A stretch of DNA of 48,572 bases, from the NCBI GenBank assembly GCA_003818505.1, contig RPRI01000028.1:1-48572 (forward strand), read 5' to 3'. Position numbers and translations under genes: made by a program. The notes beneath the pieces were generated by a model, which saw nothing but the letters and a program-made list of their open reading frames with translations, was not told the origin of the DNA and did no database searches. This stretch comes from Desulfobacteraceae bacterium (GTDB taxonomy: Bacteria; Desulfobacterota; Desulfobacteria; Desulfobacterales; RPRI01). Below are positions 1 to 48,572 of this stretch, one piece after another. Numbering within the stretch: the stretch's first letter is position 1; every line of letters begins with the position of its first letter.

Positions 1-124
1 GCCCTCAAAGGCTTGTGATTTTTAACGCTCAGTTCTTTAAAAATCTGTTTCCCAAAAATCTCAAATCCGTTCGCATATGACTTCCAACTGGTTCATTATA
101 ATCGATGAGTTCGTTGGAAGTCAT
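1..124. repeat. Dispersed repeat R1, copy 1
   Basis: This stretch is nearly identical to 21652-21775; I count four mismatches over 124 bp. It ends in an inverted repeat, ACTTCCAAC at 80-88 and GTTGGAAGT at 113-121, which could form a 9-bp stem. It runs directly into a copy of the R2 palindromic element at about 118. No coding potential is visible. The window starts inside it, so its true left end is unknown; copy 2 is preceded by a hairpin (AATCACAAG/CTTGTGATT) whose right arm is present here. Confidence 0.85.
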
Positions 125-230
125 TTTGCTTTGTTGCGCTTCATCTTTCGTCATTGCAGCGTACTGACTTGTACGCTTCATTCCTCAAGATTTGCGCGCC
201 TTGCATAATAAGCTTTTTACTTTGCCGTCG
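118..230 (+). repeat. Palindromic element R2, copy A (hybrid left end)
   Basis: The core matches the R2 family also seen at 4094, 14956, 22956 and, inverted, 46543. It has a central GCGTAC...GTACGC inverted repeat and a right end in ACTTTGCCGTC. The left end differs from the other copies: it carries the R1 terminus instead of the usual TGACGGC start. It lies just upstream of the ABC ATPase gene, so it could affect the leader of that gene. Confidence 0.8.
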
Positions 231-271
231 GTTGTGAGTTTAATAATAATTAATAAAAGACAGGAAGGTTT

Positions 272-1048
272 ATGAACAGCGGGGCAGAAATAAACGGGAT
301 AAAGCAGGCTTCGGAAGAGAAGATCATTGAAATTACCGGCCTTAACAAGTGGTTCGGCGATTTCCATGTTTTAAGAGATATCAATCTTTCCGTTTACAAA
401 GGTGAACGGATTGTTATCTGCGGGCCTTCAGGATCCGGAAAGTCCACTCTTATCCGCTGTATCAACCGTCTCGAGGAACACCAGAAGGGCAAAATATCAG
501 TTGACGGAATCGAACTTACCAATAATTTGAAGAACATCGAAAAAATCCGCGAAGAAGTCGGAATGGTTTTCCAGCATTTTAATCTTTTTCCACATCTTAC
601 AATAATCGAAAATCTTACGCTCGGTCCCATATGGGTCAGGAAAAATCCGAAAAAAGAAGCTGAAGAGACCGCGATGTATTATCTTGAAAAGGTTCACATT
701 GCTGAGCAGGCCTATAAATATCCTGGGCAGCTTTCAGGAGGCCAGCAGCAAAGAGTTGCGATTGCCCGGAGTCTCTGCATGAAGCCGAAAGTAATGCTTT
801 TTGATGAGCCGACTTCGGCTCTTGATCCTGAAATGGTCAAAGAGGTTCTGGATGTCATGATAAACCTTGCCGAAGAGGGCATGACAATGATAGTTGTCTC
901 CCATGAAATGGGTTTCGCCAAAAGTGTTGCCCACAGGGTGATGTTCATGGATTTCGGCCAGATTGTCGAAGAAAACACCCCGCACCAGTTTTTCGATAAC
1001 CCGCAGCACGACCGGACGAAACTCTTTTTAAGCCAGATTCTACATTAG
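272..1048 (+). CDS. Amino-acid ABC transporter ATP-binding protein (GlnQ/HisP type)
   Basis: This is the ATPase subunit of a polar amino-acid uptake ABC transporter, acting on the cytoplasmic face of the inner membrane. At 258 aa it is the usual length plus a short N-terminal extension. Walker A is GPSGSGKST (residues 51-59), the Q-loop is [10 protein letters not shown], the signature is LSGGQQQR (154-161) and Walker B is [13 protein letters not shown] (174-186). The ATG is preceded by AGGAAGG at close spacing. The partner permease and binding-protein genes are not downstream, where der follows after 194 bp. If they are linked they lie left of the window, separated by R1 and R2. The substrate cannot be told from sequence; the family assignment is secure. 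Confidence 0.93.
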
Positions 1049-1242
1049 TGTTTATCAGCCGTTTTCTTGCTCCTGTTCTGAAAGATTCGCATAACCCCAT
1101 TCACTCAGCAGGGGTCGGTGGCCAATTCTTTTTTGTTTAGTATTTGATTGTTTGGATAATCCCGTTTATCCTGTAATATTCTGTCGATAATTATGCAAAG
1201 CTTTTTTATCAACTTTTTATTTGGATCATATGAGTTTATGCA

Positions 1243-2571
1243 ATGAAACCTGTCGTAGCTATTGTTGGCAGACCGAATGTAGGCAAATCGACTTTCTTTA
1301 ACCGGGTCACCCGGACCAAAGATGCCATTGTCGATAATTTTCCGGGTGTCACAAGGGATTCGATATACCGGGATGCCGTCTGGAACGATGTTGAATTCAC
1401 GCTTGTCGATACCGGCGGTTTTGCGGGCGGCGATGAAGACGACATGACCTCGAAAGTCCGTTTCCAGGTAAGGCAGTCCATCGATGATGCCGATGCAATC
1501 ATCATGATGCTGGACGGAAAAGGCGGTGTATCCCCGTTTGATTCCGATATCATCAAGTTGCTCAGATCGGTCAAAAAGCCAGTTTTTTACGTTGTCAACA
1601 AGATCGATGGAGATGAAAAGGAGATTAATCTATACGATTTTTATTCTCTCGGCATCGAAAAGCCTTATCCTGTATCATCTGAGCACGGTTACGGAGTTCC
1701 TGATTTCCTCGATGATCTTGTAAATACGATTCCATCCCATGTTCAGGGAGAAACACAAGAGATTACAAAAATTGCCGTTATAGGAAGACCAAATACCGGA
1801 AAATCCTCGCTTATAAACCGCATTCTCGGCAAAGATCGTCATATAGTAAGCGACATACCGGGCACAACCCGTGATGCGGTTGACTCTCTTTGCGAGATAA
1901 AAGGAAATCCATACCTTATTATAGACACTGCCGGCATCAGGCGAAAAAGCAGGGTGTCAAAAAAGATTGAAAAATTTTCGGTTATTAAAGCCTTAAAAAG
2001 CCTTGACAGATGCGATGTGGCTCTCATCATCATCGACGCTTCCGAAGGAATAACGGAGCAGGATATAAGCATCGCAGGATATGCTTACGAGCGAGGATGC
2101 GGATGTATCTTTCTATTAAACAAGTGGGATACAGTCGAGAAGGGCGATAAAACAAAGAAAAAATTTATTGACCAGTTAAGATACGACGCCAAATTTTTGA
2201 GTTTTGCGCCTGTGATGGCCATTTCGGCCAAGACCGGGCTCGGGGTTGCAAAAATCTTTAACCTTGTTGAAGAGGTTTACGGACAGTACCGGTTTCGCAT
2301 CGGAACAGGAGAGCTGAACAGAGTACTGGAATCCGCCATCAGTAAAACAGAGCCGTCGCTTTACAAGGGAAGAAGGCTTAAATTCTATTATGCTACCCAG
2401 GTTTCGGTCAAGCCCCCCACATTCTTATGCTTTGTTAATTATCCTGATTCTGTCCATTTTTCCTACAAGCGGTATCTTATAAACCAGATCAGAGCAGGCG
2501 CCGGGCTTGACAAGACTCCCGTGCAATTAATTTTCAGGAAAAGAGAAGGCGACAGGCACAAGAAAAAATAA
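1243..2571 (+). CDS. der: Ribosome-assembly GTPase Der (EngA)
   Basis: Der is an essential double-GTPase that acts in maturation of the 50S ribosomal subunit. Both G domains are complete. The first has GRPNVGKST (9-17), DTGG (56-59) and NKID (119-122). The second has GRPNTGKSS (181-189), DTAG (228-231) and NKWD (293-296). The C-terminal KH-like domain (about 350-442) ends in the usual basic tail. Length (442 aa) matches the family. No clear Shine-Dalgarno precedes the ATG at 1243, but the start agrees with the family N-terminus. It appears monocistronic: a 166-bp gap separates it from rarA and no terminator hairpin is evident there. Confidence 0.97.
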   Translation: MKPVVAIVGRPNVGKSTFFNRVTRTKDAIVDNFPGVTRDSIYRDAVWNDVEFTLVDTGGFAGGDEDDMTSKVRFQVRQSIDDADAIIMMLDGKGGVSPFDSDIIKLLRSVKKPVFYVVNKIDGDEKEINLYDFYSLGIEKPYPVSSEHGYGVPDFLDDLVNTIPSHVQGETQEITKIAVIGRPNTGKSSLINRILGKDRHIVSDIPGTTRDAVDSLCEIKGNPYLIIDTAGIRRKSRVSKKIEKFSVIKALKSLDRCDVALIIIDASEGITEQDISIAGYAYERGCGCIFLLNKWDTVEKGDKTKKKFIDQLRYDAKFLSFAPVMAISAKTGLGVAKIFNLVEEVYGQYRFRIGTGELNRVLESAISKTEPSLYKGRRLKFYYATQVSVKPPTFLCFVNYPDSVHFSYKRYLINQIRAGAGLDKTPVQLIFRKREGDRHKKK

Positions 2572-2737
2572 AGGGTTCCAGGATTCAAGGGTTCAGGGGT
2601 TCAAGAGACAGCATAGGCATTTAGACTGAAGACTGTAGACTACTAGATAGTACCCATCCGGAAACAAATTATGGACGCAATGCGTTTCCAATCAGGAAAT
2701 CGGCGGCCTGATTTAATAAGAATTTATTGAGGGAAAC

Positions 2738-4096
2738 TTGGATATATTTGAGTACGGCGCACGGGAAACCGGAAATGAATCAAAGCCTCTTGCCGAGAAG
2801 ATGCGCCCCAGAAGCATGGATGAGTTTACAGGGCAGGAACATGTTGTCGGCAGCGGAACGCTGATCCGGCATGCGATTGAAAAAGACCAGGTATTCTCCA
2901 TGATTCTCTGGGGTCCTCCCGGATGCGGGAAAACAACTCTTGCAAGAATTATTGCCCGTGAAACAAGCTCACACTATCTTCATTTTTCCGCGGTGCTGTC
3001 CGGAGTCAAAGAAATAAGGGCTGTTATCGAGGAAGCAAAGAACCAGTTAAAGCTTTTCAGGAAGAGAACGATTCTTTTCGTCGATGAAATTCACAGATTC
3101 AATAAGGCCCAGCAGGATGCGTTCCTTCATCATGTCGAAAGCGGGCTCATAACTCTTATTGGTGCTACAACGGAGAATCCTTCATTCGAGGTAATTCCTC
3201 CTCTTCTCTCACGCTGCAGGGTCATAACGCTTAAAATTTTATCCGATGATGATATCGCCGGAATAATCGAAGCTGCTTTAAAAGATAAAGAGAGAGGGCT
3301 CGGAAATCTGAATCTTGAGCTTTCAGGCGAAGTCCTGTCCCACCTTGTCAGGATATCGGACGGCGATGCGCGCATGGCTTTAAACAGCCTTGAAGTGGCG
3401 GCAGGAATTGCGACCGGGAACAAAAAACAGGGTTATGGGGAAGCTGTCAGCATAACTCTTGAAGATCTCGAGAAGGCTCTCCAGAAGAAGGCTCTGCTGT
3501 ACGATAAGTCAGGTGAGGAGCATTACAATATTATTTCAGCCCTGCATAAAAGCATGAGAGGAAGTGATCCGGATGCGGCTCTATACTGGCTTGCGCGCAT
3601 GCTGGCAGCCGGTGAGGATCCGCTTTATATAGCAAGAAGGATGGTGAGGTTCGCTTCCGAGGATATCGGAAACGCCGACCCGTATGCTTTAAGTGTTGCG
3701 TTAGACGCAATGGAGGCATTTAAATTTATCGGACAGCCCGAAGGCGAGCTTGCACTTGCCCAGGCCGCGGTTTATCTTGCAACCGCCCCCAAAAGCAACA
3801 GCATATATACCGCGTACGGAAGAGTAAAAGAAGCAGTCAGAAAGGAAGGAGCGCTTCCGGTCCCGCTTCATATCAGGAACGCCCCGACAGCCTTGATGAA
3901 AGAACTTGGGTACGGCAAGGATTACAAGTACGCCCATGATTATAAAGAGGAATATGTTTTCCAGGAATATCTGCCCGACAAGCTCGAAGGCCGTCATTTT
4001 TACTTTCCCGCAGAAAAAGGTTATGAAAAAACGATTAAGGAAAGGCTCGAAAAATGGCGCAAAATAAAGGAAGAAAAAAGAAAAGAATCAAAGTGA
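2738..4096 (+). CDS. rarA: Replication-associated recombination protein A (RarA/MgsA AAA+ ATPase)
   Basis: RarA is a AAA+ ATPase related to clamp loaders that acts at stalled replication forks. The 452-aa protein has Walker A GPPGCGKTT (59-67), Walker B FVDEIHRF (114-121), the sensor-1 region GATTENPSF and the C-terminal MgsA tetramerisation domain. Translation is predicted to start at TTG (2738), 3-4 bp after a GAGGG sequence; the encoded N-terminus fits the family. The stop codon is TGA at 4094-4096, and this TGA is the first three bases of an inserted R2 element (TGACGGC). The original 3' end may therefore have been slightly altered by the insertion. Confidence 0.96.
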   Translation: MDIFEYGARETGNESKPLAEKMRPRSMDEFTGQEHVVGSGTLIRHAIEKDQVFSMILWGPPGCGKTTLARIIARETSSHYLHFSAVLSGVKEIRAVIEEAKNQLKLFRKRTILFVDEIHRFNKAQQDAFLHHVESGLITLIGATTENPSFEVIPPLLSRCRVITLKILSDDDIAGIIEAALKDKERGLGNLNLELSGEVLSHLVRISDGDARMALNSLEVAAGIATGNKKQGYGEAVSITLEDLEKALQKKALLYDKSGEEHYNIISALHKSMRGSDPDAALYWLARMLAAGEDPLYIARRMVRFASEDIGNADPYALSVALDAMEAFKFIGQPEGELALAQAAVYLATAPKSNSIYTAYGRVKEAVRKEGALPVPLHIRNAPTALMKELGYGKDYKYAHDYKEEYVFQEYLPDKLEGRHFYFPAEKGYEKTIKERLEKWRKIKEEKRKESK

Positions 4097-4221
4097 CGGC
4101 TTTGTAAAAAGTCATTCTGCTGTGTTACACTTCATCTTTCGTCATTGCAGCGTACTAGTATGTACGCTTCATTCCTCAAGATTCGCGCGCCTTGCATAAT
4201 GAGTTTTTTACTTTGTCGTCA
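4094..4221 (+). repeat. Palindromic element R2, copy B
   Basis: This copy starts TGACGGCTTTGTAAAAAGTC and has the central GCGTAC...GTACGC dyad. Its right inner end is ACTTTGTCGTCA. A weaker outer end may extend to about 4247. Its first three bases are the rarA stop codon. It fills the convergent gap between rarA and the NRDE gene and could fold as a long hairpin. Confidence 0.85.
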
Positions 4222-4250
4222 TAGTTCAACTTTCAACGAACTTGTCATTT

Positions 4251-5036
4251 TTATTTAATCAGTTGGAAGTCATTCGGCAGGATAAATTCCCGGGTTTCAT
4301 GCTTCATTGAACCGGTCCCGTTTATGGTGTATGTCCGTTCCATGAAAGTTACGCTTTTTTCACCAAACAACACTATCGAAGATGAGCGGGTTCCGTAAAT
4401 TTCACTTCTGATGAAAAGAGGAGAAAGGAGCCTCTCCCATTCCAGGCCGACACCAGTGTCGGGAAGATCCCCGTCGGGTGGCAAAACTCTGTCCGAAAGA
4501 AGCTCAAAAATGTCCTCACAGTTTATCTTGTTTGCGGAAAGGATCTGTTCAAGGCCTCTCTTTCCCTTTTCTACCTTCGGCCATTGCGTATCGAGAAGAT
4601 GGTTGCTTAAGCCGTGAATGTCGGGAGAGAGCCTTGATATTCCGTCCGACCTGTTTGAACAGCAGAAAAGACCGGATAAGTCTCCGGCTAAAAGATTAAA
4701 TCCGTTGTATCTTGTTCCAGCCTCTTTGACTTTCTGAAGGTATATTTGGGGCGGCTCACTTCCTTTAAGATAATTTTCCACAAGAAGTCCTCTTGACGGA
4801 GCATCTATCAACTGTACGGCAGGATCTCTGAAATTGGTTATGGCACATATTCGTCCTGTTTTCGTTACTCCGAGCCATGTCCCGCCGCTTTTTAAATCCC
4901 TTCCTGCCAGAACATTGGGCGCTTCAGGCCAGAAACCGAGCGGAGCCGTCGGGCGGTCATAAAACTCATCCCTGTTTGCCGCAAGGATCAGCCGGTAGGA
5001 TGGGTGATTGTGATATGATAAAAGAATCAGGCACAT
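4251..5036 (-). CDS. NRDE family protein (TANGO2-like)
   Basis: The 261-aa protein begins MCLILLSY and carries the NRDE signature AANRDEFYDRPT near residues 19-30, followed by the conserved GGTWLG block. These define the NRDE/TANGO2 family (formerly DUF833). The fold resembles Ntn hydrolases, with an invariant Cys2 directly after the initiator Met. The human homologue is linked to haem or lipid handling, but bacterial function is unsettled. The gene stands alone, convergent with rarA, with an R2 element between them. The function is unknown; family membership is firm. Confidence 0.9.
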   Translation of the reverse strand: MCLILLSYHNHPSYRLILAANRDEFYDRPTAPLGFWPEAPNVLAGRDLKSGGTWLGVTKTGRICAITNFRDPAVQLIDAPSRGLLVENYLKGSEPPQIYLQKVKEAGTRYNGFNLLAGDLSGLFCCSNRSDGISRLSPDIHGLSNHLLDTQWPKVEKGKRGLEQILSANKINCEDIFELLSDRVLPPDGDLPDTGVGLEWERLLSPLFIRSEIYGTRSSSIVLFGEKSVTFMERTYTINGTGSMKHETREFILPNDFQLIK

Positions 5037-5183
5037 ATTATTGATATTTTTGCTGTGTACGATCTCTCTCGTTTATTGAATTTCAGAATTTCTGGGATTA
5101 TCCCAAAATATTCACATCGTGATGCCTCACCGTCGCGAGACCCGCCACGGATATAGCGTGCGAGTGAAGGCGATTATTGGGCG

Positions 5184-8060
5184 TCAGCATGCACCTTCTA
5201 CAATCTTGATTTCATCTGCCGTAAGGCCGTAAAGTTCGTACACCAGACGGTCGATCTCCGCGTCGGTCATCGTAACGGCGTTCTGCAATGCGGCTTTTTC
5301 GGATTCTGATGTTGCCCCGCGCAGCTTCGGCGTCAGCGCCAGCATCTTCTCAACCAAGGCCACGAGTTTATCGTGAATGGTTTTGTCGCCACGGTTTTTT
5401 AGATCAATTTTGGGGAACGGAAGCGAACGTGTTTCATGAAGAACAATCTTCGGAAAATCATCTCGTTGGGCAATATTCGACTTTTGGAGAAAGAACCAAG
5501 AGAGCAACCGGCTATTAATGCAACCAAGCAAAAAGTTTATATCTGGCTCGCCACCCAGCGGCAATGCGCTCTGCATGGACTTATTCGTCACGAAGTCTTT
5601 AGTTACTTTTACCGCTTGAATTTGAAACTTGCGGCTTATCAATTCGCGAATCAGCATCCGTGGGCCTTGGAAGTAGCGGCCCGGCTTCGGTTCAGCGAGC
5701 GTATTATCGAAACGGATGTAAAACTCTATCCCTTCATCCAAAAAATAGCGGCGCACATTCCCTTTGAAAGCGCGAAGGCTGGTCTTATGGGTTGGTTTCT
5801 CTGTCAGTTTGAAAGGTGTGACTCCGCGTTGGATGTCTGCGTAGGTCGAGAATGGAACACTATCCTTTACTAGACGCCGCATCAAAGATGTTGAGCGAGA
5901 GTCTGCGTAAGTGAGAAATATATCGCTTCCATCTGCAAACCATTCGAGAAACTCAGTGGTCTGCATGCCTTGACCAAATTCAGAGGCGCTTTGAATCTTT
6001 TGTCGCTTTGGGAAAGTTTTTAAAGCAACCAGATTCTTCACAGTTCTCGGCCATAAAATCGGTTCTTTTCGTTTTATCACTGCAAAAACTGTCGTGTCCA
6101 CATAAGCATCAGTGAAAACATCATAAGGCAGATTTACAAAGACGGTCGGATCAGTTTTGCAGGCAATGAATCGGCGCAAGGCCGGGAATCTTGCTCCGCT
6201 ATACCATCCGGTTGGCACAATCATCGAAACAAAGCCGCCCGGTCTAACGAGTTTAACTGATTGTTCCATGAAGAGTGCATATGTATCCACTTCACGATTG
6301 GCCACTTCAAATTTCTGCCGGAAATATGCCAAAGATTCTTCGCCAATGTCTGCGCCATACGGCGGATTACCGATAACTGCATCGAATCCTCCGGCTTTCA
6401 TGGCATCGGGGAACTGCGCAGGCCAGTCGAAAGCGTGGATGCGGACGAGGTCTTCTGGGATCATGGAGAAGTCGGAGGCGATAAGGGAGTTTCCACATTT
6501 GATGTTGTGGGATAGATTCGGCAATGCGCGTTCGTGGAAGAATGTCATCTGCTGGGTGAGGGTGGTGTCGTTTTCGCCTTCCAGAGCCTTGAGAAGCAGC
6601 GAGAGTTTGGTTACCTCCACAGCCTGCCGGTCGATGTCCATGCCGTAGATGTGGGTGGTGAGGATGCGTTTGCGTTCGGCAATGGTGAGACGGGTTTCGC
6701 CTTTGGCCTTCTGATAAATGGCCTTGTCGTGTTTGGGGGAGGAGTTGGCTATTTGCCACTTCAGGCAATGGTCCAGCAGAAACTGATAGGCACCGAGGAG
6801 AAAGGAGCCGCTGCCGCATGCCATGTCGAGCACGCGGAAGGGAGGCGTGGTTTTGCCGCCAGCGAGATCGGCTGGGCTTTTGCCTTCAATCTGTTTGCCG
6901 ATGGTGTTTTGGACTATATAGTTCACGATATAGGCGGGGGTGTAGTACACGCCGCCGGCCTTGCGAACTTCGGGCTTTTCCTCCACTTTGGCCTGATGTC
7001 CGGCGGTCAGGCGGATGACTTTGCCGAGGAAGCGTTCATACATCGTGCCTAAGATTTCCACGGGCAGGACGCCAAAGTGGTACGGGCTGCCATGTTCGAA
7101 GTAGAGGCTTTGGAGAATGGGCTTGAGGGCCTTGTCGTCCACGGTCAGACGGGGCGTGAGCGTGTCCGGCGCATCAGAGACTCCGGGTTCTTTCTGGAAG
7201 TGGAACAGGCCGGAGTTGTATTTCTGATCGGCCTTACGGCACAATCCGTTTATAAAATGGTTGTAGATGTCCGACTGCTCACAGAGTTTGAGCAGTTGCC
7301 CTTCAGGCTCCAGTCCCCGATCTTCGGCCATTCGCAGGAAAACGATTCGGTCAATAATCCGTTGAACGGTGGCGTTGAGGTCGTCTGCTGATAAATCGCT
7401 GTTGCGTAGGGCGAGGTTTCGTGCCAATACATCGCGCCATCCTTCGATATCCTTCAGAAACTCGCTGTCAACCTCGGAAGTGCCTCGCTTACGCTTGGAG
7501 GCAGCATACTGGTCGAACGACCCGGACCAGACGGCCTCGCGCGAGAACACGTCCCAAATTTCCCGCCAACGGTCAGGATACTCGGTGAACCCAAAATACT
7601 GGATACGGGCATGGCTGGCCTTGTCGCCGGGACGCGGGCGAGAGGCGCAATCGTACACGCCAAGTTCGTCGAAGTCGGTCAGGATGGACAGGGCAAGTTT
7701 GGCGCTGAAGCCGTAGCGGCGAAGTTGATAGGCTGGTGCGGGATCAGCGCTGATATTAACGCCGCACCTCTTGGCTTCGACGTAGAACTTCGGCAATGTG
7801 CCGACGCGGAAAGTGTAATCGGGTGCCTTCTGTTGGCCTTCCACATCCAGACTGTCTTCGGGAATGACTTCGCGATATTGGGGTGCGGACATGGAGTCGT
7901 TGCGCACGTCCCAACCAAGTGCCTCGAAAAAAGGGTCTATGAGCGATTGGCGGACGTGGGCTTCCTTGACTCCAGGGGCGAGGAAGGACTGCCGGTTAGT
8001 GGCGAAGTACTGACACAGCTTTGCAACTTCATCTTTGCCTTGGTCGAATGTCTTACTCAT
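5184..8060 (-). CDS. Type IIG restriction-modification enzyme (fused nuclease and adenine-N6 methyltransferase, Eco57I-like)
   Basis: The 958-aa protein combines cleavage and methylation. The N-terminus shows a PD-(D/E)xK nuclease: P80-D81 and the E95-A-K97 triad in YVEAKR. The methyltransferase has SAM motif I DMACGSGSF (412-420) and the amino-methyltransferase motif NPPYG (565-569). The C-terminal ~300 residues should hold the target-recognition domain. No separate restriction or specificity gene is adjacent, consistent with type IIG. Base composition is visibly more GC-rich than the flanking genes, suggesting horizontal acquisition. Recognition sequence cannot be predicted. The reading frame is intact, so the enzyme may be active. 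Confidence 0.92.
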   Translation of the reverse strand: MSKTFDQGKDEVAKLCQYFATNRQSFLAPGVKEAHVRQSLIDPFFEALGWDVRNDSMSAPQYREVIPEDSLDVEGQQKAPDYTFRVGTLPKFYVEAKRCGVNISADPAPAYQLRRYGFSAKLALSILTDFDELGVYDCASRPRPGDKASHARIQYFGFTEYPDRWREIWDVFSREAVWSGSFDQYAASKRKRGTSEVDSEFLKDIEGWRDVLARNLALRNSDLSADDLNATVQRIIDRIVFLRMAEDRGLEPEGQLLKLCEQSDIYNHFINGLCRKADQKYNSGLFHFQKEPGVSDAPDTLTPRLTVDDKALKPILQSLYFEHGSPYHFGVLPVEILGTMYERFLGKVIRLTAGHQAKVEEKPEVRKAGGVYYTPAYIVNYIVQNTIGKQIEGKSPADLAGGKTTPPFRVLDMACGSGSFLLGAYQFLLDHCLKWQIANSSPKHDKAIYQKAKGETRLTIAERKRILTTHIYGMDIDRQAVEVTKLSLLLKALEGENDTTLTQQMTFFHERALPNLSHNIKCGNSLIASDFSMIPEDLVRIHAFDWPAQFPDAMKAGGFDAVIGNPPYGADIGEESLAYFRQKFEVANREVDTYALFMEQSVKLVRPGGFVSMIVPTGWYSGARFPALRRFIACKTDPTVFVNLPYDVFTDAYVDTTVFAVIKRKEPILWPRTVKNLVALKTFPKRQKIQSASEFGQGMQTTEFLEWFADGSDIFLTYADSRSTSLMRRLVKDSVPFSTYADIQRGVTPFKLTEKPTHKTSLRAFKGNVRRYFLDEGIEFYIRFDNTLAEPKPGRYFQGPRMLIRELISRKFQIQAVKVTKDFVTNKSMQSALPLGGEPDINFLLGCINSRLLSWFFLQKSNIAQRDDFPKIVLHETRSLPFPKIDLKNRGDKTIHDKLVALVEKMLALTPKLRGATSESEKAALQNAVTMTDAEIDRLVYELYGLTADEIKIVEGAC

Positions 8061-8157
8061 AAGTGCTCAATCCTTATCCACTGTTAAAGGCAACATTCAG
8101 ACGCCGTGAACGATAAAATCAATGGCGGTACTCTGTCCAGTGCATTTGTTTGTTGTG

Positions 8158-8697
8158 CTATTTTTTAAGAGTACATCGTTCTATGTGCTCTTTAATTTCT
8201 GTTGGAAATTTTGTTGCTGGAATATTGTCATCAAATAACCATGAAAAATAATACGTTGTTAAATATCTTACATCCCACATTGAATAAATTAAATCTTCGA
8301 TTGTGATGTATATCTGAGGTGAATTTGTAAAATATGAACGCCAGTCCCCTATTATAGAGGAAGACACATCTGTTATGGTTTTTGCTTTGTACATACTTTT
8401 ATTAAGCACCATATGCTTGCTTCCGTTTGTTAAGTCCTTGAATGAAAGTAATAGATATAGCATGGCACCAGAAGTTCTTCCTTTTTTCTGTAAAGACAAT
8501 TTTGGCCGATTGTTATCTTTTGGTAACCAGTCGTCATATAGGTGCCAAGCGGTTATAAAAAAATTGAAACAATTATAAGGGTCACATTCTTCACCTATTT
8601 TGTGCCCTTCGTAAAGGAGTTTTAAAAACATATCATGGCAACTACTTATTCCGTAATCGAAGTGTGGCTTATTAATCTCTTTAGGTTCTTTTCCCAT
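8158..8697 (-). CDS. Hypothetical protein, 179 aa
   Basis: I do not recognise this family. The protein is rich in Tyr, Phe and Trp, with two His-Asp/Trp-containing stretches (AWHLYDDWLPKD near residue 50), and has no signal peptide or obvious membrane segment. It lies 97 bp downstream of the type IIG gene on the same strand, inside the accessory island, and is much more AT-rich than that gene, so the two probably arrived separately. The ATG at 8697 has no good ribosome-binding site, so the start is uncertain. Island-encoded proteins of this size are often defence or phage-derived, but nothing here proves that. Confidence 0.55.
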   Translation of the reverse strand: MGKEPKEINKPHFDYGISSCHDMFLKLLYEGHKIGEECDPYNCFNFFITAWHLYDDWLPKDNNRPKLSLQKKGRTSGAMLYLLLSFKDLTNGSKHMVLNKSMYKAKTITDVSSSIIGDWRSYFTNSPQIYITIEDLIYSMWDVRYLTTYYFSWLFDDNIPATKFPTEIKEHIERCTLKK

Positions 8698-8709
8698 AAT
8701 AAAATACTA

Positions 8710-8922
8710 TGTAAAAATTGTGAATGCTGGATTGATCCAGAAAACAATCCAACCGGAGAATATCTGGAATATGGCTTTTGCACGCTTCTTTCTGGTAGCC
8801 TCGATTGGGGTGAGGCCGAAGAAAAGCATGGAAAGTCAAAGGCTATAGCTACTTGCGATTCAGAAGGCATTTACGGTGAATTGCAGACCAGAGCAGATTT
8901 CGGTTGCATTCTATTTCGCATG
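8710..8922 (+). pseudogene. Fragment of a small Cys-rich protein gene
   Basis: Read on the plus strand, this stretch encodes a plausible small metal-binding protein. It has a CxxCxCW start (CKNCECW), then a YGFC turn, and ends in RADFGCILF. This Cys-...-GxFC-...-TR.DFGC.LF layout resembles small zinc-ribbon-like proteins I associate with this bacterial group. No start codon with a ribosome-binding site is found in frame before the first Cys, and the 3' end runs into direct repeat R3 at 8926. I read it as a gene clipped at both ends during island rearrangement; a functional gene with an unusual start is the alternative. Confidence 0.45.
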
Positions 8923-8925
8923 GCA

Positions 8926-9403
8926 CAACAAGTTATTCCAAAGTTTCTGTATATCTCCACGAACCGGAGGATATTCCTTGTTCCCTACTTTCAGATTATT
9001 GTATCTCCTTATAATCTATCATAATATTTCTGACAAGTTTTTTTCGGGTTTTTGTTGTTTTACCGTATATCATGCCATTTGTTTGGATATACAGACAGGC
9101 GCAAAGCTCTTCAAGGATCTCGGTGAATAGAGGAATAGTCAGAAAATGGTGCGGACGGAAAAAACCGCCCCGTGCCGCTCAGAGGTTATACATAAATTTT
9201 TAAAGGGCAAACCGAGGCAATCAGATCGAAGTCATTGTCCTTGTGGAGCAGATAAAGGTCATTTTCTATAGCGGTACGGGCGATCAGGCAGTCGGCGGTT
9301 TTACGGATGGTGATGCCCTGCCTCCTGCATTGTCTGTAGATTTGTGCCGTTTCAATATAGGAGTCCTTATCCCGCAGCCGGGCAATGGGGAATTTGAGCA
9401 GGC
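8926..9403. repeat. Direct repeat R3, copy 1 (long form)
   Basis: This 478-bp stretch aligns without visible gaps to 11796-12273 (constant offset 2870 bp), and its first ~229 bp also align to 10063-10291. The last ~218 bp are the 3' end of a vapC gene. The rest has no convincing ORF conserved in all three copies. All copies lie in the same orientation. It bounds the downstream side of the BrnT/RHH toxin-antitoxin cassette. Confidence 0.9.
9186..9403 (-). pseudogene. vapC remnant (3' end only)
   Basis: On the minus strand this encodes about the last 72 residues of a PIN-domain toxin nearly identical to the VapC at 12056-12451, ending in the same PLKIYV-stop. The catalytic-region segments TADCLIAR and DNDFD are retained. 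The N-terminal half with the first catalytic Asp is gone: similarity stops abruptly at 9403, next to the 3' end of the RHH antitoxin gene. No start codon or partner antitoxin remains. It is a relic of a deleted VapBC module. Confidence 0.85.
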
Positions 9404-9445
9404 GGTGTAGCCTGCCGATCCGCTGGATTGACTTTGTTGACCGTT

Positions 9446-9724
9446 TTATTTTCCCACTTCGACCAGAGAGCCATTGATGAATTTATGGATAATGCTTGAT
9501 ACATAAGTCTGATAGGGTAGGCCTTCATTTACCGCTTTTTTTTGAAGCTCAAGGAGGTCTCTTTCAGAAATCCGTATATTCAGTCTCTTGTCCTTTCTCA
9601 GGGTATTGCGGGCATACGCAATCAACTCTTTCTTTCTTTTTGCAAGGTTTTTAACGGGTATCCATTCATCTTTCTCAAAGCTATCGAGTATTTCCTTTTC
9701 TTCTTTCGTTAATTTAGTCTTCAT
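9446..9724 (-). CDS. Ribbon-helix-helix antitoxin (CopG/BrnA-like)
   Basis: The 92-aa protein is the likely antitoxin of the BrnT-like toxin encoded just upstream; the two genes overlap by 4 bp. A Lys/Glu-rich N-terminal half is followed by a C-terminal ribbon-helix-helix core: KRLNIRISERDLLELQKKA supplies the strand and first helix, and GLPYQTYVSSIIHKF the second. In this family the RHH domain binds the operator and the other part wraps the toxin. Both genes should be co-transcribed and autorepressed; a CACATTGTG dyad lies upstream of the toxin start. Its 3' end abuts the repeat carrying the vapC remnant. Confidence 0.85.
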   Translation of the reverse strand: MKTKLTKEEKEILDSFEKDEWIPVKNLAKRKKELIAYARNTLRKDKRLNIRISERDLLELQKKAVNEGLPYQTYVSSIIHKFINGSLVEVGK

Positions 9725-9999
9725 ATATTTTCTCCAAGATATCTTTGTGTTGCCTTCCTGCTCGGAATAATGGTCTTCAGAAATAACTCTTCCTCATTCT
9801 CAACATAAGGTACAAGATAGGCATAATTGGCAATGGCGATGACCATAATTCGCTGTCCGGGGTATGCCTGCTGGTTGGGATGTCGATAATCGTCTAATAT
9901 GTCACCCCTTTCAATGTAGAAAACTACATCCTCAAAACAAATGCCCCGTGACGCTTTTAGAACCACACTCTTTTCAGAATTCCAATTAAAATTCTTCAT
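9721..9999 (-). CDS. BrnT-family ribonuclease toxin
   Basis: This 92-aa protein has the BrnT layout: an N-terminal FNWNSEK motif (family F.WD..K), the central GICFEDVVFYIERG corresponding to GVSFEEA..VF, and the C-terminal IIPSRKATQRYL matching the ISARRAT..E end. BrnT toxins are RelE-fold RNases that block translation. The gene precedes its antitoxin gene, the usual BrnTA order, with a 4-bp overlap. No strong Shine-Dalgarno precedes the ATG, in keeping with low toxin expression. The cassette lies between R3 copies at 8926 and 10063. Confidence 0.85.
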   Translation of the reverse strand: MKNFNWNSEKSVVLKASRGICFEDVVFYIERGDILDDYRHPNQQAYPGQRIMVIAIANYAYLVPYVENEEELFLKTIIPSRKATQRYLGENI

Positions 10000-10062
10000 T
10001 TGTTATTAGGTTATCACATTGTGTGCATTATGGCAAAATTAATATTTAGTATATCTTGCGGC

Positions 10063-10291
10063 CAACAAGTTATTCTATAGTTTCTGTATATCTCCACGAG
10101 CTGGAGGATGTTCCGTGTTCCCGATTTTCAGAGTATTGTATCTCCTTATAATCTATCATAATATTCCTGACAAGTATTTTCCGGGTTTTTGTTGTTTTAC
10201 CGTATATCATGCCATTTGTTTGGATATACAGACAGGTGCAAAGCTCTTCAAGGATCTCGGTGAATAGCGGAATAGTCAGAAACGGGTGCAG
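10063..10291. repeat. Direct repeat R3, copy 2 (short form)
   Basis: This aligns to the first ~229 bp of the 478-bp repeats at 8926 and 11796, in the same orientation. It stops before the vapC 3' end that the other two carry. Together with copy 1 it brackets the BrnT/RHH cassette, as expected if homologous recombination between R3 copies inserts or removes cassettes. Confidence 0.85.
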
Positions 10292-10415
10292 ATTTTTTCG
10301 TTTAACTTTCAAATTATTCCATCCGTATCATACATTCCGGAATTCAGTTGTTCCGGCTACGGAGATTAAAATTCTAGGATATACCATTATTCAATCTTAT
10401 ATCCGACTTTTTCTT

Positions 10416-10474
10416 AGTACCTTAGAAATAATTTTCTGAGCGTTTCTGGCAGAAAATTATTTCGTGAAGGTACT
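10416..10474. repeat. Long perfect-stem inverted repeat
   Basis: The inner arms are AAATAATTTTCTG (10426-10438) and CAGAAAATTATTT (10450-10462), a perfect 13-bp stem with an 11-nt loop. Outer arms AGTACCTT (10416-10423) and AAGGTACT (10467-10474) extend it across small internal loops. Neither side carries a T-run, so it is not a classical intrinsic terminator. It lies about 50 bp beyond the stop of the gene at 10526-11089 and might stabilise that transcript's 3' end, or be a small palindromic element. Confidence 0.7.
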
Positions 10475-10525
10475 TATCCCGTTTATCGGGGTTAGGTTTT
10501 TGGCAACCGAAGGGCCATATAGAAG

Positions 10526-11089
10526 TTAGGTGCCTTTTGCCGGGTATTTTCGATGTGTTTTAGCCTTGTCTCGTTGAATATGTTCATGGTAGTCGGAATG
10601 TATTTTCTTGATGAGTTCCTCCAGTGTCGGTGTGCCCGTAAAAGCTTCTCGGTGAATCCGCTCTTTTTCTATCATCTCTTTTTCCATCTGTCTTCTGTAT
10701 GCCTCTTCGTCAAACGGACCCCATTCCTCTTCCAACTTTCTTTTTACGTGCTCCCAGGGAATTCCCTTCGTGTTACCGGCTTCCACTTCTTTGAGTCTTT
10801 CATCAAGTACAGATCCCATGGGATCTTCTTTTCTTTCGTATCCCGGCTCAGGGATGTTGTCATAGTCAAGGATTGGCTTTCCGAACGCCTCTGCCATAAT
10901 TACCCATGAATGCCGCAGCTCTTCTATGTTCTCTCCAAAAGGCTCCACCGGATCTTGGGTGATTGCTCCCACATGTTCGCTCTTGTCATAGTATGCCTCA
11001 TGTACGGCATACGTGTAATCCACTCTTTCCTTCTTGTCCGTGGGATCAATGAATACATTCCTCTTTCGTACAACTCGATAGTTCCACAT
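10526..11089 (-). CDS. Hypothetical protein, 187 aa
   Basis: I do not recognise the family. The N-terminus (MWNYRVVRK) and the motif YAVHEAYYD look like a compact beta-rich domain. The segment around residues 40-60 (DPVEPFGENIEELRHSW) is distinctive, and the C-terminal half is highly charged and probably helical (about 110-175). There is no signal peptide or membrane segment. The ATG is preceded by AAGG and a perfect 9-bp palindrome at 11104-11123, which could be an operator. It lies downstream of the HicBA module on the same strand within the island. It might be a solitary toxin-antitoxin-associated protein, but this is a guess from context. Confidence 0.7.
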   Translation of the reverse strand: MWNYRVVRKRNVFIDPTDKKERVDYTYAVHEAYYDKSEHVGAITQDPVEPFGENIEELRHSWVIMAEAFGKPILDYDNIPEPGYERKEDPMGSVLDERLKEVEAGNTKGIPWEHVKRKLEEEWGPFDEEAYRRQMEKEMIEKERIHREAFTGTPTLEELIKKIHSDYHEHIQRDKAKTHRKYPAKGT

Positions 11090-11103
11090 GTTTTACCTTG
11101 TTC

Positions 11104-11123
11104 TGCTGAGCAACTGCTCAGCA
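11104..11123. promoter_or_regulatory. Perfect palindrome upstream of the 187-aa gene (candidate operator)
   Basis: TGCTGAGCA (11104-11112) and TGCTCAGCA (11115-11123) form a perfect 9-bp inverted repeat with a 2-nt centre. It ends 15 bp before the start codon at 11089 (minus strand). Such short-spaced dyads usually bind a dimeric repressor or form a tight leader hairpin. No binding partner can be named. Confidence 0.45.
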
Positions 11124-11225
11124 AGGATCTGATGTGTGTGTATGTGATGCCTAAGGGTAAGCTGCGCCACCCAAGGCATTGGATAAGCCGACAGCATATC
11201 CCAGTGTCGGTTTGATCCTATTGGG

Positions 11226-11444
11226 CTAAAGCTTTTCCCATTCTTCCTTGGAGACTCCAGCTTGTCGTAGAATCCTTGTCAAAAACTCTTTACCAATGTC
11301 TTTGTTGTGCGGATTTGGTATTCTCAGAGCCAGATTCCCCTTCACCATGAACGGATGATTCCCGCCAGAATAAGGGCCGTCAAAACCACACTTGTGGAGG
11401 CACCTGATGAGAACATCCCTTTTGACCGGACCGAACGTAGGCAT
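11226..11444 (-). CDS. hicA: HicA-family mRNA interferase toxin
   Basis: The 72-aa protein has the HicA double-stranded-RNA-binding-like fold signature: the N-terminal VKRDVLIRCLHKCGF helix followed by GGNHPFMV, where the His (family G.sHh) is catalytic, and a C-terminal helix with GKEFLTRILRQAGVS. HicA cleaves mRNA and is neutralised by HicB. It is encoded downstream of hicB with a 1-nt stop/start overlap (TGATG), implying translational coupling. Here the antitoxin gene comes first, the reverse of the common hicAB order. Confidence 0.88.
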   Translation of the reverse strand: MPTFGPVKRDVLIRCLHKCGFDGPYSGGNHPFMVKGNLALRIPNPHNKDIGKEFLTRILRQAGVSKEEWEKL

Positions 11445-11692
11445 CAGGCGGCTACCTGTTTCTTGATCTCTATTTCGATGTTGTCAATTGGAGGAATAAG
11501 AAGGTTTTTATAAACGCGAAACAGAACCCACTCCTCAAGAATTTCCTCCAGTTGGTTTCTGCACTGCTCCAGCGTCGGAGCATTTGAGTAAACGCCAGGG
11601 CACTCGAGAATCTCACCGTAGTACGTCCCTTCATCCGGGAGGATTTCATACTTGGCGTGATCCATAGCCGTCTGAATGTATTTTCTGATCAT
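11444..11692 (-). CDS. hicB: HicB-family antitoxin
   Basis: This 82-aa protein is the partner of the adjacent HicA. It has the HicB partial RNase-H-like fold: an AKYEILPDEGTYYGEI strand pair, then the ECPGVYSNAPTLEQC motif (family CPG..s.G.T.eEA) and an amphipathic helix. It lacks a clear C-terminal DNA-binding domain, which some short HicB proteins also lack, so autoregulation is uncertain. The ATG follows AAGGAAGG at about 7 bp. It is first in the hicB-hicA operon on the minus strand. Confidence 0.87.
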   Translation of the reverse strand: MIRKYIQTAMDHAKYEILPDEGTYYGEILECPGVYSNAPTLEQCRNQLEEILEEWVLFRVYKNLLIPPIDNIEIEIKKQVAA

Positions 11693-12055
11693 ATCTTTTC
11701 CTTCCTTCTATGCAACCAACTCTGCGGATCACCTGCAAAGTCTGGGCATGAGCCTGAAGGGATCATGAAAAGATTTTGCCAGGTGCAGTCGCCGGCAACA
11801 AGTTATTCTATAGTTTTTGTATATCTCCACGAGCTGGAGGATGTTCCATGTTTCCGACTTTCAGATTATTGTATCTCCTTATAATCTATTATAATATTCC
11901 TGACAAGTTATTCCCGGGTTTTTGTTGCTCTTCCGTATATCATGCCATCTGTTTGGATATACAGACAGACGCAAAGTTCTTCAAATATCTTGGTGAATAG
12001 CGGAATAGTCAGAAACTGGTGCGGATGCAAGAAGCCGCGCCTTACAGCTCAGAGG
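11693..12055. other. Non-coding stretch between hicB and vapC
   Basis: No gene is supported here. The first ~100 bp should contain the hicBA promoter. The remainder, from 11796, is R3 copy 3. Plus-strand frames here of up to about 75 codons look spurious, since the three R3 copies do not share an intact frame. Confidence 0.6.
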
Positions 12056-12273
12056 TTATACATAAATTTTTAAAGGGCAAACCGAGGCAATCAGATCGAA
12101 GTCATTGTCATTGTGGAGCAGATAAAGGTTATTTTCTATGGCGGTACGGGCGATCAGGCAGTCGGCGGTTTTACGGATGGTGATGCCCTGCCTCCTGCAT
12201 TGTCTGTAGATTTGTGCCGCTTCAATATAGGAGTCCTTATCCCGCAGCCCGGCAATGGGAAATTTGAGCAGGC
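11796..12273. repeat. Direct repeat R3, copy 3 (long form, includes the 3' half of intact vapC)
   Basis: This copy matches 8926-9403 over 478 bp. Here the repeated vapC sequence belongs to an intact gene, so this is likely the parental arrangement and copy 1 the product of duplication and deletion. The repeat ends inside vapC at 12273 without any change in that gene. Confidence 0.88.
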
Positions 12274-12451
12274 ATCTCCTGGCCGCTTCGTATTCCCTGT
12301 CTTCCCTGAATCCCTGAAGGACTTCGGTCAGGATATATTCCGAAAGATATGCTTCCTCTTCATCGGTTATCAGCTTTTCCAATGCGGAGACGGCAATTCC
12401 TTCGGCGCCGTTGAAGAAATCAATCCAGACGGAGGAGTCAATCAGTATCAT
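12056..12451 (-). CDS. vapC: VapC-family PIN-domain ribonuclease toxin
   Basis: The 131-aa protein is a full PIN domain: MILIDSSVWIDFF gives the first catalytic Asp (D5), and the C-terminal part has RKTADCLIA and HNDNDFDLIA with the remaining acidic residues. VapC toxins cut specific RNAs and need Mg2+. The gene overlaps the vapB stop region by 14 bp (VapB ends at 12438), so the pair is translationally coupled. Its 3' half is duplicated at 9186-9403. Confidence 0.92.
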   Translation of the reverse strand: MILIDSSVWIDFFNGAEGIAVSALEKLITDEEEAYLSEYILTEVLQGFREDREYEAARRCLLKFPIAGLRDKDSYIEAAQIYRQCRRQGITIRKTADCLIARTAIENNLYLLHNDNDFDLIASVCPLKIYV

Positions 12452-12647
12452 TGAAACGGCTCCTTCTCATCTCTTCCAGATCTCCATCCCAGCGGAGCTT
12501 CCCTTTGAATCGCAGAATTTCTTTTCTCTCTTTCCTCCGGATCAGCTCCCGCAAGGCAAAGTTTACGACCTCTTTTTTTGTCTTAAGCCCCGTATACTCA
12601 AGACCCTTCTTAATGAGTTCTTCTTCGATCACGATATTGGTACGCAT
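12438..12647 (-). CDS. vapB: VapB-family antitoxin
   Basis: This 69-aa protein starts MRTNIVIEEEL, a short RHH-type strand, followed by LEYTGLKTKKEVVNFALRELI, the helix pair typical of the VapB (DUF2191-like) group. A C-terminal toxin-binding tail ends in FNDTD. In-frame starts also exist at 12656 (GTG) and 12653 (ATG), but the ATG at 12647 sits 8 bp after GGAGG, the best spacing, so I choose it. It is followed by vapC with an overlap and preceded by a near-consensus promoter with an inverted repeat. Confidence 0.9.
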   Translation of the reverse strand: MRTNIVIEEELIKKGLEYTGLKTKKEVVNFALRELIRRKERKEILRFKGKLRWDGDLEEMRRSRFNDTD

Positions 12648-12671
12648 TTTCATCACCTCCCGATTTTGCTG

Positions 12672-12705
12672 TACACATTTTAACGGGCAATGATGTGTAT
12701 GTCAA
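12672..12705 (-). promoter_or_regulatory. vapBC promoter with candidate operator
   Basis: On the minus strand, -35 TTGACA (12705-12700) and -10 TAAAAT (12682-12677) are separated by exactly 17 bp. An inverted repeat, TACACAT (12672-12678) and ATGTGTA (12693-12699), overlaps the -10 and most of the spacer, the expected place for VapBC autorepression. It faces away from the FitAB-type promoter about 35 bp further right. Confidence 0.72.
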
Positions 12706-12734
12706 GCAACCCATTTGTTCAATTCAGATAATTA

Positions 12735-12767
12735 TTGACACATCTGCTGAAAGTAACCATTATGGTT
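12735..12767 (+). promoter_or_regulatory. Promoter and palindromic operator of the FitAB-like module
   Basis: -35 TTGACA (12735-12740), a 17-bp spacer and -10 CATTAT (12758-12763) lie upstream of the antitoxin gene at 12801. A perfect palindrome AACCAT-T-ATGGTT (12755-12767) covers the -10, and a related half-site (CCATAAGG) follows. This is the classic position for antitoxin autorepression. Confidence 0.72.
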
Positions 12768-12800
12768 CCATAAGGTATATAAAAGATATGGAGGGTAATT

Positions 12801-13043
12801 ATGGCTACAATAACTTTAAAAAACATCCCCGATCCGACATACAATACATTAAAACAGCTTGCCGCTGATAATCGCCGTAGTATCAACAGTGAAATTATTA
12901 ACTTAATAGAGAAGGCAACAAAAAGTTCAAAGATTGATCCAGATCAGCACCTGGTACTCGCGAGAAACTTTCGGGAGAAATCTAAACATCATTTTGTTGA
13001 CGATGCAAAGCTTACTGAAATTAAAAATGAGGGAAGGCCATGA
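12801..13043 (+). CDS. FitA/Arc-type RHH antitoxin
   Basis: The 80-aa protein begins MATITLKNIPDPTYNTLKQLA, a ribbon-helix-helix DNA-binding domain of the FitA/Arc kind (strand, then RSINSEIINLIEKA as second helix). The C-terminal part should bind the PIN toxin. GGAGGG (12790-12795) lies 5 bp before the ATG. The stop codon TGA (13041-13043) overlaps an ATG at 13040, the original toxin start, in an ATGA arrangement. An R2-family element has since been inserted immediately after this overlap. Confidence 0.87.
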   Translation: MATITLKNIPDPTYNTLKQLAADNRRSINSEIINLIEKATKSSKIDPDQHLVLARNFREKSKHHFVDDAKLTEIKNEGRP

Positions 13044-13046
13044 TTG

Positions 13047-13197
13047 ACAGCTTCGTAAATAGTCCGATTTCTTCGTTGCGCTTCATCCCGTTGTGATTGC
13101 GGCGTACGATAAGCACTCCTCATCACACGGGAATTGTGATGCCTTGAACTTGAACTTTTTACTTTGCCGTCAGAATTATGACTTTTTACAAGTTCAT
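13047..13197 (+). mobile_element. MITE-like R2-family element inserted in a toxin-antitoxin operon
   Basis: This 151-bp element is flanked by the 8-bp direct repeats CATGATTG at 13039-13046 and 13198-13205, which look like a target-site duplication. It begins ACAGCTTCGTAAATAGTC and ends GACTTTTTACAAGTTCAT, imperfect terminal inverted repeats. Internal ends (ACTTTGCCGTC) relate it to the other R2 copies, but its core has diverged. It has no coding capacity, so it would need a transposase supplied from elsewhere. It separates the antitoxin from its toxin. Confidence 0.82.
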
Positions 13198-13198
13198 C

Positions 13199-13606
13199 AT
13201 GATTGTTGTTGATACAAAAATTATCAGCTACTTTTACCTTTCTTCTGAGTATTCTGCAGTTGCAGATGAGCTGTTTTTAAAAAACTCTGCCTGGGCGGCT
13301 CCGCTTTTATGGCGGAGTGAGTTTAGAAACATACTTTCGTATTACGCCGGAAAACAAATAATTACCTTGCAGGATGCGATTCAGATTTTTGAAATAGCCG
13401 AGAGTCTATTGCATCATAATGAGTACGAGGTTAATTCAGCACAAGTCCTGAAATTGTCGCAAAGCAGCGGTTGTTCAGCATATGACTGTGAGTTTGTCAG
13501 TCTGGCACAGGACTTAAATGTGCCTCTTGTCACTATGGATAAAAAAATTCTTGATAACTTTCAAAATACTGCTGTATCAATTCAGAAATATATGGAAAAA
13601 TACTGA
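13199..13606 (+). CDS. PIN-domain toxin (FitB/VapC type) split from its antitoxin by an insertion
   Basis: From the ATG at 13199 the protein is 135 aa and starts MIVVDTKII, with the catalytic D5 of PIN ribonucleases. Later acidic positions fall in LLWRSEFRN and SAYDCEFVSLAQ, and the family end LVTMDKKIL is present. An in-frame ATG at 13178 lies within the inserted element and would add seven residues unlike PIN starts, so I reject it. The native Shine-Dalgarno (GGGAAGG before 13040) now lies on the far side of the 151-bp insertion, so translation is probably reduced or uncoupled. The reading frame itself is intact. Confidence 0.87.
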   Translation: MIVVDTKIISYFYLSSEYSAVADELFLKNSAWAAPLLWRSEFRNILSYYAGKQIITLQDAIQIFEIAESLLHHNEYEVNSAQVLKLSQSSGCSAYDCEFVSLAQDLNVPLVTMDKKILDNFQNTAVSIQKYMEKY

Positions 13607-13660
13607 ATGGCAAAGTTTTTGATATTTAATTATGGCAACTAAAGCAAGGAGGATTTAATC

Positions 13661-14950
13661 ATGAGAGAGGTTGTAATTGTCGGTGGATCAAGGACTGCCG
13701 TAGGAGCGTTTGGCGGAGGATTAAAAGATGTACCGGTTGTTGATCTTGGCGCACTGGTCATAAAGGATGCTCTTAAAAGAGCAGGTTTGAGGCCTGTTGC
13801 GGGAAAAGAGATGGAGGAGAATGCTCCGGATAAATTGAAAGATAAAGGGTTAACCGAGCTTGAGAGCAGATATGCGGAGCGGGACAATTCCAAAAGCCCT
13901 GTTACGGTTGATGAAGTAATTATGGGCAATGTGCTCCAGGCCTGTCAGGGCCAGAATCCGGCCAGGCAGTCCATGATAAGGGCAGGGCTTCCGAAAGAGA
14001 CCCCGGCATTTACAATCAATAAGGTTTGCGGTTCCGGATTAAAATCCATTGCATTGGGCGCTTCTTCCATAATGACTGGTCAGGCCGATGTAATAATAGC
14101 AGGAGGCCAGGAAAATATGAGCCTAGCGCCGATGGCCCTTCCGAAAGCCCGCTGGGGGCACAGAATGGAGCTTACTGGGTCAGGCCAGATTTATGACCTC
14201 ATGGTTTTTGACGGTTTATTCGAAATTTTTTACGGTTATCATATGGGTTTAACAGCTGAAAATATTGCTGCAACTTATGGAATCAGCAGGGAGGAACAGG
14301 ATAAGCTCGGAGTCATGAGCCACAACAGGGCGATGGCTGCCATTAAGAACGGAATATTTGCACAGGAGATAGTTCCGGTGGTTGTGAAGACAGGCAAAGG
14401 TGAAACCGTATTTGATACTGATGAACGCCCGATGGAAACAAGCATGGAAAAAATGGCTAAACTAAGACCTGCGTTCAAAAAAGACGGTAGTGTAACTGCT
14501 GGAAATGCTTCAGGTATTAATGACGGGGCTGCGGCAGTTGTTTTGATGAGTTCCGAAAAAGCAAAAGAGCTGGGTCTTGAGCCCATTGTATCGATCAAGG
14601 CTTTTGCTTCAGGCGGTGTTGATCCGGCATACATGGGACTCGGCCCTGTTCCTGCTGTCAGGAAAGTCTTGAAATCGGCCGGTATGACATTAAAAAATAT
14701 TGATATGATTGAGTTAAACGAAGCATTTGCCGCGCAGGCGATCGGTTGCATGCAGGAGCTTGGAATTGAATATGATAGACCAAATGAACTTGGAAGCGGT
14801 ATATCTTTAGGGCATCCGATAGGCTGCACAGGGGCGCGCCAGATGGTTTCAGGAATGAACCAGATGAAAAGGAAAGGATTCACCACAGGACTCATTACGA
14901 TGTGCATCGGTGGCGGAATGGGGATGGCGATGATTATTGAGAGAAAATAG
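13661..14950 (+). CDS. Acetyl-CoA acetyltransferase / thiolase II
   Basis: This thiolase catalyses acetoacetyl-CoA formation or thiolysis in fatty-acid or PHB-type metabolism. The nucleophile is Cys123 in NKVCGSGLKS; the His is in GHPIGCTGAR and the second Cys in CIGGGMGMA. At 429 aa it is about 36 residues longer than typical (about 393). The excess is a charged insert at about residues 46-81, between the first helix region (ALKRAGLRP) and VDEVIMGNVLQ, which are normally almost contiguous. The start has AAGGAGG upstream (13646-13655). Which acyl chain it prefers is not visible. Confidence 0.94.
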   Translation: MREVVIVGGSRTAVGAFGGGLKDVPVVDLGALVIKDALKRAGLRPVAGKEMEENAPDKLKDKGLTELESRYAERDNSKSPVTVDEVIMGNVLQACQGQNPARQSMIRAGLPKETPAFTINKVCGSGLKSIALGASSIMTGQADVIIAGGQENMSLAPMALPKARWGHRMELTGSGQIYDLMVFDGLFEIFYGYHMGLTAENIAATYGISREEQDKLGVMSHNRAMAAIKNGIFAQEIVPVVVKTGKGETVFDTDERPMETSMEKMAKLRPAFKKDGSVTAGNASGINDGAAAVVLMSSEKAKELGLEPIVSIKAFASGGVDPAYMGLGPVPAVRKVLKSAGMTLKNIDMIELNEAFAAQAIGCMQELGIEYDRPNELGSGISLGHPIGCTGARQMVSGMNQMKRKGFTTGLITMCIGGGMGMAMIIERK

Positions 14951-14955
14951 GTCTG

Positions 14956-15106
14956 ACGGCTTCGTAAAAAGTCATTCTGCTGTGTTGCGCTTCATCTTTC
15001 GTCATTGCAGCGTACCATAAAGTACGCTTCATTCCTAAAGATTCGCGCGCCTTGCATACTGAGCTTTTTACTTTGCCGTCTGAAATTTGACTTTTTCGGG
15101 TACATC
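14956..15106 (+). mobile_element. MITE-like R2 element, copy D, with target-site duplication
   Basis: This 151-bp element begins ACGGCTTCGTAAAAAGTC and ends GACTTTTTCGGGTACATC. It is flanked by AGGTCTG at 14949-14955 and 15107-15113. It contains the conserved R2 core with GCGTAC...GTACGC. The left duplicate overlaps the thiolase stop codon (TAG), so it inserted right at the gene end. Its length matches the copy at 13047. Confidence 0.78.
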
Positions 15107-15244
15107 AGGTCTGTTTTTTCTTTACTTATTAAACTGTTGCTGGTAAAAACTATACAGGTGGACAGTCTGTGGCAGTCTAATAGCCTTCAGCCTGCAGACT
15201 AAAGTTTATTATACAGATTCAACTGGTTATAGGAGATTCACAAG

Positions 15245-15400
15245 ATGGATATCAGCAGAAAATTGGGAGTACTGGTTTTTTGTGGTGTGCCTGCCATAAT
15301 CGGGGGCGGGATAGTGTACGCTCTTTTCGGCAGTTATATTCCTGTCGTTGTATTTGAAGTATTTCTTTTATTCATTGCAGGAGCATTTGTCAGCAAATAA
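15245..15400 (+). CDS. Small membrane protein, 51 aa
   Basis: ATG at 15245 is preceded by AGGAGA at suitable spacing and opens a 51-codon frame starting MDISRKLGVLVF and ending GAFVSK. It has two hydrophobic stretches, about residues 7-28 (with GGG) and 32-49, separated by GSY, so it would be a two-pass inner-membrane hairpin. I do not recognise the family. It stands alone between the R2 element and gyrA. The good ribosome-binding site and clean hydrophobic pattern support a real gene. Confidence 0.6.
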   Translation: MDISRKLGVLVFCGVPAIIGGGIVYALFGSYIPVVVFEVFLLFIAGAFVSK

Positions 15401-15783
15401 GTAAGATTTAGGAATTTGCATTTTGGACGCAGATAAACGCAGATTACCTGGATTTTAAAATATAAAGAACTATACACAACGTCATAAATAATTGTGCGTG
15501 ACTATCTTTGCTGAGAGAAAATCCCTGCAGCACTTGGTTCGACAGTCTCACCATGACCGGTCACCCTGAGCTTGTCGAAGGGTGCCGTATCGGATGCGCA
15601 AATTACGTCGTCATATATCATAGAATAATTATCTGCGTGTATCGGCGAAATCAGCGTCATAATTTAATAATCTCGATTATCGCCCTTTCTGCCGGTTAAA
15701 TTCCGCATGTAATATGCCGTTTATTACCGTGAGCAGGAAATATTCATTTTAAATGACAGCAATAGAGTTTATAGGGTTATGTT
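15401..15783. other. Intergenic region upstream of gyrA
   Basis: No gene is supported. It contains a palindromic repeat at 15536-15583 and should carry the gyrA promoter, but I could not single out a convincing -35/-10 pair. A 63-codon plus-strand frame at 15508-15699 runs through the palindrome and is not credible. Confidence 0.6.
15536..15583. repeat. Palindromic intergenic repeat (TTCGACA type)
   Basis: TTCGACAGTCTCA on the left and TGAGCTTGTCGAA on the right are inverted with 11 of 13 matches around an ACCATGACCGGTCACC centre. Repeats of this appearance are scattered in many bacterial genomes as non-coding palindromic units. Only one copy is present here. Confidence 0.65.
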
Positions 15784-18210
15784 ATGATTGAAGCTGGAAA
15801 ATTATCAGAGATTAACATCGAAACCGAAATGAAAAAGTCCTATCTCGATTACGCCATGAGCGTTATTATCGGGAGGGCTTTGCCTGATGTCAGGGATGGT
15901 CTCAAGCCTGTTCACCGTCGTGTTCTCTATGCGATGCGCGAGCTGAAAAACGACTGGAATAAACCGTATAAAAAATCGGCCAGGATTGTGGGTGATGTAA
16001 TCGGCAAGTATCATCCACATGGCGATACAGCAGTTTACGATACCATAGTTCGTATGGCACAGGATTTTTCTTTAAGGTATATGCTGGTTGACGGGCAGGG
16101 TAATTTTGGTTCGGTAGACGGAGATCCTCCCGCTGCGATGAGGTATACCGAAGTAAGGATGACGCGCCTTGCTCATGAAATGATGGAGGATATTGATAAG
16201 GAGACAGTTGATTTTTTCCCTAATTATGACGAGTCTCTGACCGAACCTTCTATTTTGCCTGCAAAAATTCCATGCCTTCTGATTAATGGATCTTCCGGAA
16301 TAGCCGTCGGCATGGCAACAAATATTCCCCCGCACAACCTGACCGAGGTTGCAGATGCGATAAGAGCTATTATTGATGATCCCGGTATTTCATGTGAAGA
16401 ACTAATAAAAATAGTTCCCGGCCCTGATTTTCCGACCGCTGCCATCATTTACGGAAAGAGCGGAATTTCCGAAGCCTATTCCACCGGGAGAGGCAAGGTT
16501 AAGATACGTGCCCGCGTTAAGGTTGAAATAGATAAAAAGAATCAAAATGAGACCATAGTGGTTACCGAGCTTCCTTATATGGTCAACAAAGCCGGGCTTA
16601 TAGAGAAGATTGCTGAGATGATCCGAGATAAGCAGTTAGAGGGCATAAAGTATGTAAGGGATGAATCCGACAGGGAGGGGATGCGGATTGCCATCTGTCT
16701 GAAAAAGGACCAGGTGGCGAAGGTGGTGATAAACCATCTTTATAAGCATACCCGCATGGAAAGCACCTTCGGAATTATTTTTCTTGCCGTGGTTAACAAT
16801 AGGCCGGAGGTCCTGACGTTAAAGGAGATACTTGAATATTTTATTCTTCACCGTAAGGATATAATAGTAAAACGAACAAGGTTCGATCTTAAAAAAGCAG
16901 AAGCGCGGGCGCATATACTAGAAGGTCTCAAGATAGCGATAGATAATATCGATGCCGTCATTTCATTGATCAAAAGTTCCAAATCTCCTGGAGATGCCAA
17001 GATTGGACTCATATCGAAATTCAGCATGACGCCAATTCAGGCCCAGGCTGTGCTCGATATGCGCCTTCAAAGGCTTACAGGCCTCGAGCGTGAAAAAATT
17101 GTTGAGGAATACAATGCTGTTCTGAAAGATATCGCCAGATTCAAGGAGATACTTGCAAGCGAGCAAATCGTTTTGAATATCATAAAGGATGAACTTGCCC
17201 AGATAAAAATTGAGCATGGTGATTCCCGCCGGACCGAAATCGTAGAGGAGACAGAGGATATTTCCATTGAGGATTTGATTGTTGAAGAGGATATGGTTGT
17301 AACTGTTTCCAAGGACGGATACATCAAGAGAACTCCCGCAAGTGTTTATCAGGCCCAGGGGCGCGGAGGAAAAGGGAAAACGGCGATGGGCACCAAGGAT
17401 GAGGATTTCGTAGCGCATCTTTTTGTAGCTTCAACCCACCATATGTTCCTGTTTTTTACAAATCAGGGGAAAGTATACTGGTGCAAGGTATATGATATTC
17501 CGGAATCAGGAAGGACAACCCGCGGAAAGGCCATCGTAAATCTCCTTAACTTTAATGAAGGTGAAAAGCTTACAACCATTCTTGCCGTAAAGGCTTTTGA
17601 ACCCGGTTCGTATGTAATAATGGCAACCCGACAGGGGTTGGTTAAGAGGACGGATCTAATGGATTATAGCCGTCCCAGGCTTGGAGGAATCAGGGCCTTG
17701 CATCTTGATGAGGGTGACGAGCTTATCGCGGCGCGGATTACAGACGGAACCCTTAATGTTTTCGCGTGTTCCGCGACGGGAAAATCTATCCGTTTTCACG
17801 AATCGGATGTGCGTACAACAGGCCGCATTGCAGGCGGAATGCGCGGCATGCGCCTTGCCGACGGTGACCGTATTGTGGGAATGGAAGTCTTAACTCACGG
17901 TCAGACACTCGTTGCTGTTACGGAAAACGGTTTCGGAAAAAGGACATCGATAGATGAATATCCTGTTCAGAAAAGAGGGGGAAAAGGTGTCATAGGTATA
18001 AAGACTACCGAACGAAACGGCCAAGTAGTAACAATACTGATTGTTAACGATGCAGATGACCTTATGCTTATGACCGATACGGGAAAGATTATCCGCACTC
18101 CCATAAGCGGCATTTCTGTTATCAGCCGGAATACCCAGGGCGTTAAGCTGATTGAAAGGGATACGACTGAAAAAGTTGTCGGCGCTGCGAGGCTTGTTGA
18201 AAAGGATTAA
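15784..18210 (+). CDS. gyrA: DNA gyrase subunit A
   Basis: The 808-aa protein is the breakage-reunion subunit of the A2B2 gyrase that introduces negative supercoils. The catalytic Tyr is Y121 in AAMRYTEVR. The quinolone-resistance region reads [14 protein letters not shown], with Thr where E. coli GyrA has Ser83, a natural variant in several taxa. The C-terminal beta-pinwheel has repeated blades; the GyrA box appears as QGRGGKG (a change from QRRGGKG), with a further box-like QKRGGKG later. GyrA rather than ParC is favoured by these boxes and the full C-terminal domain. gyrB is not in the window. gpsA follows after 12 bp, so they may be co-transcribed. Confidence 0.96.
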
Positions 18211-18222
18211 ATAGATTTTTAA

Positions 18223-19257
18223 ATGATTAAAATTACGGATATAACCAAAACAAGGATCGGTGTGGTGGGTGGAGGGAGCTGGGGCACAGCTCTTGCGAAT
18301 CTTCTTGCGGATAAAGGATTCAAAATAGACTTCTGGGTTTTTGAGAAAGAAGTTAAAGATCAGATTCTGGAAATAAGAGAAAATAAAGTTTTCCTTCCAG
18401 GCGTGAAGCTTTCTTTAAATCTTTTTCCTTCAAATGACATAAAGGATGTTGCTACACGAAAAGACCTGGTTTTGTTAGTTGTTCCATCCCATGTAATGCG
18501 CGATACCGCAATGAAAATTTCAGGCTTGATTGCGAAGGATACCATAATAGTATCAGCTTCAAAGGGGATAGAGAACAGCACATATCTGACAATGTCCGGC
18601 GTGCTCAGGGAATGCCTTACCGGAATTCCGGAGGGTAACTTTACAGCCCTTTCGGGACCAAGCTTTGCAAAGGAGGTTGCAAGAAAAGTTCCCACCGCAG
18701 TTACCGCAGCCTCAAAAGACCCTGAGGCGGCAGCATTTGTACAATTTATTTTTGCCACTCCTTTTTTCAGGGTTTATACTAATGACGATGTTACAGGTGT
18801 GGAACTTGGCGGTGCGGTCAAGAATGTCATCGCCATTGCAGCCGGGATTGTAGACGGTCTCGGTCTAGGATTGAATACGCGAGCCGCCCTTATTACAAGA
18901 GGACTGACTGAAATACGGCGCCTGGGGCTGGCGCTTGGGGCTAAGCCGAGAACTTTTACAGGCCTTGCAGGTGTCGGTGATTTGCTTCTGACGTGCACCG
19001 GGAATCTTAGCAGGAATCATACTGTAGGGAAAAAAATCGGGGAGGGTATGAAGTTAAAGGAAATCCTTTCCGAAATGCGCATGGTTGCAGAAGGTGTAAA
19101 AACCGCAGAGTCGGTCTACAATCTTTCTTCAAAACTTGGCGTAGAGATGCCCATTTCCCATGAAATATACCGCATACTTTATGAAGATGTTTCTCCAAAA
19201 GAGGCTGTTCTCAGGCTTATGACAAGGGATCTTAAGCAGGAAATGGATGAGCAGTGA
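18223..19257 (+). CDS. gpsA: Glycerol-3-phosphate dehydrogenase [NAD(P)+]
   Basis: GpsA reduces dihydroxyacetone phosphate to sn-glycerol-3-phosphate for phospholipid synthesis. The N-terminal Rossmann motif is GVVGGGSWGTAL (13-24). LSGPSFAKEVA and the catalytic-lysine segment GGAVKNVIAIAAG follow, then GLAGVGDLLLTC. The 344-aa length is normal apart from about 10 extra N-terminal residues before the Rossmann strand. It lies 12 bp after gyrA and overlaps radC by 11 bp, suggesting a gyrA-gpsA-radC-20-kb-region operon. Confidence 0.96.
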   Translation: MIKITDITKTRIGVVGGGSWGTALANLLADKGFKIDFWVFEKEVKDQILEIRENKVFLPGVKLSLNLFPSNDIKDVATRKDLVLLVVPSHVMRDTAMKISGLIAKDTIIVSASKGIENSTYLTMSGVLRECLTGIPEGNFTALSGPSFAKEVARKVPTAVTAASKDPEAAAFVQFIFATPFFRVYTNDDVTGVELGGAVKNVIAIAAGIVDGLGLGLNTRAALITRGLTEIRRLGLALGAKPRTFTGLAGVGDLLLTCTGNLSRNHTVGKKIGEGMKLKEILSEMRMVAEGVKTAESVYNLSSKLGVEMPISHEIYRILYEDVSPKEAVLRLMTRDLKQEMDEQ

Positions 19258-19978
19258 TAAAAACAATAAAGGCGAAGGCCATAGAGAGAGGCTTCGTGAC
19301 AAATTCATGTCATCAGGCTTCTCCGGTTTCCACGATTACGAAGTAATAGAACTTCTCCTGACTCTTGCCACTCCCCGCAAGGATTGCAAAGATGCCGCAA
19401 AGGCGGCATTAAGGAGATTTAAAACTCTTCAAGGAGTTCTTGAGGCTTCACCCGGTGAATTGTGCGAAATAGAAGGCATAGGTCCGAAAAACCTCTTTGG
19501 AATAAAACTTGTTCAAGCCGCCGCGCACAGGTATCTTGAAAAAAGATTGATAAATAAAGATCCGATAAACAATTCAAAAGAATTGTTTGAATATCTCAAT
19601 CATGATCTGAGGGATAAAAATATAGAGTGCTTCAGGGTTATCTTTCTTGATGCCAAAAATAAAGTTATCAGGACTGAAACACTCTTTAAGGGCTCGCTTA
19701 CATCAAGTTCGGTATATCCGAGAGAAGTTGCGCGGGCCGCTCTTGATTATCACGCCGCCGCCCTTATATTCGCTCACAATCATCCCTCAGGAGATCCGGC
19801 GCCGTCTTCGGAAGATATTTCAGTTACGCGGCAGCTCATTTTTGCCTGCAAGGTTATGGGGGTGACAGTTCATGAACACATTGTGATCGGAGATAATAAA
19901 TATTTCAGCTTTGCCGATAATGGATACATAGAAAAAATCAACCGCGAATTTGACATGCAGGTCAGGGAACTTAAATGA
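19247..19978 (+). CDS. radC: RadC family (JAB/MPN) DNA repair-associated protein
   Basis: The 243-aa protein has an N-terminal helix-hairpin-helix (about 65-90, CEIEGIGPKNL) and a C-terminal JAB metalloprotease-like domain with AHNHPSGDPAPS, giving zinc ligands H177, H179 and D183. RadC proteins are widespread, but their repair role is disputed. The start lies inside the gpsA 3' end (11-bp overlap), and the stop overlaps the next start by 4 bp (ATGA), so translation of the three genes is coupled. Nothing in the sequence is atypical. Confidence 0.95.
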   Translation: MSSDKNNKGEGHRERLRDKFMSSGFSGFHDYEVIELLLTLATPRKDCKDAAKAALRRFKTLQGVLEASPGELCEIEGIGPKNLFGIKLVQAAAHRYLEKRLINKDPINNSKELFEYLNHDLRDKNIECFRVIFLDAKNKVIRTETLFKGSLTSSSVYPREVARAALDYHAAALIFAHNHPSGDPAPSSEDISVTRQLIFACKVMGVTVHEHIVIGDNKYFSFADNGYIEKINREFDMQVRELK

Positions 19979-20244
19979 CGGATAACAGGAAAAAGCATCC
20001 CTATTGTTTTGCTAAACTCGAAGTTGTTTTTCCGGAAGGAGAAGACGGCTTGCGGACCACTCCTGAATCCTGTTTCCCATGTTACTACAAAACCGAGTGC
20101 CTGCGTGAGGCGATGAAGGGAAAAGAAGGGCTGAAGGTTAAAGAGGAAATGGTCGACAGGGCATATGATTCAGGAATGATAGGTTTTTTCAAGAGATGGT
20201 CGGATAAGAAGGAATTCCACAGAAAAATTCATGAAATAAAATGA
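19975..20244 (+). CDS. Small Cys-containing protein, 89 aa
   Basis: I do not recognise a named family. Four cysteines (C11, then C33-x2-C36 and C42) are spaced so that they could bind zinc or an Fe-S cluster: YCF at the start and [12 protein letters not shown] in the middle. The C-terminal part is basic and helical, with [15 protein letters not shown]. It overlaps radC by 4 bp and precedes pgk by 22 bp, so it is probably a cytoplasmic member of this operon. The conserved-looking Cys pattern and overlap support a genuine gene. Confidence 0.75.
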
Positions 20245-20266
20245 CAGCATAAGAAAGGAGGAAATC

Positions 20267-21463
20267 TTGAAAACAATAAAAGATGTTAACCTTTCAGGCA
20301 AACGGGTGTTTATAAGGGTGGATTTTAATGTTCCTCTGGATGAAAAACAAAATATCACCGACGATACCAGAATACGCTTTGTGGTTCCGACCTTAAAATA
20401 CGCCATTGACAATAAAGCAAAACTTATAATTGCTTCTCACCTTGGAAGGCCAAAAGGCAAAGTAGAGCCTCAGTTCAGCCTATCTCCTGTATTAAAATGC
20501 CTTGGCTCTTATCTCGGCAAAGATATAAGGATGGCGCCTGACTGCATAGGGCCCGAAGTAAAATCGCTTGTATCTTCAATGTCTGATGGAGATGTCCTGC
20601 TTCTTGAAAATCTGAGATTCCATCCCGAGGAAGAGAAAAACGACGATAAGTTCGGAAAAGAACTGGCACAGCTCTGTGATGTTTATGTTAACGACGCTTT
20701 TGCAGTTTCCCACAGGGCGAATGCTTCCGTTGCATCGATAACAGAACATGCTCCAGTGTCGGTTGCCGGATTTTTACTTCAGAAAGAGCTGGAATATTTC
20801 AAAAAAGCTATGGCAGATCCGCAGAGGCCGCTTGTTGCTGTTGTTGGAGGGGCAAAGGTTTCAACCAAGCTGGCCGCTTTGGAAAACATGATTCAGCGTG
20901 TTGATAAAATAATCATCGGCGGTGCGATGGCCAATACTTTTTTGAAAAGCAAAGGTATCGATGTGGGATCTTCAAAAATTGAAGAAGATCTTGTGGAAGT
21001 GGCAGGAACAATCATTAAGAAGGCTTCCGAAAAGGGAATCAGACTCTATCTTCCGGTTGATGCGGTTGCGGCAGCTACCTTTTCTCCGGATGCAGCGACA
21101 AAAATTGTGCCGGTTGCTGAAATTCCAAAAGGCTGGATGGTTCTCGACGTAGGGCCTGCCACATCGATGCTTTTTTCAGAAGCGCTTTACGATGCTAAAA
21201 CTATAGTCTGGAATGGCCCTCTCGGTGCATTTGAAATGGATGCTTTCAGCAGGGGAACAATGTCGATGGTAAACAGCCTGGCAAATTCCCATGCCCTGAC
21301 GATAGTCGGCGGAGGGGATACGGATACGGCGGTGCACAAGGCTGGAGAAGCAGACCGGATAACCTTTATCTCAACAGGAGGAGGTGCTTTTCTTGAGCTT
21401 CTTGAAGGAAAGACTCTCCCGGCCGTTGCCGCCCTAATAAAAGCCCAGCAGAAAACAGGATAG
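20267..21463 (+). CDS. pgk: Phosphoglycerate kinase
   Basis: This enzyme interconverts 1,3-bisphosphoglycerate plus ADP and 3-phosphoglycerate plus ATP in glycolysis and gluconeogenesis. The substrate loop RVDFNVPLD (17-25), the HLGRPKG motif, the [10 protein letters not shown] segment and the nucleotide loop GGGDTDTAV are all present. Length is 398 aa, normal. Translation starts at TTG (20267), placed 7 bp after a strong AAAGGAGG. gap is not adjacent. It ends the gpsA-radC-small gene-pgk cluster, and a 433-bp repeat-rich gap follows. Confidence 0.97.
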
Positions 21464-21896
21464 AGGGAAAGAGTAAATTTCGACTTTTTTGCGCTATCGT
21501 CAATATTGATGAACTCGTAAAAAGCAATTTTATGCCGCTTTGCGGTAATCTATATTCGACGAACTCGTTTGAAGTCTTAATATGCTCTCTTAATGAGCTT
21601 TTTGGGGATTTTTAAATCACTTTGCTAAATCACAAGAAGGTTTGGGCTGACGCCCTCAAAGGCTTGTGATTTTTAACGCTCAGTTCTTTAATAATCTGTT
21701 TCCCAAAAATCTCAAATCCGTTAGCATATTACTTCCAACTGCTTCATTATAATCGATGAGTTCGTTGGAAGTCATAAAAGTGTAGTAATATTTTAAAACC
21801 ACTAGGAGCAATAGGCTGAAAATATTAAAAGCGGATTCGTGACCTTCGTGGTAAAAAATTGCACTATTTACAAAGCTATTAAACAAGGAGGAAAAA
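21464..21896. other. Repeat-rich intergenic region
   Basis: No gene is supported. It holds a partial R2-like end (TGATGAACTCGTAAAAAGC near 21518), a second similar end (CGACGAACTCGTTTGAAGTC near 21558), the hairpin AATCACAAG...CTTGTGATT (about 21629-21672) and R1 copy 2 (21652-21775). The last ~100 bp should carry the promoter of the next gene. It looks like nested palindromic elements. Confidence 0.65.
21652..21775. repeat. Dispersed repeat R1, copy 2
   Basis: It matches 1-124 with four mismatches. The terminal ACTTCCAAC/GTTGGAAGT stem is present. Unlike copy 1 it is not followed by an R2 core, so R1 is a separate unit or the remains of one. Confidence 0.85.
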
Positions 21897-22958
21897 TTGC
21901 CATACTGGAGTGTCAGGGAATCTCTTAGCCAGGCAAACAGACTGAGACGATCTTATTACGAGCTTTTAAGAGATGAACTTGACCAGTTCATGCTTCAATA
22001 TTCCCTTGTCGATTCCTTCAACAATTTTTTAAGCAGGAATAAAAATTATCCTTTTGTCGAAAAAAGAGAACTAAAACCCCGCGCCCGCATATCCGACATA
22101 GAATATGAATCTCAGAACACCTTTCTTGTCATTTTCATTGAAGATACTATTTCTGCGGATCATAAAAAATATATCAGGTTCTTTGATGTAAATAAAACCA
22201 GTAAAACTAACATGATAAGTTCAAAGACGCTTCCCCTTGTCAGTACATTTGACAGAACTCAAAAATTCCTTGATTCTGTAAAATTTTTTGATTTTATGGG
22301 AATACTGCTTCCTGTTGACTATTCCCTTCTTATTCAAAGGGATCCTTCAAGCAGATTGGCAGACCGATACGCTTTAACCCATTTTCATGTAAGGATAGAC
22401 TGGCCTGTGGCGGATGCGGCCGAAGATCTTGCGAGGACTCTCCGTTATATTTCAAAGGATCTTTATGAAAAAGGCGATAAATATGCTGAAGATATCCAGA
22501 AGAAATATTTCGAATATTACGGACTTCCCGTCATGGCCGGCGGAAGGAGAACCGCTGCAATTGTAGCTTCCCAATATCTGAGAAGAATTCCATGTATTAC
22601 GACCGTTTATGCGGGAAGCAGCGGATCGAGAGCTTTGATAAGAATTTCGGAGAGAGGTGTTTCAAAGGCCATATTGATAAAGCTTACCGAGGAGGAATTG
22701 ACTGAGACATCGGCTTCAAATAATATTTCCGTCAACAGTTTCAAGAAGAATTATGTTGTAGCCAGGGACAGGAAGGATAATATTTGCATATTTCAGGTGT
22801 CGTATTATCCGACAAGTCATGCAAGGCCTCCTGATGACGGAAAACTGAGGGAATTAAAATCCGATCTTTACTGGCAGACCGTTGATGGCCAGTATATTAT
22901 GCCAAAGCCTGGAGTCTGGAAATATCCTCCGCTTCCGCACAATATAATCTACACATGA
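21897..22958 (+). CDS. Unrecognised protein, 353 aa
   Basis: No known family is recognised. The start is TTG (21897) after AAGGAGG. The N-terminal ~60 residues are helical and charged (ESLSQANRLRRSYYELLRDEL). A stretch near 180-210 (AEDLARTLRYISKDLYEKGDKY) is helical, and the region at 215-250 (GGRRTAAIVASQYLRRIP) is glycine- and arginine-rich. There is no signal peptide or membrane segment. It is followed by an R2 element whose first bases give the stop codon TGA. Base use resembles the neighbouring core genes, so it does not look recently acquired. Confidence in coding is high; no function is proposed. Confidence 0.8.
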   Translation: MPYWSVRESLSQANRLRRSYYELLRDELDQFMLQYSLVDSFNNFLSRNKNYPFVEKRELKPRARISDIEYESQNTFLVIFIEDTISADHKKYIRFFDVNKTSKTNMISSKTLPLVSTFDRTQKFLDSVKFFDFMGILLPVDYSLLIQRDPSSRLADRYALTHFHVRIDWPVADAAEDLARTLRYISKDLYEKGDKYAEDIQKKYFEYYGLPVMAGGRRTAAIVASQYLRRIPCITTVYAGSSGSRALIRISERGVSKAILIKLTEEELTETSASNNISVNSFKKNYVVARDRKDNICIFQVSYYPTSHARPPDDGKLRELKSDLYWQTVDGQYIMPKPGVWKYPPLPHNIIYT

Positions 22959-23084
22959 CGGCTTTGTAAAAAGTCATTCTGCTGTGTTGCACTTCATGTT
23001 TCGTCATTGCAGCGTACTAACATGTACGCTTCATTCCTCAAGATTCGTGCGCCTTGCATAATGAGCTTTTTACTTTGCCATCTG
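22956..23084 (+). repeat. Palindromic element R2, copy E
   Basis: This copy starts TGACGGCTTTGTAAAAAGTC, has the core GCGTAC...GTACGC, and ends ACTTTGCCATCTG. Its TGA is the stop codon of the 353-aa gene. No target duplication is evident and the outer right end seen in copies C and D is absent, so it appears truncated. Confidence 0.85.
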
Positions 23085-23292
23085 AATTTGCGTATATAAA
23101 GGAGCCGGAATTCAGAAGCCAGAATGAAAGGGTTTTCCGGAAGAAGGCTGATACCATTTAATTGCAGCGAAAGATATTGGTTGTGGTGATAACTCACTGA
23201 TAATGTCCCAGCATGAAGAAGTGGGTAAATTGCTGGAGGCATATACCGCTTCCATTCTGAATCCTGGATTCTGGCTTCTGACTCCTGAATAG
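22959..23292. other. Non-coding stretch with R2 copy E and a second inverted repeat
   Basis: After the R2 element, CAGAAGCCAGAAT (about 23115) and ATTCTGGCTTCTG (about 23268) form a 13-bp inverted repeat about 150 bp apart, enclosing non-coding sequence. No gene is supported. The 82-codon minus-strand frame at 22994-23242 spans the R2 element and is a shadow. Confidence 0.6.
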
Positions 23293-23754
23293 TTACATAA
23301 TTTCTTTAATCATTGCAATCTCATCACAATCGGGGAATTTCACGCAAAGAATGCAATCAGACCAGATTTTAATAAGAGGAAGTTCGGTCTTGTCAACATA
23401 AACAAATCCCATTTTTTCAAAAAATCCGGGTTTATAAGTAAGAGAAAAAACTTTTTTCATTTCATAAGTTTTTGCTTCGGCGAGAACTGTTTCGACAAGC
23501 AATTTGCCTATCTTTTTTCTGACATGATCGGGATGTACGGCAAGAGACCGGATTTCGGCAAGATATTCCCAGCAGAACTGCAGGGCGCAACATCCAATAA
23601 TATCACCGGTTGTGTCATCCTCATAAACAATGAAATCCCGCAGATGGTCATAAAGTTTGCTGAAAGGGCGGGGTAACAGTTCTCCTTTGCTGCTGTAAAT
23701 CTGAAGAAGGTTGTATATTGCCTTTATATCATGTATGCTTGCCTTACGAATCAT
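23293..23754 (-). CDS. GNAT acetyltransferase, short ArgA-like (possible N-acetylglutamate synthase)
   Basis: From the ATG at 23754 the 153-aa protein starts MIRKASIHDIKAIYNLL, the usual GNAT beta1-alpha1. The acetyl-CoA loop is VHPDHVRKKIGKLLVE (family Q..R..G.G..L), with the second half FFEKMGFVYVDKTELP. The end carries WSDCILCVKFPDCDE, a Cys-rich signature I associate with short, single-domain arginine-pathway acetyltransferases (COG1246 type). A start 22 codons upstream is possible but gives a hydrophobic tail with no Shine-Dalgarno. It stands alone, divergent from the next locus. The arginine role is an inference from family resemblance. Confidence 0.82.
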   Translation of the reverse strand: MIRKASIHDIKAIYNLLQIYSSKGELLPRPFSKLYDHLRDFIVYEDDTTGDIIGCCALQFCWEYLAEIRSLAVHPDHVRKKIGKLLVETVLAEAKTYEMKKVFSLTYKPGFFEKMGFVYVDKTELPLIKIWSDCILCVKFPDCDEIAMIKEIM

Positions 23755-23937
23755 TAGAGTTCTTATAACATCTTTTAGAGTTAAATCAAGTAATAATATT
23801 AATTTAATATGAAATAACATATTGACAATCGCCGGTATTTATGGAGAATGGATAAGGCCGCACAAGAAGTCCCGCAGATAGACACATGGAACGCTTAAAA
23901 GAGTCAATTTCGAATGGATACTATATAGGAGCTGACT

Positions 23938-25383
23938 ATGCCTTTCAAAATTAAACCGTCGTATCTTTTTATTCTCGTCTCTTTGTTTATATTTATTCAA
24001 ACCGGCTTAATTAATGCCCAGCAGGATAGCGGAAGTCCGGCTCAGGAGAAGGAAGAAATAATCGGGGATGAAATCGGCTCCGGAGCTGTTGATAAAGCAA
24101 CCGCGGAGAAGCTGAGCAAAATGGCACCGGAAGAGGTTCAGGCTCTAGACAGGAAACTTGCTGATGCTCTTGTTCTGTATTATGATAGAGAATTTGTAAA
24201 GGCGCTTCCTATTTTTCTGGAAATAGCAAGCAAGGCTGAGACCATGGATATCATGTTCTGGATCGGGACAAGCGCAATGAAAACCGGAGAGAAGGAACTT
24301 GCTGTTGAAAAATTTAAAAAAATGCTTGTGATCGATCCGCAATTAAACAGGGTAAGACTCGAGCTTGCCACAACCTATTTTTCAATGGGACGTTATGATG
24401 AGGCGAGGAAGGAGCTGGAGATTGTCAAAGCTGCATCTCCGCCAAAGGCAGTTATGGATAACATGTTAAAATTGATGGCTGCGATTGATGAAAGAACCCG
24501 GAAAGTATCTTGGAACCTGAGGTTAGCCCAGGGCGTCATGTGGGACGACAATATCAACTCCGGTCCTGAATTGGATACATTCCAGGTTCTGGGAGGCTCT
24601 CTGACACCGGACAGGATGACGGCTGAACTGGAGGACGAAGGTGCCGTGACCAGCCTTGCCGGAAATCTCCTTTTTGACTTGGGAGAGTCAAAAGGTCTGA
24701 TGTGGAATAACGCGCTGTCATTTTACAACAAGGCATATTTTGATTACAGCGAGTTCAATTTCTTATCAGTTGATGTTAACACCGGACCATGGTGGGTCGG
24801 ACGCAGGGATATTTTCAAAATTCCTGTGGGTTATACTGAAAGAGAATACGGAAGCGACCGTCTCTCTTACATGCTGCACGTTGATCCTGAATATGAGCAT
24901 CATTTCAACCAGTATTTCAGCCTGAAGGGGCTCTATTCATTAAGCGCGGAGAATTTTTATTTCACAAGCAGATCGGGACTTGACAATAACAAGCGCCGTT
25001 TTGAACTGACCCCGGCCTTTTACCTTGATAACCGCAGGCACATTTTTGCCCTTGCGGCCGGGTATGACGACCATGATGCTGATGATGACAGAAACACCTA
25101 TGACGGACCGTACCTCAGCTTATCCTATTTTACAAAATTTCCGACCCAAACAGAACTCTTTCTGCAATATCAGTGGGCTAAGAAAGACTTTGAGGACAAA
25201 CCGCTTCTTTATAACCTCTATCGCGAAGATAAGCGGCAGGGCATAACCGCAGTGCTTAGCCAGGGTTTTATGAAGTATTTTTATGCATCCTTTGCTTTTA
25301 CATACACGGATAATGATTCCAATGCCGAAATATATGATTATGAACGCACCTCATATACTTTCAGTTTAGGCTGCCGTTTTTAA
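23938..25383 (+). CDS. Slam-like outer-membrane protein (signal peptide, TPR, beta-barrel)
   Basis: The 481-aa protein has a Sec signal peptide (hydrophobic residues 9-25, likely cleavage after INA). A linker leads to an N-terminal periplasmic TPR region (about 78-178, with ALPIFLEIASKAETMDIMFW and RLELATTYFSMGRYDEA), then a beta-rich C-terminal domain (about 190-481) with alternating aromatic strands ending in Phe, as in outer-membrane barrels. The strand-1 motif MWDDNIN resembles the start of the Slam/DUF560 barrel. Length and order match Slam proteins, which move lipoproteins and some soluble proteins to the cell surface. The next gene, 24-36 bp downstream, is a candidate cargo. Without a search, a TPR-porin of other function remains possible. 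Confidence 0.72.
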   Translation: MPFKIKPSYLFILVSLFIFIQTGLINAQQDSGSPAQEKEEIIGDEIGSGAVDKATAEKLSKMAPEEVQALDRKLADALVLYYDREFVKALPIFLEIASKAETMDIMFWIGTSAMKTGEKELAVEKFKKMLVIDPQLNRVRLELATTYFSMGRYDEARKELEIVKAASPPKAVMDNMLKLMAAIDERTRKVSWNLRLAQGVMWDDNINSGPELDTFQVLGGSLTPDRMTAELEDEGAVTSLAGNLLFDLGESKGLMWNNALSFYNKAYFDYSEFNFLSVDVNTGPWWVGRRDIFKIPVGYTEREYGSDRLSYMLHVDPEYEHHFNQYFSLKGLYSLSAENFYFTSRSGLDNNKRRFELTPAFYLDNRRHIFALAAGYDDHDADDDRNTYDGPYLSLSYFTKFPTQTELFLQYQWAKKDFEDKPLLYNLYREDKRQGITAVLSQGFMKYFYASFAFTYTDNDSNAEIYDYERTSYTFSLGCRF

Positions 25384-25419
25384 TCTGTTTTTTATCTGTT
25401 TTCTATCATGGAGGAACAC

Positions 25420-28400
25420 ATGAAAAAATATTTCTTTATGGCGCTGATTGTAGTTTTATTTTTGTTTGGATTGGTTTCTTTATCTGTGGCCAATACCGGA
25501 TTTCCCAGAGGAAAATCAGCTGCTGCCGATATTCTTCCTGATGAATTGAAGTCTGTAAAAATTGAGGATTATTTTATAGAATCAAAAGGTTTGCCTGCAG
25601 GTTGGATTCAGAATGCAACAGGACATGTAGTCGTGGTCCATAAGGATACAAGCAGAGCTTATTTTGCTGCGACGGGGGATACAGTTTATCAGGAGGATGT
25701 TTTTTATACTCTGAAGGATTCCAGATGCCGCATCATGTTTTCCACAGAAGATATTATAACGATGGGTGAGAACAGTAAGGTGGTTGCTGATGAAATAGTT
25801 GACGACCGGATATCTAAAGAGAAGAAATCCTCCATAAGCATGTTGAAAGGTAAAGCCATGTTTTACGTGGTGCGCCTGTTCAGATATAAGAATATTTCAG
25901 CAAACGTAAAGACCCCGACTGCCGTTGTAGGTGTCAGGGGAACAAAATTCGGAATTGAGGTGAGAAAAACTGGAGAAAAAGTCGCCGATGTTTCGGACGA
26001 CAGCTTTATTTATCTTGCCCAGAATGAACCGGGTAATATTGAAACAGTAGTTTATGGTTTTGAGGGCACAGTGGATGTAACCTCGACTGTCGACGGAATA
26101 ATGCAGACCTTGGGTGCAGGTGAAAACCTTGTTTTGGATAATGCCGGTGCAGGCGATGTTGAACCGACAGATCCAAATACTGCTAACCAGTTTGTCAGAG
26201 AAACTGAAAGCGGAGGCAGTGACGGTGGTGGTGGATCCGGAAGCTCGGGCGAAGTCGGAACAGACAAGAGCGGGGGAGATACCGGTGCAGGGGTGGAAGA
26301 AGGTGGTGAAACAGGAGAAACTGGAAATACCACCGATACCGACTCTGAAGATGTGGCTCAGACCCTGTCGGCTCAGTCTATAGGGATACCAGGTACCAGA
26401 GTCGGCTATTTTTCAGCTATCCTAACAAGATTTGACGGAGCTAACACTTACCTGGCCGATGTTTATGCCAATTACTCTCGAGTCGATATCAGCAGCAGCT
26501 CGGTGAGCGGAAAATCAATAGTGGACCCTGCCGGATCCATGACTGCAGTCGGGACAGGCTCTGATGAGTTAACTTCTTATCTGACAAGGATAAATACTGT
26601 CGCAGGCGGGCCGTATGACAGTGGTGACCTGGGAACTACATGTGAAATGGATAATGATGTGAACACTCCCGGGTGGCCTGCGGATGAGACTCTTGGCCAG
26701 AACAGTTATATGAAATGGGGATTTTGGCGAATGTCAAGATGGGTGCCGGGGGACAGTACCCCGGCTTTTGCCATTACAGACCGGGCATACTATGTAGAAG
26801 GTTTGCCAACGTCCGATGCTGCGGTTGTTGGTATGTCAGGCGCTTACACCTATGAAGGTCCAGCCTGGGGTACCTACTTTGACGGAGACGGCGGAAAGGA
26901 CATGACCGGATCATTTAAATGCGGAATCAATATGACGGACAAAACGGTGACGGATTTTGATATGTCGGTATCAGGAGGAGGTCGTGCCGCATCCATTGGC
27001 AACGCTTCAGGCAGCTTTTTCGGGTCAAGTGGTGAGTTTAAAATTACGGGAGGGGATTGGTTTTTAACAAATTCGTCACCTTTGAATATTGTTACGGGTG
27101 GGGTAATTCAGTCAGGCGCCAATGCATTATGCACCGGGTCGCTCTTTGGACCGAATGCCGAGCATATGGGAGGAGTCTGGGCTATGGATAAAGGGTCAGG
27201 CGATAATGCTGCTGTCGGCATTTTCGTCGGAGACAAGGGCGGCTCGCCGACTATCCCTGCGGCACCGCCTGATATTCCTTCTCCGCCATCACCGCCCCCG
27301 GATGAACCGACACCGATAACGCCCACTGGTCCTACAGATAAAATGGGTTATTTCACTGCAATGTTAACACGCTATGATGGTTATGAGTATGTTAATAATG
27401 GCATGTTTGTAAGTCATACTTTGGAGGACTTAAATGGGTTGGATAAGGTTGCTTCTGACATCATATATGGTTATACGATGTCAGTGGATGGTTTAGCAGG
27501 GAATGACGGAAAGTTATCATCTGTTGATTATCATGATGGTGGTGGCGGTGGTATAACTGATGGCCCGTATCCTGTCACCCGAACAGTTCTTGATCAGAAT
27601 CTCTATATGGAATGGGGATACTGGACACAAATGAATCCTATGGTCGATACCGAGGGAAATACTAACTGGGTTCATAATAGAGGGTACTATACTGCAGGGG
27701 ATAATACCGCTGATATATCAGCATTAAATCAAACTTGGACATATTCGGGAGGAGCCGAAGGTACCTATTGGACGGCTGCCGGCGGAGCCAACATGACCGG
27801 CTCATTTAATGCTACAGTTAATTTTTCTACCCCGGAAATTACAGACTTTTATCTATCCGTGTCAGGGGAAGGACACAGCGTCAGCATCGCAAATGCTACC
27901 GGTCCTTTGAGCGGCTCTGATTTTGTGCTTTCAGGAGGGACGTGGCAGATTGATAGTTTAGCGGCCACATTAACCGCAGGATACGGATCTGTGTATGGGC
28001 CTGAAGCAGAAGCTATTGGAGGAGTCTGGGGGGTTAAAGAACATGAAGGTGAAATTCCTCAATACGCGACCGGCATATTCCATGGAGACAAGCATAATGA
28101 GCCTATATCCCCAGAGGTACCGTCACCGCCACCAATAACACCCACTGGTCCTACAGAGAAAATGGGTTATTTCACTGCAATGCTAACACACTGTAATGGT
28201 TATGAGGATGTTAATAACGGCGTGTTTGTAAGTCATTATATGCAGGACATAGAAAATGGAACGGATTTAATTGCTGATGACATTGTCAATGGTCATGAGA
28301 TGCACATAGATGGTTCAGAAGAAAAGTTAACCTCGGTTGTTTATTCTTCCGAGAGCGGTGGCGGTGGTATAACAGGCCCCTATCCTGTCAGTCGTACAGA

Positions 28401-28959
28401 ACTTAATCACAATGACTATATGGAATGGGGATACTGGGCGCAGACTACTGCTACCTATACTGCTATGCCCGATAATGATGAATATGATAACTGGATAAAT
28501 AACAGAGGGTACTACATTGCAGGGGATAATACCCCTGACATATCAGCCTTGAATCAAGTGTGGACATATTCAGGAGGAGCCGAGGGGACCTATTGGACTG
28601 CAAATGACGGCCTTCCAGGTGGTGGCATTAACATGACAGGTTCTTTTAATGCCACTGTAAATTTTGGACTTACATCTGGACAGATTACAGACTTTGATCT
28701 GACTGTTTCAGGAGGAGGAAATAACGTTACAATGTCTAATGCGACTGGTTCATTTGACGGCGGCGGTTCTTCTCAATTCACTTTAGATGTCGGGCATGGC
28801 ACGGCGACGACGATCAATAGCGCACCCGTCAAATTAGGAGAAGGATATGGATCAGTATATGGGCCCAGTGCCGAAGCGATGGGAGGAGTCTGGGGAGTTA
28901 AAGAAGATGAAGGTGCAGTTCCTCAATACGCAACCGGCATATTCCATGGAACAAGGTAA
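25420..28959 (+). CDS. Secreted FecR-domain protein with three barrel-like repeats (possible Slam-type cargo)
   Basis: The 1179-aa protein starts at the ATG at 25420, 5 bp after GGAGG; an ATG at 25408 overlaps that site and is less likely. A Sec signal peptide (MKKYFFMALIVVLFLF..., cleavage after SVA) lacks a lipobox Cys. A FecR domain lies at about 83-237 (TPTAVVGVRGTKFGIEV). A Gly/Ser/Glu-rich linker (260-303) precedes three repeats at about 326-607, 639-893 and 912-1179, joined by Pro-rich linkers. Each repeat opens with GYF.A.LTR..G, has the YMEWGYW and GTYW...NMTGSF motifs, and closes with YGP.AE..GGVWG...ATGIFHG. That closing motif resembles the beta-barrel lobes of TbpB and haemophilin. 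Location is likely extracellular; function is inferred only. Confidence 0.78.
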   Translation: MKKYFFMALIVVLFLFGLVSLSVANTGFPRGKSAAADILPDELKSVKIEDYFIESKGLPAGWIQNATGHVVVVHKDTSRAYFAATGDTVYQEDVFYTLKDSRCRIMFSTEDIITMGENSKVVADEIVDDRISKEKKSSISMLKGKAMFYVVRLFRYKNISANVKTPTAVVGVRGTKFGIEVRKTGEKVADVSDDSFIYLAQNEPGNIETVVYGFEGTVDVTSTVDGIMQTLGAGENLVLDNAGAGDVEPTDPNTANQFVRETESGGSDGGGGSGSSGEVGTDKSGGDTGAGVEEGGETGETGNTTDTDSEDVAQTLSAQSIGIPGTRVGYFSAILTRFDGANTYLADVYANYSRVDISSSSVSGKSIVDPAGSMTAVGTGSDELTSYLTRINTVAGGPYDSGDLGTTCEMDNDVNTPGWPADETLGQNSYMKWGFWRMSRWVPGDSTPAFAITDRAYYVEGLPTSDAAVVGMSGAYTYEGPAWGTYFDGDGGKDMTGSFKCGINMTDKTVTDFDMSVSGGGRAASIGNASGSFFGSSGEFKITGGDWFLTNSSPLNIVTGGVIQSGANALCTGSLFGPNAEHMGGVWAMDKGSGDNAAVGIFVGDKGGSPTIPAAPPDIPSPPSPPPDEPTPITPTGPTDKMGYFTAMLTRYDGYEYVNNGMFVSHTLEDLNGLDKVASDIIYGYTMSVDGLAGNDGKLSSVDYHDGGGGGITDGPYPVTRTVLDQNLYMEWGYWTQMNPMVDTEGNTNWVHNRGYYTAGDNTADISALNQTWTYSGGAEGTYWTAAGGANMTGSFNATVNFSTPEITDFYLSVSGEGHSVSIANATGPLSGSDFVLSGGTWQIDSLAATLTAGYGSVYGPEAEAIGGVWGVKEHEGEIPQYATGIFHGDKHNEPISPEVPSPPPITPTGPTEKMGYFTAMLTHCNGYEDVNNGVFVSHYMQDIENGTDLIADDIVNGHEMHIDGSEEKLTSVVYSSESGGGGITGPYPVSRTELNHNDYMEWGYWAQTTATYTAMPDNDEYDNWINNRGYYIAGDNTPDISALNQVWTYSGGAEGTYWTANDGLPGGGINMTGSFNATVNFGLTSGQITDFDLTVSGGGNNVTMSNATGSFDGGGSSQFTLDVGHGTATTINSAPVKLGEGYGSVYGPSAEAMGGVWGVKEDEGAVPQYATGIFHGTR

Positions 28960-28986
28960 TATGATAACGTAAAAATAAGACAGGGC

Positions 28987-31239
28987 CTATTTTGTTTTGA
29001 TTGTATATGCCCCTTTCCAGTCTTTTTCAGGCGGATTTAGTTTATATTCATTGCAGCGGGCCAGCATTGTCTTGCTCGGCCCGTCGTTTATAGTTATGTC
29101 GAGAGCCGATATGAATTGTTTTATAGCAAAATCCCAGTTGCTCTTTCTGTATGCCGCAAGTCCTTTTGCGTAACTGTCAAAAGTCCTGCGCATAACATCA
29201 TCAACATCTTCAGTAATCCCCACGAGTTCGTATATTGTGACAGGCTCATTTCTGCCGACCACGTTCACCGAGTCTATTTCGCGTGTTACAATGCCGTTTC
29301 CTGCTGCAGCAAATGTCGTATCGCTTATCATTGTATAAATGCCGTAAATCTTGTTGACTCCTTCAAGCCTTGCGGCAATATTGACCGTATCTCCCATCAT
29401 CGTATAATCCATCCGATTTTTTGATCCCATGTTTCCCACCACTGCGTTACCGCTGCAAAGTCCTATGCGCATCTTAAGTCCCGGCTTCTTTTCCTGTTTC
29501 CATTTTGACCTGAGAGTCACAAGTCTTTTCTGCATTTTTATACATGCTTTGCAGGCAACTTCCGAATGATTAGGTAAGTCATTCGGCGCTCCGAAAAAAG
29601 CAATTATTGCATCTCCTTCAAATTTATCCACCGTTCCCTCATATTCGAGGATGATATCGGTCATTTCAGTAAGGAACTCGTTCAATAATTCAACCAGCTC
29701 TTTAGGGGAGAGTGTTTCGGAAATGCCTGTAAAGCCTTGGACATCTGAAAAGAAAGCGGTAATATTGCGTTCCTGTCCGCCAAGATTGAGCTTCTCAGGT
29801 GAATCTATGAGCTGTTTTACAACGGAAGGAGCGAGGTATGTCGAGAATGCGTCTCTTATAAATTTTTTCTGTTTGGATTCTGCAATATATCTGTAAAGTG
29901 TAATGCTTACATAGACTATTATCATGACCGAAAGAGGATAAACCAGGTTCAATATCCACCCCTTTCCGGAAAAAAGGAACTGGCACAGAAGAATATATCC
30001 GAAAAATAAAAATATCGATGCAAAAGTGCCTGCCATGACACTGGTTCTTGGTATTATTATTCCAAGAAACAACCCGGCAATGATTATTGCAAATATGTCG
30101 AAAAGATTGGCCCAGCTCGGATGGTGCATAAAGTCTTTGCCGAGAATGCTGTCTATAACATTTGCATGAATTTCAAGACCGGGGAACACATTTGAAAACG
30201 GGGTTACCCTGAGGTCATATACTCCTACGGCGGTTGCTCCTATAAGGACAATCTTATCCTTTATAAGATTTGTATCAGCTTCTCCTTTCAGAATGTCGGT
30301 TACCGGAATATGAGGAAAAGATTTTCCAGTTCCCCTGTAGTTGATTAGTATCCTTCCGAGCTCATCGGTTGGAATCGAGATATCCCCGATTTTTATTTCA
30401 CCGACGCCATATTCATACAATTGAACAGAAGGCTGGCTGTCAAAAAAAGAGCTGATAGCGACAACGGATAACGGAGCATACAGAGAATCCCTGCATTTCA
30501 GAACGGCGGGAAGCCATCGGACTACTCCATCTTCATCAGGAAACATGTTGAAATAACCCGAATAGCCTGTTGTTTCAGAAATGACATTAATATTTGACTG
30601 CGGAGAGAAAGTTTCTATTAGCGGGGCGCTTCTGGCCTGTTCGGAGGAATAAGAAATAGATTTGTATTCCGAGCCCTGAACATTTTTCTGGTGCATGCGG
30701 ATTTCATTTTCATTGATATGCCCGACCGATGCCTCATCGGTCTGGAAAAAATAACCTAGTATCACTTTTGCTTTTGAGTTGCGTATTGCATTTGCAAGAA
30801 GCCTGTCATTGTCCGTATGGAATTTGAGATCCTCAAGATATTTTATCAGTGAGGGATTTGACTGGTTTAAATCTCCCATCTTTTTCTGGATGTCTTCTAT
30901 CGCCCTGACAGTGCTCTTTTCATCTGCTTCAAGAAATCCAATATCGAAAGCGATTACTTTGGCTCCGGCATTTGAAAGCCTGTTGACAAGCTCTGCCATT
31001 TTTGATCTCGGCCAGATCCATTTGCCTTCCTTTGCGATGCTTTTTTCGTCTATTACGGCAAGAACGACATCCGAGGTAGTTGGTACATTCCCTCTTGATT
31101 TGAATCTCAAATCAATGGTTTTCAATTCCATCAAATCCAGAAAAGAAATGCCGTATAAATATGAGAGAGTTACAATAAATACAGCGATAATTGAGATAAT
31201 GACAGGGTTAAACTTTAATTTGTTTTGAAAAAGAGGCAT
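28987..31239 (-). CDS. CHASE2-domain adenylate/guanylate cyclase
   Basis: The 750-aa inner-membrane protein has one N-terminal TM (12-32), an extracytoplasmic CHASE2 sensor (about 35-360), about three TM segments (370-440), then a class III cyclase domain (about 480-660). The metal-binding motifs are FFSDVQGFT (D489) and EGDAIIAFFG (D533), and GDTVNIAARLE (606-616) is intact. K529 and D601/T603 fit an adenylate cyclase. A short TPR-like C-terminus follows. It is convergent with the FecR-barrel gene and separated from it by only 27 bp. It would make cAMP in response to periplasmic or membrane signals; the ligand is unknown. Confidence 0.93.
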   Translation of the reverse strand: MPLFQNKLKFNPVIISIIAVFIVTLSYLYGISFLDLMELKTIDLRFKSRGNVPTTSDVVLAVIDEKSIAKEGKWIWPRSKMAELVNRLSNAGAKVIAFDIGFLEADEKSTVRAIEDIQKKMGDLNQSNPSLIKYLEDLKFHTDNDRLLANAIRNSKAKVILGYFFQTDEASVGHINENEIRMHQKNVQGSEYKSISYSSEQARSAPLIETFSPQSNINVISETTGYSGYFNMFPDEDGVVRWLPAVLKCRDSLYAPLSVVAISSFFDSQPSVQLYEYGVGEIKIGDISIPTDELGRILINYRGTGKSFPHIPVTDILKGEADTNLIKDKIVLIGATAVGVYDLRVTPFSNVFPGLEIHANVIDSILGKDFMHHPSWANLFDIFAIIIAGLFLGIIIPRTSVMAGTFASIFLFFGYILLCQFLFSGKGWILNLVYPLSVMIIVYVSITLYRYIAESKQKKFIRDAFSTYLAPSVVKQLIDSPEKLNLGGQERNITAFFSDVQGFTGISETLSPKELVELLNEFLTEMTDIILEYEGTVDKFEGDAIIAFFGAPNDLPNHSEVACKACIKMQKRLVTLRSKWKQEKKPGLKMRIGLCSGNAVVGNMGSKNRMDYTMMGDTVNIAARLEGVNKIYGIYTMISDTTFAAAGNGIVTREIDSVNVVGRNEPVTIYELVGITEDVDDVMRRTFDSYAKGLAAYRKSNWDFAIKQFISALDITINDGPSKTMLARCNEYKLNPPEKDWKGAYTIKTK

Positions 31240-31280
31240 AAATATTATCCGTTTCGTTATTTTATCCCAAAGAGCAGAAC

Positions 31281-31415
31281 CAATTGCAAAAGTCCAGGAT
31301 CGTCATTTCCGCGGAAGCTGAGCACGTAGTGAAGCACCAGCGCTATATAGTCTTTTCAAAAACTTCGGGCTCCAGCTTTCGTGTGGGTGACACATTGTAT
31401 TGAGTTTTGCAATTG
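31281..31415. repeat. Inverted-repeat-bounded intergenic element
   Basis: CAATTGCAAAA (31281-31291) and TTTTGCAATTG (31405-31415) are perfect 11-bp inverted repeats bounding 135 bp. Inside, GTCATTTCCGCGGAAGCTG and CAGCTTTCGTGTGGGTGAC are also approximately inverted. It has no ORF and lies between the CHASE2 and PBP genes, the layout of a small palindromic or MITE-like unit. No second copy was seen in the window. Confidence 0.6.
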
Positions 31416-31474
31416 CCTATTTATTTTTATAACAATATTTTAACACCGCTCAAAAGTCAATATTCCGTCGGATT

Positions 31475-33448
31475 TCATTCCGGTTCCGTTCCTTTTCTGT
31501 AAAGAGCAGTTGTAACAACCTGTGATTCGGATGCTGCCGGATGGCTTGTTGCAGGATCTATCTTTACAAGGACTACCCCGTCAGGCACTTTAAAGACCTC
31601 ATCCTGTTTGCTTGAAAGGGCTTTTGACATAAAATCGATCCATACCGGGAGGGCTGTTTTTGCACCTGTTTCTCCTTTACCAAGAGAAGCCGGAATATCA
31701 CGGCCAACCCATACTCCTGCCAGCACCGACGGTGAGAAGCCGATAAAAAGTGCGTCCTTGTGATCATTGGTTGTTCCTGTTTTGCCTGCAACAGACCGGT
31801 TTAGGACACGTGCAGCAGCTCCTGTGCCTTCGTTTATTACAGCTTCCAGCATGTTTGTCATTATTGCGGCCCCTTCTTCAGACATTGCAATCCTTTTTTG
31901 GGGTTTTGTCCGCCATATGATATTGCCTCTGTGATCTTCGACTTCGGTAACGCAGAAGGGTTTGATATATTTTCCCATGTTTGGAAATACAGCGTAAGCT
32001 GATGAGAGTTCTACCAATGTCATACCGGATGTGCCGAGAGCAAGAGAAAGGTCGGGGGCAAGAGGAGTTACTATCCCGAGTTTGTGGGCAAATTGAGCTA
32101 CTGAAGAAGGGCCGAGAATTTCCGCAAGCCTTATGGCAGGAATATTCTCTGAAATGGCAAGAGCCCTTCTTAATGTTATTTCTCCTTCATACCCGCCTGA
32201 ATAATTATGAGGTATCCAGTCTTTGCCGCTTTTCCCGCCTTTAAAGGCAACCGGGGCATCCAGAAGCAATGAATGCTGGGTAAACCCGCGTTCAACTGCA
32301 AGGGCATAAATAAAAGGTTTGAATGCCGACCCGGGCTGTCTTAAAGCCATTGTAGCCCTGTTAAAGGGGCTTTTATAAAAATCATTGCCTCCTGTCATGG
32401 CAACGATTCCACCGGTCTTTATATCAATTGCGATAAGAGCGCACTGAGGATCCGGATTTGACATGCCGCGTTTTTTCATTCTTTTTGCTATTGCAGCGAT
32501 TCCGTTTGCCGATGACTCTTCGGCAGCATCCTGCAGATTTGACAAAAGAGTGGTATGAACGGTAAGCCCACCTCTGTACAATCTTGATGCGCCAATTACT
32601 TCTTCGAGATAGTTTTTTACATATTCGGTAAAATAAGGTGCTATGACCCTGCTTTGCTCATGATTAAAAAGTATAACGGGATTACCTGCCGAAGTATTAT
32701 ATTCGGTTTCGGAGATTATTCCCGTTGCCAGCATCTGCTTTAGTACGATATTTCGTCTTTTTTGAGCCGCATTCAAATTTATGAGAGGAGAAAAACGGGA
32801 AGGTGATTTGGGCAAACCGGCTATCATGGCGCATTCGGTAAGACTCAGGTACTTTGCTGATTTTCCGAAATACAATTTCGAAGCCGATTCAACACCGTAA
32901 GCGCCGCTTCCGAAGTATATCTGGTTGACATACAGTTCCATTATTTCATCTTTGGTATAGCGGCGTTCAAGCTGAAATGAAAGGATAGCTTCCTTGATTT
33001 TCCGCAGCAAACTTTTTTTCGGGGTAAGAAAAAAAGTTTTTGCAACCTGCTGTGTTATGGTGCTTGCGCCTTCGGCATATTCCCCCGCAATTATATCTTT
33101 TATTATTGCACGAAGAATTCCTTTTATATCCACCCCGCTGTGCCTATAAAAGGTTCTGTCTTCCGTTGCAACAAGCGCTGCTTTGAGATAATATGGTATC
33201 GTTTTAAGCTGTACAGGTTCTCTTTTTTCCAGGTAAAGCTCCGAAAGCAATATCCCATCGGCGGAATATATCCGTGTCACTCCTGCCGGCCTGAAAGACT
33301 CAAGCGAGCGTATCTGGGGAAGATCCCTTGTTAATGCAATAAAAGTTCCTGCAATAATACCTGATATAAAAGCTGCAAATATAATGATGCATATTTTCCG
33401 GAAGCTGAAAAGACGATTATTTTTATCGGAAATTACAAAATGTTTCAT
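31475..33448 (-). CDS. Penicillin-binding protein 1A family (bifunctional transglycosylase/transpeptidase)
   Basis: The 657-aa inner-membrane enzyme polymerises and crosslinks peptidoglycan. The N-terminus has a short cytoplasmic part and one TM (about 18-40). The GT51 domain contains EDRTFYRHSGVD (96-107; Glu96 catalytic) and STITQQ (129-134). The transpeptidase domain has S374-A-F-K377 (nucleophile Ser374), SEN (433-435) and KTGT (556-559). The length is a little short of long PBP1A versions with inserted OB domains. It is on the opposite strand to neighbours on the right, so it is probably transcribed alone. mrcA/pbpA-type naming is uncertain. Confidence 0.95.
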   Translation of the reverse strand: MKHFVISDKNNRLFSFRKICIIIFAAFISGIIAGTFIALTRDLPQIRSLESFRPAGVTRIYSADGILLSELYLEKREPVQLKTIPYYLKAALVATEDRTFYRHSGVDIKGILRAIIKDIIAGEYAEGASTITQQVAKTFFLTPKKSLLRKIKEAILSFQLERRYTKDEIMELYVNQIYFGSGAYGVESASKLYFGKSAKYLSLTECAMIAGLPKSPSRFSPLINLNAAQKRRNIVLKQMLATGIISETEYNTSAGNPVILFNHEQSRVIAPYFTEYVKNYLEEVIGASRLYRGGLTVHTTLLSNLQDAAEESSANGIAAIAKRMKKRGMSNPDPQCALIAIDIKTGGIVAMTGGNDFYKSPFNRATMALRQPGSAFKPFIYALAVERGFTQHSLLLDAPVAFKGGKSGKDWIPHNYSGGYEGEITLRRALAISENIPAIRLAEILGPSSVAQFAHKLGIVTPLAPDLSLALGTSGMTLVELSSAYAVFPNMGKYIKPFCVTEVEDHRGNIIWRTKPQKRIAMSEEGAAIMTNMLEAVINEGTGAAARVLNRSVAGKTGTTNDHKDALFIGFSPSVLAGVWVGRDIPASLGKGETGAKTALPVWIDFMSKALSSKQDEVFKVPDGVVLVKIDPATSHPAASESQVVTTALYRKGTEPE

Positions 33449-33730
33449 AATTAAAAAAATCTCAAAACATTATATATTGAAGCTCACCGCAGCAAGCTAA
33501 GGGGAATCTTCGACCGTAGGGAATAGTGTCTATGTTTTAATTCGCTCGCTAACTCCGCTGCAAGCAACGAGGAATGCGCTCGCTGTTTCGGTTCAATTTC
33601 TATCTTTGTGCTTTTTGTGGACTTCATTGTAAAATTTAACCTTTTTACAAAGCCATCATAGTTGACTATTGTACAAAGTAATTATAATAGTTTTATAATA
33701 CACATTCAATTTGTGGAAGGAGGCAGATAA

Positions 33731-33979
33731 ATGACCCATCATCACAATCATCACGACCACGAAACGGATTCAACGCTATCTTTTGATCAGAAAATACCAA
33801 AACTGCTGGTGCACTGGATTAAGCATAACAAAGACCATGCTGAAACATACCGGGATTGGGCCAGAAAAGCAAAAGATAAAGATATGGGGAATATATTTAT
33901 TCTTCTTGAGGAGGCCGCTGTTAAAACAGAAGAAATAAACAGAAAATTTGAGGAAGCATTAAAGCAGATACCTTCCTGA
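33731..33979 (+). CDS. Small His-rich helical protein, 82 aa
   Basis: The N-terminus is MTHHHNHHDHETDS, seven His in the first twelve residues, likely able to bind metal. The rest is two amphipathic helices (PKLLVHWIKHNKDHAETYR and NIFILLEEAAVKTEEINRKFEEAL). No signal peptide is present, so it is cytoplasmic. I recall similar small proteins in deltaproteobacteria but cannot name a function; nickel or zinc buffering is a guess. GGAAGGAGG precedes the ATG. Its own promoter appears to lie at about 33660-33700, AT-rich with a TTGACT box. Confidence 0.78.
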   Translation: MTHHHNHHDHETDSTLSFDQKIPKLLVHWIKHNKDHAETYRDWARKAKDKDMGNIFILLEEAAVKTEEINRKFEEALKQIPS

Positions 33980-34430
33980 AAAGTCGTACAAGTGTGTTAT
34001 TTTTTATTGAACCGTGAAGAACACAACGCAAAAGAAAATATTATGTGCTTTTTTACTCCTTTGTGTTCTTCATAAACTTTGTTGTAAAAATCAGCCTTTT
34101 TACGAGACCATCAATATTTTACTCTTTGAGCGCTTGTCCTTGATTAGTAATTAGCATATTATTTATCAACAATATAATATCTATATAAATCAATCTGATA
34201 TGCCAATATTACCTGTCGGATAATTTCAAACATCATACCATTTTATTATCAGATAATAATAATAATATAACTTGACATTAAATCTTAATTAAATTACTAG
34301 GAACGGCCAAGTTATATGAGTATTTTATAAACTGTATTAATAATAATATTAAGCTTTTAACTAAATAGCTTATGAATACTTTAAAGCATTAGATATTTTA
34401 ACATATGGAAATTGAAAGGAGATTGAACAG
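33980..34430. other. Long AT-rich intergenic region upstream of acpP
   Basis: No gene is supported in these ~450 bp. Around 34076-34110 a TTTGTTGTAAAAATCAGCC...TTTTTACGAGACCATCA stretch resembles degenerate R2 ends. The right half (34150-34420) is extremely AT-rich and contains the acpP promoter candidate. Such AT-rich leaders often precede strongly expressed genes such as acpP. Confidence 0.6.
34272..34300 (+). promoter_or_regulatory. Candidate acpP promoter
   Basis: -35 TTGACA (34272-34277), a 17-bp AT-only spacer and a poor -10 TACTAG (34295-34300) lie 130 bp upstream of acpP, embedded in AT-rich DNA resembling an UP element. The -10 matches the consensus only partly, so other start sites in the same stretch are possible. 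Confidence 0.4.
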
Positions 34431-34658
34431 ATGTCTGTTGAAAATAAAGTCAAAAAAATTATTGCTGAAAAATTGGGTGTTGATATTGAAAAAGTCATTC
34501 CCGAAGCTTCATTTATTGATGATCTCGGCGCTGATTCTCTTGATCTTGTTGAACTGATAATGACAATGGAAGAAGAGTTTGAAATTGATATATCGGATGA
34601 TGATGCCGAAAAGCTTGTTACTGTCAAAGATGTAATAGATTACATAAATGCTCATTAA
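34431..34658 (+). CDS. acpP: Acyl carrier protein
   Basis: The 75-aa ACP carries growing fatty-acyl chains on a 4'-phosphopantetheine attached to Ser36 in [10 protein letters not shown]. The four-helix acidic sequence and length are typical. GAAAGGAG lies upstream. fabF follows after 41 bp, the usual acpP-fabF order, so the two form a fatty-acid biosynthesis operon. Confidence 0.96.
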
Positions 34659-34699
34659 CAAAGTATGATATCTAAGGTATTTATAAAAAGGAGGAATCT

Positions 34700-35941
34700 T
34701 TGAGCAGGCGCGTTGTTATAACGGGAGTTGGGCTGGTTACGCCTCTTGGAATAGGCGTTAAAGAGACTTGGTCGGCCTTATGCGCCGGAGTGTCGGGAAT
34801 TACCGAGATAACGAGGTTTGATACCACAGGGTTTAATACAAAAATTGCGGGTGAAGTCAGAGGGTTCAGGCCGGAAGATTTCATGTCAAAAAAAGAAGCG
34901 CTACGCTCAGAACTTTTTATTGCCTATTCAGTTGCTGCTGCCCGCATGGCTATTGAAGATTCCGGAATTGTAATTGATACAACAAATTATGACAGGGTTG
35001 GCGTTATGACCGGATGCGGATTAGGCGGTCTGGGATTGATGGAAAAAACAATTCTTGATATCAATCGAAAAGGCCCCGGTCGGGTCAGCCCATTTTTTAT
35101 TCCTCTTATGATTGGGAACATGGCTCCGGGGATGATTTCAATTCTCTTCGGTGCAAAGGGCCCCAATGCATCGATTGCGACAGCCTGTGCGGCTGGCACA
35201 CACGCTGTCGGAGAATCATTCAGAGCGATTAAAAACGGAGACGCTGATGCTATGATAACAGGTGGTGTTGAAGCTGTCATAACATCAACCTGTATAGCCG
35301 GTTTCAGCGCTATGAAAGCTCTTTCGACCCGCAATGACGAGCCTCAAAAGGCGTCACGTCCTTTTGACAGGGAGCGTGACGGTTTTGTTGTAGGAGAGGG
35401 AAGTGGCATCCTTATCCTTGAAGCACTCTCAGGAGCGCTTGAAAGAGGAGCTAATATTTATGCGGAGGTGTGCGGGTTTGGAATGACGGGGGACGGGTAC
35501 CATATGACATCGCCTCCCCCGGATGGAGAAGGCGCGGCAAGATGCATGAAATCGGCGCTTATAGATGCCGGAATAACATCGGGGAGAGTTGATTATATAA
35601 ATGCGCATGGCACATCAACCCAGCTTAATGATTTGTATGAAACAAGAGCAATTAAATCCGTTTTTGGAGATAAAGCTCATACAATACCTGTCAGCTCGAC
35701 AAAATCGATGACCGGTCACCTTCTGGGCGGAGCGGGGGGTATCGAGACCGTTTTTACTGCTCTTGCAATTCATGACGGCATAATTCCACCTACCATAAAT
35801 CTCAATAATCCTGATCCGGAGTGTGATCTTGATTATGTTCCCAACATGGCCCGCAAGGCAGAGCTGGAAACAGCGATGACCAACTCTTTTGGTTTCGGGG
35901 GCACCAATGCCGCTCTTGTTCTGAAAAAATATCATCCCTGA
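34700..35941 (+). CDS. fabF: 3-oxoacyl-ACP synthase II (FabF)
   Basis: KAS II condenses acyl-ACP with malonyl-ACP in chain elongation. The Cys-His-His triad is Cys163 (TACAAGTHA), His303 (NAHGTSTQLND) and His340 (MTGHLLGGAGG). Length is 413 aa, standard. Translation starts at TTG (34700) after AAAAGGAGG. It directly follows acpP. Together with the downstream acyltransferase operon (36166) it suggests a lipid-synthesis neighbourhood. Confidence 0.97.
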   Translation: MSRRVVITGVGLVTPLGIGVKETWSALCAGVSGITEITRFDTTGFNTKIAGEVRGFRPEDFMSKKEALRSELFIAYSVAAARMAIEDSGIVIDTTNYDRVGVMTGCGLGGLGLMEKTILDINRKGPGRVSPFFIPLMIGNMAPGMISILFGAKGPNASIATACAAGTHAVGESFRAIKNGDADAMITGGVEAVITSTCIAGFSAMKALSTRNDEPQKASRPFDRERDGFVVGEGSGILILEALSGALERGANIYAEVCGFGMTGDGYHMTSPPPDGEGAARCMKSALIDAGITSGRVDYINAHGTSTQLNDLYETRAIKSVFGDKAHTIPVSSTKSMTGHLLGGAGGIETVFTALAIHDGIIPPTINLNNPDPECDLDYVPNMARKAELETAMTNSFGFGGTNAALVLKKYHP

Positions 35942-36165
35942 TATTAACTGTTCGGGTGGATAGACTGTAGACGTTTAGGCTGTAGTGGAATGGTTTGAAA
36001 TAGATCAAAGCAGATGATCATCACGTCGGTTTATGAACCGGTTATTATGAAAAACCCTGATAGCCTTCAGACTAAACGACCTGAGTAGTTAACGCAGATA
36101 TTAGGCCCCGTATGACCAACAAAGACCGGGCAGGACGGACAGGATAAGGCGGGATTTATTTTCGG

Positions 36166-37005
36166 ATGAATTTAGAAAAATATGAACAGATAATTAAATC
36201 AGGAAACTGTTATATAAGTCCTCAGAAAAAGTCGCTATTGGCTGAAGCTCTGCCCGGATGGCCTACTTTTATCTATTATGTCATGCTTGCTGATCATATT
36301 CTGAGAGACAGCCTGATGGCCCGTACCGGGAAATATGACCAGGAGAGATGGAGGCGGTCAGCTTTTGAGATAGTTAAAATTATTGAATCTTCCGGAGGAA
36401 AGCTTAATTTTTCAGGCCTTACTCATATTTCCGGGAAGAATGGACCTGTCGTATATATTTCAAATCATATGAGCATGATCGATACCTTTATCATACCTTC
36501 CATTCTCCTTGCGTTTGGCAGGTTGACGTTTGTGGCAAAAGAAGAACTTCTTGATTATCCGGTTTTAGGATCAATCATGAAAGCCATAAAACCAATAACA
36601 GTATCCAGAAAGAATCCGAGGGAAGATTTTGTTAAAGTCCTTTCAGAGGGAGCAGAATACATAAAAAACGGTTATTCTGTAGTAATCTTTCCCCAGGCCA
36701 CAAGGAACGCCGTTTTCAATCCGGCTTCTTTCAATTCATTAGGTGTAAAGCTTGCGCGAAAGGCGGGTGTTCCTGTTGTTCCTATTGCTTTAAAAACCGA
36801 TTTTCAGGGAAACGGGAGGATTGTCAAAGACATGGGCCCGGTGGACCCCGGCAAAATAATTTTCGTTGAATTCGGAAAGCCTCTTGAAGTAAAAGAGAAT
36901 GGCAGCGAAACCCATCAGATCATAGTCGAATTTATTGTCAATAAACTGATAAAATGGGGTGGTTCGGTCTGGGATCGCGGCCCGGTGCAATGCTCAAGTG
37001 AATGA
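36166..37005 (+). CDS. PlsC-like 1-acylglycerol-3-phosphate acyltransferase family protein
   Basis: The 279-aa protein carries the acyltransferase HX4D motif NHMSMID (H101 to D106) and the second block FPQATR (175-180), a variant of the FPEGTR phosphate-binding motif with Gln-Ala replacing Glu-Gly. It probably transfers an acyl chain to lysophosphatidate or another lysolipid at the inner membrane. The changed FPEGTR motif suggests a different acceptor. A weak Shine-Dalgarno precedes the ATG. The next gene starts 25 bp downstream on the same strand. Confidence 0.87.
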   Translation: MNLEKYEQIIKSGNCYISPQKKSLLAEALPGWPTFIYYVMLADHILRDSLMARTGKYDQERWRRSAFEIVKIIESSGGKLNFSGLTHISGKNGPVVYISNHMSMIDTFIIPSILLAFGRLTFVAKEELLDYPVLGSIMKAIKPITVSRKNPREDFVKVLSEGAEYIKNGYSVVIFPQATRNAVFNPASFNSLGVKLARKAGVPVVPIALKTDFQGNGRIVKDMGPVDPGKIIFVEFGKPLEVKENGSETHQIIVEFIVNKLIKWGGSVWDRGPVQCSSE

Positions 37006-37030
37006 ATAATATTGATCAGGGAGGAATATT

Positions 37031-38251
37031 ATGAAGATAAAAGCCATTGAACTGTATCATGTTTCAGTGCCTCTCAAAGTGACTTTCTGGCCTTCGTGGA
37101 TTCCTGGATATCCCCAGACTCATAACAGATTTACATTGATTAAAATCATAACCGACGAGGGAATTGAAGGTTATTCGGCAGGTTCGGCAATGGGACGGGA
37201 AAGAGAAGGCCTGGGAGATCTTCTTGGCGGTTATCTCATAGGCGCTGATCCGACTGATATCGACAGGATGCAGGGACTCCTGAAACAGGCCGGATTCCTC
37301 GGATGGCGGAACTTCTGGATAGAGCCTGCCTGCTGGGATATAATCGGCAAGAAAGAAGGAAAGCCTGTTTATGAGCTGCTCGGAGGGAATGCCCGCCCGA
37401 TAGAAGTTTATCTTTCGACAGGAGAGATGCATGATCCGGTAAAGAGAATTGATGAACTTCTAGGAATGAGAGAGCACGGTTTTAAAACTGCCAAGCTGAG
37501 AGTTAAAAATGTTCACCTGAAGGATGATATAAGGCACATTGAAACTGTAAGAAAAGGAGTTGGTGACAAGTTCGTTCTCGGAGTCGATGCAAACCAGGGA
37601 TGGCTCGTTTCAATAGTTGACAGGATTCCTGCCTGGGATCTTGCCCGCGCTGAAGCATTCGCTGCAGCATGTCATGATAATAATATTGACTGGCTTGAAG
37701 AGCCGCTTGATTCAAGGGATTTCGATGGCAACGCAGCCTTGAAAAGAGTATCAAAGGTTAAAATTTCAGGCGCAGAGATCAACTACGGCTGGGATGAAAT
37801 CAAGATAATGTTCGAAAAAGACTGTTTTCATATCTACCAGCCTGATGCAACTTTTGCAGGCGGTATTGCCCAGGTCATGAAAGTCATTGAAATGTGTAAA
37901 AAACAAAACCGCCTTTTTACTCCCCATACATGGACCAATGGCATAGGGTTTTATGTAAACTGGAATATGGTGTTGGCCGACCGGGGTAACATTCTTCCAC
38001 TTGAGTATCCGTTGGAAAAGCCTTCCTGGATACCGGAATTCAGGGAAGGAATCATTGAGCCCGTTATTCCGGATAAAAATGGGATGCTTCAGCCGTTTAA
38101 AAGACCGGGACTCGGATTCGAGATCGACAAAAGATTGTTGCGGAAATATGGAAAACGTTTCTTCAGACTTACCGAGACAGGCCTTAAATTCAAGGTGATC
38201 CGCGAAAAAGGATTAAAGGCCGCGCTGGAGCTTAAAAGGCGCAAGGGATAA
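37031..38251 (+). CDS. Mandelate racemase/muconate-lactonizing enzyme family protein
   Basis: This 406-aa enolase-superfamily enzyme has a capping domain (1-125) and a TIM barrel. Metal ligands are predicted at D186 (GVDANQGW), E223 (WLEEPL) and E249 (SGAEIN). The catalytic base region is K155-x-R157, with Arg where many relatives have a second Lys. A His-Asp pair (D272, H299 in PHTWTNG) places it with the mandelate racemase subgroup. A strong GGGAGG precedes the ATG. The substrate is unknown, probably a hydroxy or dicarboxylic acid. It is co-directional and closely spaced with the acyltransferase and asparaginase genes. Confidence 0.9.
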   Translation: MKIKAIELYHVSVPLKVTFWPSWIPGYPQTHNRFTLIKIITDEGIEGYSAGSAMGREREGLGDLLGGYLIGADPTDIDRMQGLLKQAGFLGWRNFWIEPACWDIIGKKEGKPVYELLGGNARPIEVYLSTGEMHDPVKRIDELLGMREHGFKTAKLRVKNVHLKDDIRHIETVRKGVGDKFVLGVDANQGWLVSIVDRIPAWDLARAEAFAAACHDNNIDWLEEPLDSRDFDGNAALKRVSKVKISGAEINYGWDEIKIMFEKDCFHIYQPDATFAGGIAQVMKVIEMCKKQNRLFTPHTWTNGIGFYVNWNMVLADRGNILPLEYPLEKPSWIPEFREGIIEPVIPDKNGMLQPFKRPGLGFEIDKRLLRKYGKRFFRLTETGLKFKVIREKGLKAALELKRRKG

Positions 38252-38294
38252 GAATATCAGCAGTGAACGAAGCTGGCCCGGGGAGCGGAAGATC

Positions 38295-38792
38295 ATGACT
38301 ATTAAAATCTTTGTAACAGGCGGGACCTTCGATAAGGAATATAATGAACTTAACGGAGCGCTGTTTTTCAAGGAAACACATCTTCATGAAATGCTGAAAC
38401 TGGGACGGTGCAGGCTGGAGTTTGATATAACAACCCTGATGATGATAGACAGCCTTGATATGTCGGATTCAGACAGAAAAATCATCCTTGAAAACTGCAT
38501 CAGGGCAATTGAAGATAAGATTGTTATAACACACGGAACCGATACGATGGTTGAGACCGCAGGAGTCATTGCAGGTTCCGTCAGGGACAAAACAATCGTT
38601 CTGACCGGAGCTATGATACCCTATAAATTCGGAAGTTCGGACGGGTTGTTTAATCTGGGAAGCGCCCTCGCTTTTGTCCAGACTCTTCCGAACGGAATTT
38701 ATATAGCCATGAACGGGAAGTATTTTAACTGGGACAATGTGAGGAAAAATAAAAAAACGGGAGTATTTGAAGAGGGCGGTTATATATGGTGA
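38295..38792 (+). CDS. Half-length asparaginase-like protein (N-terminal domain only)
   Basis: The protein is 165 aa, about half of a type I/II L-asparaginase. The N-terminal catalytic motif TGGTF (T11) and the second motif THGTDTMVETA (T81-D82) are both present, followed by TGAMIPYKFGSSDG. The lysine corresponding to K162 of E. coli AnsB appears to be replaced (FVQTLPNG where relatives read AADKAS), and the C-terminal domain is absent. No remnant of the missing half follows; instead a SHOCT gene overlaps the 3' end by 7 bp, so this looks like a natural stand-alone domain. Its enzymatic activity is doubtful or altered. Confidence 0.85.
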   Translation: MTIKIFVTGGTFDKEYNELNGALFFKETHLHEMLKLGRCRLEFDITTLMMIDSLDMSDSDRKIILENCIRAIEDKIVITHGTDTMVETAGVIAGSVRDKTIVLTGAMIPYKFGSSDGLFNLGSALAFVQTLPNGIYIAMNGKYFNWDNVRKNKKTGVFEEGGYIW

Positions 38793-38974
38793 GAGTATGG
38801 ATAATCATCATCTTGGTAGGAGTTGTTATTTTTGTATTATTCCGGTCAAGAAAGCCGAGAAATTATGAAGGCCCTTACACCGGAAGTGCGGTTGAAATTT
38901 TAAATAAGCGTTATGCAAGAGGGGAGATTTCAAAAGAGGAGTTCGAAAGAATGAAAAATGATTTGATAAGATGA
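38786..38974 (+). CDS. SHOCT-domain small membrane protein, 62 aa
   Basis: The start has a single TM helix (MVRVWIIIILVGVVIFVLF), followed by a basic linker and a C-terminal SHOCT motif (ILNKRYARGEISKEEFERMKND). SHOCT domains are short oligomerisation or binding modules found on many membrane proteins. It overlaps the asparaginase-like gene by 7 bp and ends the four-gene operon. No function is assigned. Confidence 0.82.
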   Translation: MVRVWIIIILVGVVIFVLFRSRKPRNYEGPYTGSAVEILNKRYARGEISKEEFERMKNDLIR

Positions 38975-39001
38975 TCTGTGTGGATATCAGAAGGAACAAT
39001 T

Positions 39002-39475
39002 TCAGATGATTGTACCATTTGCGTCTTTTTCTTCCATAATGATTTTTAACACCTGCTTTTCTTTTGAACCCGGGACAATGCCTGTCAAAACAGATTCGAG
39101 AACTATTACCCCGTCCTGATTACGGTAGACAGCATCTCCTTTTGCTTGCCCCTTTTCATTAATTTCGGTTATGGTGAAAGTGCAGGTTATGGTGTCTCCG
39201 AAATATACTGGTTTTTTGAAGCGAAAGTCCATTCCTGATGCCAGCCATCCCACCTGTCCCCCGATTTCAGTGATCAGGCTTGCGACAAGAAGTCCGTGGC
39301 AGATGAGTCCGTTTAATTTCTTTGCTTCCGCGAACCGCCTGTCATAATGTACAGGATTATAATCCTTTGTAATATTTCCAAAATATTCGGTATCTTTTTT
39401 TGTGAATCTTCGCCTGACGGTGAATGTGTCGCCTTTTTTCAAACCTTCGGCGGCTTTTCTTCTGATTTCAGACAT
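39002..39475 (-). CDS. MaoC-family hydratase/dehydratase
   Basis: The 157-aa protein has the hot-dog hydratase signature DYNPVHYDRRFA and HGLLVASLI, the (R)-specific enoyl hydratase motif with catalytic Asp and His. It hydrates 2-enoyl-CoA (or ACP) to (R)-3-hydroxyacyl-CoA. Its start lies 9 bp after the stop of the Tat radical SAM gene, so it is the last gene of the minus-strand operon, though its chemistry is unrelated to AmmeMemoRadiSam. Substrate range is unknown. Confidence 0.9.
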   Translation of the reverse strand: MSEIRRKAAEGLKKGDTFTVRRRFTKKDTEYFGNITKDYNPVHYDRRFAEAKKLNGLICHGLLVASLITEIGGQVGWLASGMDFRFKKPVYFGDTITCTFTITEINEKGQAKGDAVYRNQDGVIVLESVLTGIVPGSKEKQVLKIIMEEKDANGTII

Positions 39476-39484
39476 AAAGAATCC

Positions 39485-40675
39485 TCAGCCTCTATTTTCC
39501 CATACGCCGGGTATTAACGTATTGCAGAATTTGCATTTGTTTCCTGAGAGGTTATATACCGGAACGGAATACCCTTTTCTCTGTATCAGAAGTTTTTTGC
39601 AGTTATGACAATATGTATTTGTCCCTTCGTGGTTAGGAACGTTACCCACATAGACATAGCGTATTCCTTCCTTCATTGCGATACTCCGGAAATATTCAAG
39701 AGTTGATACGGGAGTTGGCGGAAGCCTGTCAAGCTTGTACTGCGGAAAGAACCGCAGAAAATGAAGGGGATGATCCGGGCCGAGATCGGCAAGAATCCAT
39801 TCACACATGCGTTTAACCATTTCAGGATCATCTACGTAGCCTGGTACGACAAGATTGGTCATCTCAAAATGGATACCTCTGTCGTATAAAATCCTGAATG
39901 TATTCAAAACAGGCTCAAGCCTTCCGCCATTGAGCTTTCTGTAGATATCGTCACTGAAGGACTTGATATTAACATTCGCGCCGTCCATATATCTGCATAG
40001 TTCAAGAAGTGGCTCTTTATTTATGTAACCATTCGATATCCAGAGATTTGAAAGATTTTTTTCTTTTGCGAAACGGGCGATATCTATCATGTATTCAAAA
40101 TAGGAAATCGGTTCAGAGTAAGTGCACGCAATTGATTCTGAACCGCTTCTCAATGCTTGTCTGACAACATCTTCAGGGAAAAGCTCGCTGTGGCGGACTT
40201 CACCTGGTTTGGCCTGGGATATCTCCCAGTTCTGGCAATTGAGACAGCGGAAATTGCATCCTGCCGCAGCGAGTGAAAAGGATTTAGTCTGAGGTTTGAA
40301 ATGAAAAAGAGGTTTTTTTTCTATCGGATCGATATTTACGGTGCATGGATTCCCGTAAGAAAGGCTGTATAGTGTTCCGTCTATGTTGACTTTTGACCGG
40401 CAGACGCTTCTGTCTCCCGGAGACAACTGACACCTGTGGGGGCATATGCCGCATATTACATTCCTGTTGGCAAGCTTTTTATAGAGAAATCCTTCTTTTG
40501 ACCATTTCCAAGGCTTATCCGGAGCATCTCCTTTAAATATCTTTCCCCTGATATTATCCGGACCCGGCCTGATTCCATTTTTTTCATCAGATGACCAGAG
40601 AGCAAGGGATGAATCCGGCGCCGAGAGCATTAATGCCGTACTATATAGAAATTGCCTTCTGTTTATCTTATGCAT
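39485..40675 (-). CDS. amrS: AmmeMemoRadiSam system radical SAM enzyme, with Tat signal
   Basis: The 396-aa protein is the radical SAM component of the AmmeMemoRadiSam system. The radical SAM cluster is C140-x3-C144-x2-C147 (CNFRCLNC). An N-terminal auxiliary Cys set is present (C75, C78, C82, C92), plus a C-terminal Zn-ribbon-like pair of CxxC motifs (CHNC, CKFC). The N-terminus carries a twin-arginine motif (NRRQFLYS) and a hydrophobic stretch, suggesting Tat export of the folded cofactor-bearing protein. An upstream gene overlaps it by 8 bp. The reaction is unknown; the family is defined only by its association with the A and B proteins. Confidence 0.9.
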   Translation of the reverse strand: MHKINRRQFLYSTALMLSAPDSSLALWSSDEKNGIRPGPDNIRGKIFKGDAPDKPWKWSKEGFLYKKLANRNVICGICPHRCQLSPGDRSVCRSKVNIDGTLYSLSYGNPCTVNIDPIEKKPLFHFKPQTKSFSLAAAGCNFRCLNCQNWEISQAKPGEVRHSELFPEDVVRQALRSGSESIACTYSEPISYFEYMIDIARFAKEKNLSNLWISNGYINKEPLLELCRYMDGANVNIKSFSDDIYRKLNGGRLEPVLNTFRILYDRGIHFEMTNLVVPGYVDDPEMVKRMCEWILADLGPDHPLHFLRFFPQYKLDRLPPTPVSTLEYFRSIAMKEGIRYVYVGNVPNHEGTNTYCHNCKKLLIQRKGYSVPVYNLSGNKCKFCNTLIPGVWENRG

Positions 40676-42791
40676 TTTTCTTCACCGTTATCATAAGGCT
40701 GATGAATTTTAAGCCTATCAGACCCGTTGCGGCCCAGATAATGCCGAAATATGGAATGACCGCTACGCTGATAAGAAGAGTTCCTGCAGCCGCTCCTATA
40801 AGATCGGCTGAAAAGAGTCTTGTGACAGACGGGTTATTGTCTCCAGTAAGTTTTAAGGCTGCCGGAAACTGATATCCGCACGTCATAGATATAATAAAAC
40901 CATATGCAAGAAAAACCGGCAGGGGAATCCTGCCTTCTCCGTTTACGAAGGCCAGAATCAAAAGACCTGTCAGAAATATAAGGATGCTATCTGTTATTGC
41001 AATAGAGATCCTTGTATCATTCCCGCGTATATTTTCAAACCTGTTTCCTATCCATGCTCCCGGCAGGAGCCCGGCAAGAAAAACAGTAATTATCAGTCCA
41101 ATTTTAATATAGATATATCCGAAAAATATCTGAAAAGCGAATATGACAAGAATTTCGGTCCCCATAGCCATGCAACCGGTTGAAAAAAGCACAAACTCTT
41201 CTCTTGTTATCCTTATCAGGTATATAATGCACAGTACCGATATAATAAAGATAAAGGCTAGAGGAGATGTTGAAAACTTTGCAAACCATTGTGAAAACAT
41301 AATACGCATGAGTTGCGGGTGGATATCGGTATTTATGGGAGCAGATTTGTCGATGAGTCCGCTTAAACGACTGATCCTCTCTTGTGTAAGATTACCGTAG
41401 TAGTAGCCGCTGATGTAATCCGTTTTTATTCCTTTTTTGTCAAGGGAACCGGGGATATCTGAACTGATCGGAAGCTCTGAAGCAAGAAAATAGATCTTTT
41501 GCCCGGGAAGCAGGAGGATATTACTAAAATGTTTTGACAAGGTATTATAAGCTGAAGATATTTTCTGACGTTGCGGCTCTGCCAGATAATTATCATATCC
41601 CTCCATTGAGAAACTTAAAATGCCTCCGGAAGAGAGGCGCTTTTTTACGATTTCATAGAAACCGTCTGTATAAAACCTGTTGATCTGGTAAGTTTCTGGT
41701 TCGGGCAGATTCAGAATGATTGCGTCGTAGGCTTTATCCGTATTTGCAAGATGTGTCCGTCCGTCCAGATTTATTACATTAAGGCCGGGGATCTTTTTGA
41801 TCATGCCAAAACGGAAGAGTGCTTCCGATACCTCCGGATCCAGTTCAATATAATCGACTGCTTCCGGACGGTATTTATCCAGTTCTTCCATTATTCCGCC
41901 TTCAGCTGATATAATAAGAATTCGTTTAGGGCTTGAAATCTGGGAAAGGGGATAATGTATGGTCTCTTCAGCGTTCGAAGCATTCTGATTGCTGAACAGG
42001 GGGATACCGTCCCCTATCAAAGTATACTGCTCCCTGTCCCGATGGACTTCGATGCGCCCGTACTTTGATTCTTTGTAATAGGCAAGTTCGCCTTCTGGCG
42101 GAATAAGGAATTTTTGTTCAAACAGAATGCCTGAAACAAGGATAATAAAGGCAATCCCTGTCAACGCGATTGCCAAAGAGTTACGTATGCCCGAATGTTT
42201 GAAAAGCGAATATGTTGCTGCAATGAGAAATATGTTCGAGATAAAGACGGATTGAAGGGGTGAAAAAAAATAAACAAGGAAAAAGGAGAAGAGCGCACCT
42301 CCTGTGACATCCCCGAGGCTGTCGGTTATGTATATGTATGATCCGGGATATTCAGGTTTTGAAATCCTGAGCACAAAAAGACTGTACGGCAGAACAAAAC
42401 CTATTAGAAGAGCATACGGTGCTGTTGATAGAAAAATAAAGGTAAATGTCTGATAAAACCCCACAGAGCTTCCGTGAATAAATAGGGTATCTCTGAGTTC
42501 TCTTATCAGAAGAATCTGAACAGCCGGAAGAGCCGACAGAACAAGGGAAAGGATGCCTAACAGATTGACCGACGAATTTTTTTTCACGCAAAAAAAACGT
42601 GAAAATACAGTTCCGATACCTCCAAGTATAAGCCATGAAAACAATATCATGGCAATTACAAATTCATTGCCCTGGAATTGCGCCAGAAATTCGCGTATAG
42701 TCAATAACTGGGTAACAACAGAGGAGATGCCTGTTGCTATGACAACCAGTAATACCGGGTTCTCATTTTTCCTCTTCAAAATACTGAACAT
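40668..42791 (-). CDS. Polytopic membrane protein with spermidine-synthase-like domain
   Basis: The 707-aa protein has a first hydrophobic set (about residues 12-215, six or seven TM), then a soluble domain (about 240-440) resembling spermidine synthase: SAEGGIMEELDKY and VDYIELDPEVSEALF match the SAM-binding DxE region. A second set of TM helices (about 480-700) follows. Such fused spermidine-synthase/transporter-like proteins are common in this group and of unknown substrate. It overlaps the Memo-AMMECR1 gene by 29 bp upstream and the radical SAM gene by 8 bp downstream, making it a fixed part of this operon. Confidence 0.85.
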   Translation of the reverse strand: MFSILKRKNENPVLLVVIATGISSVVTQLLTIREFLAQFQGNEFVIAMILFSWLILGGIGTVFSRFFCVKKNSSVNLLGILSLVLSALPAVQILLIRELRDTLFIHGSSVGFYQTFTFIFLSTAPYALLIGFVLPYSLFVLRISKPEYPGSYIYITDSLGDVTGGALFSFFLVYFFSPLQSVFISNIFLIAATYSLFKHSGIRNSLAIALTGIAFIILVSGILFEQKFLIPPEGELAYYKESKYGRIEVHRDREQYTLIGDGIPLFSNQNASNAEETIHYPLSQISSPKRILIISAEGGIMEELDKYRPEAVDYIELDPEVSEALFRFGMIKKIPGLNVINLDGRTHLANTDKAYDAIILNLPEPETYQINRFYTDGFYEIVKKRLSSGGILSFSMEGYDNYLAEPQRQKISSAYNTLSKHFSNILLLPGQKIYFLASELPISSDIPGSLDKKGIKTDYISGYYYGNLTQERISRLSGLIDKSAPINTDIHPQLMRIMFSQWFAKFSTSPLAFIFIISVLCIIYLIRITREEFVLFSTGCMAMGTEILVIFAFQIFFGYIYIKIGLIITVFLAGLLPGAWIGNRFENIRGNDTRISIAITDSILIFLTGLLILAFVNGEGRIPLPVFLAYGFIISMTCGYQFPAALKLTGDNNPSVTRLFSADLIGAAAGTLLISVAVIPYFGIIWAATGLIGLKFISLMITVKKNA

Positions 42792-44250
42792 TGTATGTCA
42801 GAACTTCCAGCTTAGAGTTTTTCCATGAATCGGAGGGCAGGCCTGCCTTTGTGCAAAGATGTGAAAGAAAATCTTCAGGACGTTTCAGTTGTTCCCAAAC
42901 CTGAGGTAAAAAAGTTGCGCTTGCATGACCTTTCCGTATTATCACTCCGTCTATACCCGGGCGAAGTTTATTGATAAGATCTTCTCCGTTCTTGTATGCA
43001 AGCGGTTGCGGCTCGCTCAATATGCTGATTTCTATCTCGACCTTGTCGAATTCTTTTGCTGTTAGAGGTGAGAAGCGGAAATCATTGAATGCCGCGTTTA
43101 TGGCGTTTCGTTTAATTCCTTCAGGAATCGTTTCGTTTGCAGCAAGATTTCCGATGCAGCCTCTGAGCTGGTTACGGATTTTAAGGGTTACGAATGTGCC
43201 GCTCTTCCTCTGCAAATCCTTTTCAGCAATTTCTGATGCGGATATAATTTGCTCCTGTCTTGATTTTATTCCGAGTTCATCCGATATGGTTTTTCTCGCA
43301 AGCTTAAGAAGGATTTGTCCCTGTTTATCGTTCAGCCTGTTTGATAAATTTTCATTTTCCATAGTAGGCTCTCCATAAAAGGCAATTGATGCATATCCTA
43401 CAACCCTTGAGCGTTCTCCTGCCGTGTCTCCGCTGTTTGAATAGTGAATGAGAACCGGTTTCCATCTATATTTACCGGCAAGGCTCAAGATTGTAAGAAC
43501 AGGTATTTTACCGCATGCGCTGTTATCACGCTTAAGCAGCTTCTCTTTTTCGAGGTTAAGTATCATGCTAATTGTTTCTCTATCCCTCCCGACGGCCTCT
43601 TTATACGGGAGATAGTGTGAAAGATCCGAGCTTGCCACAAGAAATGTATTGTCATCGAGTATCGGGTCTATTGCGCCTGCGATTTTGTTGTAATCAGCTG
43701 ATCCGACAACAATTGGTACAATCTCGAATTTATTAAGATAAGTTTGCAGGAAGGGAAGAACGACTTCAAGTGAGTGTTCATTTTTATCCGAAACAGGTAT
43801 CAAATGGAATAGTTCTTTCTTGAGTCGAAGTTTTTCGGCATCCTTATGAAGCCTGACCGGGCCGAGCGGTGTTTCATATATGTCTGAATCGGATATTGCG
43901 CAGCCCGAAAAACCTACCCTGTGATCGGGTCCCATTAAAATTACTTTTGAAAATTGTTTTTCGGAAAGAACCATAGAAGCATGTGCTGCCGTCAGGCCTG
44001 AATAAATATAACCTGCATGCGGCAGGATAAGAGCCTTCAGTGATTTGCCGGAAGGAGCAGTAAAAGGCGTCTCTTTTGCTTTGGATGTAAGGATTCCTAT
44101 CGTTTGCTCGATTTGGGCTTTGTCGGAAGGATAAAAAGAACCGGCATAAGCTGGTTTTCGTATGTTTTCAGCAAGACAGGCCGAAGTTGACAAATAGAAT
44201 ATGAGGAAAAAAGCCGCCAGAAAAATAATAGATTTTGCTTTCAGCGTCAT
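42763..44250 (-). CDS. AmmeMemoRadiSam system fusion protein: exported Memo (B) and AMMECR1 (A) domains
   Basis: From the ATG at 44250 (AGGAAAG 7 bp upstream) this is 495 aa; an in-frame ATG 16 codons upstream would spoil the signal peptide. A Sec signal (LAAFFLIFYLSTSACLAEN) is followed by a Memo domain (about 25-290, with PHAGYIYSG and HEVVLPFLQTYL-like blocks), whose fold resembles extradiol dioxygenases with a metal site. The C-terminal AMMECR1 domain (about 320-490) has the signature LRGCIGN. The two domains are separate A and B proteins in many genomes and fused here. Export to the periplasm is predicted from the signal; the cleavage site is uncertain. Biochemical role is unknown. Confidence 0.9.
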   Translation of the reverse strand: MTLKAKSIIFLAAFFLIFYLSTSACLAENIRKPAYAGSFYPSDKAQIEQTIGILTSKAKETPFTAPSGKSLKALILPHAGYIYSGLTAAHASMVLSEKQFSKVILMGPDHRVGFSGCAISDSDIYETPLGPVRLHKDAEKLRLKKELFHLIPVSDKNEHSLEVVLPFLQTYLNKFEIVPIVVGSADYNKIAGAIDPILDDNTFLVASSDLSHYLPYKEAVGRDRETISMILNLEKEKLLKRDNSACGKIPVLTILSLAGKYRWKPVLIHYSNSGDTAGERSRVVGYASIAFYGEPTMENENLSNRLNDKQGQILLKLARKTISDELGIKSRQEQIISASEIAEKDLQRKSGTFVTLKIRNQLRGCIGNLAANETIPEGIKRNAINAAFNDFRFSPLTAKEFDKVEIEISILSEPQPLAYKNGEDLINKLRPGIDGVIIRKGHASATFLPQVWEQLKRPEDFLSHLCTKAGLPSDSWKNSKLEVLTYNVQYFEEEK

Positions 44251-44289
44251 CGCATCTTTCCTGTTTATAAAAGGTAAACCAATGCCTTT

Positions 44290-44318
44290 TAAATACAATG
44301 ATATATAGAAACTGTCAA
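44290..44318 (-). promoter_or_regulatory. Promoter of the AmmeMemoRadiSam operon
   Basis: On the minus strand, -35 TTGACA (44318-44313) and -10 TATTTA (44295-44290) are separated by 17 bp and lie about 40 bp upstream of the ATG at 44250. It is divergent from the AOR promoter at 44381. Confidence 0.75.
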
Positions 44319-44380
44319 ACTAAAATGTGCTCTTATTGATCTATGTGGCGAGATATTTTATTAACGATTTCAATCAATTC

Positions 44381-44409
44381 TTGACACATTAGAGTATATT
44401 TCCTATAAA
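44381..44409 (+). promoter_or_regulatory. Promoter of the aldehyde ferredoxin oxidoreductase gene
   Basis: -35 TTGACA (44381-44386), a 17-bp spacer and -10 TATAAA (44404-44409), close to the sigma-70 consensus, lie 100 bp upstream of the start codon. The AT-rich leader between them and the ATG contains no obvious dyad. Confidence 0.75.
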
Positions 44410-44508
44410 TCTAATTATACTGCAACCGCCAGTTAGGACATCTTTACAAGAGGAATAATGGATGCTCAATAAAGGGTATTATAACAAACTTATATATAAG
44501 AGGTAGTT

Positions 44509-46455
44509 ATGGCCGGAGGATATACAGGAAAGTATTGTGTCGTGGACCTTGGAAGCGGGCTGATAGACACTGTTGAGCCGGGAGATGCGTTTTACAAAAA
44601 ATATCTTGCCGGGTACGGCCTTGGGGCAGCAGTTATCATGGAAAGACAAAAACCCGGAACAGCGCCGCTTTCACCCGAAAGTCATCTTGGCTTTTGTTCC
44701 GGATTGCTTACCGGCTCAGGCGCATTTTTTTCGGGCCGGTTCATGGTTGTCGGAAAGTCCCCTCTTACCGGAGGCTGGGGGGATGCAAATGCCGGCGGAT
44801 TTTTTTCGCAGGAGCTGAAAAAAACCGGATATGACGCGGTTTTTTTCACCGGAAGATCTGAAAAGCCGGTCTGGGTATTCATATCGGATAATGGAATTGA
44901 AATTAAAGACGCCTCTTTACTTTGGGGAAAAGATATTACAGAGACTGAAGGTCTTATAAAAAAGGAACTGAATGATGATAAGGTCCAGATAGCTTCGATT
45001 GGAGAGAGCGGGGAGAAAATATCCCTTATTTCCGGAATTTCAACAGACAGTGGTCGTGTTGCCGCAAGGTCGGGTCTTGGCGCAGTGATGGGGAGTAAAA
45101 ATCTGAAGGCGTTTGCAGTAAGAGGAAAGAAAAAAATTCCTGTAGCTGATGCGGAAACGTTAAAGGAAATTAATAAAAAATTTATCAAAGACTATAAGAA
45201 ATCAAACATAGCCGACAGGCTGACCTTGCGGTTTATGAATTTATTCAGCCTGATCATTGCCAGAACCGGCATATCCGTTCCTGCCACTCCTTCTCTTGTC
45301 AGGGAGATTTATAAGAAATACGGGACTTCCGGTCTTACTGTTTATTCGGCCATGACCGGCGATATGCCTATCAAAAACTGGAGCGGTGTAGGCTACACAG
45401 ATTATGCCATTGAAAAAGCCGAGAAAAACTCGGATAAAAACGTGGTAAAATACCAGAAGCGCAAATATGCCTGTCAATCCTGTCCTCTTGGTTGCGGCGG
45501 AATTATTGATGTGGAAAGAGGGCGTTTTAAGGGTAAAAGCAGCCATAAGCCTGAATATGAAACACTCGGCGCTTTCGGTGGTCTTCTTTTAAATGACGAC
45601 CTTGATGCGATTATCGAACTGAATGAGATGTGCAACAGAGCCGGTATTGATACGATTTCAACAGGAGGAACGATAGCTTTTGCAATCGAGTGCTTTGAAA
45701 ACGGGATAATAGATGAAAAGACGACGGGTGGTCTGAAACTGGGTTGGGGAAAGACGGAAGAGATAATAAAACTTACGGAGATGATGATAAAGAGAGAAGG
45801 ATTTGGCGATATTCTTGCTGATGGAGTAAAAAAAGCAGCAGGGAAAATCGGAAAAGGCTCGGAACGATTTGCAATGCATGCGGGGGGCCAGGAGCTTCCG
45901 ATGCACGATTCGAGGCTGGACCCAGGGTTTGCAATTGCATATGAATGTGAGCCGACACCAGGCCGCCATACAATTTCGTGTTATCTTTATGCCGGCCTTT
46001 TTGGAGTAAAGAAGAAATTCCCCGAAGCGCGCCGTATGATAAAGAGCGCGGAAGGCAGGAGTTCAAAAAAAGTGAGGGGCTATGCTGCCGGCAGTTTTTA
46101 CATGCAGCTTGTAAACTGCACCGGTATGTGCATGTTTGGAGCTATAACCAGTTCTCTTCCTCTGGTTGAATATCTGAATGCTGTTACAGGCTGGAATCTT
46201 TCCGCCGATGAATATTTGAAGACCGGAGAACGCATACTGAATATCAGAAAAGCCTTTAATGTGAGGGAAGGAATAAAGCCTGCCGATCAAAAGCTCAGTG
46301 ACAGGGCTCTGGGTGCAATACCTCTTTCCGGAGGACCGCTTAAGGGTGTTACCGTGGATATGGAAAAAATCCGCGGGGAATTTTTTAAAACTGTCGGCTG
46401 GGATATAAATACAGGAGGGCCTACCGCAGAGAAAATGAAGGAGCTTGGAATATAA
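44509..46455 (+). CDS. Aldehyde ferredoxin oxidoreductase (tungsten-pterin family)
   Basis: The 648-aa protein belongs to the AOR family, which oxidises aldehydes to acids (or reduces acids) with ferredoxin, using a tungsten-bis-pterin and a 4Fe-4S cluster. The cluster ligands are C322-x2-C325-x3-C329 (CQSCPLGC), with the fourth Cys probably C541 in NCTGMCMFG. The N-terminal AOR_N domain (1-205) and GAVMGSKNLKA are present. The substrate could be aliphatic, aromatic or a thioester-derived aldehyde; neighbours do not decide. No cofactor or ferredoxin subunit gene is adjacent. Confidence 0.93.
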   Translation: MAGGYTGKYCVVDLGSGLIDTVEPGDAFYKKYLAGYGLGAAVIMERQKPGTAPLSPESHLGFCSGLLTGSGAFFSGRFMVVGKSPLTGGWGDANAGGFFSQELKKTGYDAVFFTGRSEKPVWVFISDNGIEIKDASLLWGKDITETEGLIKKELNDDKVQIASIGESGEKISLISGISTDSGRVAARSGLGAVMGSKNLKAFAVRGKKKIPVADAETLKEINKKFIKDYKKSNIADRLTLRFMNLFSLIIARTGISVPATPSLVREIYKKYGTSGLTVYSAMTGDMPIKNWSGVGYTDYAIEKAEKNSDKNVVKYQKRKYACQSCPLGCGGIIDVERGRFKGKSSHKPEYETLGAFGGLLLNDDLDAIIELNEMCNRAGIDTISTGGTIAFAIECFENGIIDEKTTGGLKLGWGKTEEIIKLTEMMIKREGFGDILADGVKKAAGKIGKGSERFAMHAGGQELPMHDSRLDPGFAIAYECEPTPGRHTISCYLYAGLFGVKKKFPEARRMIKSAEGRSSKKVRGYAAGSFYMQLVNCTGMCMFGAITSSLPLVEYLNAVTGWNLSADEYLKTGERILNIRKAFNVREGIKPADQKLSDRALGAIPLSGGPLKGVTVDMEKIRGEFFKTVGWDINTGGPTAEKMKELGI

Positions 46456-46542
46456 AAAGCCGGACATCGGACATAGAACTTCGAAGTCTGAAAAACCGAA
46501 AAGCCGTCGTCATGATTTATGGCCTCAAAAAACCGAGAATTC

Positions 46543-46673
46543 TAACGGCAAAGTTAAAAGCTCATTATGCAAGGCGCGCGAATCTTGAGGAATGAAGCGT
46601 ACATAGAAGTACGCTGCAATGACGAAAGGTGTAGCGCAACACAGCAGAATGAGCTTTTACAAAGCCGTCGTCA
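46543..46673 (-). repeat. Palindromic element R2, copy F (inverted orientation)
   Basis: On the minus strand it starts TGACGACGGCTTTGTAAAAG and ends CTTTGCCGTTAGA, with the GCGTAC...GTACGC core. The TGA at 46673-46671 is the stop codon of the polysaccharide-deacetylase gene. A related sequence, AAAGCCGTCGTCATGATTTA, recurs at 46499-46518, so a direct repeat of about 20 bp flanks the element and may reflect a second, degenerate end. Confidence 0.82.
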
Positions 46674-47465
46674 GGATTTGATTACTTCCGAGATATGAAC
46701 AAGCGATACGCTCTGGCCTGCCTGGCTTCCGCAAAAGGTCTTTATTGCCGATGCGGTTTCGGGAAATGGATGTCCTATCCCGACCGCCATCCCATGGTTT
46801 ATTGCATGAATTTTTAGCTTTAAAAGCTGATTAAGAATTGCCGATTCTTCCACTACATTGTCCAAAAATAGATTCCTGTGTGCCGCAGCCATCTTAAGAT
46901 ATTTTGCCGTTGCGAAACCTTTTGAATGGTTTGAGGTAAGGCTGTCAACGAAAAACATGTTTCTCTCTTTAACAGCACCTAATGCATGATACATTTTATC
47001 GGGCAATGCTGTAAATTTCGATCCCATATGATTGTTGATACCTGATGCAAAAGGAATCTCAGAGATGTTTTCTTCCATTACCCTCATAATGCGTTCTTTC
47101 CCGTCTCCGGCGTATAAAGCTCCAGGCCCAGGATCTATTGCAGAGTTGTAAGGTTCCATAGGCTGATGCAGCATTATTTCGTGACCGTTCTTTTTAATTT
47201 CCAATGACAGGTTTATCGAATTGGTAAGTCTGGGGAGTATTGAAAAGGTTATCGGAACACCGAGATCCAGGAATTGCCTTGCGCGGGAGATACTGTATCC
47301 GATGTCGTCGATTATGATTGCGATCCCTGCGGTTTGTTTTTTGTTACTTACTTCGAGTGCAAGTGCTTTCGAAAAAGAATTAAAGCCAAGCAGGCATGCA
47401 GCCGTCATGGCGGCACTATCCCGCAGAAACCCCCGTCTGTTAATATTTTTATCAAGATAAGACAT
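46671..47465 (-). CDS. Divergent polysaccharide deacetylase family protein (YibQ/DUF610) with Tat-like signal
   Basis: The 264-aa protein carries a twin-arginine motif (NRRGFLRDSA) followed by a hydrophobic stretch, then a deacetylase-like domain starting AIIIDDIGYS. FSILPRL, HEIMLHQPMEP and NNHMGSKFT are the family blocks of divergent polysaccharide deacetylases (NodB fold). These proteins are periplasmic and of unknown substrate; related genes often accompany cell-wall hydrolysis genes. The C-terminus ends at an R2 element that supplies the stop codon. Tat export is an inference from the motif. Confidence 0.87.
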   Translation of the reverse strand: MSYLDKNINRRGFLRDSAAMTAACLLGFNSFSKALALEVSNKKQTAGIAIIIDDIGYSISRARQFLDLGVPITFSILPRLTNSINLSLEIKKNGHEIMLHQPMEPYNSAIDPGPGALYAGDGKERIMRVMEENISEIPFASGINNHMGSKFTALPDKMYHALGAVKERNMFFVDSLTSNHSKGFATAKYLKMAAAHRNLFLDNVVEESAILNQLLKLKIHAINHGMAVGIGHPFPETASAIKTFCGSQAGQSVSLVHISEVIKS

Positions 47466-47536
47466 AACGTATTTTTTAAGATGAATTGTTATATAAAATG
47501 CCGGATATGCTGAGAATCTGATATAAAGCCGGGAAA

Positions 47537-47565
47537 TCTATACAATATATGGTGGTATATGTCAA
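47537..47565 (-). promoter_or_regulatory. Promoter of the polysaccharide-deacetylase gene
   Basis: On the minus strand, -35 TTGACA (47565-47560) and -10 TATAGA (47542-47537) are spaced by 17 bp. An inverted repeat (ACAATATAT near 47542 and ATATATTGT near 47577) spans the promoter and may be an operator. Confidence 0.7.
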
Positions 47566-47618
47566 ATAAAAACACTATATATTGTAAAAAAGATTGGCGG
47601 GAGTGAGGCCTATCGGAT

Positions 47619-47656
47619 AAAAAAGCCTCCTGAAATTATTTACAGGAGGCTTTTTT
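47619..47656 (-). terminator. Rho-independent terminator of the RecA/KaiC-type ATPase gene
   Basis: AAGCCTCCTG and CAGGAGGCTT form a perfect stem with a 10-nt loop. Read on the minus strand it is followed by a T-run (GGAGGCTTTTTT). It lies 25-60 bp beyond the stop of the gene at 47681-48400. A-runs on the other side could let it work in both directions. Confidence 0.88.
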
Positions 47657-47680
47657 GTAAATTTATATAAAAAGCAATCG

Positions 47681-48400
47681 TCAACTATGCCTTATCCAGT
47701 TGTTCTCCTGGATAAGCATTGTGGTCGGATTAAGCAAAAGTCCGTTAACACTTGAAGCTGATCTCACGCCTTTTAAAGCCTTCAGATTGATCTCTTTGCC
47801 TTCAGGCTGAATAGATATGACAGTATCGAAAAGATCATTTACATCATTAATCTGCGCCGGCAGTCCGCCGGGACCCATGGTATCCTCTCTATGTATGCGG
47901 ACTGTAAACCATGCTTTCAGAGAATTATTTTCTACGAATGTCTTCAGGTCGGATAGAGGCTCTCTTTGCGATTCATCAAAAGGAAGACCATCTATAAAAA
48001 TTAAATGGGGTCTGAAAATATTCTGCTCCATCAGGTCTGTCAGTCTTTCTTCAAGTTTAGGCACGCTGAATCCTTCAACCTCGAATGTCATTATAAATCT
48101 ATGAGGGAGCATATCCTCGAATATTTGTTCCTGATCTGCCAGACTGTATTGCAATGCGATGTTGCGGAAAACTTCCTTGTACCACAGGCCGACTTTTTTC
48201 ACAGGATCATTTAAGCTTATATGCAATACGTTTTTATTGCAAAGCAGGCTGTGTATCGCCAGTTGGATAAGAAGAGCCGTTTTCCCGACACCTGCACGCG
48301 CCATTACAGCTCCAAAACTGCCTTCAGGCATTATTTCTTCAGATTCACACCCTGTAAGTTTTCCCAACGGATGGTGGAGAATAAAACCTTTTTCAAGCAT
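47681..48400 (-). CDS. RecA/KaiC-type P-loop ATPase
   Basis: The 239-aa protein has Walker A ARAGVGKTAL (34-43) and Walker B LIFIDG (133-138), arranged as in RecA, KaiC and DnaB-like ATPases. The N-terminal strand and the FIDGLPFDESQREPLSDLKTF region suggest a stand-alone RecA-fold domain. No lid or DNA-binding extension is visible. It is transcribed alone, ended by an intrinsic terminator. Its role is unknown; a regulatory or motility-linked single-domain KaiC-like ATPase is possible. Confidence 0.78.
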   Translation of the reverse strand: MLEKGFILHHPLGKLTGCESEEIMPEGSFGAVMARAGVGKTALLIQLAIHSLLCNKNVLHISLNDPVKKVGLWYKEVFRNIALQYSLADQEQIFEDMLPHRFIMTFEVEGFSVPKLEERLTDLMEQNIFRPHLIFIDGLPFDESQREPLSDLKTFVENNSLKAWFTVRIHREDTMGPGGLPAQINDVNDLFDTVISIQPEGKEINLKALKGVRSASSVNGLLLNPTTMLIQENNWIRHS

Positions 48401-48447
48401 TTTATATACTCCTCTCTATATGATGTTTTGTTAAGTTATAATTGTTT

Positions 48448-48572
48448 AGAAGTCGTTTCAAAACCCCGACTGAGGTCTGATAGCTGTGTTGCAAGCCTCT
48501 TCAAAATGCTCACATACTACCGTGTATGCTGCGCTTTTTCATCGGCTTGCGCCTTGCTCTCAAACCTGATCC
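48448..48572 (+). repeat. Palindromic element, R2-like second family (cut by the window edge)
   Basis: GCAAGCC...CACATAC, then TACC, then GTGTATG...GGCTTGC form a large imperfect palindrome with the same layout as R2 (central dyad with flanking arms), but the sequence differs. It shares GCGCCTTGC with R2. The window ends before its right end is clear. Confidence 0.6.

Follow-up and report, generated by a model that had tools for sequence, protein, structure and literature searches.

The window, a stretch of 48,572 nucleotides from a Desulfobacteraceae bacterium, carries a Slam-like gene, a FecR-domain gene and a CHASE2 cyclase gene side by side, and all three were found where a sequence-only reading of this DNA had placed them. 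The features of the locus and its flanks are as follows.

23293..23820, minus strand: GNAT acetyltransferase (Pfam); second synteny anchor
23938..25383, plus strand: Slam / type 11 secretion outer-membrane protein, 481 aa (Pfam, AF2 model)
24127-24498, plus strand: Slam TPR helices, about residues 64-187 (AF2 model)
24505-25380, plus strand: Slam 14-strand barrel, residues 190-481 (AF2 model)
25408..28959, plus strand: FecR-headed cargo, 1183 aa as listed (Pfam, NCBIfam, model and PDB matches)
25702..25983, plus strand: FecR domain of the cargo, residues 99-192 (Pfam match, Foldseek)
26392..27243, plus strand: cargo lobe 1, residues 329-612, handle and 8-strand barrel (AF2 model)
27334..28086, plus strand: cargo lobe 2, residues 643-893 (from sequence, 66% identity to lobe 3)
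28156..28956, plus strand: cargo lobe 3, residues 917-1183 (from sequence, identity and motif)
28987..31239, minus strand: CHASE2 class III cyclase, 750 aa (Pfam)
about 29236-29769, minus strand: cyclase domain (Guanylate_cyc), 80.2 bits, cut-off 21.9 (Pfam)
30070-31179, minus strand: CHASE2 domain, 201.9 bits, cut-off 26.3 (Pfam)
31475..33448, minus strand: PBP1A-type transglycosylase/transpeptidase (Pfam); synteny anchor of an older CHASE2 locus

Pfam analysis of the 23938-25383 product revealed a SlipAM (DUF560, PF04575) match of 59 bits (cut-off 22) covering profile positions 1-286 of 288, together with TPR_2 at 31.1 bits (cut-off 27); TPR_Slam scored 32.2 bits, under its cut-off of 35.2. 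The AF2 model (pLDDT 88.3) contained TPR helices and 14 strands, the strand number used to define Slam (PMC5449769). These results upheld the proposal of a TPR protein with a DUF560-like C-terminal barrel, and the WDDNIN stretch described for it was present at residues 202-207. Its N-terminal signal peptide was called by eye. The only solved structures matched by the Slam sequence profile were TPR proteins (60 of 62 matches listed), and Foldseek returned BcsC, PelB and porins for the model, and no Slam. SlipAM matched no other protein in this genome. The Slam stop lies 24 bp from the listed cargo reading frame and 36 bp from a likelier ATG at 25420, in agreement with the gap of about 35 bp reported earlier, and the CHASE2 gene converges on the pair as described, tail to tail with 27 bp between the cargo and CHASE2 stops. 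Sequence and model matches indicate that 23938-25383 and the cargo gene very probably encode a type 11 secretion system (T11SS, Slam) pair.

The cargo had been described as a secreted FecR protein, and this was supported by a FecR match of 44.9 bits (cut-off 24) and a signal peptide recognized by eye; for the FecR part of the model, Foldseek listed 4m0n and PupR 6ovk_R. The FecR domain also overlaps a weak match to the LapA retention module (15.6 bits, cut-off 50). When residues 29-612 were modelled, lobe 1 displayed 8 barrel strands and matched NHBA (6cuj_A, E 1.5e-7), TbpB, haemophilin and fHbp (Foldseek, PDB), as expected for the TbpB-type 8-stranded barrel suggested from the sequence. The profile searches fell short of this structural agreement: TbpB_B_D (PF01298) reached 20 bits on the cargo against a cut-off of 26, and NCBIfam slam_lipo (NF041636) reached 44.3 bits in 3 stretches, the best at residues 735-880, against a cut-off of 80. 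Identity is 66% between lobes 2 and 3 and 36-38% between either of these and lobe 1; judging by its 38% identity to the modelled lobe 1 and the motif present in both, the C-terminal lobe 3 may form such a barrel as well. Three motif copies were identified, of which the second (YGPEAEAIGG, residue 863, position 27994) and third (YGPSAEAMGG, residue 1151, position 28858) agreed with the claimed YGP.AE..GGVWG repeat, whereas the first starts FGPNAEHMGG (residue 580, position 27145) and is thus FGP..GGVWA.

No cysteine was present in the first 60 cargo residues, and the cargo therefore has no lipobox, which agrees with its earlier description as non-lipidated and led us to reject it as a Slam-dependent surface lipoprotein. 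Among relatives, a lipobox-like string was identified in 2 of 34 FecR-barrel rows (duplicate contigs kept). We also rejected the cargo as a FecR anti-sigma factor, because it starts with a signal peptide and Pfam matched neither a cytoplasmic anti-sigma part nor an ECF sigma factor in the cargo or in five scanned neighbouring proteins. A search for cargo relatives on plasmids returned none. Taken together, the profile and model evidence supports a cargo that is not lipidated and that joins a FecR head to three predicted TbpB-type handle-barrel lobes.

The CHASE2 gene belongs to an older locus. Its PBP1A neighbour was also identified in L031, L083, L096, L099, L108 and L209, and its GNAT neighbour in L042, L096, L099 and L108; the order PBP1A-CHASE2-GNAT occurs without the Slam-cargo pair in L096 and L099. 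Genome G001 (L108) has kept CHASE2 and its Slam-cargo pair is gone, and in G009 (L044), from the window's genus, the cargo at the same place gives no FecR match. Sampled members of the window CHASE2 lineage mostly lack Slam neighbours. Since the window pair sits at this older locus, adjacency alone is weak evidence, and we rejected the CHASE2 adjacency in the window as a link by itself, given the absence of the pair in related families and its loss in G001. The trio is flanked directly by GNAT and PBP1A, with no adjacent cAMP phosphodiesterase. At the convergent junction no terminator was listed between the cargo and CHASE2 genes, and a 71-nt stretch folded no better than its shuffles (z = 1.5).

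To place the locus in context, we compiled a census of Slam loci in Desulfobacterota (L024, L026, L031-L068 and L109-L142, with copies of one Slam removed and the window uncounted). SlipAM matches outside the window comprised 51 rows, of which 40 were used and 11, mostly weak, were left out; L109-L142 were chosen by likeness to the window Slam and are hence biased to the same type. Using our own profiles, which were built from these loci and also catch plain TPR proteins, a FecR gene was identified within 1.5 kb of the Slam-like gene at 50 of the 59 distinct loci whose downstream sequence reached 700 bp or more, and FecR was fused to the barrel at 28 of the 59. The chance expectation is about 0.13 (2.4 FecR genes per 4.2-Mb genome), a figure that assumes 4.2-Mb genomes and treats loci as independent, though relatives are not. 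CHASE2 lay within 6 kb of Slam at 8 of 43 loci, 4 of them in the window's genus; the CHASE2 gene of L065 gave no cyclase match. For 14 Slam-like proteins the partner is a short, barrel-less FecR protein, with no CHASE2 within 6 kb. Outside the window's family the trio was found in L031 (f21), at the same CHASE2 locus, and in L035 (f34) and L047 (f26), each on one strand at other sites.

The converse survey covered 40 Desulfobacterales CHASE2 loci distant from Slam, mostly high-scoring rows among the matches listed and not random draws. Slam-profile matches at L082, L086, L101 and L102 were TPR/SpoIID or TPR/SLH proteins by Pfam, and these loci were therefore counted as Slam-free. A FecR gene stood within 1.5 kb of CHASE2 at 8 of the 40 loci, compared with 0.09 expected under the same assumptions of independence and genome size, and Pfam confirmed FecR in all 8. 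At the genome level, CHASE2 was present in 37 of 37 SlipAM genomes versus 120 of 146 overall, among the matches listed (hypergeometric 2e-4, genome size not controlled).

We also examined CHASE2 loci of Campylobacterota (20 of 59 rows, mostly high-scoring and not random). A FecR gene and a Slam-profile gene were contiguous with CHASE2 at 11 of the 20 loci, and 6 had neither. In L189 and L192 the FecR gene, Slam-profile gene, CHASE2 gene and PDE gene abut on one strand. Pfam FecR passed in all 11 positive loci, SlipAM in 3 (L189, L192, L207; it failed in 8) and TbpB_B_D in 4 (L189, L191, L192, L196); L202 and L205 gave no Pfam barrel or Slam match beyond a weak TPR. Profile comparison aligned the TPR-barrel families of Desulfobacterota and Campylobacterota over their full length (probability 100, E 2.2e-55, 419 columns); for the cargo families of both phyla it aligned the FecR part only, not the barrels. 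PF04575 had no match in the Arcobacter EP1 genome at E 1e-3; our Slam profile matched its TPR-barrel protein at 2e-42. On plasmid pAMI5 of Paracoccus aminophilus, genes for a TPR protein, a FecR protein whose TbpB_B_D match is below threshold and a CHASE2 cyclase lie on one strand, 9 and 12 bp apart. The idea that the trio is conserved thus held in part: it was found again in further families, in a second phylum and in an alphaproteobacterium, whereas CHASE2 accompanies Slam at a minority of the Desulfobacterota loci.

FecR and TPR also occur in one polypeptide. A 1219-aa FecR-TPR protein abuts a CHASE2 cyclase on Sinorhizobium meliloti pSymB (L213), a locus that may be nsrA-cyaK, as the SMb tag of CyaK suggests, and a 1227-aa FecR-TPR protein adjoins a CHASE2 cyclase in Methylocystis (L214). 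The C-terminal part of the L213 protein is presumably a barrel, weakly indicated by OMP_b-brl_3 (12.3 bits, cut-off 27); Pfam gave no barrel match for the L214 protein. NsrA itself may have a FecR domain. According to published work, NsrA forms a barrel in the outer membrane (barrel portion aa 600-1200), and CHASE2 cyclases need it in order to respond to uL2 (PMC7529298, PMC13001267, both in part). The L213 protein resembles this receptor. Like NsrA with CyaK/CyaD1, the window has an outer-membrane barrel that would stand upstream of CHASE2 cyclases. In contrast to this arrangement, FecR and TPR-barrel are split over two genes in the window, and the FecR protein has TbpB-type lobes.

The explanation we favor, tentatively and as close to evenly balanced, is a T11SS pair whose FecR head would be periplasmic and report to CHASE2 cyclases. 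The C-terminal lobe would be recognized by Slam, in keeping with the published model in which a C-terminal motif is what gets recognized (PMC9090332, in part), and the lobes would cross the outer membrane and form an ectodomain there for binding or adhesion. Trailing at the N-terminus, the FecR head would remain in the periplasm at Slam and touch the periplasmic CHASE2 domain of the inner-membrane cyclase. Intracellular cAMP may thereby respond to ligand binding or to the state of export on the outside. Such a scheme would be akin to FecA-FecR or NsrA-CHASE2 signalling, with Slam and cargo as the outer-membrane part. Signalling is the uncertain part of this explanation, and the cAMP link of the trio, raised as a possibility in the sequence-only reading, remains an association.

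If the pair is a conventional T11SS one, secretion or surface display would extend to the entire cargo, FecR included, with a role in adhesion or in metal or haem binding, and CHASE2 would be an accidental neighbour. The 8 of 43 Desulfobacterota Slam loci with CHASE2, the CHASE2 locus without the pair (L096, L099) and the loss of the pair from G001 all fit this account, as do the known soluble single-barrel T11SS cargos (PMC8406197, in part). We consider it unlikely, however, given the separate FecR-Slam-CHASE2 neighbourhoods in Campylobacterota, Paracoccus, L035 and L047, and the FecR genes that adjoin CHASE2 also without Slam. That same pairing, with or without Slam, would be left unexplained if FecR served as an anchor, plugging or gripping Slam on its periplasmic side and keeping the unlipidated lobes at the cell surface, with no part in signalling. 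An anchor would suit the window cargo, which has no lipobox, the rarity of lipobox-like strings among the FecR-barrel rows (2 of 34, duplicate contigs kept), the weak LapA retention-module match over the FecR domain (15.6 bits against 50) and the presence of FecR beside Slam-like proteins also at loci with no CHASE2 nearby; we judge it distinctly improbable.

The arrow may also be reversed, with the CHASE2 cyclase sensing something else and cAMP controlling the FecR/Slam genes as output. In S. meliloti the FecR gene SMc02177, which adjoins smc02178 near cyaD1, is a cAMP-Clr target and is not needed for signal perception (PMC5498481, in part). In the window, however, CRP-type sites were not in excess (18 found, 18.1 expected), and this arrangement would explain neither the FecR-TPR proteins abutting CHASE2 cyclases nor the need for NsrA upstream that is reported in the NsrA papers. 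We regard it as very unlikely.

A wider form of the favored reading, doubtful but possible, is that Slam-FecR-CHASE2 forms a trans-envelope module in which a T11SS-delivered ectodomain acts through a periplasmic FecR that gates CHASE2, and of which NsrA would be a version in a single polypeptide; on this view FecR domains would serve as a general periplasmic input of CHASE2 sensors. If the favored reading is true, type 11 secretion would extend from the delivery of nutrient-binding or adhesive proteins to signalling, and CHASE2 sensors, whose recognized signals are called unknown in part of PMC5192318, would gain a candidate protein partner. It would also unite four separate lines of observation: surveys of T11SS cargos, the cAMP cluster of Campylobacterota, the FecR/CHASE2 operon of Burkholderia, and NsrA.

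Comparison with known systems revealed both shared and distinct features. The Campylobacterota CHASE2 cluster (PMC9239204, in part) likewise combines a CHASE2 cyclase, a FecR-domain protein and a TPR protein; in L189 and L192 its TPR protein passes SlipAM and its FecR protein passes TbpB_B_D, although neither Slam nor a TbpB-type barrel is named for the cluster in that part of the paper. Unlike this cluster, the window has no adjacent cAMP phosphodiesterase. The BiofilmReg operon of Burkholderia (LysM-FecR and a CHASE2 histidine kinase; PMC5192318, in part) also sets FecR beside a CHASE2 sensor, but has no Slam or barrel and has a kinase in place of the cyclase. The FecR domain fold is shared with FecA-FecR-FecI and PupB-PupR surface signalling (6ovk_R, 4m0n), whereas the cargo lacks the anti-sigma N-terminal part, and neither a sigma gene nor a TonB receptor came up in the scanned neighbours. 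Neisseria Slam1 and Xenorhabdus HrpB likewise have TPR and a SlipAM 14-strand barrel and lie beside a gene for a barrel-bearing secreted protein; in the window the partner has a FecR head, the host is of Desulfobacterales type and export is predicted from sequence. FecR goes unmentioned in the main texts of two T11SS surveys, and the head is absent from the effector regions listed in the part of PMC12282271 that covers them. The window cargo is multi-lobed yet has no lipobox and a TbpB_B_D score below the cut-off. It shares with T11SS cargos (TbpB, haemophilin, NHBA and multi-barrel Sphingomonas/Psychrobacter proteins) predicted handle and 8-strand barrel lobes, among them a putative C-terminal barrel, and T11SS effectors with two to three copies of the handle-barrel unit have been reported (PMC12282271, in part).

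The sequence-only reading had described a Slam, a FecR-barrel cargo and a CHASE2 cyclase as neighbors, and all three genes were found where it had placed them:

23938-25383, forward strand: Slam, the type 11 secretion system (T11SS) outer-membrane protein, 481 aa, with a signal peptide (identified by eye), TPR repeats and a barrel matching SlipAM (DUF560)
25408-28959, forward strand: cargo, 1183 aa, with a signal peptide (identified by eye), a FecR domain, a Gly/Ser/Asp-rich linker and three lobes
28987-31239, reverse strand, opposite to Slam and cargo: protein with CHASE2 and class III cyclase domains (Pfam)

Sixteen of the window's 36 ORFs of at least 150 aa were scanned against Pfam. The Slam matched SlipAM at 59 bits (cut-off 22), the sole SlipAM match in the 4.43-Mb, 352-contig assembly, and the cargo matched FecR at 44.9 bits (cut-off 24). 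Each cargo lobe carries [FY]GPxAExxGG close to its end; TbpB_B_D (20 vs 26 bits) and NCBIfam slam_lipo (44.3 vs 80 bits, three stretches) fell below their curated cut-offs in this protein. Housekeeping functions such as gyrase A, thiolase, EngA and GpsA account for most of the other scanned ORFs, and no TonB receptor was seen among the 16. Elsewhere in the window, 5184-8060 encodes a 958-aa Eco57I-type restriction-modification methylase, and the G+C content of 6001-8000 (0.543) is above that of its surroundings.

The AlphaFold2 model of the Slam (39 sequences, pLDDT 88.3) predicted TPR helices followed by 14 strands; its PDB matches were generic TPR-barrel exporters and porins, with BcsC on top. 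Slams are described in extracts of PMC5449769 as TPR proteins with a 14-stranded barrel, itself predicted. Cargo residues 29-612 (FecR, linker and lobe 1; AlphaFold2, 23 sequences) were modeled with a mean pLDDT of 75.8, mostly >90 in the barrel, and the linker was predicted to lack structure. Lobe 1 was predicted to form a handle-like region and then eight barrel strands. A Foldseek search of the PDB with this model placed the C-terminal domain of NHBA at the top (E = 1.5e-7) and TbpB next, with haemophilin, fHbp and LbpB also among the matches; separate matches were to 4m0n, an anti-sigma factor of the FecR type, and to 6ovk_R, the cell-surface signaling domain of PupR. The sequence profile of the cargo also matched TbpB 5kkx (8.8e-6).

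Of the 146 genomes in the window's order, 37 had SlipAM, the window genome among them; the nearest named kin were Desulfobacterales, Syntrophaceae and other deltaproteobacterial MAGs. We examined the neighborhoods of 62 different Slam-like proteins, drawn from two locus sets (the Slam profile built from these loci also catches plain TPR proteins); 59 had at least 700 bp downstream. A FecR gene (our profile) lay within 1.5 kb in 50/59, FecR was fused to a barrel in 28/59, and some barrel gene was present in 34/59. Pfam FecR genes averaged 2.4 per genome (40 genomes), so about 0.13 FecR-adjacent Slam loci were expected compared with the 50 seen. Two kinds of Slam-FecR locus were evident. One has a FecR-barrel cargo like that of the window; in the other, a Slam-like protein is followed by a barrel-less FecR protein of ~315-480 aa with a disordered tail (14 loci: L024, L026, L037, L041, L046, L048-L051, L053, L060, L062-L064). 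No TbpB-type barrel match was found in these short proteins (L041, L046, L049, L051, L060, L062-L064 and others), and tails in the same loci and others often end in a PPFPxxPE-like motif. At L050 the barrel-less pair adjoins a 1095-aa class III cyclase, AAA and TPR protein (2015-5302) in which CHASE2 is absent. One Slam accompanies two FecR-domain cargo genes in L113, L114 and L117, the second in L117 being cut by the contig end.

Of the 43 Desulfobacterota loci whose downstream sequence extends for 4.5 kb or more, 8 had CHASE2 within 6 kb of the Slam-like gene: L032, L033, L042 and L044 from the window's genus, and L031, L035, L047 and L065. Slam, FecR and CHASE2 are all on one strand in L035 and L047, from two further families. 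Sampled members of the lineage to which the window CHASE2 gene belongs came from many families and mostly had no Slam nearby; 6 of 29 rows in its well-supported set were Slam-linked. The gene order PBP1A-CHASE2-GNAT-353-aa gene occurs without the Slam-cargo pair in L096 and L099, as does PBP1A-CHASE2-353-aa gene in L083. The pair sits between CHASE2 and GNAT in the window and L042; in L031, from another family, it follows PBP1A-CHASE2, with the far side cut by a contig end. Two genomes of the window's genus carry variants: in G001 (L108) the stretch between CHASE2 and GNAT lacks the Slam and retains only a 109-aa remnant of the cargo (10253-10582), which still faces an intact CHASE2 gene, and in G009 the cargo at the same place (L044 4818-6893) has no FecR match. 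Because an older CHASE2 locus exists without the pair, and given these variants, the adjacency in the window's lineage could be one landing event; taken alone, it proves little. Barrel cargos in the same position in L044, L039 and L061 have N-terminal parts without a FecR match but with weak Slam-profile scores, perhaps TPR repeats.

Away from Slam, FecR lay within 1.5 kb of CHASE2 in 8 of 40 mostly high-scoring, non-random Desulfobacterales CHASE2 loci (8/8 Pfam-confirmed; three from one family). FecR-TPR proteins directly precede a CHASE2 cyclase in Methylocystis (L214, 1227 aa) and on Sinorhizobium meliloti pSymB (L213, 1219 aa; 2745-8353, unannotated in the record, the first gene overlapping the start of the cyclase gene). 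A C-terminal barrel is presumed in both from length and a terminal phenylalanine; the only Pfam indication was a 12.3-bit OMP_b-brl_3 match in L213, under the cut-off of 27. We take the SMb tag of CyaK (SMb20776) to denote pSymB, and L213 is likely nsrA-cyaK. Extracts of PMC5498481 equate CyaK with SMb20776, and those of PMC7529298 and PMC13001267 describe NsrA as a receptor in the outer membrane, with its barrel portion at aa 600-1200, that the CyaK and CyaD1/D2 cyclases need in order to respond to signals. FecR also accompanies a CHASE2 cyclase in Methyloprofundus, and LysM-FecR a CHASE2 kinase in Variovorax, resembling the Burkholderia LysM-FecR and CHASE2 kinase operon in extracts of PMC5192318.

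Trios were also found in other phyla. CHASE2 was present in 48/100 genomes of the order of Arcobacter sp. EP1 (Campylobacterota), the starting point of this survey, whose locus (L163) carries the trio and a cAMP phosphodiesterase. Among 20 mostly high-scoring CHASE2 loci, each from a distinct genome, 11 had contiguous FecR and Slam-profile genes (L189, L191, L192, L196, L198, L200, L201, L202, L205, L206, L207). FecR adjoins CHASE2 in L203, with a Slam-profile match 5 kb away; L195 and L199, cut by contig ends, have an abutting barrel piece; and six had neither FecR nor Slam (L190, L193, L194, L197, L204, L208). In the 11 positive loci plus L163, Pfam FecR passed in 12/12, SlipAM in 3/12 (L189, 30.4; L192, 35.5; L207, 30.3 bits) and TbpB_B_D in 4/12 (L189, L191, L192, L196); L202 and L205 showed nothing beyond weak TPR and a short FecR protein. 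In profile-profile comparison, ten Campylobacterota TPR-barrel proteins gave a 419-column alignment with the Slams of Desulfobacterota (20% identity; probability 100, E = 2.2e-55), and in the cargo families of the two phyla the FecR part alone aligned (E = 1.4e-24). These trios are the cluster of CHASE2 cyclase, phosphodiesterase, FecR-domain outer-membrane protein and TPR protein reported in extracts of PMC9239204. A TPR protein, FecR protein and CHASE2 cyclase also stand in close file on Paracoccus aminophilus pAMI5 (FecR 29.8 bits; TbpB_B_D 22.1, below 26); SlipAM reached just 14.9 bits, and the exporter is therefore Slam-like by our own profile, not by the curated cut-off.

FecR-CHASE2 pairing occurs with or without Slam, and TbpB-type barrel-Slam pairing with or without FecR; at six alpha- and gammaproteobacterial loci, Slam-adjacent proteins with lipobox-like starts matched the barrel profile (2e-10 to 4e-4; L157, L168, L177, L179, L180, L184). 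The fused FecR-barrel cargo bridges the two pairings. FecR together with Slam, DUF560 or T11SS was not found in the main-text literature searched, and neither FecR nor CHASE2 is mentioned in the bodies of PMC12282271 and PMC8406197; CHASE2 and FecR occurred together in three papers. Because Slam recognizes a C-terminal motif in the model published in PMC9090332 (extracts), the FecR head would trail during export. The simplest mechanism would have this head, in the periplasm, report to CHASE2. Several observations speak against such reporting: many loci lack CHASE2, 14 Slam-FecR pairs are barrel-less, the G009 cargo has no FecR match, and the FecR protein SMc02177 is an output rather than an input in extracts of PMC5498481.

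Sequencing error or decay may account for the Slam reading frame split in two pieces in G003 (L066/L112 1-1263) and, in the Olavius algarvensis Delta 4 symbiont (L052/L132), for the separation of FecR and barrel into two overlapping frames. In L144 and L146 (Crenothrix, Methylococcales), a Slam, a 402-aa protein and a sub-threshold TbpB_B_D protein are encoded by three successive genes; the 402-aa protein of L146 scored above the Pfam cut-off for CsgG and just below that for FecR.
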